64,000 nt of DNA from Gammaproteobacteria bacterium (GTDB lineage Bacteria > Pseudomonadota > Gammaproteobacteria > Pseudomonadales > Halieaceae). Where the stretch lies: positions 434,001-498,000 of the forward strand of contig JAUHXH010000001.1 of the NCBI GenBank assembly GCA_030427085.1, given 5' to 3'. A program made the position numbers and the translations under genes. The notes under the pieces were generated by a model. It was given only the letters and a program-made list of their open reading frames with translations, did no database searches and was not told the origin of the DNA. This document shows positions 1 to 64,000 of this stretch, in pieces; positions within the stretch are counted from its first letter, which is position 1, and each line of letters begins with the position of its first letter.

Positions 1-413
1 AAGTTGGCTTCGTATTCCAGTCCTTCCAGTTGCTGCCCGCACTCACTGCTTTGGAAAACGTGATGCTGCCCCTGGAACTGAAAGGACAGGCCGATCCGCA
101 ACACGCAGCAGAAGACTATCTGACCCGGGTTGGTTTGGCCGATCGCTTCGATCACTACCCACGACAACTCTCGGGGGGTGAGCAGCAGCGCGTTGCCATC
201 GCCCGCGCCTTTGCCGCGCGCCCACGCCTGTTGTTTGCCGACGAACCCACCGGCAACCTCGACACCGCCACTGGCGCCCATATCAGCGATCTCTTGTTCG
301 AGCTCAATGCCCAGGAAAGTACCACGCTGGTTCTGGTAACCCATGAAGAGCGTCTCGCCGAACGCTGTGATCGCCGCTTGCGGATGCAGGCCGGCGAGCT
401 GTCGGAGTCCTGA
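1..413 (+). CDS. ybbA: ABC transporter ATPase, YbbA/LolD-like (5' end outside window)
   Basis: This is the C-terminal part of an ABC ATPase that powers the FtsX-type permease encoded next to it. The reading frame is already open at position 3 and begins inside the Q-loop (FVFQSFQ), so Walker A lies upstream of the window. Visible motifs are the signature LSGGEQQRVAIARA, Walker B LLFADEP followed by the D-loop GNLD, and the H-loop VTHEE. The phrase LTALENVMLPLEL is typical of the LolD/MacB/YbbA group. The stop is three bases before the ybbP start, so the two are co-translated. Membership of the YbbA-YbbP pair rests on the partner; the substrate is unknown. Related pairs act on envelope lipids or lipoproteins. 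Confidence 0.85.
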   Translation, partial: VGFVFQSFQLLPALTALENVMLPLELKGQADPQHAAEDYLTRVGLADRFDHYPRQLSGGEQQRVAIARAFAARPRLLFADEPTGNLDTATGAHISDLLFELNAQESTTLVLVTHEERLAERCDRRLRMQAGELSES

Positions 414-416
414 GCC

Positions 417-2891
417 GTGTCGGTAAGCGCCGGAAAGATGTTGCTGCGCGACTGGCGCGGCGGTGAGCTGGGTATTTTGTTGGCAGCGCTGGTTGTTGCC
501 GTGGCCATCGTGTCCGGGATCAGTGCCTTCGCTGCCCGGCTGCAGTCCGCTCTGGAACTGGAAAGCCATCGTTTTCTGGCGGCGGATCAGGTGGTGGCCA
601 GTTCGCGACCCTTGCCCGATAGCTGGCTTGAAGAGGGGCGTTCACAGGGGCTTGCAACGGCTCGCATCCTGACTTTTCCTTCGATGGTGTTCGCCGGTGA
701 GGACCACATGTACCTCGCCTCAGTGAAAGCAGTGAGCGACCAGTACCCGCTGCGTGGAACGCTCACCGTTGCCGACCAACCCTTTGCCCCGCGCACCGAT
801 GCACAGCGCGGACCCTCGCAAGGGGAGCTGTGGCTCGACTCTCGCCTGTTCCCATTGCTGGATGTCACCGTGGGTGATCGCGTGGAAATCGGTGAGGCCA
901 GCTTCCGAGTCAGTGCGGCCGCAGGGAGCGAGCCGGATCAGGGCGTGTCCTTCTTCGACTACGGCCCGCGGGTGTTGATGCATATCGACGACATTCCCGC
1001 GACCGGCGTGGTCCAACCCGGTTCTCGGGTGCGCTATCGCCAGCTGTATGCCGGAGAAACCAGTCAACTCGAAGATTTTGTGGGCTGGCTGGAACCGCAG
1101 CTGGAGGCGGGGCAACGGCTGCGCGGCGTCAGTGATGGTCAGCCCAGTGTGGGTTCGGCGCTGGAGCGGGCAGAACGCTTCTTATTGCTTGCAGGCTCAC
1201 TGGCGGTAGTACTCGCCGGGGTTGCAGTAGCACTGGCAGCACGCCGCTTCAGCGAGCGTCATTGGGATTACGTGGCGATCCTGAAAAGTCTGGGGGCTTC
1301 ATCCGGTCGCATTACACGCTTGTACGGCAGTGCCCTGATATTGCTGGGCTTGGTCGCCACGGCCCTGGGTTGTGGTCTGGGCTGGCTGTTGCAGTCCGCC
1401 TTTTTCTCGGTATTTGCCGACGCGCTGCCGGTGCAGCCCGGACCGGCGGGGCCACGACCTTATCTGGTCGGTGGCGCCACCGCGCTGGTCTGTCTGGTCT
1501 GCTTCGCCTGGCCACCGCTTCGGCGTCTGGCGGGAGCGAGCCCATTGCGCGTGTTGCGGCGGGATGTGCCCGAGCAGAACGTTCGCAGTACCGGTGATTC
1601 ACTGGTGGGTCTGGCAGCAGTCACCGGCCTGATGTGGGCCTACAGCGCCGATCTGATGCTCACGCTGGCGGTACTCGCTGGATTGGCTTTAACCGTCACT
1701 GCCGGTTTTGGCCTGGCGCTGTTGCTATTGCGCGGCGGCCGAGCGGCGGGCATGAGCGCGGGCAGCATCTGGCGACTGGCCCTGGCCGGACTCCAACGTC
1801 GTGGTGCGGCCAATGCTATTCAAATCGTTATCTTCGCCATGGCCATCATGTTGCTGCTGGTGCTGGTTCTGGTGCGCACGACCTTGCTGGATGAATGGCG
1901 CGCGCAGGTGCCGGAAGGCACGCCTAACCACTTCATGCTCAACGTGGCGCCGGAGGAAGTGGTGGCGGTAGAGCAGTCATTGGCTGAGCGGGGGCTGCAG
2001 CGCGAGCTACTATTTCCGATGATTCGCGGCCGCATGATGGCCATCAACGATGAGGATCTGGCGGTCAGCAGTGACCGGGAAGAGGGGCGCCGCCAGCGGG
2101 AGTCCAATCTGACCTGGTCCCGCGAAGTACCCAGCGGTAACGTGCTGCTGGCGGGAGAGTGGTGGGACCCGGATACCGACGAGTCGTTGGTATCGCTGGA
2201 GCAGGAGTTTGCCGAGCGCGCCGGCATTCAGGTTGGGGATGACATCGAATTCCGCGTGGGCGCAACGAGCTTCAACGCCACTGTTTCCAGCCTGCGGGAA
2301 GTGGACTGGCAGTCCATGCAGCCCAACTTCTTCCTGGTATTCCCGCCCAAAGTGCTGGAGGGGCTGCCCGCCACTTTCATGACCAGCTTCCACCTGCCAG
2401 CCTCCGACAAGCTGTTCCTGAATGACTTCCTGCGGCGCTTCCCCACCGTGACGGTTATCGAAATGGATGTGGTAATCGACCAGGTACGCGGCATCGTCGA
2501 ACAGGTCAGCACCGCTATTGAGTGGGTACTGGCAGCCATCGTGCTGGCCGGTGTGCTGGTATTAATCGCCGGTGTGCAGGCCTCGGTGGACGAGCGCATG
2601 CACGAAAGCGCCATCCTGCGAGCCCTTGGTGCAAGGCGTGGCCTGATCCTGGGTGGCCTGCTGATCGAATTCGCAGCGATGGGCCTGTTTGCCGGCTTGT
2701 TGGCAACCTTGGGCGCAGAGCTGTCGGTGGCCATTTTGCAGGTCACCACGATGGAGATGGGCTACAGCGCGCATCCCTTCCTTTGGCCGCTCGGCGCGAT
2801 CATCGGTGTGGTGTTGATCGGCGGTTTCGGTGTGTACAGTTGCCGCCGGGTGGTGAGCAGCCCGCCCTTGTCGGTGTTGCGGGAGCTGTAG
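417..2891 (+). CDS. ybbP: FtsX-like ABC permease, YbbP family
   Basis: This 824-residue inner-membrane protein is the permease partner of the upstream ATPase. It has an N-terminal TM segment (about residues 15-38), a large periplasmic domain, a first FtsX-type bundle (about 255-370), further central TM helices, a second periplasmic domain and a C-terminal FtsX bundle (about 700-820). This duplicated layout is characteristic of YbbP. The GTG start at 417 lies three bases after the ybbA stop. The phrase HESAILRALGARRGLILG in the last bundle is the coupling region seen in FtsX/MacB permeases. The gene ends four bases before the convergent TetR gene. Function in the family is poorly defined, with lipid or lipoprotein handling in the envelope the usual guess. 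Confidence 0.85.
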   Translation: MSVSAGKMLLRDWRGGELGILLAALVVAVAIVSGISAFAARLQSALELESHRFLAADQVVASSRPLPDSWLEEGRSQGLATARILTFPSMVFAGEDHMYLASVKAVSDQYPLRGTLTVADQPFAPRTDAQRGPSQGELWLDSRLFPLLDVTVGDRVEIGEASFRVSAAAGSEPDQGVSFFDYGPRVLMHIDDIPATGVVQPGSRVRYRQLYAGETSQLEDFVGWLEPQLEAGQRLRGVSDGQPSVGSALERAERFLLLAGSLAVVLAGVAVALAARRFSERHWDYVAILKSLGASSGRITRLYGSALILLGLVATALGCGLGWLLQSAFFSVFADALPVQPGPAGPRPYLVGGATALVCLVCFAWPPLRRLAGASPLRVLRRDVPEQNVRSTGDSLVGLAAVTGLMWAYSADLMLTLAVLAGLALTVTAGFGLALLLLRGGRAAGMSAGSIWRLALAGLQRRGAANAIQIVIFAMAIMLLLVLVLVRTTLLDEWRAQVPEGTPNHFMLNVAPEEVVAVEQSLAERGLQRELLFPMIRGRMMAINDEDLAVSSDREEGRRQRESNLTWSREVPSGNVLLAGEWWDPDTDESLVSLEQEFAERAGIQVGDDIEFRVGATSFNATVSSLREVDWQSMQPNFFLVFPPKVLEGLPATFMTSFHLPASDKLFLNDFLRRFPTVTVIEMDVVIDQVRGIVEQVSTAIEWVLAAIVLAGVLVLIAGVQASVDERMHESAILRALGARRGLILGGLLIEFAAMGLFAGLLATLGAELSVAILQVTTMEMGYSAHPFLWPLGAIIGVVLIGGFGVYSCRRVVSSPPLSVLREL

Positions 2892-2895
2892 CGAC

Positions 2896-3525
2896 TCAGT
2901 CGCGGAAGCGAATACCGTCGATAAACGTATCCACACCAAGCCGCACCTGCTTGTCCAACTCGATGTGGCGTTCAAAGAGCTGCGGCTGGTCGATCGACAG
3001 AATGGCCAGCCCGTGGATGCCAGCCCAGGCGGCGTTGGACAGGTATTCAATGCTGTGCTGCTGGAACACATTCAGCTCCATACCGCGCCGCATGATCTTG
3101 CGCACTTCATCGTAGGTATCGCGAATGGCGTCCTGCAGTTCGGGGTACTGCTCAATCGGCTGCAGCGTGGGGCCGAACATCAGTTTGAACAGGTCCGGGC
3201 GGCTATCGGAGAAGCCGATATAGCGCTGTGCAAAGCGCTGTAGCTGCTGGGTGGGGCAGTCGTCGCCATCCAGGGCCGCTTCACGTAGAGCACTGACCAG
3301 CTCCCGATAACCCCGCGTTGCCAGCGCCGACAGCAATTCGTTCTTGTCGGAGAAGTGCCGGTAGGGCGCGGTTTGGGAAACACCGATAGCCCGTGCCAGG
3401 GCGCGTAAGCTGAGTCCGTCAATGCCGACTTCATGCAGTTGCTGTTCGGCGGTGTCGAGCAACTCAGCGCGCAGGTTGCCGTGATGATAGGTTTTAGTTA
3501 TTGCTTGATTCATGGGGCTAACCAT
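2896..3525 (-). CDS. TetR/AcrR-family transcriptional regulator
   Basis: This 209-residue protein is a one-component repressor with the TetR layout. An N-terminal helix-turn-helix (about residues 15-62) contains [24 protein letters not shown], which is interrupted here only for length, and the motif around YRHF is diagnostic. The C-terminal ligand-binding half resembles the WHG-type (TetR_C_13) domain. Two ATG starts are possible, four codons apart (3525 and 3513), and the shorter one begins [12 protein letters not shown]. It lies downstream of mdh on the same strand, separated by a terminator, and converges on ybbP. Target genes and ligand cannot be told from the sequence. Confidence 0.85.
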
Positions 3526-3565
3526 ACACAGCTTTGCGGGGAGAGGGAACGCTCAGGCCGCGCAT

Positions 3566-3592
3566 AAAAAAGGCCGGGGAGTGCCCGGCCTT
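3566..3592 (-). terminator. Rho-independent terminator after mdh
   Basis: On the minus strand a 9-bp stem (AAGGCCGGG paired with CCCGGCCTT, 5-base loop) is followed by six T residues. It sits 24 bases past the mdh stop and about 40 bases before the TetR start, so it separates the two genes. Confidence 0.85.
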
Positions 3593-3615
3593 CTCGATAC
3601 GGTCGTAAGCGCCGA

Positions 3616-4596
<981 letters not shown>

Positions 4597-4639
4597 CGAA
4601 GGGGGTCCTCGTGAAGTTGGGTGGGCATTCGGGGCGCGT

Positions 4640-4667
4640 ATTATCTGCGATTGATTCTAAATTACAA
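4640..4667 (-). promoter_or_regulatory. Sigma-70-type promoter for mdh
   Basis: On the minus strand TTGTAA (4667-4662) and GATAAT (4645-4640) are separated by 16 bp. This would start transcription near 4633, about 37 bases before the mdh ATG. The -35 matches 4/6 and the -10 matches 5/6. Confidence 0.55.
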
Positions 4668-4751
4668 GCATTGGCTGGCTTGCAGCCCCCGTCTGGCGTG
4701 GACTTGCCGCGGGTGCAGGCGGTAAAATGCGCGGCCATTTACGAGCACACG

Positions 4752-5603
4752 GTGAGCAGGGTGCGGGAACTGTCGCGCAAGGAAAAGACCGAATTCAACA
4801 AGCTGCAGAAGCGCCTGCGGCGCAATGTCGGCAACGCGATTGCGGATTACAACATGATCGAGGACGGTGATCGGGTCATGGTGTGTCTGTCGGGCGGCAA
4901 GGATTCCTACGGCATGCTGGATGTGTTGCTCAACCTGCGGCACTCGGCGCCGGTGGACTTTGAGCTGATCGCGGTCAACCTGGACCAGAAGCAGCCCGGC
5001 TTTCCGGAAGAGGTGTTGCCGGCTTACCTCGAAGCGCTGGACATCCCGTTCTACATTCTCGAGAAAGACACCTACAGCATCGTGCGCGAAGTGGTGCCGG
5101 AGGGCAAAACCACGTGCGGGCTGTGCTCCCGCCTGCGCCGTGGCAGCCTGTACGGCTTCGCCAGTGACATCGGTGCCACCAAAATCGCTCTGGGTCACCA
5201 CCGGGACGACATCGTGGAAACGCTGTTCCTGAACATGTTCTTCGGTGGCAGCCTGAAGGCGATGCCGCCGAAACTGCTCAGCGATGACGGCAAGAATGTG
5301 GTGATTCGCCCACTGGCCTACTGCCGGGAGAAGGATCTGGCAGCGTACTCCGACTACAAGGCCTTCCCCATTATTCCCTGCAATCTGTGTGGTTCGCAGG
5401 AGAACCTGCAGCGGGTACAGGTGAAGAAGATGCTGACACAGTGGGAGCGGGAATACCCCGGTCGCACCGAAACCATCTTCCGCGCCATCCGCAATGTGGC
5501 GCCCTCGCAACTGGCGGACCGGGAACTGTTCGACTTCAGCAACCTGCGCGCTGAAGTGGATACGGGCCTCCATCTGCCCGGCATTCGCGTGGTCAACCTC
5601 TGA
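4752..5603 (+). CDS. ttcA: tRNA 2-thiocytidine(32) synthetase TtcA
   Basis: TtcA thiolates cytidine 32 in the anticodon loop of certain tRNAs using ATP and an iron-sulfur cluster. Seen here are the PP-loop SGGKDS (residues 47-52 from the chosen start), the first cysteine pair CGLC, the second pair CNLC, and the conserved [17 protein letters not shown]. The frame stays open back to 4611, but that extension runs through the mdh promoter and has no family similarity. Family members begin 10-15 residues before NKLQKRLRR, which fits GTG 4752 (GTG 4761 is the alternative). The result is 283 residues. ccmA follows 17 bases downstream, so read-through into the ccm operon is possible. Confidence 0.93.
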
Positions 5604-5620
5604 CTGTCGATGCACCCACT

Positions 5621-6259
5621 GTGAACGCAGACGCGCTGCTGTCGGCTCAGGACCTGAGCCTGAGCCGCGGTGGTCGCCAGTTATTCACCGGGCTCAGCTT
5701 TGATCTTCTGCCTGGGCAAATCATCCAGGTTGCCGGCGAGAATGGCGCCGGCAAAACCAGTTTGTTGCGGGTGCTGGCGGGGCTGGCGCGTTACAGCTAC
5801 GAAGGCCGTCTGTTCAGTCGTGGGCGAGCGCTGCCCGGCGATGGCACCTACCGCGAAGATTGCCTCTATCTCGGCCATCAGGCCGCAGTAAAAGGCCTGC
5901 TCACGCCGCGCGAGAATCTCGCCTGGCATGTGGACGGCGCGGGTGAGTATCCACTGGACGCCATTGACCAGGCCTTGCACAAGGTCGGTCTGTACGGCTA
6001 TGAAGACGTGGCCAGCCACCGGCTCTCCGCGGGGCAGCATCGCCGGGTCAATCTGGCGCGGCTCTACCTGACCCAGCGCCCGCTGTGGTTGCTGGATGAA
6101 CCCTTCACCGCGATTGATCGCGATGGCGTTGTGGCACTGGAAGCACATCTCTCAGAGCATGTAAGCGCCGGGGGGGCGGTACTGCTCACTTCTCACCAGC
6201 CTGTTGACGTGGCCTGTGAGCTGAAAATGCTCGACCTGCACACGGGGGCGCCGCGATGA
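5621..6259 (+). CDS. ccmA: Cytochrome c maturation ATPase CcmA
   Basis: CcmA is the ATPase of the CcmABCD complex, which releases haem-loaded CcmE during cytochrome c assembly. The 212-residue protein carries Walker A GENGAGKTS (39-47), the signature LSAGQHRRVNLARL, Walker B LWLLDEP and H-loop TSHQP. It opens the ccm operon, starts at GTG 5621, and overlaps ccmB by 4 bases (ATGA). It has no obvious promoter of its own in the 17-base gap after ttcA. Confidence 0.95.
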   Translation: MNADALLSAQDLSLSRGGRQLFTGLSFDLLPGQIIQVAGENGAGKTSLLRVLAGLARYSYEGRLFSRGRALPGDGTYREDCLYLGHQAAVKGLLTPRENLAWHVDGAGEYPLDAIDQALHKVGLYGYEDVASHRLSAGQHRRVNLARLYLTQRPLWLLDEPFTAIDRDGVVALEAHLSEHVSAGGAVLLTSHQPVDVACELKMLDLHTGAPR

Positions 6260-6945
6260 GTGCACCCACTGCCTTTGCCTTTTGCCGGCGCCTGCTGCGG
6301 CGGCAATGGGTACTGGCCGTTCGCCGCCCGGTCGAGGTGGCCAACCCGCTGCTGTTTTTCTTCATGGCGATTGCTTTGTTTCCCTTGGGGCTGGGGCCTG
6401 AACCCGACCGGCTCGCCAGCCTCGCGCCGGGGATCTTGTGGATTATCGCGCTGTTGTCCAATTTGCTCACTTCGGACAGCCTGTTTCGTTCGGACTTCGA
6501 TGACGGCAGTCTCGACCAGTTGCTGCTGTCCCCGCAGCCCCTCTACCTGAGCGTTCTGGCCTATGTGCTGGCCCAATGGCTGCTGACCGGGGCACTGCTG
6601 GCACTGATATCGCCCTTGTTTGCGGTAATGCTGAACCTGCCAGGTGAAGCGATAGGCACGTTGGTGTTGAGCCTGCTGCTCGGCACGGGTGTGTTGAGCC
6701 TGCTTGGTGGCATCGGGGCAGCCCTGACCGTGGGTTTGCAGCGCGGCGGAGTGTTGATCACTCTGTTGATACTGCCCCTGTATCTGCCCGTGCTGATTTT
6801 CGGTACCGCGGCGGTAGAGGCCTCGACTTCTGGCCTACCGGCCGGGCCGTACCTGGCGCTGCTGGGTGGTATGTTGAGTCTGGCGATTGCCCTGGCGCCC
6901 TTTGCCATGGCCGCTGGTCTGCGAATCTCCGCTGATGCCGGTTAA
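6256..6945 (+). CDS. ccmB: Haem exporter permease CcmB
   Basis: CcmB is the integral membrane subunit that pairs with CcmA. The 229-residue protein has about six hydrophobic segments. Its early motif RRPVEVANPLLFFFMAIALF and the stretch following SDSLFRSDFDDGSLDQLL are family hallmarks. The start overlaps the ccmA stop. A 66-base gap separates it from ccmC, the only real gap inside the operon. Confidence 0.94.
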   Translation: MSAPTAFAFCRRLLRRQWVLAVRRPVEVANPLLFFFMAIALFPLGLGPEPDRLASLAPGILWIIALLSNLLTSDSLFRSDFDDGSLDQLLLSPQPLYLSVLAYVLAQWLLTGALLALISPLFAVMLNLPGEAIGTLVLSLLLGTGVLSLLGGIGAALTVGLQRGGVLITLLILPLYLPVLIFGTAAVEASTSGLPAGPYLALLGGMLSLAIALAPFAMAAGLRISADAG

Positions 6946-6995
6946 GCGGCGCGTTTTGGTGCTCACAGCAGGGTGGGCAGCGGCCCCAAGCCCTG

Positions 6996-7001
6996 TATAA
7001 T
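6996..7001 (+). promoter_or_regulatory. Perfect -10 hexamer upstream of ccmC (tentative internal promoter)
   Basis: TATAAT lies 11 bases before the ccmC ATG in the only sizeable gap of the ccm operon. No acceptable -35 is found at 16-18 bp, and the distance to the start codon would give an almost leaderless transcript, so this may be chance. Confidence 0.2.
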
Positions 7002-7011
7002 TGCCGCCGCT

Positions 7012-7752
7012 ATGTGGTCTTTCTTTCATAAACTGGGCTCGCCGCCGTGGCTCTACGGCATCTCCGGCTCCATCCTGCGCTGGCTGTTACCTGCCTCGAT
7101 CGTGGCGTTATTGGCGGGGCTGGCCTGGGTGCTCCTCGTGGTACCGCCCGATTTTCGCCAGGGCAACAGCTATCGCATCATGTACATCCATGTCCCCACG
7201 GCTGTGGTGTCGATGGCGGGGTACTACGTGATGGCGATAGCCGGCGCCATTCATCTGATCTGGAAGATGAAAATGGCCGATGTGGCGATGAAGTGTGCCG
7301 CACCCATCGGCGCTGCGCTCACCTTCCTGGCGCTGGTTACTGGCGCCATCTGGGGCAAGCCTACCTGGGGTACCTGGTGGGTCTGGGATGCGCGGATTAC
7401 CTCAGTGCTGGTGCTGCTGTTCCTTTATCTGGGCGTTATCGCGCTCTATGAAGCCTTCGATAACAAGGAAGCCGCCAGCCGGGCCTGTGCGGTGCTGAGT
7501 CTGGTGGGCATGGTCAATATCCCCATCATCTACAAGTCCGTGGACTGGTGGTACAGCCTGCACCAGCCGGCTTCGATCAAATTCACCAGTGAGTCCACCA
7601 TGGATGCCTCCATGCTATACCCACTGCTTTACATGATTATTGTGTTTTACGCGCTCTACACCTGCTTGCTGCTGCTGAATATGCGTGCCGAATTGCTGGA
7701 CCGCGAGCGCAGCAAGGGCTGGGTGCGTGCGTTGCTGAAGGGCTCCCGATGA
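7012..7752 (+). CDS. ccmC: Haem transporter CcmC
   Basis: CcmC presents haem to CcmE at the periplasmic face. The protein has six TM helices and the tryptophan-rich WWD motif (GTWWVWDARITS), which is flanked by the haem-ligand histidines of the family (one in YIHVPTAVVSM). The frame is open from GTG 6973, but the ATG at 7012 gives 246 residues, the usual family length (about 245), and the N-terminus MWSFFHKLGSP. It overlaps ccmD by 4 bases. Confidence 0.95.
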   Translation: MWSFFHKLGSPPWLYGISGSILRWLLPASIVALLAGLAWVLLVVPPDFRQGNSYRIMYIHVPTAVVSMAGYYVMAIAGAIHLIWKMKMADVAMKCAAPIGAALTFLALVTGAIWGKPTWGTWWVWDARITSVLVLLFLYLGVIALYEAFDNKEAASRACAVLSLVGMVNIPIIYKSVDWWYSLHQPASIKFTSESTMDASMLYPLLYMIIVFYALYTCLLLLNMRAELLDRERSKGWVRALLKGSR

Positions 7753-7955
7753 ACTGGCAATTTGATTCGCTGGCAGCGTTGATGCAGATGGACGGCCACG
7801 GTGCTTTCGTGTGGAGCGCCTACGGCATAACGGCGCTCGTGCTGGCCATATTGTTGGTAGCGCCGCTGAATCGGCGCAAGCGCCTGTTAAGTGAAATTCG
7901 TGGCGAGCAGCGTCGCCAAAAGGCAGCGGAGGAAGCCCATGCATCCCGTTCGTAA
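7749..7955 (+). CDS. ccmD: Haem exporter subunit CcmD
   Basis: CcmD is a small single-pass protein needed for release of holo-CcmE from CcmABC. These 68 residues have one TM helix (about 22-40) followed by a basic cytoplasmic tail ([18 protein letters not shown]). The start overlaps the ccmC stop (ATGA) and the end overlaps ccmE by 17 bases. Identification rests on the position between ccmC and ccmE and on the topology. Confidence 0.9.
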
Positions 7956-8394
7956 GCGCCGCCTGATGATCGTACTGTTTATTGTGCTGTTCTCCAGCGT
8001 GGCGGTGGGTCTGGTGGTGTATGGCTTAAGTGGCAATATCAACCTGTTTTATCCACCGGCAGAAGTGGTGGCGGGTAAGGCCCCGGTGGGGCAGTCTATC
8101 CGTGTCGGTGGCATGGTGGTGGATGGCAGTATTCAGCGGGCCAGCGATAGCTTGCGCGTAGCGTTTGAGTTGACCGATTACAGCGGCACAGTGCCGGTGG
8201 TTTACGAAGGCATCCTGCCGGATCTGTTTGACGAGGGGCAGGGCGCGGTAGCGGCGGGGCAGCTCGATGCCAATGGCGTGCTACAGGCTACCGAAATCCT
8301 CGCCAAGCACGACGAAAATTACATGCCGCCGGAAGTGGCCGAGGCACTGGAAGCCTCCGGTAAGGCACCCCCCGGTGCGGGTTCCGGATCGTGA
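7939..8394 (+). CDS. ccmE: Periplasmic haem chaperone CcmE
   Basis: CcmE binds haem covalently through a histidine and passes it to CcmF/H. The haem motif is seen as H124-DEN-Y128 in [13 protein letters not shown]. An N-terminal anchor (about residues 9-30) precedes the beta-barrel domain. ATG 7939 is chosen over an upstream GTG at 7891 because it follows a GGAGGAAG ribosome-binding site and gives the normal arrangement HPVRKRRLM before the anchor (151 residues). The stop overlaps ccmF by 4 bases. Confidence 0.95.
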
Positions 8395-10364
8395 TTGCTG
8401 AAATCGGCCATTTTGCGCTGATTCTGGCGCTTTGCGTGGCCTTGCTGCTGGCGCTGGTGCCCGCCTGGGGTTGCCTGGTCGGCAACCAGCGCGCCATGGG
8501 GATGGCTCCTTCGCTGGCTGTTGGCCTGTTGTTGTTCTCCCTGATTGCCTTCGCTTGCCTGGCCACGGTTTTCCTGCAGGACGATTTCAGTGTCGCGTTG
8601 GTGGCCAACAACTCCAATACCTTGTTGCCAGACGCCTACAAATTTTCAGCGGTGTGGGGTAACCACGAGGGCTCGTTGCTGTTGTGGGTGCTGATCCTCG
8701 CCGGCTGGACCGCGGCCGTAGCCGTATTCAGCGCTCAGTTACCGCTGATAGTGCTGGCGCGGGTACTGGCGGTGATGGGGGCGATCTCGGTCGGCTTCCT
8801 GTCCTTCTCCATATTCACTTCCAACCCCTTCAGTCGCCTGTTGCCCAACACACCGATGGAGGGCATGGACCTGAATCCGCTGCTACAGGATCCGGGCCTG
8901 ATTATTCACCCGCCGATTCTGTACATGGGTTATGTCGGATTCTCCGTAGCCTTTGCCTTCGCCATCGCCGCGCTCTGGGGCGGACGACTGGACGCCGCCT
9001 GGGCGCGCTGGTCGCGGCCGTGGACCAACGTCGCCTGGGCCTTTTTGACCCTGGGCATCATGCTGGGTAGCTGGTGGGCCTATTACGAGCTCGGTTGGGG
9101 CGGCTGGTGGTTCTGGGATCCGGTTGAAAACGCGTCCTTCATGCCCTGGCTGGCCGGCACCGCGCTGGTTCATTCGCTGGCGGTGACTGAAAAACGCGGC
9201 CTGTTCAAAAGCTGGACGGTCCTGCTGGCGCTGTTCGCGTTTTCCCTGAGCCTGTTGGGTACTTTCCTGGTGCGCTCTGGCGTGCTGACTTCCGTGCATG
9301 CCTTTGCCACCGATCCAGCTCGAGGCCTGTTCATCCTGGTGTTCCTGGCCATCGTGGTCGGCGGTTCGCTGGTACTGTTCGCACTGCGGGCACCGGCGGT
9401 GAGCAGCCGGGTGCGCTTCGAGTGGTTGTCGCGCGACACCTTGTTGCTGTTCAACAATGTAGTATTCCTGGTGGCCACCATCACCGTGCTGTTCGGCACG
9501 CTGTTCCCATTGATCATGGACGCCTTTGGGCAGGGCAAGTACTCCGTCGGCCCGCCTTACTTTAATACGGTTTTCGTGCCGTTGATGGCACTGTTGGTGC
9601 CATTTATGGGGATTGGGCCGATCTCACGCTGGAAGCGCGATACCGCACGCCGCTGGCAGGCGGAGCTGCTGTTGCCCGCCCTGGTTGCGTTGATCTGTGG
9701 CCTGACCTTGCCCCTGTTCGGGGGTGAAGATTACAACGTGTGGGTGGCCATCGCCCTGGTGATGGCCTTCTGGTTGACCTTCGGCCTGCTGCGCGATTTG
9801 TGGCATCGCTGCGGCGCCAAACTCTCTGGTTTGCGCCGGCTCTCCCCCAGCTACTGGGGGATGGTGCTGGCCCACCTGGGTTTTGCCGCTGCCATTATCG
9901 GTGTGGTGTTGGCCAGCCAGTACAGTGAAGAACGCGATTTGCGCATGGAAGCCGGCCAGTCGGAAACCCTGGCGGGCTATCGATTCCAGTTGCTGGAAGT
10001 GGCACGCGTTCGCGGCCCCAACTATGTCGCTGACGAGGCCCGCTTTGAGGTTAGCCGCGATGGCAAACTGATAGCACGCCTGGCGCCGCAGAAACGGCAT
10101 TATCTGGCCGGTGGATCGATGATGACCGAGGCGGCGATCGACGCCGGCCTGTGGCGCGACATTTACGTTGCCATGGGTGAAGCTGTGGGTGAGGGTGGCT
10201 GGGCCATTCGCCTGCACTACAAACCCATGGTGCGCTGGATGTGGCTGGGTGCAATCCTGATGGGGGCCGGTGGCCTGCTGACCGTAGCAGATCGGCGCTA
10301 CCGTGGCAGAAAACAGCCGGCCAGTGACACAGTGGAGGCGGGTGCCCATGCCGGCGCGGCTTAA
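8391..10364 (+). CDS. ccmF: Haem lyase subunit CcmF
   Basis: CcmF works with CcmH/I to attach haem b to the CXXCH cysteines of apocytochromes. The 657-residue polytopic protein contains the WWD-type motif [19 protein letters not shown] (about residues 236-254), the conserved [20 protein letters not shown] segment, many TM helices and a periplasmic domain near the C-terminus. The start is GTG 8391, overlapping the ccmE stop. The 3' end overlaps ccmG. Confidence 0.95.
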
Positions 10365-10884
10365 GCTATTCCTGCCACTGGTTGTTTTCTTCGGACTGGC
10401 ACTGCTGCTGTTCCGGGGGCTGCAACTCGACCCGCGAGAACTGCCCTCGGCGCTGATCGACCAGCCGTTCCCCGCCTTCTCCCTGCCCAGCCTGGCCAGT
10501 GGCGAAACACTGAACGTGGAGGCTTTGCGCGGTGAAGTGGCCCTGTACAACATCTGGGCCACCTGGTGTTACACCTGCCGCGTGGAACACCCCTATCTGC
10601 TCAAATTGGCGCAGCAGGGCGTGCCCATATACGGCGTGAACTACAAAGATGAGCCGGAGGCCGCGCGCCGCTGGCTGGCCGAACTGGGCGACCCCTATCG
10701 CGACAACATCGTCGACCAGAAGGGCACACTGGGACTGGACCTCGGCGTTACCGGAGCGCCTGAGACCTATCTGGTGGATAAGCGCGGCGTGATTCGCTAT
10801 CGGCACGTGGGCGAAGTGAATGAGCGAGTGTGGAAGGGCACCCTTGAACCGCTCTACGACGAATTGCTGCGGGAGGATTCCTGA
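10348..10884 (+). CDS. ccmG: Thiol:disulfide oxidoreductase CcmG/DsbE
   Basis: CcmG is a membrane-tethered thioredoxin-fold protein that reduces apocytochrome cysteines or CcmH. The active site is WCYTC within WATWCYTCRVEHP. The protein also has the CcmG-specific glutamate region and the cis-proline in VTGAPETYLVD. An N-terminal anchor covers about residues 5-24. ATG 10348 gives 178 residues and overlaps ccmF by 17 bases. The start of ccmH overlaps by one base at its end (TGATG). Confidence 0.95.
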   Translation: MPARLKLFLPLVVFFGLALLLFRGLQLDPRELPSALIDQPFPAFSLPSLASGETLNVEALRGEVALYNIWATWCYTCRVEHPYLLKLAQQGVPIYGVNYKDEPEAARRWLAELGDPYRDNIVDQKGTLGLDLGVTGAPETYLVDKRGVIRYRHVGEVNERVWKGTLEPLYDELLREDS

Positions 10885-11360
10885 TGCGCGCTGCCCTGAT
10901 TGCAGGCCTGATCGCTCTGTTGTTGAGTGTTTCCGCTGCCGCGGTGATCGAAACCTACCAGTTCGATACACCGGAGCAGGAAGCACGCTACCATCAGTTG
11001 GCGGCGGAATTACGCTGCCCCAAGTGCCAGAACCAGAATATCGCGGACTCCAACGCGCCGATTGCACAGGACCTGCGCGAGCAGTTGCATCGTCAACTTC
11101 AGCGCGGTGCCAGTGACGACGAGATCAAGGATTTTATGGTCGCTCGGTACGGAGAGTTCGTGTTGTACCGTCCGCGTTTCGGCGGCGATACCTTACTGCT
11201 GTGGCTGGCGCCAGCCGTTTTGCTGTTGCTGGCCTTGATCGTGCTGTGGCGCGTGGTGATCAGCCAACGCAATGCTGACAATCGTGCTGACAGCGGACTC
11301 AGTGAAGAAGAGCAGGCTCGCCTCGATGCCCTGGTGGCCGAAGAGGAGCGCAGCGCTTGA
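10884..11360 (+). CDS. ccmH: Cytochrome c maturation protein CcmH
   Basis: CcmH is a periplasmic, membrane-anchored reductant of apocytochrome c. The 158-residue protein has a signal peptide (MRAALIAGLIALLLSVSAAA), the redox motif LRCPKCQNQNIADS, a three-helix domain and one TM helix (about 105-125). This is the short CcmH/CcmL form; the TPR part found fused in E. coli CcmH is the separate gene ccmI that follows. Confidence 0.94.
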   Translation: MRAALIAGLIALLLSVSAAAVIETYQFDTPEQEARYHQLAAELRCPKCQNQNIADSNAPIAQDLREQLHRQLQRGASDDEIKDFMVARYGEFVLYRPRFGGDTLLLWLAPAVLLLLALIVLWRVVISQRNADNRADSGLSEEEQARLDALVAEEERSA

Positions 11361-12583
11361 CCCCATTGATCCTGGCCGGAGCCGGCTTATTTGTTCTTCT
11401 GGCCATGGTGGTGCTGTTCCCGGGTCGCGGTCAGCGCCCCGTCGATGAAAGTGCCCGCGATGAAGCTCGGCGCTGGTTGAAGCAACGGCAGGGCGAACTG
11501 GAAGGCGATGCCGAGCTGGTGGAAGCCCTCGAGCGGGACGCCCAATTGCGTGTACTGGAGGATGTTGCCCCCACCGCAAGCGCCGATGCGCCCGAAGCAA
11601 GCTCTGCCGGCAGATTTTCACCCGCCTGGGTACTGCTGCCTGCCGTGCTGCTGGCCTTGGGGCTCTACTGGCAGCTGGGTTCCGCTACTGACGTGGTGCT
11701 GGCGCGGGAGCTGGCCGATCTTGGCGGCACTAACAATCCTGACGCAGCGCAAACCCTGATCGCAAAAGTCGAGGCTCGAGCCGCAGCGCGTCCCGACAAT
11801 CTCTACTATCAGGCCCTTTTGGGGCGTTATTACATGGGGCAGGAAGACTACGCCCGCGCCGCCGCGCTGTATGACCGTCTCGCAGAGGCGTCTCCCGGCG
11901 ACCCGCATGCGCAGGCTTTTGCTGCCCAGGCCAGCTTTTTACAAGCCGGCCGCGTGCTGTCCCCGCAGGCACAGGTGCGCGCCGAACGCGCCCTGTCATT
12001 GGACCCCAATCAGCGCACGGCACTGGGATTGTTGGGGATGGCGGCCTTTGAACAGCAGCAGTACCGCGCCGCGATTCAGTACTGGGAGCGCTTGCGGGCC
12101 ACCGAACAGCCGGGCTCCGAAGCCGCCAACATGATTGCCGGTGTGATCAGTGCTGCGCAGCAGCGACTGGAAGAATCAGGCGCAGCCTTGCCGGACGAAG
12201 GGCAGGGTTCCGCCGGTGCTCCGACTGCGGATGGCATGGTGCGCATCGCCCTGAGCTTGCCCCAGGGCATGGAAGTGGACCCGAATGCCTCAGTGTTCGT
12301 GCTGGCACGCGGTGCCGATGCCGCCTCCCGGATGCCTATCGCCGTGCAGCGCCTGCGCGCGGCGGACCTGCCTCAGACCCTTTCCCTGAGTGATGCCAAC
12401 TCCATGGCAGGACAGTTGTTATCTACTGCCGGTGAAGTACTGGTGGTTGCCCAGCTTTCCCCAAGCGGTCAACCCGGCGCGGGCAATGCCAGCCATCTGG
12501 CGCAACTCGGACCCCTTGTTCCGGGCGACACCGAAACGGTTCACAGCCTCGTTTTACAGCCCAATCCCGACTTCAATCCCTGA
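11357..12583 (+). CDS. ccmI: Cytochrome c maturation protein CcmI
   Basis: CcmI is an apocytochrome c chaperone. The 408-residue protein has two TM helices (about 1-18 and 92-112), a short cytoplasmic loop with acidic character, and periplasmic TPR repeats (about 150-270) followed by a C-terminal domain. The start codon is TTG 11357, overlapping the ccmH stop (TTGA). It ends the ccm operon. A 158-base gap follows before smc, with no clear hairpin terminator. Confidence 0.9.
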   Translation: MTPLILAGAGLFVLLAMVVLFPGRGQRPVDESARDEARRWLKQRQGELEGDAELVEALERDAQLRVLEDVAPTASADAPEASSAGRFSPAWVLLPAVLLALGLYWQLGSATDVVLARELADLGGTNNPDAAQTLIAKVEARAAARPDNLYYQALLGRYYMGQEDYARAAALYDRLAEASPGDPHAQAFAAQASFLQAGRVLSPQAQVRAERALSLDPNQRTALGLLGMAAFEQQQYRAAIQYWERLRATEQPGSEAANMIAGVISAAQQRLEESGAALPDEGQGSAGAPTADGMVRIALSLPQGMEVDPNASVFVLARGADAASRMPIAVQRLRAADLPQTLSLSDANSMAGQLLSTAGEVLVVAQLSPSGQPGAGNASHLAQLGPLVPGDTETVHSLVLQPNPDFNP

Positions 12584-12702
12584 GTCTGGTAATTCTTTTT
12601 ACTGCAGGCATGGTGTAGCCGTGGCATCTTGGATACACTACATCTTGTGCCTCGAGGGGGCGTAAAAAATCCCGTTAAGTGCTGATAATCGTGCAAAAAG
12701 CG

Positions 12703-12708
12703 TATAAA
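12703..12708 (+). promoter_or_regulatory. Possible -10 element for smc
   Basis: TATAAA lies 34 bases before the smc ATG in an AT-rich patch of the 158-base gap after ccmI. The matching -35 is poor (TGCTGA at 17 bp), so only the hexamer and its position support this call. Confidence 0.25.
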
Positions 12709-12741
12709 AATCAGTATGTTAAGACTAGAAGCTAAAGCGAT

Positions 12742-15700
12742 ATGCGACTAAAGTCCATCAAACTGGCGGGGTTCAAGTCCTTCGTCGACCCCACCACGGT
12801 TTCCTTCCCCAGCAATATGTGCGCGGTCGTCGGCCCCAATGGCTGTGGTAAATCCAATGTGATCGACGCTGTGCGTTGGGTGATGGGTGAGAGCTCCGCC
12901 AAGAACTTGCGCGGCGAATCCATGACCGACGTGATCTTCAACGGCTCGGTCAACCGCCAACCCGTAGGGCAGGCCTCCATCGAACTGGTATTCGACAACA
13001 GCGACGCCACCGTCACCGGCGAGTACGCCGGCTACGCCGAAATCTCCATCAAGCGCCTGGTCACCCGCGAGGGACAGTCGGAGTATTTCCTCAACGGCAC
13101 CAAGTGTCGCCGCCGCGACATCACCGACATTTTCCTCGGCACCGGCCTCGGTCCGCGCTCCTACGCGATTATCGAACAGGGCATGATCTCGCGTCTGATC
13201 GAATCGAAGCCCGAAGAGCTGCGCGTGTTTATCGAAGAAGCAGCCGGTATCTCCAAGTACAAGGAGCGCCGCCGGGAAACCGAAAACCGCATGCGCCGCA
13301 CCCTGGAAAACCTGGAGCGCCTCACCGACCTGCGCGACGAGTTGGGCCGCCAGCTCCAGCACCTGCAGCGCCAGGCTGCCGCAGCAGAGAAGTACAGCGA
13401 ATTCAAGAACGAAGAGCGCCACCTGAAAGCCCAGTTGCTGGCCTTGCAGTGGCAGCAACTGGACGAGCAGGTAAGCACCTGCGGACAGGCCATTGCCGAG
13501 CTGGAAGTAAAGCTCGAATCGGTCTATGCCGACCATCAACAGATTGACACCGCCATCGAGCAGCAGCGTCTGGAGCACACCGACGCCAACGACGCCTTCA
13601 ACAAGGTACAGGCCACTTACTACTCCCTCGGCTCCGAGGTCGCGCGCATCGAGCAGACCATCAAGCACCAGCAGGAGCGTGGCAAGCAGCTCGACGAAGA
13701 CCTTCAACAAACCCGCGAAGCCCATCGCCAGGCCACTGAACACCTGGAACAGGATCAGCTCAAGCAGGTTGGCTGGGAAGAAGAACTGACCAGCCTCAGT
13801 CCGGAACTGGACATGCTGCAGCAGGTGGAGGAGGGTTCCGCCGAGGCGCTGTTACAAGCCGAAGAAGCCATGCAGTCCTGGCAGCAGCGCTGGGACGAAT
13901 TCAACCAGCATGCCGCCGAGCCCCGCCAGCAGGCGGAAGTACAACAATCCCGCATCCAGCATCTGGAACAGGCCCTGCAGCGCATCAATCAGCGCAGCAA
14001 TCAGCTACAGCAGGAGCGTGAAGGCCTGAGCGCCGGCCCTGAAGACGTGGAAGCCCAGGCGCTGGCTGAGCAACTGGCCGAGTTGGAAATGGCCATGGGC
14101 GAGCACGAACAGGGTGCTGAGTCCCTGCAGGCCGCGGTCAACGAAACGCGGGAGCAAAACACCGCGCTGGCCGCTGAGCAGGATGCCGCGCGCTCGCAGC
14201 TACAACAGATGCGTGGGCGCCACGCTTCGCTGGAAGCCTTGCAACAGGCTGCTCGCGACGATGGTAGCCGCGAGTTGGGTCAATGGCTGGAGCAGAACAA
14301 CTTGCACCAGCGTCCACGACTGTTGGAAAACCTGCAGGTGGATAACGCCTGGCAGGTGGCGGTGGAAACCGTGCTCGGCGATTACCTGCAAGCGGTCTGT
14401 GTCGACAACTGCGGCACGCTCGGGGATATGCTGGGCAGTCTGGAGCAGGGCAAACTGCTGCTGGTCGATAACAACGGCCAGCCCACCACCGCTGCGGCGG
14501 ACGCACTAGCCGCTAAAGTCAGTGGCAGTTCGGCCGCCAGCGATCTGTTGGCGGGTGTATATGCCGCCGATGATCTCGCCAGCGCCATGAGCCGGCGGGC
14601 TAGTCTGGCGGAGGGCGAATCCGTCATCACCCGTGATGGGATCTGGCTAGGTCGCAACTGGCTGCGTGTGGCGCGGCTGGGCGACAGCGCTGGCGGCGTG
14701 ATCGCGCGCCAGCAGGAACTGGAAGAACTTACCGCGCAACTGGAGCAGGCGGAAGCAGACGCCGCGCGACTGGAAGAGACGCTGGCTGAAAGCCGGGAGC
14801 AGCTTAAGTCACTGGAATCACGCCGGCAGGACAGCCAGCGCGAGTTGCAGGCGGTCACCCGACAGCACGGCGAACTGAGCGCTAAACTGTCGGCGCAACG
14901 CGCCCGCATCGAGCAGATCAGCGCCCGTCGTGAGCGCCTCGACAGCGACATTACAGAATCCCGTGAGCAATATGCTCAGGAGCAGGAAGCACTCGCGGAA
15001 GCGCGTCAATTGCTGGCTGAAGCTATCGAGCGGATGGAAGGCGATTCCCAGCAGCGCGAGCAATTGCTGTCCGAACGCGACGAGGTTCGCAATACTCTCG
15101 ACAACGCGCGTCAGCGCGCCCGGCACGACAAGGACGCTGCCCATCAGGTGGCCATGCGTCACCAGTCCTTGCAAACCCAGTTGCAGTCCATGGCCGAGTC
15201 CATCAATCGCACACGCTCACAGGTGGAAACCCTGCAGGAGCGTCGGCAAAATCTGGAACAAACGCTGGCGACCAATGACCAGCCCCTGGACGGTTTGCAG
15301 GAAGAGCTGGAAGTACAACTAGAGAAGCGCCTGGAAGCGGAAGGCGAATTGACCACCGCGCGCCAACAGGTGTCGGAGCTGGAGCATCGCCTGCGCGAGT
15401 CGGAAACTCGCCGCGCCGGTGTCGAGCAGCGCGCCCAGGGCGTGCGCACGGAGCTGGAACAACAGCGCCTGAAAAACCAGACCCTGTCAGTCCAGCGGGA
15501 AGGTATTGATCGCCAACTCGAAGAAAGCGATCACCAGCGCGACGCCGTACTGGCGGACATGCCAGAAGGTGCGAACACCCAGGAATGGCAGCAGGCACTG
15601 GAAAAAGTCGGCAATCGCATTGCGCGTCTCGGCCCGATAAACCTGGCGGCCATCGACGAGTACAACCTGCAGTCAGAGCGCAAAAATTATCTGGATGCCC

Positions 15701-16242
15701 AGAACGTGGATCTGGAAACCGCGTTGGAAACGCTGGAATCTGCCATCCGCAAAATCGACAAGGAAACGCGCAATCGCTTCCGCGAGACCTTCGATCGGGT
15801 CAACAGCGGCCTGCAGGAACTGTTCCCGCGCGTATTTGGCGGTGGCAGTGCCTATCTGGAAATGACCGGCGACGACCTGCTGGACACCGGTATCTCCATC
15901 ATGGCGCGCCCGCCGGGTAAAAAGAACTCCACTATCCACTTGCTGTCAGGGGGTGAAAAAGCCCTGACCGCTATCGCGCTGGTATTTTCTATTTTCCAAC
16001 TGAACCCGGCGCCGTTCTGTATGCTGGACGAGGTGGATGCGCCGCTGGATGATGCCAACGTGGGTCGCTACGCCCGCATGGTGAAAGAGATGTCCGACAA
16101 GGTGCAATTTATCTACATCACCCATAACAAAATTTCCATGGAGCTGGCCGACCAGTTGATGGGGGTCACCATGCACGAACCGGGTGTGTCGCGCCTGGTA
16201 ACGGTCGACGTGGAGGAAGCGGCGGAACTGGCAGCCCTGTAG
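12742..16242 (+). CDS. smc: Chromosome segregation protein SMC
   Basis: SMC is the condensin ATPase that organises and segregates the chromosome. The 1166-residue protein has an N-terminal ABC half with Walker A GPNGCGKS (31-38), long coiled-coil arms flanking a hinge (about 510-660), and a C-terminal ABC half with signature LLSGGEKALTA (about 1067) and Walker B MLDEVDAPLDD (from residue 1094). It is a true SMC rather than MukB. The kleisin genes scpAB are not in the window. The following genes zipA and ligA reproduce the order seen in Pseudomonas. Confidence 0.97.
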   Translation: MRLKSIKLAGFKSFVDPTTVSFPSNMCAVVGPNGCGKSNVIDAVRWVMGESSAKNLRGESMTDVIFNGSVNRQPVGQASIELVFDNSDATVTGEYAGYAEISIKRLVTREGQSEYFLNGTKCRRRDITDIFLGTGLGPRSYAIIEQGMISRLIESKPEELRVFIEEAAGISKYKERRRETENRMRRTLENLERLTDLRDELGRQLQHLQRQAAAAEKYSEFKNEERHLKAQLLALQWQQLDEQVSTCGQAIAELEVKLESVYADHQQIDTAIEQQRLEHTDANDAFNKVQATYYSLGSEVARIEQTIKHQQERGKQLDEDLQQTREAHRQATEHLEQDQLKQVGWEEELTSLSPELDMLQQVEEGSAEALLQAEEAMQSWQQRWDEFNQHAAEPRQQAEVQQSRIQHLEQALQRINQRSNQLQQEREGLSAGPEDVEAQALAEQLAELEMAMGEHEQGAESLQAAVNETREQNTALAAEQDAARSQLQQMRGRHASLEALQQAARDDGSRELGQWLEQNNLHQRPRLLENLQVDNAWQVAVETVLGDYLQAVCVDNCGTLGDMLGSLEQGKLLLVDNNGQPTTAAADALAAKVSGSSAASDLLAGVYAADDLASAMSRRASLAEGESVITRDGIWLGRNWLRVARLGDSAGGVIARQQELEELTAQLEQAEADAARLEETLAESREQLKSLESRRQDSQRELQAVTRQHGELSAKLSAQRARIEQISARRERLDSDITESREQYAQEQEALAEARQLLAEAIERMEGDSQQREQLLSERDEVRNTLDNARQRARHDKDAAHQVAMRHQSLQTQLQSMAESINRTRSQVETLQERRQNLEQTLATNDQPLDGLQEELEVQLEKRLEAEGELTTARQQVSELEHRLRESETRRAGVEQRAQGVRTELEQQRLKNQTLSVQREGIDRQLEESDHQRDAVLADMPEGANTQEWQQALEKVGNRIARLGPINLAAIDEYNLQSERKNYLDAQNVDLETALETLESAIRKIDKETRNRFRETFDRVNSGLQELFPRVFGGGSAYLEMTGDDLLDTGISIMARPPGKKNSTIHLLSGGEKALTAIALVFSIFQLNPAPFCMLDEVDAPLDDANVGRYARMVKEMSDKVQFIYITHNKISMELADQLMGVTMHEPGVSRLVTVDVEEAAELAAL

Positions 16243-16318
16243 GGTGGTCCAGAGTTAATAGCATTCAAGAGTCAAACGGGATCGAAACGGGACAGCGAGC
16301 GCGGGTGGCACAGGTAGT

Positions 16319-19346
<3,028 letters not shown>

Positions 19347-19949
19347 ATGCGTTATCTGCTTTTGCCCCTAGTTCTCATGCTCGCTGCCTGCAGCACGTCG
19401 CCACCGTCCAACGTCAACGATATTTGCGCCATTTTTGAAGAGAAAGACGGCTGGTATCACGATGCCGCCGATGCGCGTAAGGAGTGGGGTGGCACCATTC
19501 CGATCATGATGGCGATCATCCACCAGGAATCGCGTTTTGTGGACAAGGCACGGCCGCCACGAAAGAAAATTCTCGGCTTTATTCCCGGCCCTCGACCGGC
19601 CTCAGCCTACGGCTATACCCAGGCCATTGACGAGACCTGGGAGACCTACGAAAGAAACGCCGGACGCTACGGCGCTGACCGCGATGACTTCGGTGATTCC
19701 ATCGATTTTGTCGGCTGGTACAACGATCAATCCTATCGGCGTAGTGGCATTGCCAAAACCGACGCATACCGGCTCTACCTGGCCTATCACGAAGGGCACG
19801 GTGGCTATAACCGGGGTAGTTATCGCAATAAAAAATGGCTGCGCGACGTGGCCCAGAAAGTATCACGTAAGGCGAGTACTTATCAGTCGCAACTTGCAGG
19901 TTGCGAAGCAGAATTAAAGAAACGCAAAAAGTTTTTGTGGATTTTCTGA
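19347..19949 (+). CDS. Lipoprotein with lytic-transglycosylase (SLT-like) fold
   Basis: This 200-residue protein is a predicted outer-membrane lipoprotein: the signal ends in lipobox LAAC with the lipidated C15, followed by serine and not aspartate. The mature part resembles a lysozyme-like transglycosylase domain, with a candidate catalytic glutamate E61 in IIHQESRF, then AYGYTQAIDETW and YLAYHEGHGGYNRG, which match the conserved SLT blocks. The C-terminus is lysine-rich (KKRKKFLWIF). It follows ligA without a gap. A role in peptidoglycan trimming is inferred from the fold; no specific family name is recognised. Confidence 0.75.
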   Translation: MRYLLLPLVLMLAACSTSPPSNVNDICAIFEEKDGWYHDAADARKEWGGTIPIMMAIIHQESRFVDKARPPRKKILGFIPGPRPASAYGYTQAIDETWETYERNAGRYGADRDDFGDSIDFVGWYNDQSYRRSGIAKTDAYRLYLAYHEGHGGYNRGSYRNKKWLRDVAQKVSRKASTYQSQLAGCEAELKKRKKFLWIF

Positions 19950-20123
19950 TACAGCGCCCGGCGAAGCAGTTCAACATGCTCGACCGCGCCAGCAGGGTGT
20001 GATCGGCCGCAATTATTTCCGCTATCACACTGGGTTAGCGTAAATTGCTTGTGGCACAATGCAGTGTAAAGTTCTTGCAGTGCCCGGGCAGTAAGAGCGC
20101 GGGCCAGCCAGTGGAGCGCCGCA

Positions 20124-21908
20124 GTGAAACCGACCGATACGTCGAACCCTGAGTACTTCCACAAGGTAGTGGATTGTCAGTACGCCTGTCCTGCACATAC
20201 CCCGGTTCCAGAATATATCCGATTGATCGCAGCGGGGCGTTATACCGACGCCTACATGATCAACTGGGTGTCCAATGTGTTTCCCGGCGTTCTGGGTCGC
20301 ACTTGCGACCGGCCCTGTGAACCGGCATGCCGTCGCGGGCGCCTCGGCGGCGACGAAGAGCCCGTTGCAATCTGCCGTTTGAAGCGGGTTGCGGCGGATA
20401 ATAAAACTGGCGATGACTTTCGCGCCCGCCTCCCCAAAATCCCCAAAAAGAAAAACGGCAAACGCATCGCCCTGATCGGCGCAGGCCCGGCGTCACTCAC
20501 CGTGGCACGGGATTTAATGCCGCTTGGCTACAGCATCGATATTTACGATAACCAGTTTGCCGGCGGCGGCATGATGCGTAGCCAGATTCCCTCATTCCGT
20601 TTGCCTATCGAAGTGCTCGACGAGGAGGTGGATTACATTCTCGACACTGGCGTGGTCACCCATTTCGATACTGAAGTGACCAGTCTGCAGTCCATTCTCG
20701 ACAAGGACTATGACGCGGTCTTCGTCGGTACGGGGGCGCCGCGCGGGCGCGACCTGAATATCCCCGGCCGGGGAGAGGGTGCCGACAATATCCATATCGG
20801 CATCGAGTGGTTGGCAAGTGTGGCCTTCGAACATCGCCACCAGGTGGGTAAGCGCGTGTTGGTACTCGGTGGTGGCAATACGGCAATGGACTGTTGCCGC
20901 ACCTCGCGTCGCCTCGGTGGTGACGAAGTGCGGGTGGTTGTGCGCAGCCCCTTCGCCGACATGAAGGCGTCACCCTGGGAAAAAGAAGATGCGATGCACG
21001 AAGACATTCCCATTTTCGATAATCACACGCCGAAGGAGTTTGTCATTGAAGGGGGCAAACTCGCCGGGATGGTGTTTGAGAAAGTCGAAGCTGAGTACGA
21101 TGAGAATGGTAAGCGTAGTCTTGTACCCACGGGTGAAGATCCGGTCTTTATGCCGGCGGATGATGTGCTCATCGCTATCGGGCAGGAAAATTCTTTCCCG
21201 TGGATAGAGCGTGACGCCGGCGTGGAGTTCGATCAGTGGGACATGCCGGTGGTGGATAAAGACACCTTCCAGTCCACCAACCCGAAAGTGTTTTTTGGCG
21301 GTGACGCCGCCTTTGGTCCGGAGAACGTGATTACGGCCGTGGCTCATGGTCATCAGGCCGCGGTGAGTATCCACCTCATGTGTGGTGGTAAGGACGTGGC
21401 CGAGCGCCCCGCGCCATTTACTAACCTGATGAGCCAGAAGATGGGCGTGCACGAATGGTCCTACGACAATCAGGTGGAAGACGACCCGCGCTACGTAGTG
21501 CCGCTGGCCGACAAAAGTAAGGCGCTGGCTGATCGTAAACTGGAAGTGGAATTGGGCTTCGATAAATCCACAGGATTTGCGGAGGCCGAGCGCTGCCTTA
21601 ATTGCGACGTACAGACTGTGTTCACGGAAGCGCGCTGTATCGAGTGTGATGCCTGCGTGGATATCTGCCCCACAGACTGCATCACCTTCACCGCGCCTGT
21701 AGAGGAGGAGATGCTGCGCACCCGATTGTCGGCACCTGCGGGCAATCTCGCCCAGGATCTGTATGTGTCGGACGTGCTGCCCACAACGCGCGTTCTGGTC
21801 AAGGACGAAAATGTCTGCCTGCACTGCGGCTTGTGCGCCGAGCGCTGCCCGACCACGGCCTGGGACATGCAGAAGTTTCTTTACAACGTCAGCCTGGCGG
21901 GACAATAA
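20124..21908 (+). CDS. GltD-like FAD/4Fe-4S subunit of 2-oxoacid oxidoreductase (KorC/BzdV-like)
   Basis: This 594-residue flavo-iron-sulfur protein probably moves electrons between the KorAB pair and NADP(H). Cysteines C18, C22, C61, C65, C69 and C83 form an N-terminal Fer4_20-type domain. An FAD loop (LIGAGPAS) and a nucleotide site (VLGGGNTAMD) follow in the order of the glutamate synthase small subunit. The C-terminus has two ferredoxin-like cysteine sets, CIECDACVDICP and CLHCGLCAERCP. The start is GTG 20124 after GTGGAGCG. korA begins 2 bases after the stop. Subunit make-up matches, from memory, the 2-oxoglutarate:NADP oxidoreductase of Azoarcus; the physiological direction here is unknown. 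Confidence 0.8.
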   Translation: MKPTDTSNPEYFHKVVDCQYACPAHTPVPEYIRLIAAGRYTDAYMINWVSNVFPGVLGRTCDRPCEPACRRGRLGGDEEPVAICRLKRVAADNKTGDDFRARLPKIPKKKNGKRIALIGAGPASLTVARDLMPLGYSIDIYDNQFAGGGMMRSQIPSFRLPIEVLDEEVDYILDTGVVTHFDTEVTSLQSILDKDYDAVFVGTGAPRGRDLNIPGRGEGADNIHIGIEWLASVAFEHRHQVGKRVLVLGGGNTAMDCCRTSRRLGGDEVRVVVRSPFADMKASPWEKEDAMHEDIPIFDNHTPKEFVIEGGKLAGMVFEKVEAEYDENGKRSLVPTGEDPVFMPADDVLIAIGQENSFPWIERDAGVEFDQWDMPVVDKDTFQSTNPKVFFGGDAAFGPENVITAVAHGHQAAVSIHLMCGGKDVAERPAPFTNLMSQKMGVHEWSYDNQVEDDPRYVVPLADKSKALADRKLEVELGFDKSTGFAEAERCLNCDVQTVFTEARCIECDACVDICPTDCITFTAPVEEEMLRTRLSAPAGNLAQDLYVSDVLPTTRVLVKDENVCLHCGLCAERCPTTAWDMQKFLYNVSLAGQ

Positions 21909-21910
21909 CG

Positions 21911-23767
21911 ATGAAAGCCCTGCAATCCGTTAACGACTTTGTTATCAAGTTCGCCAATGTGAACGGCACTGGCTCGGCCAGTGCCAATAACCTGTTTGCC
22001 AAGGCCCTGTTCCGCATGGGCTTGCCGGTGTCGCCGAAGAATATCTTCCCCTCCAATATTCAGGGCCTGCCCACCTGGTACGAAGTGCGCGTCAGTGAAA
22101 AGGGCTATCTGGGGCGGCGCGGTGGCGTGGATATCATGCTGTCGGTAAACCCCCAGAGCATGGCGCGGGACATTGGTGAAGTGGAGCCCGGCGGCTATTT
22201 CATTTACGACAACACCAAGCCGCTGGACCTGCGCCTGATCCGCAGTGACGTAACCATTATCGGTTTACCGCTGACCCGCCTGTGCAATGAGGAATACCAG
22301 GACCCACGCCAACGGCAACTGTTCAAGAACGTAATTTACGTGGGTGCGCTGGCGGCGCTGCTGGATATTGATTTTGGTGTGCTGACCACATTGGTGGGCG
22401 ATCAATTCAAAGGCAAGGAGAAGTTGATCACGCCCAATATCCACGCGCTTGAAATCGGTCACCACTATGCCCGCGACAACTTTGACTGCCCGCTGGGCAT
22501 TCGCGTCGAAACGCGGGAGCGCAATGGCGACCACATATTGCTCGATGGCAATACGGCGTTGGGGCTGGGAGCGATCTATGGCGGCGCAACTGTCGCTGCC
22601 TGGTATCCCATCACACCCTCCACTTCAGTGGTCGACGCTTTTGACAAATACGCCCGGCGCATGCGAATCGATGCCGGCACCGGCGCGCGGAATTACGCCA
22701 TTGTCCAGGCGGAGGATGAATTGGCAGCCATCGGCATGGTGATCGGTGCCAGCTGGAACGGCGCCCGTGCCTTTACTGCCACCAGCGGCCCGGGTCTGTC
22801 CCTGATGAGCGAGTTCCTCGGGCTGGCCTATTTTGCAGAAATCCCCACGGTACTGTTCGACGTGCAGCGCGCCGGACCTTCCACCGGCATGCCCACCCGC
22901 ACCCAGCAGTCGGACATACTGTCCGCCGCCTATGCGTCCCACGGCGATACCAAACAAGTTCTGTTGTTCCCGTCCACACCCAGGGAGTGCTTTGATTTCG
23001 GTGCGCAGTCCTTTGACCTCGCGGAGCGCCTCCAAACTCCCATCATCCTGATGACAGATCTGGATCTGGGTATGAACGACAACATGTCCCCACCCCTGGA
23101 ATGGGACGACGCGCGCGAGTACGACCGTGGCAAGGTACTCGATGCTGAAGCACTGGATGCCCTTGACCAGTATGGCCGTTACCTCGATGTGGACGGCGAC
23201 GCCATTTGCTATCGCACCTACCCCGGTACCCATCCGGAGAAGGGCGTCTTCTTCACCCGCGGTACCTCTCGTGATGAGTACGCGGTGTATACCGAACGGG
23301 GCGAGGAGTACGAGAAAAACATGCTCAGGCTGATGGCCAAGTGGGAAACCATCAAGGAGCATGTACCGGCACCGGAAATCGTCGAGGCCTCACGACCCAC
23401 CGATATGGCAGTGCTATATTTTGGTACCAGCGAGGCATCGTCCCGCGAAGCGCTCGATTATCTCGCGCAGGAAGGTATTTATCTGGACGCGATGCGGGTT
23501 CGCGCCTTCCCCTTTAACGACACCGTCGAGCAATTTATCCAGCAGCATGAAAAAGTGTTTGTGATTGAACAAAATCGCGATGCCCAATTGCGCACACTGC
23601 TGATGGCGGAGTTTGAGTTCGGGCCGGACAAGCTTAAATCCGTATTGTGCTTTGATGGCTCGCCGATCAGCGCACGCAATATTCGCAAACAGATATTGCA
23701 GCAATTACCCGGCCACAACGTTACCCCCCTGCGCCGCGAGCAGGCGAGTGGAGAGCACGCACGATGA
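21911..23767 (+). CDS. korA: 2-oxoacid:acceptor oxidoreductase, alpha subunit (gamma-alpha fusion)
   Basis: This 618-residue protein combines the gamma (PF01558-type) domain, about residues 15-190 with GTGSASANNLFAKAL, and the alpha pyrimidine-binding domain, from about 215 with YPITPSTSVVDAF and SGPGLSLMSEFLGLA. The C-terminal domain II is present. Such enzymes use TPP and 4Fe-4S clusters to oxidise a 2-oxoacid to its acyl-CoA, or to run the reverse carboxylation. ATG 21911 is chosen over an upstream GTG at 21833 that would overlap the preceding gene by 76 bases. Substrate is not certain; the layout is that of 2-oxoglutarate enzymes. Confidence 0.88.
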   Translation: MKALQSVNDFVIKFANVNGTGSASANNLFAKALFRMGLPVSPKNIFPSNIQGLPTWYEVRVSEKGYLGRRGGVDIMLSVNPQSMARDIGEVEPGGYFIYDNTKPLDLRLIRSDVTIIGLPLTRLCNEEYQDPRQRQLFKNVIYVGALAALLDIDFGVLTTLVGDQFKGKEKLITPNIHALEIGHHYARDNFDCPLGIRVETRERNGDHILLDGNTALGLGAIYGGATVAAWYPITPSTSVVDAFDKYARRMRIDAGTGARNYAIVQAEDELAAIGMVIGASWNGARAFTATSGPGLSLMSEFLGLAYFAEIPTVLFDVQRAGPSTGMPTRTQQSDILSAAYASHGDTKQVLLFPSTPRECFDFGAQSFDLAERLQTPIILMTDLDLGMNDNMSPPLEWDDAREYDRGKVLDAEALDALDQYGRYLDVDGDAICYRTYPGTHPEKGVFFTRGTSRDEYAVYTERGEEYEKNMLRLMAKWETIKEHVPAPEIVEASRPTDMAVLYFGTSEASSREALDYLAQEGIYLDAMRVRAFPFNDTVEQFIQQHEKVFVIEQNRDAQLRTLLMAEFEFGPDKLKSVLCFDGSPISARNIRKQILQQLPGHNVTPLRREQASGEHAR

Positions 23768-24816
23768 GTTACCAGTTACCGAACTTTCGCCATCCCGAGT
23801 TGCCGGTTAACGAACTGGGATACACCCGAGCTGACTACGAGGGCTCGATTTCAACCCTGTGTGCCGGTTGTGGCCACGATTCCATTGCGGGGGCGATTGT
23901 TAAAGCGGTACACGAGTTGTCCATCCCGCCCCACAAGATTGCGAAGCTGTCGGGCATCGGGTGTTCATCCAAGTCGCCTGCCTATTTTCTCGGCAAATCT
24001 CACGGCTTTAACTCTGTGCATGGCCGTATGCCCTCAGTGGCGACCGGTGCCGCCCTGGCCAATCGGGACATGATTTACCTGGGGGTGTCGGGTGATGGTG
24101 ACACGGCCTCTATTGGCATGGGGCAGTTTGCCCACGCCATCCGCCGCAACCTGAACATGGTTTACATCGTGATGAACAACGGTTGCTATGGCCTGACCAA
24201 GGGCCAGGACTCCGCCACCGCGGATGAAGGGTCCACCAGCAAGAAGGGCGACCCCAATCCTTTCGATGCCATCGATTTGCCCAGCCTCGCCCTGAACCTT
24301 GGGGCAACGTTTATCGCGCGCAGTTTCTCCGGAGACAAGGGGCAACTTGTCCCGCTGATCAAAGCGGCGATCACCCACCGGGGTTTCGCCATGATCGATG
24401 TGATCTCGCCCTGTGTCACCTTCAACAACAACCCGCAGTCCACCAAGTCCTATGAATTTGTTCGCGAGCACGCGGAGGCAACAGGCACAGTGGACTTTGT
24501 CCCCATGCGCGAGGAGATCACCACCTCCTACCCGCCGGGCAGTACCGCGGAAGTCACCATGCACGACGGCTCCGTACTCCACCTGCACAAGCAGGAGGAG
24601 GGCATGGATCCGTTTGACCGCATCTCTGCCATGAATGCGCTCGAACAGCACCGCGCCCGGGGCGATATTCTCACGGGATTGATCTATCTGGACGAGGATT
24701 CCCGTGAGCTTCACGAAGTGCTCGAGACCTCCCAGCGACCCTTAAATGAACTGGATGCGTCAGATTTATGTCCGGGAAACCGTGTTTTGGCCAATATCAA
24801 TGCGAGCCTGCGTTGA
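23764..24816 (+). CDS. korB: 2-oxoacid:acceptor oxidoreductase, beta subunit
   Basis: KorB holds TPP and a 4Fe-4S cluster. The 350-residue protein shows the cluster motif LCAGCGHDS, a conserved cysteine in GIGCSSKS, the TPP/Mg motif GDGDTASIGMGQFAHA, the asparagine pair in VMNNGCYGLTKGQDS, and a third cysteine near VISPCVTFNN. The start overlaps korA by 4 bases (ATGA), so the two are translationally coupled. A gap of 121 bases follows, holding the phoB control region. Confidence 0.9.
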   Translation: MSYQLPNFRHPELPVNELGYTRADYEGSISTLCAGCGHDSIAGAIVKAVHELSIPPHKIAKLSGIGCSSKSPAYFLGKSHGFNSVHGRMPSVATGAALANRDMIYLGVSGDGDTASIGMGQFAHAIRRNLNMVYIVMNNGCYGLTKGQDSATADEGSTSKKGDPNPFDAIDLPSLALNLGATFIARSFSGDKGQLVPLIKAAITHRGFAMIDVISPCVTFNNNPQSTKSYEFVREHAEATGTVDFVPMREEITTSYPPGSTAEVTMHDGSVLHLHKQEEGMDPFDRISAMNALEQHRARGDILTGLIYLDEDSRELHEVLETSQRPLNELDASDLCPGNRVLANINASLR

Positions 24817-24869
24817 GAAAATGGCCCTAAATCGCTGATTTTGCAGGCTGTAACCTGAGTTTTTACGCA

Positions 24870-24903
24870 TTGTCATTTTGTTGTCATAATTTCCTCATTT
24901 AAT
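24870..24903 (+). promoter_or_regulatory. Pho box and -10 of the phoB promoter
   Basis: TTGTCAT-N4-TTGTCAT (24870-24887) matches the PhoB site CTGTCAT-N4-CTGTCAT. Exactly 10 bp further lies TTTAAT (24898-24903), the spacing known from PhoB-activated promoters where the box replaces the -35. A further half-site CTGTAAC at 24848-24854 lies 22 bp upstream in the same 11-bp phase. Transcription would start near 24910, giving a leader of about 30 bases before phoB. Confidence 0.85.
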
Positions 24904-24937
24904 ACCCGACTGAAGAATCGGAAGGGAAGACACCAAC

Positions 24938-25648
24938 ATGAACGAGCGCACCGTCCTCATCGTTGAGGATGAATTTGCGATCCGCGATATGCTGCGAATG
25001 GCGCTGGAAATCGCCGAATATAACTGTCTGGAGGCGGATAATATCCAGGATGCCTATCGCATGATTGTGGATGACCGGCCGGACCTGGTGCTGCTGGACT
25101 GGATGCTGCCAGGCGGCAGCGGTCTGGAATTGCTGCGCCGCCTCAAGCGCAATGACAGCACTCGGGAATTGCCCGTGATTATGCTCACCGCCAAGACTGC
25201 CGAGGATAACGTCGTGCAGGGCCTGGATGTTGGGGCGGATGATTACATCACCAAGCCTTTTGCGCCGCGCGAATTGATCGCCCGTATCAAGTCGCTGTTG
25301 CGCCGCGCCGGCGGCGGTGAGGCTTACGAGCGCATGCAGGTGTCTGAATTGGTGCTGGATGCCGAGAGCCGCCGCGTGTTCCTTGGCCAGAGCCTGGTGG
25401 ACATGGGGCCCACCGAGTTCAAGTTGCTGCATTTCTTTATGTCCCACCCGGAACGCGCCTACACCCGAGGGCAATTGCTGGACCAGGTCTGGGGTGCCAA
25501 CGTGTATGTAGAAGAACGCACTGTGGATGTTCACATCAGACGACTGCGCAAGGCCCTGCAGACCGAGGTTGCGGACTACAGCAACCTGATTCAGACCGTG
25601 CGCGGAACCGGTTATCGTTTCTCCTCTATAGGTAGCAGCGCTTCGTGA
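24938..25648 (+). CDS. phoB: Phosphate regulon response regulator PhoB
   Basis: PhoB activates phosphate-starvation genes when phosphorylated by PhoR. The 236-residue protein has a receiver domain with acidic pocket VEDE (9-12), phospho-acceptor D54 in LLDWMLPGGSG, and the lysine of ITKPFAPRE, followed by an OmpR-type winged helix (about 135-230) with RTVDVHIRRLRKAL. A Pho box upstream implies autoactivation. The stop overlaps the phoR start. Confidence 0.97.
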   Translation: MNERTVLIVEDEFAIRDMLRMALEIAEYNCLEADNIQDAYRMIVDDRPDLVLLDWMLPGGSGLELLRRLKRNDSTRELPVIMLTAKTAEDNVVQGLDVGADDYITKPFAPRELIARIKSLLRRAGGGEAYERMQVSELVLDAESRRVFLGQSLVDMGPTEFKLLHFFMSHPERAYTRGQLLDQVWGANVYVEERTVDVHIRRLRKALQTEVADYSNLIQTVRGTGYRFSSIGSSAS

Positions 25649-26964
25649 ACTCCGGCGTTGGCTGGCTGCGAGCGGTACGGCTGGCAACGCTGTTCCTGAG
25701 TTTGGCGCTGGGCCTGGGTTTGATCATTGGATACCCGGCCGAGGCGGTGGCGATCACCGCTGTCGCGCTGCTCGGCTATTCCCTCTATCAGTTACGTCGC
25801 CTGCACCACTGGTTGCAACACCCCGAGGAAGAGACCCCCGATGCCATGGGGGTATGGGGTGGCGTGTTCGATCGCATGCACGCCGTACAGCGGGAAAACC
25901 GTGAGGCCCAGGGGCGACTGCGCTCCTCGGTGTCTTACCTGCGGGATTCGCTGGGGTCCATGCGCGACGCGGCCATCATGGTGGACCGCGACGGGTTTAT
26001 CCAATGGAGTAACAAAGCTGCTGAGCGCTTGCTGGGCTTGCGCTATCCCCAGGATGGCGGGCAGGCCTTGTTAAATCTGGTGCGCATGCCCGATTTCAAA
26101 CGCTATTTTCTCGGCGGTGACTTCAGCTCACCGGCAGTGGTGCACCCCGAGGCGGGGGAGGAGCGTCAGTTCGAGGTGGAAATCAGCCGTTTCGGCGATG
26201 GCGACCGCCTGGTGTTCGTGCGCGATGTCACCGCCAGGGCACGCCTGGAGCAAACCCGGCGCGACTTCGTGGCCAATGTGTCCCACGAGCTGAGAACACC
26301 GCTCACCGTTATCATGGGCTATCTTTCCACTATCCTGTCGCAATCGGATGAATTGTCACCGCGATTCACCAAGGCTTTGCAGCAGATGGACCAGCAGGCC
26401 TCCCGGATGGAGGCGCTGCTCAAAGACCTCCTGTGGCTCTCCCGCATCGAAAGTGTGCGCCAGGATCCGTTGGAGGAACGAGTCAATATGTGCGGATTGC
26501 TCGAAGAACTGCGCGACGAAATCCACAGTTCACATCCAGAGCGTAAGCTGGTGCTGGAACTGGCCACGAAACAGCTCGTGAACGGTGATTACCGGCAGTT
26601 GCACAGCGCAGCGTCCAACCTGGTGCAAAATGCCCTGAAGTACAGTGCGCCCGATGGCGCGGTTACCATCACCTGGCAAGAATCCGACGGACAGCCGGTG
26701 TTGACCGTGAAAGATGAAGGTATCGGCATCGACAATGTGCACCTGCCGCGACTGACCGAGCGCTTTTATCGCGTGGATGACAGTCGCTCTACGGCGACCG
26801 GTGGAACCGGCCTCGGTCTGGCCATCGTCAAACACGTGGTGGCCTCGCACGACGCGGAACTCAGTATCCATAGCCAGTTTGGCCGAGGCAGTGCTTTCAG
26901 CATCCGTTTTCCACGGGCGGAGTCTCCCGTAACGGCCGCCAGCGCGGGGAATTCCGGGCTGTAA
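25645..26964 (+). CDS. phoR: Phosphate regulon sensor kinase PhoR
   Basis: PhoR phosphorylates PhoB under phosphate limitation and is held in check by PstSCAB-PhoU. The 439-residue protein has two N-terminal TM segments with almost no periplasmic loop (about 9-50), a PAS domain (about 95-200), the phospho-histidine H214 in [11 protein letters not shown], and a HATPase domain with N-box [10 protein letters not shown] and G-box [12 protein letters not shown]. The GTG start overlaps the phoB stop. The stop codon TAA lies inside the Pho box of pstS. Confidence 0.96.
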
Positions 26965-26976
26965 CATAAATGTAAC
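26959..26976 (+). promoter_or_regulatory. Pho box upstream of pstS
   Basis: CTGTAAC-ATAA-ATGTAAC is a direct repeat of two 7-base half-sites with a 4-base AT spacer, as in PhoB sites. Its first half contains the phoR stop codon. The -10 is less clear; TATTAC (26984-26989) and TACTGT (26987-26992) are the candidates. pstS begins 52 bases downstream. Confidence 0.75.
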
Positions 26977-27028
26977 AATTTCGTATTACTGTGGCGCCCA
27001 ACAGCTGATCAGCCACTCTGGAGCTACC

Positions 27029-28006
27029 ATGAAACTGAGCGCAATCACCAAATCATTCACCGCAGCCGCGGCCCTGGCGTTGGCGCCCCTCGGCGCATCC
27101 CACGCCGATGTTGACCCGGCACTGCCGGAGTACGCCGTTGCCAGTGGCGTGTCCGGTAATCTTTCCAGCGTTGGTTCCGACACGCTCGCCAACCTGATGA
27201 CCCTGTGGGCTGAAGAGTTCAAACGCGCCTACCCCAACGTCAACATTCAGATCCAGGCCGCAGGGTCCTCCACAGCGCCGCCGGCCCTGACTGAGGCGAC
27301 GGCCAACTTTGGCCCCATGAGCCGCAAGATGAAGGACAAGGAAATCGAAGCCTTCGAAACCCGCTACGGCTACAAGCCCACGGCGATTCCCGTCGCAATC
27401 GACGCGCTGGCGGTCTATGTGCACAAGGACAACCCCATCGAAGGCATGAGCATTGCCGACGTCGATGCGGTGTTTTCCTCCACTCGCAAGTGTGGTGCTT
27501 CCGGGGATGTGTCCAAGTGGGGTGACCTCGGCTTGACTGGCCCCTGGACGCAGCGAGATATCCAGCTGTTTGGTCGGAACTCTGTTTCCGGCACCTACGG
27601 CTACTTCAAACAGACCGCCCTGTGCAAAGGTGACTTCAAGAACACTGTGAACGAACAGCCCGGCTCTGCTTCGGTGGTGCAGTCGGTGTCAACCTCCATC
27701 AACGGTATTGGCTATTCCGGTATTGGTTACAAGACGTCGTCTGTCCGTGCCATTCCACTGAGCAAAAACGTGGGTGATGAGCCGGTGGCGGCAACCCCGG
27801 CCAATGCGGTGAACGGCAGCTACCCGCTGGCGCGTTTCTTGTGGGTGTACGTGAACAAGGCGCCGAACAAGGCCTTGACTCCGCTGGAGCGTGAGTTTGT
27901 CAAACTGGTATTTTCCCGCCAGGGACAGGAAGTGGTGGTGAAGGATGGCTACATTCCGCTGCCCGCGGCTGTAGTGGAACGCTACAGCAAGGAACTGGGG
28001 CTGTAA
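27029..28006 (+). CDS. pstS: Phosphate ABC transporter substrate-binding protein PstS
   Basis: PstS captures phosphate in the periplasm for PstCAB. The 325-residue protein starts with a signal peptide (cleavage expected after SHA, about residue 26). The phosphate-binding loops are seen in [26 protein letters not shown] and [13 protein letters not shown]. It belongs to the PstS group common in marine gammaproteobacteria and Pseudomonas rather than the E. coli type. A Pho box lies upstream and a terminator follows before pstC, consistent with more PstS than permease being made. Confidence 0.95.
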
Positions 28007-28028
28007 GCTTCGGGAGACTGTGCGGAAG

Positions 28029-28053
28029 AGGTCGCCCACAGGCGACCTTTTTT
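28029..28053 (+). terminator. Intercistronic terminator between pstS and pstC
   Basis: An 8-bp stem (AGGTCGCC paired with GGCGACCT, 4-base loop CACA) runs into six T residues, 22 bases after the pstS stop. Partial termination here would lower pstCAB expression relative to pstS. Confidence 0.8.
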
Positions 28054-28092
28054 GCGTGAAACGCTGACCATTTTTTTCGAGAGGCTTGCGCT

Positions 28093-30336
28093 GTGTCATC
28101 ACTAGCCGATCAGATCCCCGCCTATCTGCCCGCCTGGCGCCGCTTTAAGGACCGGGCCGCCACCGCCACCATTTCTGGTGGTGGAGCGAGTGTGCTGGTG
28201 GCGATTCTACTGATCTTTTTCTATCTCATTTATGAGGTCTTGCCGCTGTTTACGGGCGCAAGCCTGGAACCCCGTGCGCAATTTGCCATGGCGCAGGGTG
28301 TCCAGAGCGAGTACGTCGCCATCGAAGAGCAGGGCGAGTTGGCCATGTCGGTCGGTAACGACAACGTGGTGCGCTTCTTCCAGACCGAAGACGGCGCGAT
28401 ACGCGATAGTGTGGAACTTCCCGGCAGCGGCGGTACCCTGGCTGTGGTGGCGCAGGACAGCCCCGAAAGCCGCTTGTTGGCCCTGGGGTATGCCGATGGC
28501 ACCGTGAGGTTGATGCGGCACCAGTACCGCATTACCTATCCCAATGACCAGCGATTGATCACGCCTGCGGTAGAGTTCCCCAATGGTGATGCTGCCTTCA
28601 CGCTGAGTGACCAGGCCATTACCGCCCTGGCCGTTCGTGATGCGGAGGAGGGCCTGGTATTGGTCAGTCTCCACGACAATGGCGAACTGCATGGCCTGCG
28701 CATCACTCGCGATGAAAATTTCCTCACCGGTGAGGTGGAGATTACCGAGGAGTCGCTGTCACTGCCGGCCGGAGGCAATACGGTTAGCGTCTATGTTGGT
28801 TCCAGCCAGCGCTGGCTCTATCTGCTGGGCGACGATGGCAGCTATCGCGTGGTGGACCTGAAACACCGCGGCGCAGATATTGTGCTGCCGGTAGTGGATC
28901 GCGGCCAACTGTTTGAAGGGCGTGGCAACCTTTCGGCCAGCGCTTTGCTGCTGGGTGGCATTTCAGTATTGGCCGCCTCGGACGAGGGCGAACTGGCCCA
29001 GTACTTCATGGTGCAGGGTGAGGCCGGGCCGCGCCTGCAGCGCATTCGCGAATTTGATACCGATGGTGAAACGGTAACGGCGCTGATCGCCGAGCACCGC
29101 CGCAAGGGTTTTGCGGCGCTTGGTCAACAAGGCCGGATTCAACTTTTCCACACCACGGCGCACCGTCGCGTGCTCGATGAGCAACTCGACTTCTCGCTGC
29201 CGGTCGAGCCGCACAGTGCCTTGTCGCCGCGCGGTAACCAATTGCTGCTGCAGCAGAGCAACGGTGACTATCGCGGCGTCGCCCTGGACAACAAACACCC
29301 GGATATTTCCTGGTCGGCGCTGTGGGACAAGGTGTGGTACGAGAGCTACCCCGAGCCGGATTACATCTGGCAGTCCTCGGCCTCGAACAATGACTTTGAG
29401 CCCAAGTACAGCTTTTCGCCACTGGCTTTCGGGACACTGAAGGCGGCTTTTTACGCCATGTTGATTGCCGCGCCCCTGGCAATTTGCGGTGCGATCTACA
29501 CGGCTTACTTTATGGCGCCCGCGCTGCGCCGCAAGATCAAACCGCTGATCGAATTGATGGAAGCACTGCCCACGGTAATTCTCGGTTTCCTCGCCGGCTT
29601 GTGGCTGGCACCGTTTATCGAGGACAAACTGACCGGGGTGGTCATCATATTGCTGGTGATGCCGGTGGGCGTGTTGTTGTTTGCTTTTGCCTGGTCCCGC
29701 TTACCCGTAAATCTGCGTACACAGGTGCCCGACGGCTGGCACGCGGCACTTCTGATTCCGGTAGTGCTGTTCCTCGGTTGGTTCAGTTTCGCTATCAGCG
29801 ACGCGGTAGAGCTGTGGCTGTTTGGTGGCGATATGCGTGTCTGGGTCACCAATGACCTGGGGATTTCTTTCGACCAGCGCAACGCGCTGGTGGTAGGCAT
29901 AGCCATGGGGATGGCGGTGATCCCAACCATTTTTTCGATTGCCGAAGACGCCATTTTTTCGGTGCCCAAGCACCTCAGCTTTGGCAGCCTGGCCTTGGGT
30001 GCGACCCCCTGGCAAACCCTGGTCGGCGTAGTGCTACCCACCGCCAGCCCCGGTATCTTCTCGGCGCTGATGATCGGTATGGGCCGCGCTGTGGGCGAAA
30101 CCATGATCGTGCTCATGGCTACCGGCAATACGCCGATTATGGATATCAATATTTTCGAGGGCATGCGAACCCTGGCGGCCAACATTGCGGTGGAAGTGCC
30201 GGAGGCCGAAGTTGACAGTACCCATTACCGTGTATTGTTCCTGGCTGCTTTCGTGCTGTTCCTCTTTACCTTCGTTGTTAACACGCTGGCGGAATTGATC
30301 CGTCAGCGCTTGCGCATCAAGTACGGTTCCCTGTAA
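28093..30336 (+). CDS. pstC: Phosphate ABC transporter permease PstC, long form with propeller-like insert
   Basis: PstC is one half of the phosphate channel. At 747 residues it is more than twice the E. coli length. TM1 is at about 31-52; the usual permease core starts near 445 and includes the EAA-type loop FGSLALGATPWQTLVGVVLP. Between them is a soluble region of about 390 residues with seven repeats of a strand pattern ending in D/N-G-x-x-R/H (starting near 82, 127, 188, 241, 291, 338 and 382), spaced 44-61 residues, which looks like a seven-bladed beta-propeller. Topology places it in the periplasm. The GTG start is at 28093, and pstA starts at its last base. The function of the insert is not known to me. 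Confidence 0.92.
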   Translation: MSSLADQIPAYLPAWRRFKDRAATATISGGGASVLVAILLIFFYLIYEVLPLFTGASLEPRAQFAMAQGVQSEYVAIEEQGELAMSVGNDNVVRFFQTEDGAIRDSVELPGSGGTLAVVAQDSPESRLLALGYADGTVRLMRHQYRITYPNDQRLITPAVEFPNGDAAFTLSDQAITALAVRDAEEGLVLVSLHDNGELHGLRITRDENFLTGEVEITEESLSLPAGGNTVSVYVGSSQRWLYLLGDDGSYRVVDLKHRGADIVLPVVDRGQLFEGRGNLSASALLLGGISVLAASDEGELAQYFMVQGEAGPRLQRIREFDTDGETVTALIAEHRRKGFAALGQQGRIQLFHTTAHRRVLDEQLDFSLPVEPHSALSPRGNQLLLQQSNGDYRGVALDNKHPDISWSALWDKVWYESYPEPDYIWQSSASNNDFEPKYSFSPLAFGTLKAAFYAMLIAAPLAICGAIYTAYFMAPALRRKIKPLIELMEALPTVILGFLAGLWLAPFIEDKLTGVVIILLVMPVGVLLFAFAWSRLPVNLRTQVPDGWHAALLIPVVLFLGWFSFAISDAVELWLFGGDMRVWVTNDLGISFDQRNALVVGIAMGMAVIPTIFSIAEDAIFSVPKHLSFGSLALGATPWQTLVGVVLPTASPGIFSALMIGMGRAVGETMIVLMATGNTPIMDINIFEGMRTLAANIAVEVPEAEVDSTHYRVLFLAAFVLFLFTFVVNTLAELIRQRLRIKYGSL

Positions 30337-32045
30337 TGACTGAAGAGACACGCAAAGAATTACAGCAAGTTAGCAGCGCCTCGCTGGGGTCGTGGGTTAA
30401 AAGCGGCGAGCCCATGGTGTGGATCAACGCGGCAGCCGTGAGCATGAGTGTCATCGCCGTAATCGGCTTGTTGGCACTGTTGGCAGTACGTGGCTTTGGA
30501 CACTTCTGGCCGGGGCAGGTACTTGCGGCTCAGGTGGAAGACGGTAGTTCCGTGCGCCCGATAATGGGCGAAGTGGTTGACCAGGTGGAAGTCTCTGGGG
30601 AACAACTGCGCAGTGCCGGCTACACCCTGACGGGGCCGGGGCCGTTCTACGGCCGCAGCTTGTTGAAGCAGGGTAATCGCGATCAGTATGGCACCGACTT
30701 TGTCTGGTTGATCGACGAGCAGGTCAAAGAGCGCGATTTCCCCACCACGGCAATGGTGATCGAACGTACCGAGTGGGGTAATTTCTACGGCTATCTGGGA
30801 AAAGTGATCAGTGAAGGTGAGGTCGTTGCCGACGCTGCCGATGACGATGGCGCCGCGTGGCGAGCCTTTCAGACCAGCATCGACCAGACCCTCGCTGTCC
30901 GCGAGGACATCCATCACGTCGAGAGGGTGGAAATCGGCCATATCAACTATGAGCTGGAGCGGCTTCGACTGAGGCAGCGCTCACTGGAATTGCAGGGCAA
31001 GGACACACCCGAGGCACTGGCGGAACTGGCGGAGCGTCGCGCCGAACTGGACGCCGAGTACCGTGTCCTGCAGGACCAGCTGCGTGAACTCTACGCCAGT
31101 ATCCAGGATCACAGTTACACCGCGCTGCTCGCCGACGGACGCGAAGTGACTCTGCCGCTGGCCCGAGTGGTGCGCGCCTATCGGCCCAACGACATGAGCT
31201 TGCTGGGCAAGATTGGCTTTTACTTCAGCAAGCTGTGGGAATTCCTCAGCGATGAACCCCGCGAGGCCAATACGGAGGGTGGCGTGTTCCCGGCCATGTT
31301 CGGCACCGTGATGATGGTAATCCTGATGTCCATCATCGTGACGCCCTTCGGTGTGGTTGCCGCAGTCTACTTGCGCGAGTACGCCCGCCAGGGATTTGTC
31401 ACCCGGGTGATCCGTGTGGCAGTCAACAACCTCGCCGGTGTGCCATCCATTGTGTACGGCGTGTTTGGCCTGGGTTTCTTTGTGTACTTTATCGGCGCTG
31501 AACTCGACCAGGTCTTCTTCCCCGAAGCGCTCCCCAGTCCGACTTTCGGTACTCCCGGACTGATGTGGGCGTCTCTCACCCTGGCCCTGTTAACCTTGCC
31601 GGTGGTGATTGTGGCCACGGAGGAAGGCCTGGCTCGTATTCCGAAAGCGGTGCGAGAGGGCAGCCTGGCGCTGGGTGCGACCCGCGCCGAAACCCTGTGG
31701 CGGGTAGTGTTGCCCATGGCCAGCCCGGCGATGATGACCGGACTGATTCTGGCGGTGGCACGTGCCGCCGGTGAAGTCGCCCCGCTGATGCTGGTGGGCG
31801 TGGTGAAGCTGGCGCCAACCCTGCCCGTGGACGGCAACTTCCCCTATGTGCACCTGGACCAGAAATTCATGCACCTGGGTTTTCACATTTACGATGTGGG
31901 CTTCCAGAGCCCCAACGTGGAAGCCGCCAGACCCCTTGTGTATGCTACCGCCTTGTTGCTGGTAGCGATTATTGCCCTGTTGAACTTCGCCGCTGTGGCT
32001 CTGCGCAATCGTTTGCGTGAACGCTACAAGGCGCTGGAACACTAA
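30336..32045 (+). CDS. pstA: Phosphate ABC transporter permease PstA, long form
   Basis: PstA is the second permease subunit. The 569-residue protein has TM1 at about 27-53, then a periplasmic insert (about 60-300) of the DUF3333 type, which includes a coiled coil at about 190-260, then the standard permease core from about 316 with REYARQGFVTRVIRVAVNNLAGVPSIVYG split over TM helices and the EAA loop REGSLALGATRAETLWRVVLP. The start overlaps the pstC stop (TAATG). The insert pairs with the propeller-like insert of PstC and both would lie on the PstS side of the membrane. Confidence 0.93.
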   Translation: MTEETRKELQQVSSASLGSWVKSGEPMVWINAAAVSMSVIAVIGLLALLAVRGFGHFWPGQVLAAQVEDGSSVRPIMGEVVDQVEVSGEQLRSAGYTLTGPGPFYGRSLLKQGNRDQYGTDFVWLIDEQVKERDFPTTAMVIERTEWGNFYGYLGKVISEGEVVADAADDDGAAWRAFQTSIDQTLAVREDIHHVERVEIGHINYELERLRLRQRSLELQGKDTPEALAELAERRAELDAEYRVLQDQLRELYASIQDHSYTALLADGREVTLPLARVVRAYRPNDMSLLGKIGFYFSKLWEFLSDEPREANTEGGVFPAMFGTVMMVILMSIIVTPFGVVAAVYLREYARQGFVTRVIRVAVNNLAGVPSIVYGVFGLGFFVYFIGAELDQVFFPEALPSPTFGTPGLMWASLTLALLTLPVVIVATEEGLARIPKAVREGSLALGATRAETLWRVVLPMASPAMMTGLILAVARAAGEVAPLMLVGVVKLAPTLPVDGNFPYVHLDQKFMHLGFHIYDVGFQSPNVEAARPLVYATALLLVAIIALLNFAAVALRNRLRERYKALEH

Positions 32046-32060
32046 GCCCAGAGACGGTAT

Positions 32061-32888
32061 ATGAACATGCAAACCCACGCCATCGACATGCAGGCCCTGG
32101 GCCGTCAGCCCACTTCGAATCTCGATACGGCCGACACCAGCCTGAAAGTGGAGGACCTGCGCCTGTTTTACAACCAGGACGCGCAGGCCCTACACGATAT
32201 CAACCTGGAAATTCCGCGCCAGCGAGTCACAGCGTTTATCGGTCCCAGTGGTTGTGGCAAGTCTACTTTGCTGCGCTGCTTCAATCGCATGAATGACCTG
32301 GTCGACGGTTGCCGTATTGAGGGCAGTATTCGACTGGAAGGGGACGACATCTACGCCCCTGGCGTCGATGTGGCGGCATTGCGCCGGCGGATTGGCATGG
32401 TGTTCCAGAAACCCAATCCCTTCCCGAAGTCCATCTATGAGAACGTGGCCTATGGCCTGCGTATCCAGGGCATCAATAAAAAGCGCGTGCTGGATGAAGT
32501 GGTGGAAAAGTCCTTGCGCTCGGCCGCATTGTGGGATGAAGTAAAGGACCGGCTGGACGAGAGTGCCCTGGGCATGTCTGGCGGTCAGCAGCAGCGTCTG
32601 GTAATCGCGCGTACCATTGCGGTGGAACCGGAAGTACTGTTGCTGGATGAGCCGGCGTCCGCCCTGGATCCGATTTCAACCCTGAAAATCGAGGAACTGA
32701 TCTACGAACTGAAGTCTCGCTTTACTATCGTGATTGTGACCCACAACATGCAGCAGGCGGCACGTGTGTCTGACATGACCGCGTTCATGTATATGGGCAA
32801 GCTGATCGAACACGACAGTACCGACAAACTCTTCACCAACCCGGCGCAGAAGCAGACGGAAGATTACATTACTGGCCGCTACGGCTAG
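32061..32888 (+). CDS. pstB: Phosphate ABC transporter ATPase PstB
   Basis: PstB energises phosphate import and takes part in PhoR signalling. The 275-residue protein has Walker [11 protein letters not shown]-loop [18 protein letters not shown], signature [13 protein letters not shown], Walker [13 protein letters not shown] and H-loop [11 protein letters not shown]. The N-terminus has about 25 extra residues before the ABC core; a second ATG two codons in is an alternative start. Confidence 0.97.
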
Positions 32889-32902
32889 TACGGAGCGTTA
32901 CG

Positions 32903-33628
32903 ATGTTGCAGCAGGACAGCTACAAACAACACATTTCCCAGCAGTTTAATTCAGAACTGGAAGCGGTGAAGAACCACATGCTCGAAATGGGCGGGCAAGT
33001 GGAACAGCAGATCGGGGCAGCCGTTTCTGCGCTGGTCAATATGGAAAGTGGCGAGGCCGAACTGGTCATTGCCCGCGACGCTGACATCAACAAGATGGAA
33101 GTGGTGGTGGACGACGAGTGTTCGCGCATCCTGGCCCGTCGCCAGCCCGCCGCCAGCGATTTGCGCCTGGTCTTGGCGGTGACCAAGGTCACCACCGATC
33201 TGGAGCGGATTGGCGATGAAGCCGCCAAGATTGCCCGTCAGTCCCTGCGCCTGGCAGAGGAGGGCATTTCACCCTCGAACTACGTGGAAATTCGTAATAT
33301 CGCCAATCATGTCTCGGGGATGTTACGGCGCTCGCTGGATGCCTTTGCTCGCCTGGATGTGGAAATGGCGGTGCAGGTGGTCAAGGATGACAACCAAGTC
33401 GACCAGGAATACGCCAATGCTATGCGTTCGCTGGTGACCTTCATGATGGAAGATCCACGGGTGATCGGCGCAGTGCTAACTGAAATGTGGGCCCTGCGCA
33501 GCCTGGAACGAGTGGGCGATCACGCCAGCAATATTGCCGAGCATGTGATCTACCTGGTCCGCGGCCTGGACGTGCGCCATGTCGAACTCGACGAATTGGT
33601 TTCCCAGGTTACGGACGAGGACCACTAG
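32903..33628 (+). CDS. phoU: Phosphate signalling regulator PhoU
   Basis: PhoU links the Pst transporter to PhoR and prevents PhoB activation when phosphate is plentiful. The 241-residue protein consists of two related three-helix units, with metal-binding motifs of the family visible as RIGDEAAKIARQ in the first half and RVGDHASNIAEHVIYLVRG in the second. It closes the pst operon 14 bases after pstB. Confidence 0.96.
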   Translation: MLQQDSYKQHISQQFNSELEAVKNHMLEMGGQVEQQIGAAVSALVNMESGEAELVIARDADINKMEVVVDDECSRILARRQPAASDLRLVLAVTKVTTDLERIGDEAAKIARQSLRLAEEGISPSNYVEIRNIANHVSGMLRRSLDAFARLDVEMAVQVVKDDNQVDQEYANAMRSLVTFMMEDPRVIGAVLTEMWALRSLERVGDHASNIAEHVIYLVRGLDVRHVELDELVSQVTDEDH

Positions 33629-33654
33629 CTCCGAGCGCGGACTTCCACCCTGTC

Positions 33655-33678
33655 AGCACGGGTCGCCCGACCCGTGCT
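33655..33678 (+). terminator. Hairpin after phoU, no T-tract
   Basis: A perfect 10-bp stem (AGCACGGGTC paired with GACCCGTGCT, 4-base loop) lies 26 bases past the phoU stop and before the porin promoter. No run of T follows, so it may be a factor-dependent end or an mRNA-stabilising structure rather than a classical terminator. Confidence 0.4.
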
Positions 33679-33737
33679 ACCAATCACGCCACAAAAACGA
33701 CACAATTCCGCAACAATACGGCAATAAAAGGCCGTTT

Positions 33738-33771
33738 TTGTCATTTGTTTGTAACATTGACGTAATATCCT
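33738..33771 (+). promoter_or_regulatory. Pho box and -10 upstream of the porin
   Basis: TTGTCAT-TTGT-TTGTAAC (33738-33755) is a PhoB-type direct repeat. Ten bp further is TATCCT (33766-33771), the same spacing as at phoB. This predicts phosphate-starvation control of the porin independent of the pst operon. Confidence 0.8.
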
Positions 33772-33826
33772 GCGCCCGTTTTCCACTGGCGGGCTCAATT
33801 CCGCTGCAAGTAATTCGGAGTCGACT

Positions 33827-35089
33827 ATGAAATTCCTGAACTTACTCCTGCTGGCTGTATTGTTAATTCCGGGCTTCAGCGCCCGGGCAGAAAGCGCTGA
33901 TGAGCTGGCGGAGTTACGCGCCCAGTTCGCGGCCCTGGCGGCACGTGTCAGTGCGCTTGAATCCGAAAATGCCTCGCTGCGAGCTGCCGGTAAGGTTCGA
34001 GAGGAGCGCCTTGATCAAACCCAGGTGCAGATTGCCAGCCTGGATAGCCCCACCTCCAGTTGGGCTGATCGCCTCGGTATCTCCGGTGACTTCCGTTACC
34101 GCTACGAAGAAATCGATATCGAAGGTGTGGATGTTCGTGAACGCGACCGTATTCGTGCCCGGGTCAACCTGAAAGCCGATGTAGCCGACAACATCGCTGT
34201 GACAGTGGGTATGTCGACCGGCGGTGATGACCCGATCTCTACCAACCAGACCCTGGGCAGTGTGGGCAGTCGTAAGGATCTCCGTCTCAACCTGGCGTAC
34301 GTCGACTGGGCGCCGGTAGAGGGCTGGCACATCACTGCGGGCAAGATGAAAAATACCTTTTATCGTCCGCAAGGAACCGCCCTGATATGGGACGGTGACT
34401 ACACCCCCGAGGGTTTCGGTACCCGTTGGGCCGGCAAACACCTGTTTGTGAATGCAGCTGGCAACTGGCTGGAGAGTGACAGCCGTGGCGGTGGCAAGCA
34501 ATTGGCCTGGGGCTTGCAGGGTGGTGTAAACCTGAGCCTGGGTGACGCCAGCCTGACCACGGGCCTGAGTTATTTCGATCTGCCGGTGAAAGGCAACGAA
34601 GTGTTCTTTGGTGATGGCGACGATTTCTACGGTAACTCGTTCGATTGTGCTGACCCGGTTAGTCTGGAGGGCTGTGTTTATCTCTACGACTACGAGGAAT
34701 TCGAGTGGTTCGCCAATCTGGCGCTGGAACTTGGGGGGCGGCCTCTGAATATTTTCACCGACTATGTTCAAAACCAGGCGGTCGACGAATTTGACACTGG
34801 TTGGCTCGCCGGCATGGTCTACGGCAAGGCCAAGGATCGCGGCAGTTGGCGCGTTGGCTATCAATATCGTGATCTCGAGGCGGATGCCGTATTTGGCCTG
34901 CTGAGCGATTCCGACTTCGCCGGTGGCGGCACCGATGGCCGCGGGCACATCGTTACCGCTCGCTACGTGCCGATTAAAAATGTCGCCCTGGATCTGACCT
35001 GGTTCATCAACAACGAGTTTGGTGAGGACCAGTTCGGCGAAGGCCTGAAGTTTGACCGCATCATGCTCGATGCCGGTTTCCGCTTCTAA
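33827..35089 (+). CDS. Outer-membrane porin, probably phosphate-regulated (Porin_5-like)
   Basis: This 420-residue protein has a signal peptide cleaved after ARA (residue 21), a short periplasmic coiled coil (about 22-72, with heptads through ELAELRAQFAALAARVSAL), and then a beta-barrel domain (about 84-420) ending in aromatic FRF, typical of outer-membrane proteins sorted by BamA. Alternating strands and two cysteines in one loop (FDCADPVSLEGCVY) are seen. It sits directly after the pst operon behind its own Pho box, so passage of phosphate is the likely role, as for OprP/OprO in Pseudomonas, although sequence similarity to those is not obvious. Confidence 0.8.
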   Translation: MKFLNLLLLAVLLIPGFSARAESADELAELRAQFAALAARVSALESENASLRAAGKVREERLDQTQVQIASLDSPTSSWADRLGISGDFRYRYEEIDIEGVDVRERDRIRARVNLKADVADNIAVTVGMSTGGDDPISTNQTLGSVGSRKDLRLNLAYVDWAPVEGWHITAGKMKNTFYRPQGTALIWDGDYTPEGFGTRWAGKHLFVNAAGNWLESDSRGGGKQLAWGLQGGVNLSLGDASLTTGLSYFDLPVKGNEVFFGDGDDFYGNSFDCADPVSLEGCVYLYDYEEFEWFANLALELGGRPLNIFTDYVQNQAVDEFDTGWLAGMVYGKAKDRGSWRVGYQYRDLEADAVFGLLSDSDFAGGGTDGRGHIVTARYVPIKNVALDLTWFINNEFGEDQFGEGLKFDRIMLDAGFRF

Positions 35090-35095
35090 AGGGCC

Positions 35096-35123
35096 TTGCA
35101 TTGGTCGTGGGCATCGGTAAAAT
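35096..35123 (+). promoter_or_regulatory. Promoter of tRNA-Glu (tentative)
   Basis: TTGCAT and TAAAAT are 16 bp apart and followed by a GC-rich discriminator (ACCGCGC), a pattern common at stringently controlled tRNA promoters. The -35 matches only 3/6. The transcript would start about 28 bases before the tRNA. Confidence 0.45.
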
Positions 35124-35157
35124 ACCGCGCTTCCGACCTCAGGGCCGGAACCACTGC

Positions 35158-35233
35158 GTCCCCTTCGTCTAGTGGCCTAGGACACCGCCCTTTCACGGCG
35201 GTAACAGGGGTTCGAACCCCCTAGGGGACGCCA
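35158..35233 (+). tRNA. tRNA-Glu (anticodon TTC)
   Basis: The 76-base sequence folds into a cloverleaf: acceptor GTCCCCT/AGGGGAC, anticodon stem CCGCC/GGCGG with loop CTTTCAC and anticodon TTC at 35192-35194, T-arm AGGGG-TTCGAAC-CCCCT, and an encoded 3' GCCA. It is a single gene with its own terminator. Confidence 0.97.
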
Positions 35234-35265
35234 TCTACGATTGCGAATGCTCTTGTTCGCAAGCA

Positions 35266-35293
35266 AAAAGCCCGGTATTTACCGGGCTTTTTT
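35266..35293 (+). terminator. Rho-independent terminator after tRNA-Glu
   Basis: A 12-bp stem (AAAAGCCCGGTA paired with TACCGGGCTTTT) ends in a run of six T residues, 33 bases after the tRNA. Confidence 0.88.
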
Positions 35294-35331
35294 GTCTGGG
35301 CTGGTTTTATCTGGCGGGAGAGTGATTGGCC

Positions 35332-36387
35332 ATGAGCCGATTCTGGAGTGATATCACGCACAAGCTTGATCCCTACGTACCGGGGGAGCAGCCGCAGCAC
35401 GAACGGCTGGTCAAGCTCAATACCAATGAATCGCCCATCGAGCCCTCGCCGCAGGTACTGGCGGCCATTCATAACACGACAGGCGATGCGCTGCGGCGCT
35501 ACCCAGATCCCGAATCCGTAGCTTTGCGCACTGCCATCGCGCAGCGCTTCGACCTGGCACCTGGGCAGGTCTTCGTGGGTAACGGCTCCGACGAAGTGTT
35601 GGCCCATACCTTTCTAGGCTTGCTCAAGCACCCACGGCCCATACTGTTTCCCGATATTACCTACAGTTTCTATACCGTGTGGGCGGACCTCTACGAGGTG
35701 GAATACCAGCAGGTCCCGCTGAACGAGCATTTTGCTATCGATGTGGACAGCTATCGGGTGCCCAATGGCGGGATAATTTTGCCCAATCCGAATGCGCCCA
35801 CGGGAGTGCTACTGGCTCTGGCAGAAATTCGGCAGCTGCTGGAACAAAACCGGGACTCCGTGGTGGTGATCGATGAGGCCTATATCGATTTTGGCGGCGA
35901 GTCGGCGGCTGCGTTGATTCCCGAGTTCGACAATCTGCTGGTGGTACACACCCTGTCGAAATCCCGTGCCCTGGCGGGATTGCGGGTAGGCTATGCCCTG
36001 GGGCAGGAAACTTTGATCGAAGCGTTGGTGCGGGTCAAAAACTGCTTCAATTCCTACCCGTTGGACACCATCGCCCAGCACGCGGCACTGGCTTCGCTGG
36101 AGGATGAATCCTGGTTTCAGCAGAGTTGCCAATCTGTGGTGAACAACCGCGAGTGGTTGAGCGGGGAATTACTGGCGCTGGGGTTCCACTGCTTACCGTC
36201 GGCGGCAAACTTCCTGTTCGCATCCCATGGGGAAAAGCGCGCCGAAACGCTATTCGCCGCGCTGCGAGAAGAGGGGATCATAGTGCGTTACTTCAATAAA
36301 CCGCGAATAGATCAGTTCCTGCGCATTACGATAGGAACCCGGCCGGATTGTGAACGGTTGGTCGAGGTGTTGAAAACGCTGCTATAA
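35332..36387 (+). CDS. hisC: Histidinol-phosphate aminotransferase HisC
   Basis: HisC is a PLP enzyme converting imidazole-acetol phosphate to histidinol phosphate in histidine synthesis; some members act on aromatic amino acids. The 351-residue fold-type I aminotransferase shows the N-terminal LNTNESPIEPSP, the PLP-binding NPNAPTG, DEAYIDFGG and the Schiff-base lysine in HTLSKSRALAGLRVG. ATG 35332 follows a GGCGGGAG ribosome-binding site. It stands apart from other his genes, so an additional or alternative substrate is possible. Confidence 0.9.
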   Translation: MSRFWSDITHKLDPYVPGEQPQHERLVKLNTNESPIEPSPQVLAAIHNTTGDALRRYPDPESVALRTAIAQRFDLAPGQVFVGNGSDEVLAHTFLGLLKHPRPILFPDITYSFYTVWADLYEVEYQQVPLNEHFAIDVDSYRVPNGGIILPNPNAPTGVLLALAEIRQLLEQNRDSVVVIDEAYIDFGGESAAALIPEFDNLLVVHTLSKSRALAGLRVGYALGQETLIEALVRVKNCFNSYPLDTIAQHAALASLEDESWFQQSCQSVVNNREWLSGELLALGFHCLPSAANFLFASHGEKRAETLFAALREEGIIVRYFNKPRIDQFLRITIGTRPDCERLVEVLKTLL

Positions 36388-36392
36388 ACGGA

Positions 36393-36415
36393 CCGGCCCA
36401 TCGAGGATGGGCCGG
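36393..36415. terminator. Hairpin between convergent hisC and KAS III genes
   Basis: A 9-10-bp stem (CCGGCCCAT paired with ATGGGCCGG) fills the 33-base space between the two convergent stops. T-tracts are weak on both sides, so it may end transcription in both directions only partly. Confidence 0.5.
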
Positions 36416-36420
36416 ATGGT

Positions 36421-37542
36421 TCAGCACTTTTGCAGTACGACACTGCCGATGCTGTAACCGGCACCGAAAGAGCACAACACACCGATATCGCCGCTGCTGA
36501 AATCGCCCCGGTGTTTGTGGAAGGCGATGACCGAGCCGGCTGAACTGGTGTTGGCGTATTCGTCGAGAATGGTCGGTGCCTCGTCGTCCGAGGCATCGCG
36601 ACCCAGTACCCGCTTGGCAATCAACTGGTTCATGCTCAGGTTGGCCTGGTGCAGCCACATACGGCGCAGCGAGCCCGGCTCGATGCCCAGTTTCTCCAGC
36701 TGCTCTGACATCTGTTTCGCCACCGCGGGGCACACTTCCTTGAACACCTTGCGACCTTCCTGCACGAACAGTTTGTCGGACGCGCCCACGCCGCTATCAT
36801 CGCCGCGATTGAGGAAGCCGAAATTATTGCGGATGTTGTTGGAGAACATGGTCTGCAGCTTGGTATCCACGATGCGGTAGCAGTCGCTGCCCACGGCATC
36901 TTCTTCGCGCTCAACGATCACCGCGGTGCAGACATCGCCGAAGATAAAGTGCGAGTCGCGATCGCGGAAATTGAGGTGACCGCTACAGATTTCGGGGTTC
37001 ACCATCAGCACACAGCGGGCGCTGCCATTGGCGATGGTGTCGCGTGCCTGCTGAATACCGAAGGTGGCGGAGGAACAGGCCACATTCATGTCAAAACCAA
37101 AGCCGTCGATCCCCAGGGCGGACTGAATTTCCACTGCCATGGCGGGGTAGGGTCGCTGCATGTTGCTGGCGGCGACAATGACGGCGTCGATATCCGCGGC
37201 GGTGCGACCCGCTTGCGCCATGGCTTCTCGCGCGGCGGCGATGGCCATTTCGCACTGGACCGAGGCCTCGTCGTTACTGCGATCCGGAATGTGCGGCACC
37301 ATGCGGTCCGGGTCGAGAATGCCGGCCTTGTTGACCACGTGGCGGGATTTGATTCCGGAGGCCTTCAGAATGAATTCTTCAGAAGAGTGCGATAGTGCTG
37401 CCAGTTCGCCGCTGGCGATGGCGTCCGCGTTGTCCCGGTTGAAGTTGTCCACATAGGTGTTGAAAGCGGCGACCAGTTCCGCGTTGGAAATGGATTCCGG
37501 CGGTGTGTAGAGGCCGGTGCCGCTGATAACGACAGCTGTCAT
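36421..37542 (-). CDS. Beta-ketoacyl-ACP synthase III, PA3286-like
   Basis: This 373-residue condensing enzyme resembles the Pseudomonas PA3286 group of KAS III proteins, which accept medium-chain acyl-CoA such as octanoyl-CoA and feed beta-oxidation products back into fatty-acid synthesis. The thiolase-fold triad is seen as cysteine in NVACSSATFGIQ, histidine in RMWLHQANLSMN and asparagine in EYANTSSAGSVIAFH. The long insert near residues 30-60 (FNTYVDNFNRDNADAIASGE) distinguishes it from housekeeping FabH. The assignment is from recall of the family; no fatty-acid genes are adjacent. Confidence 0.85.
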   Translation of the reverse strand: MTAVVISGTGLYTPPESISNAELVAAFNTYVDNFNRDNADAIASGELAALSHSSEEFILKASGIKSRHVVNKAGILDPDRMVPHIPDRSNDEASVQCEMAIAAAREAMAQAGRTAADIDAVIVAASNMQRPYPAMAVEIQSALGIDGFGFDMNVACSSATFGIQQARDTIANGSARCVLMVNPEICSGHLNFRDRDSHFIFGDVCTAVIVEREEDAVGSDCYRIVDTKLQTMFSNNIRNNFGFLNRGDDSGVGASDKLFVQEGRKVFKEVCPAVAKQMSEQLEKLGIEPGSLRRMWLHQANLSMNQLIAKRVLGRDASDDEAPTILDEYANTSSAGSVIAFHKHRGDFSSGDIGVLCSFGAGYSIGSVVLQKC

Positions 37543-37651
37543 GCGCTGTTGCTCCTGCGTTAATTTGATGATGCCCGTGAGGGCAATTCGACGGCCGCAA
37601 GTGTACCCCGAAACTGTACCCGACGGCGGATTCTCGGCAAAAAATCGGCGT

Positions 37652-38605
37652 CTAGCGTCGCCGCCGGGGTTTTGCCAGTCGCACCACGTCGCCCAATCTC
37701 AGGTCCACGAACTCGCGGATATCGCCCGCGAGTTCACGGTAGAAGTGGCGGCTGGGTGCACCGGCACGCCAGACCAGCCCATGATCGCGCACCAGTGGTA
37801 CGCCCTTGAGCTCGCACACGTATAGCGCCTCGGGTTTGTGCATCTCCGAGTGGATGTACAGTGCCGGGAGGAAGGCGGTTCCCAGCCCCATCACCACCAT
37901 CTGGCGCAAGGTATCGAGGCTGGTGCCCTCATAGTCTCGTTGAATCGGGGCGCCAAGCCGTTCGCAAACGGTTTTTACCATCGCGTGAATGTGGTGTTGG
38001 GCCTCCAGGGTCAATACCTGCTCGCCGCGCAGCTGGGCGGGGCGGACCACCGGAGTACCGGCCAGACGGTGATCGGCGGGTACAACGTAGCGCAAGGGCT
38101 CGCTGAATAACTCCTCAATGATCAGGTCGTTGGCGCGCATGGGCAGCGGCAGTATGGCGATGTCCAGGGTGCCCTGGCGCAACTCCTGCAACAGATCCTG
38201 ATGGGGCTGTTCGCGCACATAGAGCTTTAACTGGTCATAGCGCTTGTGTAACTCCGGCATGACATGGGGTAGAAGATAAGGGCCCAGGGTGGGCGGTACA
38301 CCCAGCCTGTAGGTGGTCTGTCGCCCCTCGCTCATTACTGCTGCGCGCTCCTCCAGTCCGCGCATGGCCGCCAGCACTTCACGGGCATGTGGCAACAGTT
38401 CGCGGCCCTCAGGAGTAAGGTGTGTGCCACTTCTCGAGCGCTCCAGCAGTGCGACGTTGAGGCCGTTTTCCAGTGCTGAAATTTGGGTGGTGAGCGCCGG
38501 CTGACTGATCTGCAGTTCTTCTGCCGCACTGCGGTAATTGAGCTGTCTGGCCAGCGATTCGAAGTAGCTGAGTTGGCGCAGGGTAGGGGTGGAGGTTCGT
38601 GTCAT
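37652..38605 (-). CDS. LysR-family regulator, OxyR-like without the peroxidatic cysteine
   Basis: This 317-residue LTTR has an N-terminal winged helix (about 8-65: LRQLSYFESLARQLNYRSAAEEL) and a periplasmic-binding-like effector domain. The fold and sequence are OxyR-like (PTLGPYLLPHVMPELH; TSLDTLRQMVVMGLGTAFLPAL). Aligned by eye without gaps to E. coli OxyR, peroxidatic C199 is replaced by H205, while the resolving C208 is retained as C214, so the OxyR disulfide switch cannot form in the usual way. It is divergent from the carbonic anhydrase/SulP operon, its probable target. ATG 38605 is preferred over a TTG at 38647, which would cover the likely operator. Confidence 0.85.
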   Translation of the reverse strand: MTRTSTPTLRQLSYFESLARQLNYRSAAEELQISQPALTTQISALENGLNVALLERSRSGTHLTPEGRELLPHAREVLAAMRGLEERAAVMSEGRQTTYRLGVPPTLGPYLLPHVMPELHKRYDQLKLYVREQPHQDLLQELRQGTLDIAILPLPMRANDLIIEELFSEPLRYVVPADHRLAGTPVVRPAQLRGEQVLTLEAQHHIHAMVKTVCERLGAPIQRDYEGTSLDTLRQMVVMGLGTAFLPALYIHSEMHKPEALYVCELKGVPLVRDHGLVWRAGAPSRHFYRELAGDIREFVDLRLGDVVRLAKPRRRR

Positions 38606-38627
38606 GGGGTGCCGGGTACGATGCCTA

Positions 38628-38646
38628 TGATAAGTAAAGATTATCA
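38628..38646. promoter_or_regulatory. Perfect inverted repeat, candidate LysR-type operator
   Basis: TGATAA-N7-TTATCA lies between the divergent regulator and carbonic anhydrase genes, 22 bases from the regulator ATG and about 92 from the carbonic anhydrase ATG. The symmetry and AT-rich arms fit the T-N11-A class of LTTR sites. Confidence 0.55.
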
Positions 38647-38738
38647 ACGATATACAGATACTTCTATGAAATTATCAGGGTAAGTTCAGTTCATGAGAGA
38701 CATAACTATCCACCCCAAGCATCCGTGAAGGAGTAACC

Positions 38739-39395
38739 ATGGATCGTGTTTTATCTGGCGTCGCCAAATTCCAACGTGAAGTTTTCCCCGAGAAAGCCGA
38801 GAGCTTTCGTGAACTGGCCGGTGGCCAGCAGCCCGAAGTGTTGTTTATCACCTGCGCCGATTCGCGCATCGACCCCAACCTGATCACCCAGACCGAACCT
38901 GGCGATCTGTTCATCTGCCGCAACGCCGGCAATGTGGTGCCGCCTCACAGTAATCAGACTGGCGGCATGACAGCGTCTATCGAATACGCGGTGGCGGCAC
39001 TGGGTGTGGAGCACATCGTGGTTTGTGGTCACACCGACTGTGGCGCCATGAAAGGCGCGCTGAACCCGGAAGGCCTGGAAACATTGCCGCACGTGAAAGA
39101 GTGGCTGGGCCACTGCCGCGCTGCAGTGGAAGTGGTGCGCGAACAGCAGGGCGAATTGGGTGCCGAGCACCTGGAATGCGTTACCGCCGAAAACATTGCC
39201 CTGCAATTGGCGCACCTGCGCACGCATCCGGCCGTGGCCGCCAAGCTCGCCGCCGGCAAGTTGCAACTTCACGGCTGGCTCTACAACATCAAAACCGGTG
39301 AGGTCTCCAGCTGGGACGAAACCAGCCGCAGCATGAAGCCACTGGACACATCCGATTTTGCCGCCGCAGACGCTCGGGAGGCCAGTAATGGCTAA
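38739..39395 (+). CDS. Beta-class carbonic anhydrase
   Basis: This enzyme interconverts CO2 and bicarbonate in the cytoplasm. The 218-residue protein has the zinc ligands C39, H98 and C101 and the D41/R43 pair in CADSRID, and the second motif CGHTDCGAM. It follows a good ribosome-binding site (GAAGGAG). It overlaps the SulP gene by 8 bases (ATGGCTAA), so the two products are made together. Linkage or fusion of carbonic anhydrase to SulP transporters is well known in marine bacteria. Confidence 0.95.
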   Translation: MDRVLSGVAKFQREVFPEKAESFRELAGGQQPEVLFITCADSRIDPNLITQTEPGDLFICRNAGNVVPPHSNQTGGMTASIEYAVAALGVEHIVVCGHTDCGAMKGALNPEGLETLPHVKEWLGHCRAAVEVVREQQGELGAEHLECVTAENIALQLAHLRTHPAVAAKLAAGKLQLHGWLYNIKTGEVSSWDETSRSMKPLDTSDFAAADAREASNG

Positions 39396-41037
39396 GTGGT
39401 TGGATGTAAGCAACCTGCGCGGTGACATCGCTGGCGGTATTACCGCCGGCGTTGTCGCCCTGCCGCTGGCGATTGCCCTGGGCGTTGCTTCCGGGCTGGG
39501 TCCGATGGCGGGCTTGTACGGGGCCATCGCACTGGGCTTCTTCGCTGCGCTGTTTGGTGGTACGCCCTCGCAAATTTCCGGTCCCACCGGGCCGATGGTG
39601 GTGGTGCTGGCCGGTTTGTTCGCCAGCCTGTCAGGTAGCGTGGAACTGGTTTTCACGGCGGTGATGCTGGCTGGCGTGTTACAGGTGGTGATGGGCTTTC
39701 TAGGGGTGGGGCAGTACATTCGCCTGGTGCCCTATCCGGTGATCTCGGGCTTCATGTCGGGCATCGGTGCCATCATTATCATTCTGCAGTTGGGCCGATT
39801 GCTGGGCCATGCACCGCCCGGTGAACCGCTGCAGGCAATGATTTACCTGCCTACTGCACTTTCGGATATCAACTTCGGCGCGCTGGCGCTGGGCCTGGGC
39901 ACGCTGGCGGTAACCTTCCTGTGGCCGGCGAAGTGGGGCAAGTACCTGCCTTCGCCGCTGGCGGCATTGATTGCCGGCACCGCGCTGGCATTGGTGGCTT
40001 TCGACGTGCCAGTTCTGGGCGCCATTCCCACCGGTTTGCCCAGCCTGCACATGCCCACCTTTGATCGCGACAGCCTGTTCCTGGTCATGGAGGCGGCCGT
40101 CATCCTGGCCATTCTGGGTGCCATCGACAGCCTGCTTACCTCGCTGGTGGCGGACAACATGTCCCGCAGCCGCCACGACTCCAATCGGGAGCTGGTGGGG
40201 CAGGGTATCGGCAACGGTATCGCCGGCCTGATCGGCGGTATTGCCGGTGCTGGCGCCACCATGCGCACGGTGGTCAACATCCGTTCCGGCGGTAAAGGGC
40301 GCATTTCCGGGATGACCCATGCCCTGCTGTTGCTGGCGGTCGTGTTGGGGCTGGGGCCTCTGGCCGCCAATATCCCCCACGCCGTACTTGCCGGCATCCT
40401 GGTCAAGGTTGGCCTGGATATCATCGACTGGAGCTACCTCAAGCGCGCCCACCGCGGCCCGCGTTGGGATCTGGCGCTGATGGTGCTGGTGCTGGGCCTG
40501 ACGGTGTTCGTTGACCTGATCACCGCTGTGGCAGCGGGTGTGGTACTGGCGGCACTGGCCTTCGTGCGTCAGGTTGCCAAATCCCAGGTGGAAACCCTGC
40601 GGAACCTGCCCGATCACCTGGACTCTCCGGAAGAGAAGGAGCTTCTGGCTTCGGTCAGCGAGCAGGTCTCCCTGTTTGATTTCGGCGGGCCGATGAGCTT
40701 CGGTGCGGCGGCAGACCTGGGCCACCATGTGCGGGAATACTGTGAGCCGGGCACCCGGATCATGATTCTGGACTTCTCGCGGGTCCCCTTCCTCGACCTG
40801 TCGGCGGCACTGGCTATCGAAACAATAGCCACGGATGCCAGGTCCAGCGGCAAGACCCTGTTGCTGGCGGGCATCAACGAGGAGGTTGCCGAAGTGCTGT
40901 GTGGCCTCAACGATGGGCTTCCGGGCGATGGCGCCTACGACACCCGCCTGGAGGCGCTGCGCGTTGCCCGGGCAGCGCTCGCCAACGACACGGGGGCCAA
41001 AACGCTGTCCCGAGGAATGGCGCCGGCGTATAGCTAG
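39388..41037 (+). CDS. SulP-family anion transporter, probable bicarbonate uptake
   Basis: This 549-residue inner-membrane protein has 10-14 TM helices in the SulP/SLC26 fold (GGITAGVVALPLAIALGVASG and the motif GTPSQISGPTGPMVVV), and a C-terminal STAS domain (about 430-535, with DFSRVPFLDLSAALAIE). ATG 39388 overlaps the carbonic anhydrase stop. The enzyme partner implies bicarbonate rather than sulfate as substrate, as for BicA; this is inferred from context. Two hairpins follow, the second a strong bidirectional terminator. Confidence 0.9.
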   Translation: MAKWLDVSNLRGDIAGGITAGVVALPLAIALGVASGLGPMAGLYGAIALGFFAALFGGTPSQISGPTGPMVVVLAGLFASLSGSVELVFTAVMLAGVLQVVMGFLGVGQYIRLVPYPVISGFMSGIGAIIIILQLGRLLGHAPPGEPLQAMIYLPTALSDINFGALALGLGTLAVTFLWPAKWGKYLPSPLAALIAGTALALVAFDVPVLGAIPTGLPSLHMPTFDRDSLFLVMEAAVILAILGAIDSLLTSLVADNMSRSRHDSNRELVGQGIGNGIAGLIGGIAGAGATMRTVVNIRSGGKGRISGMTHALLLLAVVLGLGPLAANIPHAVLAGILVKVGLDIIDWSYLKRAHRGPRWDLALMVLVLGLTVFVDLITAVAAGVVLAALAFVRQVAKSQVETLRNLPDHLDSPEEKELLASVSEQVSLFDFGGPMSFGAAADLGHHVREYCEPGTRIMILDFSRVPFLDLSAALAIETIATDARSSGKTLLLAGINEEVAEVLCGLNDGLPGDGAYDTRLEALRVARAALANDTGAKTLSRGMAPAYS

Positions 41038-41049
41038 CAGCGAGTTCAC

Positions 41050-41067
41050 GCCGGGCAATTGCCCGGC
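41050..41067. repeat. 18-bp perfect palindrome after the SulP gene
   Basis: GCCGGGCAATTGCCCGGC is perfectly self-complementary and lies 12 bases past the SulP stop, just ahead of the terminator. It may reinforce transcript ending or protect the 3' end. Confidence 0.6.
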
Positions 41068-41078
41068 CTTCGAGATGC

Positions 41079-41107
41079 AAAAAGGCCGCTCTGGGAGCGG
41101 CCTTTTT
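41079..41107. terminator. Bidirectional terminator between SulP and gltA
   Basis: A 13-bp stem (AAAAAGGCCGCTC paired with GAGCGGCCTTTTT, 3-base loop) has T-tracts in both directions, and so serves both the SulP operon and the convergent gltA gene. Confidence 0.88.
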
Positions 41108-41130
41108 GTTTGTGCGGTGAGTGCTGAGGC

Positions 41131-42420
41131 TTAACGTTGGTCCAGCGGCACGAAGTCGCGCTGCGGGTGGCCAGTGTAGAGCTGGCGAGGGCGGCCGATG
41201 CGGTAGCTGCCACTGATCATCTCGTGCCAGTGTGCGATCCAGCCCACGGTGCGGCCCACGGCGAAGATCACCGTGAACATGCTGGTGGGGATGCCGATAG
41301 CCTTGAGGATGATGCCAGAGTAGAAGTCCACATTGGGGTAGAGCTTCTTCTCGATGAAGTAATCGTCTTCCAGGGCGATTTCTTCCAGGCGCTTGGCGAT
41401 GGCCAGCAGGGGGTCGTTTTCCAGACCCAGTTCCGCCAGTACTTCGTCGGCAGACTCTTTCATTACCTTGGCGCGCGGGTCGAAGTTCTTGTAGACCCGG
41501 TGGCCGAAGCCCATCAGGCGGAAGGGGTCGTTCTTGTCCTTGGCGCGGGCCACGAACTCGTCGATGCGTGATACATCGCCGATCTCTTCCAGCATTTCCA
41601 GTACGGCTTCGTTGGCGCCGCCGTGGGAGGGGCCCCACAGGGCCGCAATGCCAGCGGCGATACAGGCGAAGGGGTTGGCACCGGAGGAGCCCGCCAGGCG
41701 CACCGTGGAGGTGGAGGCGTTTTGCTCGTGGTCGGCGTGCAGCAGGAAGATGCGATCCATGGCCTTGGCCAGAACCGGGCTGATCTCGCTGGGCTCGCAG
41801 GGGTTGCCAAACATCATGTGCAGGAAGTTCTCCGAGTAGGAGAGGCTGTTGTCCGGGTACATGAAGGGCTGACCGATGGAGAACTTGTAGCTCATCGCCG
41901 CCAGTGTCGGCATTTTGGCGATCAGGCGGAAGGCCGCGACTTCGCGATGGCGCTCATCGGCGATTTCCAGCGAGTCGTGGTAGAAGGCAGACAGGGCACC
42001 GACCACACCACACATGATGGCCATGGGGTGGGCGTCGCGGCGGAAGCCGTTATAGAAGGTGCGAATCTGTTCGTGCACCATGGTGTGACGCTTGATCAGG
42101 CCGACGAATTCGTCTTTCTGGGCCTGGGTGGGCAGTTCTCCATAGAGCAAGAGGTAGCAGGTTTCGAGGTAGTCGGATTGTTCGGCGAGCTGGTCGATGG
42201 GGTAGCCGCGGTGGAGGAGTTGGCCTTTGCCGCCATCGATGAAAGTGATCTGGGATTCGCAGGCTGCGGTGGAAACGAATCCGGGGTCATAGGTAAACAT
42301 CCCTTTACCAGTCAGGCCGCCTACATCGACTACGTCGGGGCCCATAGTTCCGGAATAAATCGGCAGATCAATGCTCTCACCGGAACCATCAATAGAAAGG
42401 GTGGCTTTCTTGTCGCTCAT
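41131..42420 (-). CDS. gltA: Citrate synthase, type II
   Basis: GltA condenses acetyl-CoA and oxaloacetate. The 429-residue protein is the hexameric type II form with the N-terminal domain absent from short citrate synthases. Catalytic histidines are in [16 protein letters not shown] and [12 protein letters not shown], and the aspartate is in FDPRAK. The cysteine in [11 protein letters not shown] matches the residue linked to NADH inhibition in E. coli. It is divergent from sdhC across a 351-base control region and has its own strong promoter. Confidence 0.97.
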
Positions 42421-42455
42421 GAAGAATCCTACAGCTGAGTTGCGAAGGGACGCCC

Positions 42456-42483
42456 ACTATAGAGTCTCGGGTTTTTTTGTCAA
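42456..42483 (-). promoter_or_regulatory. Sigma-70 promoter of gltA
   Basis: On the minus strand a perfect -35 TTGACA (42483-42478) is 16 bp from TATAGT (42461-42456). Transcription would start near 42449, about 29 bases before the ATG. Confidence 0.8.
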
Positions 42484-42557
42484 TGAATCGGGAGCTATCG
42501 GCCCCTTATAGCCGCGATCGCCCAGCGAATGGCGTCGAACAACTTTTTGGGAGATCG

Positions 42558-42576
42558 CGGCAATTGGCGGCAATTG
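42558..42576. repeat. Tandem CGGCAATTG repeat between gltA and sdhC promoters
   Basis: CGGCAATTG occurs at 42558-42566 and again at 42568-42576, one helical turn apart, 41 bp upstream of the sdhC -35. It could be a regulator site. Confidence 0.4.
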
Positions 42577-42616
42577 TTCTGGACGGTAATATTGCCTGAC
42601 TGTCCCTGCCACCGGT

Positions 42617-42645
42617 TTGTAATTATCGCCCCAAGTCCTTATAAT
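42617..42645 (+). promoter_or_regulatory. Sigma-70 promoter of the sdh operon
   Basis: TTGTAA (42617-42622), 17 bp, and a perfect TATAAT (42640-42645). The transcript would begin near 42652, leaving a leader of about 120 bases before sdhC. Confidence 0.75.
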
Positions 42646-42771
42646 TTCGCGCGTTTTGCGAGCGCGGCAGGTGGACCGGTCCGTCCGATGCGCAGCCCGC
42701 CTCAAAATTCACCAGCACAGCAAGTTCGATTCATCACCCAGAGACGGGTGCTACTTATTGGTGCACAGATA

Positions 42772-43146
42772 GTGAAAGACAAGCGTCCAGTCAACCTCGA
42801 CATCGGGTCCATGCGTCTCCCCCTGACCGCATGGGCTTCCATCACGCATCGCGCCTCCGGCGTTTTCCTCTTCTTTGCCGTCGGCATCCTTATCTGGATG
42901 CTCGACATGAGCCTGTCCGGCCCCGAGAGCTTTGAAGCCCTGAAAGAGTGTCTTACCTCGCCGCTGGCGAAGTTTGTGCTCTGGGCCATCCTCGCCGGAT
43001 TGATCTACCACACAGTTGCGGGCATCAAGCACCTCGTGATGGATATGGGCATTGGCGAAAGTTTTGAAGGCGGCACTATGGGTGCTCGCCTGGTGATCGC
43101 AGTATCGGCGATCCTCATCGTATTGGCGGGAGTATGGATATGGTAA
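42772..43146 (+). CDS. sdhC: Succinate dehydrogenase cytochrome b556 subunit SdhC
   Basis: SdhC is one of two membrane anchors of complex II; it binds haem b and quinone. The 124-residue protein has three TM helices, the N-terminal phrase KDKRPVNLDIGSMRLP, the SITHRASGV motif for quinone binding and the haem-ligand histidine in HTVAGIKHLVMD. The GTG at 42772 gives the normal family N-terminus; a GTG at 42748 is possible. It overlaps sdhD by 7 bases. Confidence 0.93.
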   Translation: MKDKRPVNLDIGSMRLPLTAWASITHRASGVFLFFAVGILIWMLDMSLSGPESFEALKECLTSPLAKFVLWAILAGLIYHTVAGIKHLVMDMGIGESFEGGTMGARLVIAVSAILIVLAGVWIW

Positions 43147-43505
43147 CGGCAGTCACCAGCATGGGCCGTTCCGGCCTCTACGATTGGCTGATGCAGCGGG
43201 TCACGGCGGTAGTGCTGCTGGCCTACACGCTTTGCCTCGGTGCTTTCTTTGTCTTCAACAGTGATGTCACCTACCTGCAGTGGCAGGAACTGATGAGCCG
43301 CACGCCGATGAAAATCTTCAGCCTGCTGGCGCTGATTTCCCTGGGCATTCACGCCTGGGTGGGTTTGTGGTCGGTTTTCACCGACTATCTTACCGAGCGC
43401 CTGATGGGTACCAAGGGCAATGTCATGCGCCTTATTTTGCAGGTGCTGTGCGGTCTGGTGATGTTTGTCTACTTGATCTGGGGCATCCAGATCCTCTGGG
43501 GTTAA
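43140..43505 (+). CDS. sdhD: Succinate dehydrogenase membrane anchor SdhD
   Basis: SdhD is the second complex II anchor. The protein has three TM helices, an N-terminal SGLYDWLMQRVTAVVLL typical of the family, and the histidine in SLGIHAWVGLWSVFTDYL. ATG 43140 gives MVTAVTSMGRSG, which matches other SdhD N-termini (121 residues); an ATG two codons earlier (43134) is the alternative. Confidence 0.92.
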   Translation: MVTAVTSMGRSGLYDWLMQRVTAVVLLAYTLCLGAFFVFNSDVTYLQWQELMSRTPMKIFSLLALISLGIHAWVGLWSVFTDYLTERLMGTKGNVMRLILQVLCGLVMFVYLIWGIQILWG

Positions 43506-43511
43506 GGTCTT

Positions 43512-45284
43512 ATGTCAGCAATGCGAACTATTTCATTTGATGGCGTCATCGTCGGCGGCGGCGGTGCGGGTATGCGCGCAGCCCTGCAACTGGCGCAATC
43601 CGGCTACAAGACTGCGGTAATCACCAAGGTGTTTCCAACCCGCTCTCACACCGTGTCGGCACAGGGCGGTATCACCTGTGCGATTGCCAGTGACGACCCT
43701 CAGGACGACTGGCGCTGGCACATGTACGACACCGTGAAGGGTTCCGATTACATCGGTGACCAGGATGCCATCGAGTACATGTGCTCCGTGGGGCCCGAGG
43801 CGGTGTTCGAACTGGAACACATGGGCCTGCCGTTCTCCCGCACGGAAGAGGGCCGGATCTACCAGCGCCCCTTCGGCGGACAGTCCAAGAATTTCGGTGA
43901 GGGCGGCCAGGCGGCCCGTACCTGCGCCGCGGCCGACCGCACCGGCCACGCTCTGCTGCACACGCTGTATCAGGGCAACATGAAGAACAACACCGTATTC
44001 TTCAATGAGTGGTACGCCACTGATATCGTGAAGAATCAGGACGGCGCCGTGGTCGGCGTGATTGCCATCTGCATGGAAACCGGCGAAACCGTCTACGTGA
44101 AATCCAAGGCCACTGTCTTCGCTACCGGCGGGGCAGGGCGCATCTACGCCTCTACCACCAACGCCCACATCAATACCGGCGACGGTGTTGGCATGGCGCT
44201 GCGCGCGGGCTTCCCGGTGCAGGACATCGAAATGTGGCAGTTCCACCCCACCGGTATTGCCGGTGCCGGTGTGCTGGTAACAGAAGGCTGCCGCGGTGAA
44301 GGCGGTTACCTGATCAATAAGGACGGCGAGCGCTTTATGGAGCGTTACGCCCCCAACGCCAAGGACCTTGCCAGCCGCGATGTGGTAGCGCGTTCGATGG
44401 TGCTGGAAATCATCGAAGGCCGCGGTTGTGGCCCCGAGGGTGACCACGTTTACCTGAAGCTCGATCATCTGGGTGAGGAAGTGCTGGAGTCCCGCCTGCC
44501 GGGTATCTGCGAACTGTCTCGCACCTTCGCTCACGCCGACCCGGTGAAAGAGCCGGTACCGGTGGTGCCCACCTGTCACTACATGATGGGCGGTATCCCC
44601 ACTAACGTGCACGGTCAGGCACTGACCGTAGACGCCAACGGCAACGACCAGATCATCCCCGGCCTTTACGCATGTGGTGAGGTGGCCTGCGTGTCTGTAC
44701 ACGGCGCCAACCGCCTGGGCGGCAACTCGCTGCTGGATCTGGTGGTGTTTGGTCGCGCTTCCGGCCTGTTCATCGAAAACGCCCTGCGCGAAGGTGTCGA
44801 AATGCGCGACGCCAGCGACAGCGATGTCGAGCAGGCCATGTCACGCCTGGACAAGCTCAACAACTCCACCGGCGGCGAAAAAGTGGCCGATCTGCGCAAA
44901 GAACTGCAGAACGTCATGCAGAACCACTTCGGTGTATTCCGCAACGGCGAGTTCATGCAGGAAGGCATCAAGAAGCTGGGCGACCTGCGCGACCGGATCG
45001 AAAATGCCGAACTCGCGGACAAGAGCGCTGCCTTCAATACTGCGCGTATCGAGGCACTGGAACTGCACAACCTGTTCGAAGTGGCCGAAGCGACCGCCAT
45101 TACCGCGGAAGAGCGCAAGGAAAGCCGCGGTGCACATGCCCGCGAAGACTTCCAGGATCGCGACGACGAAAATTGGCTGTGCCACTCCATGTACTACCCC
45201 GGCGAGAAGCGGGTAGGCAAGCGTGCGGTTAACTTTGAACCGAAAACAGTCGACACATTCCAACCGAAGGCGCGGACTTACTAA
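43512..45284 (+). CDS. sdhA: Succinate dehydrogenase flavoprotein SdhA
   Basis: SdhA oxidises succinate to fumarate. The 590-residue protein has the FAD loop [10 protein letters not shown], the histidine that carries covalent FAD (H46 in SHTVSAQGG), the catalytic region [21 protein letters not shown] and the C-terminal RSMYYPGEK-type motif ([13 protein letters not shown]). It starts 6 bases after sdhD. Confidence 0.97.
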
Positions 45285-45298
45285 GGGGCACTGCGAAC

Positions 45299-46003
45299 AT
45301 GTTGCAAGTCAGTATCTATCGTTACAACCCGGACACCGACGCCGAACCTTACATGCAAGAGGTGGAAGTGGACACCGGCGGCAAAGACCTCATGGTGCTC
45401 GACGTCCTCGAATTGCTGAAAGGCCAGGATCCGACCCTGGCTTACCGCCGCTCCTGCCGTGAAGGCGTTTGCGGTTCCGACGGAATGAATATGAACGGTA
45501 AAAACGGGCTGGCCTGCATCATGCCCCTGTCTGAAACCGTCAAAGGCAACAAGCTGGTGCTGCGTCCGCTGCCCGGTTTGCCTGTGATCCGCGATCTCGT
45601 CGTGGACATGAGCATGTTTTATGCTCAGTACGAAAAAGTACAACCCTACCTGCAGAACGATACCCCCGCGCCCGCCATTGAACGTCTGCAGTCGCCCGAA
45701 GACCGGGAGAAGCTGGATGGACTCTATGAGTGCATCCTCTGTGCCTGTTGTTCTACCAGCTGCCCGAGCTTCTGGTGGAACCCGGATCGCTTTATCGGTC
45801 CAGCCGGCCTGCTTCAGTCCTACCGATTCCTCGCCGACAGTCGCGACACAGCGACAGAGGAACGCCTGGCCCGGTTGGATGACCCCTTCAGCGTTTTCCG
45901 CTGTCACGGCATCCAGAACTGTGTGAATGTGTGCCCCAAGGGTTTGAACCCGACGAAGGCAATCGGGCACATTCGCAACATGTTATTGTCGCGCGCGACT
46001 TAA
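45299..46003 (+). CDS. sdhB: Succinate dehydrogenase iron-sulfur subunit SdhB
   Basis: SdhB passes electrons from FAD to quinone. The 234-residue protein has the 2Fe-2S cysteines (SCREGVCGSDGMNMNG and GLAC), the 4Fe-4S motif CILCACC and the 3Fe-4S region CHGIQNCVNVCPKGLNP. It is followed by 200 bases before sucA, the widest gap in this operon. Confidence 0.97.
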   Translation: MLQVSIYRYNPDTDAEPYMQEVEVDTGGKDLMVLDVLELLKGQDPTLAYRRSCREGVCGSDGMNMNGKNGLACIMPLSETVKGNKLVLRPLPGLPVIRDLVVDMSMFYAQYEKVQPYLQNDTPAPAIERLQSPEDREKLDGLYECILCACCSTSCPSFWWNPDRFIGPAGLLQSYRFLADSRDTATEERLARLDDPFSVFRCHGIQNCVNVCPKGLNPTKAIGHIRNMLLSRAT

Positions 46004-46133
46004 CATTAAGTATCCATCATAAGGCATTGAATTTAATGAATTATGGTGGCGACATTGCTGTTTGGCCAACAGCCGCAGTCGACACGGGACTGGACGGTTC
46101 CTGCTGCTGTGTCTAAGTACGATTAACATGCGC

Positions 46134-46152
46134 GCCGGGCACGGTGCCCGGC
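46134..46152. repeat. GC-rich inverted repeat upstream of sucA
   Basis: GCCGGGCAC and GTGCCCGGC flank a single G. It lies in the sdhB-sucA gap, 51 bases before the sucA start, with no T-tract. It may affect mRNA folding or processing, or be a dyad for a DNA-binding protein. Confidence 0.5.
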
Positions 46153-46203
46153 ATGATGAACTACGGTGCGCCGCCAGGGCGTGCCCCGAACCCGGACGGA
46201 CGG

Positions 46204-49053
46204 ATGCAAGACAACACTATGGAGCTTCTGTGGCGCAGTTCCCACATAGCGGGGGGGAATGCTACCTATGTTGAAGATCTCTACGAGTCCTACCTGACTG
46301 ACCCCAATACGGTACCCGAACAATGGCGCAACTATTTCGATGGTTTGCCGCGCGTTGAATCGGATACAACCCTGGGTCAGGACATTCCCCACTCAACCGT
46401 ACGCGACCATTTTGCCCAGATCAGCAAGATGCGGGTGCGCACCGAGGCCACAGTCCAGCAGGACTCCCAGGCCACGGAGCACGAGCGCAAGCAGGTTCGC
46501 GTGGTACAGCTTATTTCCGCCTACCGCCAGCGCGGTCACCAGAAGGCTCAGCTCGATCCGCTGGGGCTGAAGGTGCGCGACAAGGTGCCGGATCTGGACC
46601 TCAAGTTCCACCAGCTCTCTGAAGCCGACTACGACACCGTATTCCAGACGGGCTCCATGTACATCGGCAAGGCCGATGCCAGCCTCGGCGAAATCGTGCA
46701 CGCCCTGGAGCAGACCTACTGCCACACCATCGGCGCCGAGTTCATGCACATCGTGGACACCGAGCAGCGGCACTGGATCATGCAGCGCATGGAAAGCGTG
46801 CGTTCCGCCCCGGACTTCGGCACGGAAATACAGACCACGCTACTGCGCCGCCTGATCAAGGCTGAGGGCCTGGAAAAATCCCTGGGCTCCAAGTACCCCG
46901 GTACCAAGCGTTTCGGTCTGGAGGGCGGTGAGAGCCTGATTCCCATGCTGTCCGAGATGGTGCAGCGTTCCGGCTCCTACTTCGCCAAGGAAATCGTGAT
47001 CGGCATGGCCCACCGCGGCCGTCTGAACGTGCTGGTGAATATCTTCGGCAAGAACCCCGCCGACCTGTTTGATGAGTTCGAGGGCAAGACCCGCTTCGAT
47101 ACCTCGGGCGACGTGAAATACCACCAGGGCTTCTCGTCCAACATCATGACTCCCGGCGGCGAAGTTCACATGGCGCTGGCCTTCAACCCCTCCCACCTGG
47201 AAATTGTATCGCCGGTGGTAGAGGGTTCCGTGCGGGCACGCCAGGATCGCCGTGAAGACACTACCGGAAATCTGGTGGTGCCCATCGTGATTCACGGCGA
47301 TGCCGCCTTTGCGGGGCAGGGCGTGGTGATGGAAACCTTCCAGATGTCCCAGACCCGGGGCTACAAGACTGGCGGGACCATCCATATCGTGCTGAACAAC
47401 CAGGTAGGCTTCACCACCAGCCTGCGTGAAGATGCCCGCTCCACCGAGTATTGCACTGACGTGGCAAAAATGGTGCAGGCACCAATTTTCCACGTTAACG
47501 CTGACGACCCGGAAGCGGTGTTGTTCGTGACCCAACTGGCCGTGGACTTCCGCAACGAATTCCACCGCGACGTGGTGATCGACCTGGTTTGTTATCGCCG
47601 CCGCGGCCACAACGAGGCCGACGAGCCTTCAGTGACCCAGCCGCTGATGTACAGCCAGATTCGCCAGCAGAAAACGACTCGCGAATTGTATGCCGCGCGC
47701 TTGATCGAGAAGGGCGTGATCACCGCCGAGGAAGAGCAGTTCCTGATGGATGGTTACCGCGAGTCGCTGGACCGCGGAGAGCCGCTGGTGAGCTCGCTGG
47801 TGCGCGAACCCAATAAAGAGCTGTTCGTTGACTGGTCGCCTTACCTGGGTCATGAGTGGACCCTGCAAAGCGATACCCGCATGGACCTGGCCGAATTGCA
47901 GCGCCTGGCCCAGCACGCCAACCAGCCGCCGGAAAACCTGCCGTTGCAGCGCCAGGTCAACAAAATCCTGGAAGACCGCCGCAAGATGGCCGCCGGTGCG
48001 ATGCCGATCAACTGGGGCTTCGCCGAAACTCTGGCCTACGCCACGCTGCTGGACGCTGGCCATCCAGTACGCCTGACCGGTCAGGACGTGGGTCGTGGCA
48101 CTTTCTCCCACCGCCACGCGGTACTGCACAACCAGAAAGAAGAGAGCTGCTATATCCCGCTGCAGCACGTGTCCGACGATCAGGCTGAATTCGATATTTA
48201 CGATTCGCTGCTGTCGGAAGAAGCGGTGCTCGCTTTCGAATACGGCTACGCCACCACCAACCCCATGGGTCTGGTGATCTGGGAAGCTCAGTTTGGTGAC
48301 TTCGCCAATGGCGCCCAGGTGGTAATCGACCAGTTCATTACCAGCGGTGAGCACAAGTGGCAGCGCCTGTGTGGCCTGACCATGCTGCTGCCTCACGGCT
48401 ACGAAGGGCAGGGTCCGGAGCACTCTTCCGCGCGTCTGGAACGCTTCCTGCAGTTGTGCGCCGAGCACAATATTCAGGTCTGCGTGCCCACTACGCCCGC
48501 GCAGGTGTTCCACATGCTGCGTCGCCAGGCCATTCGCCCGCTGCGCAAGCCGCTGGTGGTGATGTCACCGAAGAGCCTGCTGCGCCACAAGGAAGCCACT
48601 TCAACGCTGGAAGAGTTGGCCGACGGTCACTTCTACAACGTACTGGACGACGGTGATGTGGCAGACAAGAGCCAGATCAAGCGCCTGATCCTGTGCAGTG
48701 GCAAGGTGTTCTACGATCTGCGCGCTGCACGACGCGAGCGCGAGATGGACGATGTGGCCATCGTGCGACTGGAGCAACTCTATCCCTTCCCGGAAGCGGA
48801 GTTGTTGCAGGTGCTGCGCGGTTACACCGGCCTGAAGGACGCCATCTGGTGTCAGGAAGAGCCCATGAACCAGGGCGCCTGGTACGCCAGCCAGCACCAT
48901 ATGCGGCGCGTACTGTTCCAGCACGATCAGAGTATTTACCTGCGCTATGTGGGTCGTGAAGCATCCGCCGCTCCGGCAGCGGGTTATATGGCCCTGCACA
49001 TGCAGCAGCAAGACGCATTTATCAACGAGGCACTGGCGCCGGTCCAGCCCTAG
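46204..49053 (+). CDS. sucA: 2-oxoglutarate dehydrogenase E1 component SucA
   Basis: SucA decarboxylates 2-oxoglutarate with TPP in the TCA cycle. The protein has the N-terminal segment that binds E2 (MELLWRSSHIAGGNATYVEDLYESYL, split here only by length limits in reading), the TPP/active-site block GMAHRGRLNVLVN, and the C-terminal EEPMNQGAWYASQHH. ATG 46204 gives 949 residues and the family-typical start MQDNTMELLW. The frame is open to GTG 46144, but that extension covers an inverted repeat and has no counterpart in relatives. Confidence 0.95.
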   Translation: MQDNTMELLWRSSHIAGGNATYVEDLYESYLTDPNTVPEQWRNYFDGLPRVESDTTLGQDIPHSTVRDHFAQISKMRVRTEATVQQDSQATEHERKQVRVVQLISAYRQRGHQKAQLDPLGLKVRDKVPDLDLKFHQLSEADYDTVFQTGSMYIGKADASLGEIVHALEQTYCHTIGAEFMHIVDTEQRHWIMQRMESVRSAPDFGTEIQTTLLRRLIKAEGLEKSLGSKYPGTKRFGLEGGESLIPMLSEMVQRSGSYFAKEIVIGMAHRGRLNVLVNIFGKNPADLFDEFEGKTRFDTSGDVKYHQGFSSNIMTPGGEVHMALAFNPSHLEIVSPVVEGSVRARQDRREDTTGNLVVPIVIHGDAAFAGQGVVMETFQMSQTRGYKTGGTIHIVLNNQVGFTTSLREDARSTEYCTDVAKMVQAPIFHVNADDPEAVLFVTQLAVDFRNEFHRDVVIDLVCYRRRGHNEADEPSVTQPLMYSQIRQQKTTRELYAARLIEKGVITAEEEQFLMDGYRESLDRGEPLVSSLVREPNKELFVDWSPYLGHEWTLQSDTRMDLAELQRLAQHANQPPENLPLQRQVNKILEDRRKMAAGAMPINWGFAETLAYATLLDAGHPVRLTGQDVGRGTFSHRHAVLHNQKEESCYIPLQHVSDDQAEFDIYDSLLSEEAVLAFEYGYATTNPMGLVIWEAQFGDFANGAQVVIDQFITSGEHKWQRLCGLTMLLPHGYEGQGPEHSSARLERFLQLCAEHNIQVCVPTTPAQVFHMLRRQAIRPLRKPLVVMSPKSLLRHKEATSTLEELADGHFYNVLDDGDVADKSQIKRLILCSGKVFYDLRAARREREMDDVAIVRLEQLYPFPEAELLQVLRGYTGLKDAIWCQEEPMNQGAWYASQHHMRRVLFQHDQSIYLRYVGREASAAPAAGYMALHMQQQDAFINEALAPVQP

Positions 49054-49088
49054 GCGGCGTTCCGGCTCAACAAGGGAAGTAAGTAGAG

Positions 49089-50303
49089 ATGGCATACGAA
49101 ATCAAGGCTCCGGCGTTTCCTGAATCTGTGGCAGATGGCGAAGTCGCCGCGTGGCACAAGCAGGAAGGCGAGGCAGTAGCACGCGACGAACTGTTGGTGG
49201 AGATCGAAACTGACAAGGTAGTGATGGAAGTGGTGGCACCGGTGGACGGTGTCCTGACCAGCATCAAGGCGCCGGAAGGCACTACCATCGAAAGCGAACA
49301 ACTGCTGGCTACGCTGGAGGAAGGCGCTGCTGCCAGCGCCGCGCCGACAGCAGCGGCAGCGCCGGCTGCGGAATCATCCGAAGCCGCACCGGCGGCCGCC
49401 GATGTACAGATGGGCCCTGCAGCCCGCCAGTTGATCGAAGAGCACGGCCTGGACCCCGCAAAGATTGGCGGTAGCGGCAAGAACGGCCGCATTACCAAAG
49501 AAGATATTCTGAAGCACCTGAAAGAAGCACCCGCTGAGAGTGCAGCGCCTGCACCGGCTGCCGCGGCTCCGGCGGCACCTGCGGCAGCGCCATCCGGCGA
49601 GCGCGTTGAAAAGCGTGTGCCGATGACGCGCATCCGCGCACGTATCGCTGAGCGCCTGCTCAATGCCAGCCAGGAAACGGCGATGTTGACCACCTTTAAC
49701 GAGGTCAATATGGCACCGGTGATGGCCCTGCGTAGCAAATACAAAGACCAGTTCGAGAAAACCCACAACGGCACTCGTCTGGGTTTCATGGGCTTCTTCG
49801 TTAAAGCTGCCTGTGAGGCGCTGAAGCGCTTCCCCGAGGTCAATGCCTCCATCGACGGCAATGACGTGGTCTACCACGGCTATCAGGACATTGGTGTGGC
49901 CGTATCCACCGAAACCGGTCTGGTAGTTCCCGTATTGCGCGACGCAGACTTCATGAGCCTGGCCGATGTTGAGGCGAGTATCCGTGACCTGGGCCTGCGT
50001 GCACGAGATAACAAGCTGACCATCGAAGATATGACCGGCGGCACCTTCACGGTGACCAACGGCGGCGTGTTCGGCTCCCTGATGTCTACACCGATCCTGA
50101 ACCCGCCCCAGACCGGCATTCTCGGTATGCACAAAATCCAGGAACGCCCGATGGCGGTTAATGGTGAAGTGGTAATCCTGCCGATGATGTATCTGGCCCT
50201 GTCCTACGACCACCGACTGATCGACGGTAAAACCGCGGTGCAGTTCCTGGTGGCCATTAAGGACCTGATCGAAGATCCGGCGCGTATTCTGCTACAACTG
50301 TAA
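49089..50303 (+). CDS. sucB: Dihydrolipoamide succinyltransferase SucB (E2)
   Basis: SucB transfers the succinyl group to CoA. The 404-residue protein has one lipoyl domain (1-75, lipoylated K43 in [11 protein letters not shown]), an alanine/proline linker, a peripheral subunit-binding domain (about 100-140, with [14 protein letters not shown]), a second alanine-rich linker and the catalytic domain (about 170-404) ending in [13 protein letters not shown]. It follows sucA by 35 bases. Confidence 0.97.
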
Positions 50304-50330
50304 GTAGTACGCGCCCTAACCAAATACTGA

Positions 50331-51782
<1,452 letters not shown>

Positions 51783-51841
51783 TTCCAATCGGGTTACAGC
51801 GCTCGCAAAGCATTCGCACATAACAACATAACAGCGTTGGG

Positions 51842-51860
51842 GGCGGCACGCCGTGCCGCC
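51842..51860. repeat. GC-rich inverted repeat upstream of sucC
   Basis: GGCGGCACG and CGTGCCGCC flank one C, 33 bases before the sucC ATG in the 111-base lpd-sucC gap. It has the same design as the repeat before sucA (9-base arms, one central base) but a different sequence. Confidence 0.5.
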
Positions 51861-51893
51861 AAAGAGACTTAAAAACGAAGACGGAACAGTGAC

Positions 51894-53063
51894 ATGAACC
51901 TTCACGAGTATCAGGGCAAGCAACTGTTTGCCGAGTACGGTCTGCCGGTCTCCAAAGGCCACGCCGTGGACACCGCAGAGGCAGCGGCAGCCGCAGCCGA
52001 CATGATCGGCGGTGACATGTGGGTAGTAAAAGCCCAGGTGCACGCCGGCGGACGCGGCAAGGCAGGCGGCGTAAAGCTGGTCAAAACCAAAGACGAGATC
52101 CGCGAATTCGCCAAACAGTGGCTGGGTAAAAACCTGGTGACCTACCAGACTGATGAAAACGGCCAGCCGGTCAGCAAGATTCTGGTGGAAGCCTGCACCG
52201 ATATCGCTGAAGAGCTTTACCTGGGTGCGGTGGTGGATCGCTCCACCCGTCGTATCGTTTTCATGGCCTCCACCGAAGGTGGTGTTGAAATCGAGAAAGT
52301 GGCTGAGGAAACTCCCGAGAAAATCCTGCGTGCCACCATCGATCCGCTGGTGGGCGCACAGCCTTACCAGGGCCGTGAACTGGCCTTCAAACTGGGCCTG
52401 AAAGGCGACCAGATCAAGCAGTTCGTGAAGATCTTCCTGGGTCTGGCGCAACTGTTCGAAGACAAGGACCTGGCGCTGATCGAAATCAACCCGCTGGTGA
52501 TCACCGATGAGGGCAACCTGCACTGTCTGGACGCCAAACTTGGTGTGGACGGCAACGCCCTGTACCGCCAGCCGGCCCTGCGTGAAATGGCTGACCCCAG
52601 CCAGGAAGACGAGCGCGAAGCGCACGCGGCCCAATGGGAGCTGAACTACGTGGCCCTGGATGGCAACATTGGTTGCATGGTGAACGGTGCTGGCCTGGCC
52701 ATGGGCACCATGGACATCGTCAAGCTGCACGGCGGTGCACCGGCCAACTTCCTCGACGTGGGCGGCGGCGCCACCAAAGAGCGCGTTACCGAAGCCTTCA
52801 AAATCATCCTTTCCGATGAAAATGTGGCCGCGGTTCTGGTCAACATCTTCGGCGGCATTGTCCGTTGTGACCTGATCGCCGAGGGCGTAATCGGCGCGGT
52901 GGAAGAAGTGGGCGTAAAAGTGCCCGTGGTAGTGCGCCTGGAAGGTAACAACGCAGAGCTGGGCCAGAAAGTCCTGGCCGACAGCGGACTGAACATCATT
53001 GCTGCCACCAGCCTTACAGATGCTGCTCAGCAGGCAGTTAAAGCAGCGGGAGGTGCGGCGTAA
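51894..53063 (+). CDS. sucC: Succinyl-CoA synthetase beta subunit SucC
   Basis: SucC forms ATP or GTP from succinyl-CoA with SucD. The 389-residue protein has an ATP-grasp N-terminal half ([19 protein letters not shown] at the start; [17 protein letters not shown]) and a C-terminal flavodoxin-like half with [15 protein letters not shown] and [10 protein letters not shown]. The stop overlaps the sucD start (TAATG). Confidence 0.97.
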
Positions 53064-53935
53064 TGAGCATTCTGATCGACAAAAACACCAAGGTAATCTG
53101 CCAGGGTTTCACCGGCTCCCAGGGTACTTTCCACTCTGAGCAAGCCATCGAGTACGGCACGCAAATGGTCGGCGGTGTAACCCCGGGCAAAGGCGGCCAG
53201 GAGCACCTTGGCCTGCCCGTGTTCAACACTGTAGCGGAAGCGGTTGAAGCCACGGGCGCGGAAGCCTCTGTGATCTACGTACCGGCTCCCTTCTGTAAGG
53301 ATTCCATCCTGGAAGCGGCCAACGCCGGCATCAAGCTGATCGTGTGCATCACCGAGGGTATTCCCACCCTGGACATGCTGGACGCGAAAGTGAAGTGCGA
53401 CGAGCTGGGTGTACGCCTGATCGGCCCCAACTGCCCGGGTGTCATCACTCCCGGCGAGTGCAAGATCGGCATCATGCCGGGCCACATTCACCTGCCTGGC
53501 AAGGTGGGCATTGTGTCTCGTTCCGGCACCCTGACTTACGAGGCGGTCAAGCAGACCACTGATGCGGGCTACGGTCAGTCCACTTGTGTCGGCATCGGCG
53601 GCGACCCGATTCCGGGCTCCAACTTCATCGATATCCTGGAAATGTTCCAGAACGACCCGGCCACCGAGGCCATCGTGATGATTGGTGAAATCGGCGGCAC
53701 CGCCGAGGAAGAGGCGGCTGCCTACATCAAGGCCAACGTGACCAAGCCGGTAGTGTCCTACATCGCGGGTGTTACCGCGCCGAAGGGTAAGCGCATGGGC
53801 CACGCGGGTGCCATCATCTCCGGCGGTAAAGGCACAGCGGACGAGAAGTTCGCGGCGCTGGAAGATGCCGGTGTTAAAACTGTCCGCTCCCTCGCCGATA
53901 TCGGTGCCGGACTGGCGGAAATTACCGGCTGGTAA
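53063..53935 (+). CDS. sucD: Succinyl-CoA synthetase alpha subunit SucD
   Basis: SucD carries the phosphohistidine and the CoA site. The 290-residue protein has [16 protein letters not shown] for CoA binding, [17 protein letters not shown], and the phosphorylated histidine in [18 protein letters not shown]. It ends the TCA operon and is followed by a terminator. Confidence 0.97.
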
Positions 53936-53952
53936 GTAGCACCCGGTGAGCA

Positions 53953-53980
53953 AAAAGGGCCCCTCTGTGGGCCCTTTTTT
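53953..53980 (+). terminator. Rho-independent terminator after sucD
   Basis: A 10-bp stem (AAAAGGGCCC paired with GGGCCCTTTT, 6-base loop) runs into six T residues, 18 bases after the sucD stop. It closes the sdh-suc operon. Confidence 0.9.
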
Positions 53981-54014
53981 CGTTCTGGAACACGTGAAAA
54001 TACCCGGCGTGACC

Positions 54015-54043
54015 CTTGAATCTTTCCGGCACGACCCCCATAT
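54015..54043 (+). promoter_or_regulatory. Sigma-32 (heat-shock) promoter of htpG
   Basis: CTTGAAT (54015-54021) and CCCCATAT (54036-54043) are separated by 14 bp, close to the RpoH consensus CTTGAAA-N14-CCCCATNT. Transcription would start near 54050, about 40 bases before the htpG ATG. Confidence 0.82.
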
Positions 54044-54090
54044 CCGAGCCAGACTTAAAACATTACCCACGCGATATTTACGAGGGCCCC

Positions 54091-56013
54091 ATGACTGCAG
54101 ACGTACACAAGGAAACCCTGGGCTTCCAGACCGAAGCCAAGCAACTCCTTCACCTGATGATCCACTCCCTGTACTCCAACAAGGAGATCTTCCTGCGGGA
54201 GCTGATTTCCAATGCCTCCGACGCTATCGACAAGCTGCGTTTTGCCTCGCTGGCGGATGAGAGCCTGCTGGAAGGTGAGGGCGACTACGCCATCCAGGTC
54301 GATGTGGACAAGGACGCAGGCACCATCACCATCAGCGATAACGGCATTGGTATGACGCGCGATGAGGTGATCGAACACCTGGGCACTATCGCCAAGTCCG
54401 GCACGGCGGCTTTCCTGGAAAGCCTCACCGGCGACCAGAAGCAGGACTCCCACCTGATCGGCCAGTTCGGCGTTGGCTTTTACTCTGCCTTCATCGTGGC
54501 TGACAAGGTGGACGTGCTGACCCGCAAAGCCGGCTCTGCGGCCGATGCCGCAGTGCTGTGGGAGTCTGCCGGTGAAGCCGAGTTCTCGGTCTCCGATGCT
54601 GAAAAGGCGACTCGCGGCACCGTCATCACTCTGCACCTGAAAAGTGACTGCACCGAGTTTGCTGAAGACTTCCGTGTACGCTCGGTGATCAAGAAATACT
54701 CCGACCACATCTCCGTCCCCGTGATGATGCTGGAAACCCCGCCACCTGCACCACCGGTGGAGGAGGGCGAGGAAGCCCCCGAACAGCCTGAACCCGGCTA
54801 CGAGGCCATCAACGAGGCGACGGCGCTGTGGACCCGCAGCCGTAGCGACGTGTCTGACGATGAATATCAGGCGTTTTACAAACACATCTCCCACGATTTC
54901 GAAGACGCGCTGAGCTGGAGCCACAACAAGGTGGAAGGCAAGCTGGAATACACCAGCCTGCTATACATTCCCAAGCGCGCGCCCTTCGATATGTGGAATC
55001 GCGACATGAGCCGGGGCCTGAAACTGTACGTTCAACGCACCTTCATCATGGACGAAGCCGAGCAGTTCCTGCCGCTGTACCTGCGCTTCATCAAGGGTGT
55101 GGTGGATTCCAACGACCTGTCACTGAACGTTTCTCGCGAAATCCTGCAGCAAGACCCCGCGGTGGATTCCATGCGCTCGGCACTCACCAAGCGCGTGCTC
55201 GACATGCTGGGCAAATTGGCGAAGAAGGAAGGCGACGACTATGCCGGGTTCTGGAAAGAGTTCGGCCAGGTATTGAAGGAAGGTCCGGCGGAAGACTTTG
55301 CCAACAAGGAAAAGATTGCCGGCCTGCTGCGTTTCAGCACCACTCACACCGATAGTGCCGAGCAGGATCAGTCACTGGCGGATTATGTCGAGCGCATGAG
55401 CGAAGGCCAGGACAAGATTTACTACGTCGTGGCAGAAAACTTCAATACCGCGAAGAACAGCCCGCATCTGGAAGTGTTCCGCAAGAAGGGTATTGAAGTT
55501 CTGCTGCTGTCCGACCGCGTTGATGACTGGCTGATGAATCACCTCGCCGACTTTGACGGCAAGCAGTTCCAGGACGTTGCCCGCGGCGAACTGGACCTGG
55601 GTGAAACCAGCGAAGACGAAAAGGCCGAGCAGGAAAAACTCAAGGCGGATTCAGAAGCACTGGTAGAGCGCCTGGGCAAGGCGCTGGAAGAGCGTGTCGC
55701 CGAAGTGCGCCCAACCAATCGCCTTACTGACTCGGCTGCCTGCCTGGTGGTTGGGGATTACGACATGGGTGCCCAGATGCGTCGCATCATGGAGGCGGCG
55801 GGCCAGGCCGTGCCGGACAGCAAGCCGATCCTCGAATTCAATCCGACCCACCCTTTGCTGCAGCGCCTCGATCAGGAGGCCGACGAAGACCGCTTCGCCG
55901 ACATGGCGGCGATTATCTTCGACCAGGCCCTGCTGGCCGAAGGGGGGCAACTGGATGACCCTGCCAGTTATGTTGCGCGCCTGAACAAGCTGCTGCTTGA
56001 ACTGAGCGCCTAG
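54091..56013 (+). CDS. htpG: Hsp90-family chaperone HtpG
   Basis: HtpG is the bacterial Hsp90. The 640-residue protein has the N-terminal ATPase domain with [28 protein letters not shown] and [11 protein letters not shown], then a middle domain with catalytic arginine region [11 protein letters not shown], and a C-terminal dimerisation domain. The linker after about residue 215 is slightly longer and acidic. The frame is open to a TTG at 54016, but that would lie on the promoter, so ATG 54091 is chosen. Confidence 0.97.
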
Positions 56014-56030
56014 CCACTCACTGTGCCCAC

Positions 56031-56058
56031 AACACGCCCGGCTCTGGCCGGGCGTGTT
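56031..56058 (+). terminator. Hairpin after htpG
   Basis: A 12-bp stem (AACACGCCCGGC paired with GCCGGGCGTGTT, loop TCTG) lies 17 bases past the htpG stop. The following T-tract is short (GCGTTTG), so termination may be incomplete. Confidence 0.6.
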
Positions 56059-56136
56059 GCGTTTGGCGCCCCGGTTCGCGCTGGTGGTGCCGACCTGTAG
56101 TAGACTCCCCCTATAACGATAAAACAGGAGGTCCGG

Positions 56137-57168
56137 ATGCCGGACTCACATCGGGTTGCCGTCGTTGGCGGTGGCAGCTTTGGCACCGTCATCGCCAACA
56201 TCATTGCCGCCAATGGCCACCGGGTCAGCCTGTGGATGCGTAACGACGAGCGCGCGGAAATCGTCAACAAGAGTAAGGAAAACCCCACCTATTTGCCGGG
56301 CTACCGGCTGCATGAAAACCTGGTTGCTACCAGCGTGTTGCGACGGGCGGTGGCGGATATCGATGTGCTGCTGGTGGCCGTGCCGAGCAAATCATGTCGC
56401 GAGGTGGCGCGTAAACTGGCGACCCATATCGATCCCGAAACGCTGGTGATCAGCTTGACCAAGGGCATCGAGCCCACCGGTTTCAAGCTGATGAGCGAAA
56501 TCCTGCACGAGGAACTGCCGGGTAATCCGCTCGGTGTGCTCAGTGGTCCCAATCTCGCCCGTGAAATCGCCCAGGGCCATCCTACCGGCGCGGTGATTGC
56601 CAGTGCCTCGGATGTACTGATCGAGGAAATCCAGTCCTTGTTGCGCAGTGACACTTTTCGCGTTTACGCCAGCCACGACCTTTACGGAGTTGAATTGGGC
56701 GGCGCGCTGAAAAACGTCTATGCAATCATTTCCGGCCTGGGTGCGGCGCTTGAACTGGGCGAAAACACCATCGGCATGTTGCTCACGCGCTCGCTCGCCG
56801 AGATGTCCCGCTTTGCAGTCCACATGGGTGCCAACCCCCTGACCTTTCTGGGGTTGTCGGGTGTTGGAGATCTGTTTGTCACCTGTTCCTCACCGCTGTC
56901 ACGCAACTATCGGGTCGGCTACGCCCTGGGGCAGGGTAAGTCCCTGGATCAGGTGCTCGCAGAATTGGGGCAGGTTGCCGAGGGCATCAACACACTGAAG
57001 CTGCTCAAGAGTGAGGCGGATCGTCGCGGTGTGGATATGCCGCTGGTCGATGGTCTGTTTGCCATACTCTATGAACAGCGTACGCTGGATGAGATCATGG
57101 CCAGCATGATGGTTGCAGAGCAGGTACAGGATGTGGAATTTGTGGTGAAGCCGGAACAGGGGCTGTGA
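56137..57168 (+). CDS. gpsA: Glycerol-3-phosphate dehydrogenase [NAD(P)+] GpsA
   Basis: GpsA makes sn-glycerol 3-phosphate for phospholipids. The 343-residue protein has the nucleotide loop [10 protein letters not shown], the catalytic lysine region [10 protein letters not shown] and [12 protein letters not shown], and the substrate block [22 protein letters not shown] strong ribosome-binding site (ACAGGAGGT) precedes ATG 56137, and a TATAAC about 20 bases before the start may be a -10. It overlaps sixA by 4 bases. Confidence 0.96.
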
Positions 57169-57668
57169 TAGTTACGATTTTCCGACATGGGCAGGCACGC
57201 GATCAAAGCGGCCCCGATGCTGACCGGCCGCTCACCGAGCGTGGCATGAGCGATGTGGCGTTGGGCGCAGAGGCGCTGGTCCGGTTTTGTGGCGAACAGT
57301 CTCTACCGGCTCCCGATGTGCTGTTGCACAGCCCCTATCGGCGCACTACCCAGACCGCCCAGATATTGGGCAGCAAGATTCATTTGAGGCCGCAAGTGAG
57401 GCAGAGCCTGGCGCCTGGACACAGTGCGGATGCGGTTGAGGCCGACCTGGGCAGTATCAGCGCGCCGGAGCCGGCGCACCTATTGTTGGTATCCCACCAA
57501 CCGATGGTTGGCTATCTGGTCCAACGCTGGCTGGGGAGTGTGCCCGTGCCGCTAGCGCCGGGCGGTTTCACCACTCTGGATACGCCGGCATTGATAGGCG
57601 GTTTTGCCGAGCTCTGCTTTTCGTCGCTACCCAGCGACTATGTGAGGATCGATGGCACCGGTGCGTGA
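57165..57668 (+). CDS. sixA: Phosphohistidine phosphatase SixA
   Basis: SixA belongs to the histidine phosphatase superfamily and dephosphorylates phosphohistidine in signalling or PTS proteins. The 167-residue protein starts with the RHG motif (FRHGQARD, H8), has [13 protein letters not shown] and a second histidine in [13 protein letters not shown]. The GTG start overlaps the gpsA stop, and the end overlaps the next gene by 17 bases. gpsA-sixA linkage is seen in Pseudomonas relatives. Confidence 0.9.
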
Positions 57669-58521
57669 GTACAACTGGCTCGTCAACGGCCTGAACTATG
57701 CGGGTCTCGGCTGGGGCGACCCCGAGGGCACACCTACGCTGTGCCTGCACGGCTGGTTGGACAATGCGCTCAGCTTTCAGGCCCTGGCGGCGTATTTTCC
57801 GGAGCGTTATTTCGTTGCGCCCGACCTTTCGGGTCATGGGCACAGCGACTGGCGTTCTGCCGATGCCAACTACAATATCTACGATGACCTGCCCGAATTG
57901 CTTGCCATTGCGGACCAATTGGGCTGGCAACAGTTCGACCTGATCGGGCATTCCCGCGGGGCCATTATTGCCAGCCTGTTGGCTGCGACGTGTCCGCAAC
58001 GCATAAGTCGTTTGGTATTGATCGATGCCTTGGCGCCGCCGCCAATTGAACCGGCCGATTTTGTCGACCAACTGGGCCGTTTCCTGCGCCAGAAAAAGCA
58101 GTACAGTGAACGCAAGCAGCGCGTGTACGCCACAGAGGCGGACGCAGTGACCGTGCGCGCCGAGCGCGATCTGGCCCAGCAGAGCGCGGCCCTGCTGGTG
58201 GGGCGCAACCTCCGTGCGTGCGAGGGGGGCTTTACCTGGCGCACTGATCCGCGCTTGTACTCCGCTTCGGCCACCAAGATGGGGCGGGAAGAAATTCGCG
58301 CAGTAATGAACGCATTGACCATGCCTGCACTGTTGATCCTTGCGGAACAAGGTATGATCAGCAAAGACCCTCGCATCGACCAGTTAGTGGCACTGGCCCA
58401 GCAGATGCAGCGGGTCGATGTTCCCGGGGGGCATCACGTGCACATGGACGACGCGGTGCAAGTGGTAGAGCCCCTGCAGCGTTTTTACAGCGAAACGGAG
58501 GCGGTGTGCGAAGTGTACTGA
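57652..58521 (+). CDS. Alpha/beta hydrolase of unknown substrate
   Basis: This 289-residue cytoplasmic hydrolase has the oxyanion region LHGWLDNALSF (HGW at 33-35), the nucleophile S101 in GHSRGAII, and a C-terminal catalytic histidine in PGGHHVHMDD, with an acid near the preceding strand (LILAEQGMISKD). A lid of about 60 residues lies between. Substrate cannot be told. It overlaps sixA by 17 bases and the next gene by 16. Confidence 0.85.
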   Translation: MAPVREYNWLVNGLNYAGLGWGDPEGTPTLCLHGWLDNALSFQALAAYFPERYFVAPDLSGHGHSDWRSADANYNIYDDLPELLAIADQLGWQQFDLIGHSRGAIIASLLAATCPQRISRLVLIDALAPPPIEPADFVDQLGRFLRQKKQYSERKQRVYATEADAVTVRAERDLAQQSAALLVGRNLRACEGGFTWRTDPRLYSASATKMGREEIRAVMNALTMPALLILAEQGMISKDPRIDQLVALAQQMQRVDVPGGHHVHMDDAVQVVEPLQRFYSETEAVCEVY

Positions 58522-59054
58522 CGGTGGTATTTGCGTGGCTGGTAGCGGGCTCAGCGGCGGCGCAATCGCCCGTGGACAGCGCGCGCTGGTTGGCGCTGTT
58601 CGAGGCCTATCCACACGCAAAAGTCATCGACCAGCGTACCGAGCAAGTTCGGGACATGGAGGTTGGGCTGGGTGCATTGCAGAAAGTCAGGGGAGCCTGG
58701 CGTTTCAAACATGCCGAACGCTTCACCGGAGAGCTATACCGTACGACCTGGCAGATTCTGGATGGCTTCAGCAGTACGGAAGTATTTGAAGACCTGGATC
58801 AGCGCCTGCTGGCGCAGGACGGTATCGAGGCCGCGTTCCACTGCGAAGGCCGCAGTTGTGGGCCCTCAGTGCAATGGGCCAACCGGGTATTCAGGCAGCG
58901 CTTGCTGTATGGGCGTGATGACACGCAACTCTACACGGTGTACGCAGTAGCAGGAGAGCCCGCCTGGCGCCTGGTACTGTATGCGTCCGGGCGTACGGCT
59001 GACCGGCAGTATCTCCATCTGGATATGCTGCGCGTGGCGGCTCCCGCGCAGTAA
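58506..59054 (+). CDS. Secreted protein, DUF4892-like
   Basis: This 182-residue protein has a signal peptide (MRSVLTVVFAWLVAGSAAAQ, cleavage expected after AAA or AAQ) and a compact domain resembling DUF4892. One cysteine pair (HCEGRSCGPS) could form a periplasmic disulfide. The GTG start at 58506 overlaps the hydrolase stop, placing it last in the gpsA-sixA-hydrolase cluster. Its stop is one base from the convergent folE stop. The molecular function is unknown; the family name is from recall. Confidence 0.7.
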   Translation: MRSVLTVVFAWLVAGSAAAQSPVDSARWLALFEAYPHAKVIDQRTEQVRDMEVGLGALQKVRGAWRFKHAERFTGELYRTTWQILDGFSSTEVFEDLDQRLLAQDGIEAAFHCEGRSCGPSVQWANRVFRQRLLYGRDDTQLYTVYAVAGEPAWRLVLYASGRTADRQYLHLDMLRVAAPAQ

Positions 59055-59055
59055 G

Positions 59056-59604
59056 TTATCCGCGCATCTGCAGCAGGGACAGGAACTCCTCGCGAGTAGA
59101 CTGGTTATCCCTGAAGCTGCCCAGCATGGCGGACGTTTTCATCACCGAATTCTGTTTCTCCACACCGCGCATCATCATGCACATGTGCTTGGCTTCGATA
59201 ATTACGCCAACCCCTTCCGCGCCTGTGACATCCATGATGGTCTGGGCAATCTGAGTAGTGAGTGCCTCCTGAATTTGCAGTCGGCGGGCGAACAGGTCCA
59301 CGATGCGCGCGACCTTGGATAATCCCAGTACTTTTCCGTTTGGCAAATACGCTACATGGCACTTGCCAATAAAGGGCAGCAGATGGTGCTCGCACAGCGA
59401 GTAGAGTTCCACATCCTGAACCAGCACCATTTCACTGGAATCGGAGGGAAACAGCGCGTTGTTCACCACCGTATCCAGGGATTGCTGGTAGCCACGGGTG
59501 AGAAATTCGAAGGCTTTAGCCGCGCGCTTTGGCGTGTCGACGAGGCCGGGGCGATCAAGGTCTTCGCCAATGCTCTCGATAATGCTGGCCCAGTGTTTTT
59601 CCAC
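59056..59604 (-). CDS. folE: GTP cyclohydrolase I FolE
   Basis: FolE converts GTP to 7,8-dihydroneopterin triphosphate for folate. The 182-residue protein has the zinc ligands in [17 protein letters not shown], then [20 protein letters not shown], the third ligand cysteine in [15 protein letters not shown] and the C-terminal [10 protein letters not shown]. The start is taken as GTG 59604 because GAGGAG lies 7 bases upstream; the frame is open 20 codons further but without family similarity. Confidence 0.95.
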
Positions 59605-59640
59605 GGAAGAACTCCTCGGTGGGTGCACAGAAGGACGGCG

Positions 59641-59669
59641 ATAGTAGCAACAGGCCTGTAGCAAGGCAA
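59641..59669 (-). promoter_or_regulatory. Sigma-70-type promoter of folE
   Basis: On the minus strand TTGCCT (59669-59664), 17 bp, TACTAT (59646-59641). Start near 59634 gives a leader of about 30 bases. Confidence 0.55.
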
Positions 59670-59724
59670 ACCGGCAAATGCGCTACACTTGCGCCTCGTA
59701 ATTGGCACTTTATACGGCCGCTGC

Positions 59725-60618
59725 ATGCAAACGGTTCAACAAGCGATCACTTTCTGTTCTGACGCACTGGACGCCGCCGGGGTGTGCTTCGGCCACGGCT
59801 GCGACAATGCCTGGGATGAAGCCGTTCAACTGGTACTGACCGTGGCTGAACTGCCCGTGGATTCAGACGACAGTGTGTTGCAACACGCGTTAGATGAGGG
59901 GCAGGTCAAACGCATCGGGCAACTACTGCATCGCCGTATCGAAGAGCGTGTGCCGCTACCGTACCTGCTGGGGCGTGCCTGGTTTGCCGGGCTGGAATTA
60001 CGCTGTGACGAGCGCGCCATTGTGCCCCGATCCCCCATGGGTGAACTGGTGCTGAATGACTTTCAGCCCTGGTATGCGGGCCCGGAGCCGAAGAGATTAC
60101 TGGACCTGTGTTGCGGTGGCGGCGCAATAGGCTTGGCGACGGCGTACTATCACCCCGAATGCCAGGTTGATTTGCTGGATCTGGACCCTGCAGCCCTGGC
60201 GCTTGCAGAAGAAAACCGGGCATTACTGAAGCTGGACAACCGGGTGACCTGCCTCCAATCCGACCTGTTCAGCGCGGTGGCGGGGCGTCGCTACGACATT
60301 ATCCTGAGCAATCCACCCTATGTGGACGCGCGTGACCTGGCCGAGATGCCAGCGGAGTATCATCACGAACCCGAACTCTCCCTGGGTTCTGGCACGGATG
60401 GGCTCGACATCACCCGGCGTATCCTCGCGCAGGCAGCCGAATATCTAGAGCCCCACGGTCTGCTCGTCGTTGAGGTGGGGAACTCCTGGGAGGCCCTGGA
60501 AGACGCTTATCCGCAGGTACCGTTTACCTGGCTGGAGTTCGAGTTCGGCGGACACGGCGTGTTCGCGCTGACAGCTGCTGAATTAGTGCAACATCAGGCG
60601 AGCCTGTCTCATGGCTAA
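59725..60618 (+). CDS. prmB: Ribosomal protein L3 N5-glutamine methyltransferase PrmB
   Basis: PrmB methylates a glutamine of ribosomal protein L3 with S-adenosylmethionine. The 297-residue protein has an N-terminal helical domain, IVPRSPMGEL, the SAM loop LDLCCGGGAIGLA and the diagnostic ILSNPPYVDARDL. ATG 59725 gives MQTVQQAITFCSDAL, the normal start; an upstream TTG at 59689 is less likely. prmB near aroC and an MFS gene is a conserved neighbourhood in Pseudomonas; here araC and lysE genes sit between them. Confidence 0.93.
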   Translation: MQTVQQAITFCSDALDAAGVCFGHGCDNAWDEAVQLVLTVAELPVDSDDSVLQHALDEGQVKRIGQLLHRRIEERVPLPYLLGRAWFAGLELRCDERAIVPRSPMGELVLNDFQPWYAGPEPKRLLDLCCGGGAIGLATAYYHPECQVDLLDLDPAALALAEENRALLKLDNRVTCLQSDLFSAVAGRRYDIILSNPPYVDARDLAEMPAEYHHEPELSLGSGTDGLDITRRILAQAAEYLEPHGLLVVEVGNSWEALEDAYPQVPFTWLEFEFGGHGVFALTAAELVQHQASLSHG

Positions 60619-61498
60619 GGCGCCCGACCCCATATTCTGGCGCGACACGCGGATGCCGCATGTGGAATTGCGCAAGGTCGCGGATGGGCGCAAGGTGTGT
60701 TACGCGCCTCACAGTCACACACAGTGGTCTCTGGGTGCTATCACGGGGGGCGAGAGCAGTTTTCAGTACCGTGAGGATTACTACCACGTACACGCGGGCA
60801 GCCTTGTGCTGATGAACCCGGACTGGGTCCATACCTGTAATCCCATCAACGATCAGCCCTGGTCCTATCTGATGCTGTATGTCGATACGCCCTGGCTGAC
60901 CCGTTTACGCCATGAAGCCGGGTTATTACCAACGCTTGAATGGCAGGATATCGCCACTCCGGTACTGGTAGATCCGGAGCAATTCGATGCTTTTTGCGCC
61001 CTGGGTGAATCCCTGCTGGATCCCGCGCGGGATCTGCTCGACAAACAATTGTGTGTGGTGGAATTTCTGTCCGGACTGATGGCAACAGTGACGGGAGAGG
61101 GCGTGCTCACGCCTCAGGTGGGAACTGGCAACCTGCAGCCGCTCGCGGACTACCTGGACCAGCACTGTACTGAGGAGCTATCACTGGATGCACTGTGCGA
61201 ACGCAGCGGCTTTAGCCCCGGGCACCTCATCCGCAGTTTTCGGCAGCAGTTCGGAATGACGCCCCACGCGTACATCGTGAATCGTCGTATTCAGTACGGG
61301 CAACGGCGTTTGCGTGCAGGAGTGGACATTGCGGAAGCCGCGTTACAGGCCGGTTTTTCCGACCAGTCGCATTTCCAGCGCACCTTCAAACGACTGGTGG
61401 CGGCAACGCCAGGGCAGTACCAGCGTCCCTCACGGGATGAGCAAAAAGACACAACTCCCCGCCAGCAGGACGGCGAGACTGCGGTTGATAGCCCTTAA
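60611..61498 (+). CDS. AraC-family transcriptional regulator
   Basis: This 295-residue protein has an N-terminal cupin-type ligand domain (about 20-110, with HSHTQWSLGAITGG and GSLVLMNPDWVHTC) and two C-terminal helix-turn-helix units (about 180-275: LSLDALCERSGFSPGHLIRSF; IAEAALQAGFSDQSHFQRTF). It starts 8 bases before the prmB stop. Its last 69 bases are antisense to the end of the LysE-family exporter, which is likely its regulatory target, as is common for AraC-LysE pairs. The ligand is unknown. Confidence 0.88.
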   Translation: MAKAPDPIFWRDTRMPHVELRKVADGRKVCYAPHSHTQWSLGAITGGESSFQYREDYYHVHAGSLVLMNPDWVHTCNPINDQPWSYLMLYVDTPWLTRLRHEAGLLPTLEWQDIATPVLVDPEQFDAFCALGESLLDPARDLLDKQLCVVEFLSGLMATVTGEGVLTPQVGTGNLQPLADYLDQHCTEELSLDALCERSGFSPGHLIRSFRQQFGMTPHAYIVNRRIQYGQRRLRAGVDIAEAALQAGFSDQSHFQRTFKRLVAATPGQYQRPSRDEQKDTTPRQQDGETAVDSP

Positions 61499-62023
61499 GG
61501 TAGCTGCGCTTTTCACGCTGCGGCTGAGAAAGGCGCCCGCGGCGACCCAGGTACTTAACGACAGCCAGCAGATGGGCAAATACACCGCCGCAAACAACCA
61601 CAACTGTGACGAATCGGCGCCTTGCGTGTAGGCCCCAATGCCGGTGGCGGAAGCCAGCCAGGCCTTGGGGTTCAACCACTGCATCAGCGCACCACTGAAA
61701 AACCCCGGTGCCGATTCAGTGTTTTGCTCTCCCAGTTCGCCGTTGTCACAGGCCAGGCGATAGCTGAGGTAGAGTAAAAAGGCGATGCCCGCGCCAGTCA
61801 GCCAGCGTTCGAGATCTGGGTGACGCAACAACAGGGCATTTAGCCCATATCCGATTGCCAGAAACAGTGCAATGAAGCCCCACGACGCGCCCGCCGCGAA
61901 GATCATGCCGCGGGGCAGGGGATAGCGACTACCGCTGCTCAGGCAAACCAGCGTCACCGGGCCGGGAGATATGGAGGCCGCCAGCGCAAAGGCGGACATG
62001 GGAAGAATGAGGGACAGGCTCAT
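61430..62023 (-). CDS. LysE/RhtB-family exporter
   Basis: This 197-residue inner-membrane protein has six hydrophobic segments and the family start motif ALAASISPGPVTLVCLSSGSR, followed by the conserved FFSGALMQWLNPKAWL. Members export amino acids or related metabolites. ATG 62023 is chosen because the SISPGP motif then lies at the normal place. It overlaps the AraC gene tail-to-tail by 69 bases. The substrate is not predictable. Confidence 0.87.
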   Translation of the reverse strand: MSLSLILPMSAFALAASISPGPVTLVCLSSGSRYPLPRGMIFAAGASWGFIALFLAIGYGLNALLLRHPDLERWLTGAGIAFLLYLSYRLACDNGELGEQNTESAPGFFSGALMQWLNPKAWLASATGIGAYTQGADSSQLWLFAAVYLPICWLSLSTWVAAGAFLSRSVKSAATLRAINRSLAVLLAGSCVFLLIP

Positions 62024-62152
62024 GGCTGATCGCTGTGACTGGACTTTGCGTAAGCATGCCGGGCGTGCGCAATGGCGTATTGAACAAAATTGCGCTCGGG
62101 ATGATCGCTCCGGCGACCTGGCCGGCACTATCGGGATGGCGCGCTGAGGCTT

Positions 62153-62158
62153 TATAAT
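62153..62158 (+). promoter_or_regulatory. -10 element upstream of aroC
   Basis: A perfect TATAAT lies 29 bases before the aroC ATG. The -35 at 17 bp (ATCGGG) is poor, so an activator or a weak promoter is possible. Confidence 0.4.
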
Positions 62159-62187
62159 TATCCGCTTTTGGTACGAGACTTCCGCCC

Positions 62188-63303
62188 ATGGCCGGCAATA
62201 CCTTTGGCAAACTTTTTACTGTCACCAGTTTTGGCGAGAGCCACGGCCCGGCCCTGGGGTGCATCGTCGACGGTTGCCCGCCGGGGCTGGATCTGGACGC
62301 GTCGGACATGCAGCACGATTTAAATCGGCGCAAACCCGGTACTTCACGCTACACCACTCAGCGTCGCGAGGCAGATGAAGTACGCATTCTGTCCGGTGTG
62401 TTTGAGGGCAAAACCACGGGAACGCCCATCGGCCTGTTGATCGAAAATACCGACCAGCGCAGCAAGGACTACGGCAATATCGCCAGCACGTTCCGTCCGG
62501 CGCACGCCGATTACACTTACAACCAGAAGTACGGTTTTCGCGATTATCGCGGCGGCGGCCGCGCGTCGGCGCGGGAAACCGCCATGCGGGTAGCCGCGGG
62601 GGCGATTGCCAAAAAGTACCTGCAACAGCGCTACGGCATCACTGTGCGCGGCTACCTGTCTCAGTTGGGCCCCATTCGTGCTGAAAAACTGGACTGGTCC
62701 GTGGTGGAAACCAACCCCTTCTTCTGTCCCGACCCCGACAAGATCACCGACATGGAAGACTTCATGGCGGCGCTGAACAAACGCGGTGATTCCATTGGCG
62801 CGCGTATCAATGTGGTTGCCAGTGGCGTGCTGCCCGGTCTGGGCGAGCCGGTATTCGATCGTCTGGACGCTGATATCGCCTCGGCGATGATGGGTATCAA
62901 CGCGGTCAAGGGCGTGGAGATTGGCGCGGGCTTTGCCAGCGTGGAACAACACGGCAGTGAGCACCGTGACGAGATAACGCCCGACGGATTTCTCAGTAAT
63001 CATGCCGGTGGTGTACTGGGCGGCATCTCCAGTGGCCAGGATATTCTGGTCAGTATGGCACTGAAGCCCACCTCCAGTATCCGTCAGCCCGGCGCCAGCA
63101 TCGATACCCGGGGCGAGCCCGTGGAAATGGCCACACACGGACGGCACGATCCCTGTGTGGGCATTCGGGCTACCCCCATCGCCGAGGCCATGTTGGCGCT
63201 GGTGTTGATGGACCACATGCTGCGCCACCGCGCCCAGAACGCCGATGTGGTTTGCGAAACACCGGTTGTACCCGCTGCTCCGGGGGGCGAGTCCACCGGC
63301 TGA
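62188..63303 (+). CDS. aroC: Chorismate synthase AroC
   Basis: AroC makes chorismate from EPSP with reduced FMN, the last shikimate step. The 371-residue protein has the signatures [18 protein letters not shown], the FMN block [18 protein letters not shown], the [17 protein letters not shown] motif and the C-terminal [17 protein letters not shown]. It is followed by the MFS gene with a 1-base overlap (TGATG). Confidence 0.97.
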
Positions 63304-64000
63304 TGTCACTTCCCTACTGGCGGCTGTCGGGGTTTTATTTTTTCTACTTCGCCTTTGTTGGCGCCTCCGTCCCGTACTGGAACGTCTACCTCGAGCACTT
63401 GTCCTTCACGCCCCAGCAGATTGGTCTGATAACCGGGGCGGTGATGGGTACGCGGATTTTCGCGCCCAGCTTGTGGGGAATGGTCGCTGACCGCAGCGGC
63501 AAGCCCTTGCAGGTCATCCGGCTGGGCAATTTGCTGGCCATGGTGATTTTCGCTGCCGTACTGATATTCCAGGGCTTCACGCCCATGCTGCTGATCATCG
63601 CCTGTTACAGTTTTTTCTGGAACGCGGTGTTGTCGCAGTTTGAGGTGGTTACCTTGCGCCACCTCGGTTCACAGTATCGGCATTACGCACGCATCCGGCT
63701 CTGGGGTTCGCTCGGTTTTATTGCCAGTGTTGCGGGCCTTGGCCTGTTATTTGAGTGGGTATCGGTAGCGCAGTTGCCGGTGATCATGCTGTTGTTCCTT
63801 GCGGCCACCTGGTTGTGCAGTTTGTGGGTGCCGATCCCGCCGCAGCGGGCTGAGCACAGCGCAACCGGGCAGGGTATTGGCCAGGTGCTGGCGGCGCATC
63901 CGGTGATTCCCTTTCTGGTGATCAGCCTGTTGATGCAGATCAGTCACGGCCCGTACTACACCTTTTTCAGTGTCTATATGGCCGATCTGGGTTATCACAC
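63303..64000 (+). CDS. MFS transporter, HcaT/MFS_1-like (3' end outside window)
   Basis: The first 232 codons of a major-facilitator transporter. The N-terminus ([26 protein letters not shown] is read directly, split here as [14 protein letters not shown] and YFAFVGASVPYW) resembles the HcaT/LacY-like MFS_1 group. Six TM helices are visible, with the loop motif MVADRSGKP after the second and RLWGSLGFI in the fourth. The start overlaps the aroC stop. A transporter in this place after aroC is known in Pseudomonas; the substrate is unknown. Confidence 0.85.
   Translation, partial: MSLPYWRLSGFYFFYFAFVGASVPYWNVYLEHLSFTPQQIGLITGAVMGTRIFAPSLWGMVADRSGKPLQVIRLGNLLAMVIFAAVLIFQGFTPMLLIIACYSFFWNAVLSQFEVVTLRHLGSQYRHYARIRLWGSLGFIASVAGLGLLFEWVSVAQLPVIMLLFLAATWLCSLWVPIPPQRAEHSATGQGIGQVLAAHPVIPFLVISLLMQISHGPYYTFFSVYMADLGYH

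Follow-up and report, generated by a model that had tools for sequence, protein, structure and literature searches.

Three adjacent genes of a marine Halieaceae bacterium, korC, korA and korB, probably encode a three-subunit 2-oxoglutarate:NADP+ oxidoreductase of the KGOR type, which would work oxidatively beside the lipoate-dependent 2-oxoglutarate dehydrogenase (OGDH) of the same genome. The likely role that we infer from the genes is the oxidative formation of succinyl-CoA and NADPH. The 2-oxoacid:acceptor oxidoreductases of aerobes are little understood, and the physiological acceptor of the Mycobacterium tuberculosis enzyme is given as not known in the available text of PMC2773412. The korCAB operon itself codes for an acceptor module, so that the whole electron path could be tested in one purified complex.

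Genes, domains and cofactor residues of korCAB

In the ORF listing of the window (the whole 64-kb stretch of DNA analysed), three long open reading frames lie on one strand at 20124-21908, 21833-23767 and 23764-24816. The first, korC (20124..21908, plus strand), has a GTG start and encodes a GltD/Nfn-like FAD and NAD(P) subunit of 594 aa and 65.6 kDa, korA (21911..23767, plus strand) encodes a fused gamma-alpha 2-oxoacid oxidoreductase subunit of 618 aa and 68.8 kDa, and korB (23764..24816, plus strand) a thiamine-diphosphate and [4Fe-4S] subunit of 350 aa and 37.7 kDa. The korA frame opens at 21833, and the ATG at 21911, 2 bases past the korC stop, is the likelier start; the frames of korA and korB share 4 bases. 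The cluster at 20124-24816 stands as originally described, tight packing included, and only the korA start was moved, to 21911.

The domain matches agreed with the predicted subunits. KorC, expected to be a GltD-like FAD/NADP subunit with extra ferredoxin-type clusters, carries an N-terminal Fer4_20 domain, a pyridine-nucleotide oxidoreductase domain and a C-terminal ferredoxin-type Fer4 domain, and its FAD/NAD(P) part is nearest to chains of the Nfn, dihydropyrimidine dehydrogenase and glutamate synthase small-chain type. KorA, expected to be a gamma-alpha fusion, matched POR (gamma) fused to POR_N (alpha), and KorB matched TPP-binding C.

Residue conservation was counted over the 108-114 aligned rows covering each position; cysteine motifs had been noticed at the outset. 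The invariant cysteines of KorC are Cys 18, 22, 61, 65, 69, 84, 491, 494, 505, 508, 511, 515, 565, 568, 571 and 575 (16, besides 257/258), with Cys 519 kept in 112 of 113 rows, and they would suffice for two clusters at the N-terminal end and at least two at the C-terminal end. The four of KorB are Cys 33, 36 and 67 (114/114 rows) and Cys 217 (112/112). The order korC-korA-korB was kept in every examined locus showing all three genes, with extra ORFs separating korC and korA in L074 and L077. As gene order and cysteines are both conserved across loci, the cluster is not a chance array.

In the proposed mechanism, KorA and KorB would bind 2-oxoglutarate, thiamine diphosphate and CoA and decarboxylate 2-oxoglutarate to succinyl-CoA, and the electrons would pass from the KorB cluster to the FAD of KorC by way of its ferredoxin-type clusters, and from there to NADP+ (or free ferredoxin). 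The complex would thus yield NADPH where OGDH yields NADH. KorC Arg274 and Lys281 are invariant (112/112 rows); the NADPH phosphate of dihydropyrimidine dehydrogenase is bound by an Arg/Lys pair in the equivalent position, and NADP is the likely coenzyme of KorC.

Orthologues, substrate and direction

Among the best 80 of 146 places, the nearest named records for korA were Parahaliea, Haliea and Halioglobus. When Pseudomonadota genomes at least 90% complete were searched with korC (matches to E 1e-70), 26 of 397 besides the window's own held a gene at 60-71% identity and the next match was at 37%, so that the identity distribution was two-peaked. Four of the 18 matching records of a plasmid collection exceeded 60% identity to korC, namely three from Variovorax and one from Aromatoleum aromaticum EbN1. 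Plasmid 2 of the latter carries an orthologue of each of the three genes, likewise ordered korC-korA-korB (65.0, 61.4 and 64.3% identical by tblastn), with subunit masses of 65.0, 67.8 and 37.5 kDa, close to those of the Azoarcus evansii enzyme given below. As all three subunits have same-order orthologues in EbN1, korCAB was filed with the KGOR type.

In a tree of 114 joined rows, obtained by a quick method with SH-aLRT support only and rooted by choice on G194/G306, EbN1, Variovorax and 14 other rows grouped together, apart from the 96 rows grouped with the window, both groups being starred. Two MAG contigs labelled Bacteroidota fell within the 96-row group; their korCAB genes lie at 4115-11021 (L074) and 5560-10964 (L077), the MAGs are labelled Saprospiraceae/Bacteroidetes, and either transfer or a binning error would account for them. 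When ten neighbour proteins were scanned by Pfam, no kor neighbour common to distant carriers was found that would name a pathway, and as the neighbours differ between lineages, the operon seems to move as one unit. A CBS-domain gene adjoins korCAB in four related loci (L119, L116, L123 and L124), and a distantly related one stands beside kor in EbN1 (L115); it is possibly an adenylate-sensing partner.

The substrate class was judged from family scores together with residue checks. KorA scored 569.7 bits against TIGR03710, above the cut-off of 482.75. KorB scored 203.1 bits against TIGR02177 (PorB/KorB), below the cut-off of 261.9, as did the EbN1 KorB with 200.9 bits, and KorC scored 384.8 bits against PRK12771, below the cut-off of 516. 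With all substrate-named models KorA stayed below the cut-offs, giving 172.0 bits for 2-oxoglutarate synthase alpha, 148.7 for VorB, 65.0 for PorA and 58.9 for IOR alpha. The idea that the cluster might encode an indolepyruvate enzyme fails on the distance between the TIGR03710 and IOR alpha scores: the indolepyruvate:ferredoxin oxidoreductase model gave 58.9 (KorA) and 28.6 (KorB) of 650.9 bits, and two fused proteins of that family lie elsewhere in the genome (L083 and L084, on G000:C5 and C1, assigned from scanned parts of 929 and 933 aa). The pyruvate (PFOR) family was also tried and ruled out, by 26.9 of 911.35 bits and by the retention of KorB Lys70 and Leu144. By these scores PFOR and IOR are excluded and a branched-chain substrate is left possible (VorB 148.7 against 172.0), and the VorB score slightly lowers confidence in the 2-oxoglutarate reading and slightly raises that in another substrate.

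Residues of the Sulfolobus OFOR that hold the carboxylate or matter for 2-oxoglutarate are identified in the available text of PMC5020499, where exchange of Lys49 for Ile abolished the activity with 2-oxoglutarate and kept that with pyruvate, and where the pyruvate-specific DaPFOR has Ile/Asn at the Lys49/Leu123 positions. The matching KorA residues Thr235, Arg320, Thr325 and Ser48 were present in 114 of 114 rows, as was KorB Lys70 (Sulfolobus Lys49), and Leu144 (Leu123) in 113 of 113; the pyruvate-type Ile/Asn was absent from all covering rows. At the equivalent of Asp468, which the same text gives as needed for 2-oxoglutarate in Sulfolobus and as likewise missing from the 2-oxoglutarate-specific KorAB of H. 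thermophilus, Thr (95 rows) or Ser (19 rows) follows an invariant Arg-Gly.

This replacement, together with the VorB score, the two acyl-CoA dehydrogenase genes just upstream of the EbN1 kor genes and the use of both pyruvate and 2-oxoglutarate by Sulfolobus relatives (PMC5020499, available text), would fit the same machine acting on another or a broad range of 2-oxoacids, such as pyruvate, a branched-chain acid or a catabolic intermediate. Such a substrate is nevertheless unlikely, as one active site, Lys70 included, is conserved in all aligned carriers, and a catabolic neighbour common to the carriers was not found. The Azoarcus evansii enzyme, moreover, is said to be highly specific for 2-oxoglutarate.

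The genome of the window (4.19 Mb, 99.97% complete) is taken, from the named records nearest to its korA, as Halieaceae (OM60/NOR5). As noticed at the outset, the window also holds a full sucAB-lpd: profile matches placed sucA, sucB, lpd, sucC and sucD, an ordinary OGDH complex with succinate-CoA ligase, at 46144..53935 on the plus strand, preceded by genes for an sdhA-type flavoprotein, an sdhB-like 2Fe-2S protein and an Sdh_cyt protein, the whole sdh-suc set lying about 18-29 kb downstream of korCAB. OGDH E1 (NF006914) was matched in all 80 genomes of one set, in 78 of them over the cut-off and in the other two (G031, G036) as contig-end pieces only. This set included all 26 sampled korC carriers outside Halieaceae. 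Of 24 Halieaceae examined in addition, 23 gave a match, the sole exception being G087, an assembly of 530 contigs. No clear case of korCAB replacing OGDH was found among the genomes examined. The co-occurrence of KGOR and OGDH in Halieaceae is already published, as the available text of PMC10100682 gives both 2-oxoglutarate systems for six strains except JH123; such a host was not expected for a KGOR, though it had been noted in print.

Operation in reverse, with CO2 fixed onto succinyl-CoA in a reductive or reversed oxidative TCA cycle, is very improbable for korCAB. Related two-subunit enzymes do run this way in autotrophs, as is generally known, but an oxidative sdh-suc set lies in the same window, and the built-in NAD(P) module has too high a potential for carboxylation, NADPH being a poor donor for the reaction that forms 2-oxoglutarate. 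In addition, no complete canonical CO2-fixation pathway is reported for six Halieaceae strains in the available text of PMC10100682. Of the two roles weighed in the original prediction, CO2 fixation is therefore disfavoured, and most likely is a second, NADPH-generating way through this step of the TCA cycle.

The supply of reduced ferredoxin to a low-potential sink such as benzoyl-CoA reductase or nitrogenase is scarcely credible for this host. The same family occurs in EbN1, and this role was reportedly proposed for Azoarcus, in the study of the A. evansii enzyme, and for rhizobia. Against it, HGD-D (PF06050, benzoyl-CoA reductase B/C type) gave no match in 64 Halieaceae, that is the window's genome and 63 relatives out of the 78 described below, and the NifH/BchL family gave none at E 1e-40 in the window's genome; PF00142 matches were confined to 26 genomes, the 25 with a reaction centre and G007. 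These absences agree with the original remark that nothing suggests an anaerobic aromatic lifestyle. The match in G007 (C33:26778-27593, 439.9 bits) is nitrogenase-like by score, and this genome lacks a reaction centre and keeps kor.

The slt-phoB site and korC in phototrophs

In the window, korCAB is bordered on the left by slt (SLT_4 transglycosylase, 19347..19949, plus strand) and on the right by a phoB-like response regulator gene (24938..25648, plus strand). Among 115 kor loci, some pairs of which are the same sequence, both neighbours were present in 38 (the window included), slt only in 9, phoB only in 3 and neither in 65. The slt neighbour was also found at L051 and L056, labelled Spongiibacteraceae, and L053 (Litorivivens); the slt-kor-phoB site therefore looks older than Halieaceae, and an empty site would then mean loss.

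A palindrome, TTGTGGCACAAT, lies at 20049..20060 on the plus strand, about 74 nt before korC. In the window alone it is not beyond chance, and its conservation in many Halieaceae is the evidence: TGTGNCACA stands 66-98 nt before korC in 29 of 109 upstream regions, where simple shuffles would give 0.35. Inspection by eye showed an ATGAAA-like hexamer 17 bp before CACAAT in several of these regions, and the palindrome is possibly an operator or promoter element. The palindrome is not an FNR box. FNR-type control was considered and rejected, as the best FNR-like matches upstream of 109 korC genes resemble shuffles, so that oxygen control of korC is unsupported.

The presence of korC was followed in 78 of 120 sampled Halieaceae genomes, those with 90% completeness or more and no more than 5% contamination (42 were dropped). 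It was present in 61 (72-100% identity) and absent from 17. In two long-contig genomes, G032 (L174) and G070 (L173), korC was split over two frames, by a sequencing error or as a young pseudogene, and in G073 the match ended at residue 572, taken for a contig end. A reaction centre (Photo_RC, PF00124) was matched in 25 of the 78, and korC was absent from 17 of these 25 (8 carry it) versus none of the 53 without a reaction centre (Fisher p 1.7e-11, kinship ignored). In contrast, korC was kept in 13 of 13 rhodopsin genomes. In the available text of PMC10100682, JH123 is the only one of six strains without KGOR and the only one with an AAP cluster. No statement tying kor absence to phototrophy was found in the literature searched, including the available texts of PMC10100682, PMC3679898, PMC3666943 and PMC2654016, and the loss pattern is new.

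Kinship was corrected for on a SucA-SucB-Lpd tree with 76 rows from the family, in which G031 and G087 are not represented and several rows are incomplete (that of G036 is 17% filled). Of the four independent contrasts that this leaves, an average of 3.2 pair kor absence with phototrophy, 0 run the opposite way and 0.8 show no difference; the sign test gives p 0.125-0.5. A Pagel-type likelihood test, a kind that over-rejects with few events, gave p 1.4e-4 for the reaction centre and 0.29 for rhodopsin, with some fitted rates at the limit. The pattern is phylogenetically thin but striking and, as there are only about four independent contrasts, a lead and not a proof.

Two other causes were tried and rejected. 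A general loss of such enzymes in phototrophs does not fit, as one or more POR-domain proteins are still encoded in 15 of the 17 phototrophs without kor; the other two, G034 and G102, gave no POR-domain match, and neither did the korC carrier G073. Among the matches listed, five of the 17 have POR frames of 736-1411 aa and many small phototrophs keep a single POR-domain protein. Genome shrinkage is not the sole cause, as 6 of the 17 genomes without kor are larger than 3.3 Mb and korC is kept by 9 of 9 non-phototrophs of up to 3.3 Mb, although phototroph genomes are smaller overall (medians of 2.8 and 3.05 versus 4.1 Mb) and shrinkage may be part of the cause.

At the site itself, slt is directly followed by phoB, without kor, in 22 of the 25 phototrophs; the contig ends in G093, and no slt match was found in G036 and G087. 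Three non-phototrophs were compared, with korC at the site in G007 and G024 and an empty site in G049. Of the eight kor-bearing phototrophs, seven have kor away from the slt-phoB site and G087 is unreadable. Such moves are not limited to phototrophs: both border genes are missing at L008, L015 and L027 as well, and in the rhodopsin genome G040 the distance between kor and sucA is 360 kb. Five of the seven phototrophs (G059, G075, G082, G084 and G104), with G049, G060, named Luminiphilus and related MAGs, form a starred 16-row clade of their own (two pairs identical) in the 114-row tree. As this clade stands outside the main 56-row Halieaceae clade, its position suggests that they regained kor, fast change of a moved copy being another possibility. 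For G008 and G031, kor groups within the main clade, which suggests relocation.

As a tentative and rather doubtful explanation, the KGOR route and bacteriochlorophyll phototrophy might be alternatives in Halieaceae. The old copy would have been lost either because an NADPH-forming TCA step is needless beside light-driven proton-motive force and the NADH-forming OGDH, or because photophosphorylation is blocked by additional reductant; a different korCAB would later have been gained elsewhere by some phototrophs and by one non-phototroph, and proteorhodopsin, being independent of the quinone redox state, would cause no loss. In the available text of PMC3666943, accumulated reductant is argued to repress pigment formation in OM60/NOR5 phototrophs, which are without CO2 or N2 fixation as redox outlets, and a second, NADPH-forming oxidation of 2-oxoglutarate would presumably add reductant. 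Counting against the simple reductant idea, the pigments of Congregibacter litoralis were sometimes induced on 2-oxoglutarate (PMC2654016, available text). The pattern yields a concrete hypothesis on the rewiring of central metabolism in aerobic phototrophs, testable in culturable marine strains.

Comparison with known systems

KorC shares its Fer4_20, FAD and NAD(P) domains with NfnL, dihydropyrimidine dehydrogenase and the glutamate synthase small subunit. KorA and KorB are homologous to PDB 6n2n, which we take to be the Magnetococcus enzyme, and share most active-site residues with it. The same holds for the two-subunit Sulfolobus and Hydrogenobacter KorAB/OFOR enzymes (PMC5020499, available text), but all of these are without KorC and use a separate ferredoxin as acceptor. 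The KorAB of M. tuberculosis likewise belongs to an aerobic host with a second 2-oxoglutarate route; in the available text of PMC2773412 its oxidative role was shown with mutants and it is the main route on fatty acids, but, unlike in the KGOR type, no NAD(P) subunit is named and NADP+ was not reduced.

Among the matches listed, GltD-like paralogues in Halieaceae genomes are about 32-37% identical to korC. The closest likeness noted at the outset, to the Azoarcus 2-oxoglutarate:NADP oxidoreductase, is upheld by the same subunit make-up and by the EbN1 orthologues of all three genes. The A. evansii KGOR, reportedly purified as a three-subunit enzyme of 63, 62 and 37 kDa, differs from korCAB in its host, korCAB belonging to a marine Halieaceae genome in which no benzoyl-CoA reductase B/C-type gene was found. 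It resembles korCAB in subunit number and sizes, in an FAD/NADP subunit with ferredoxin-type clusters, and in a fused gamma-alpha subunit paired with a TPP/[4Fe-4S] subunit.
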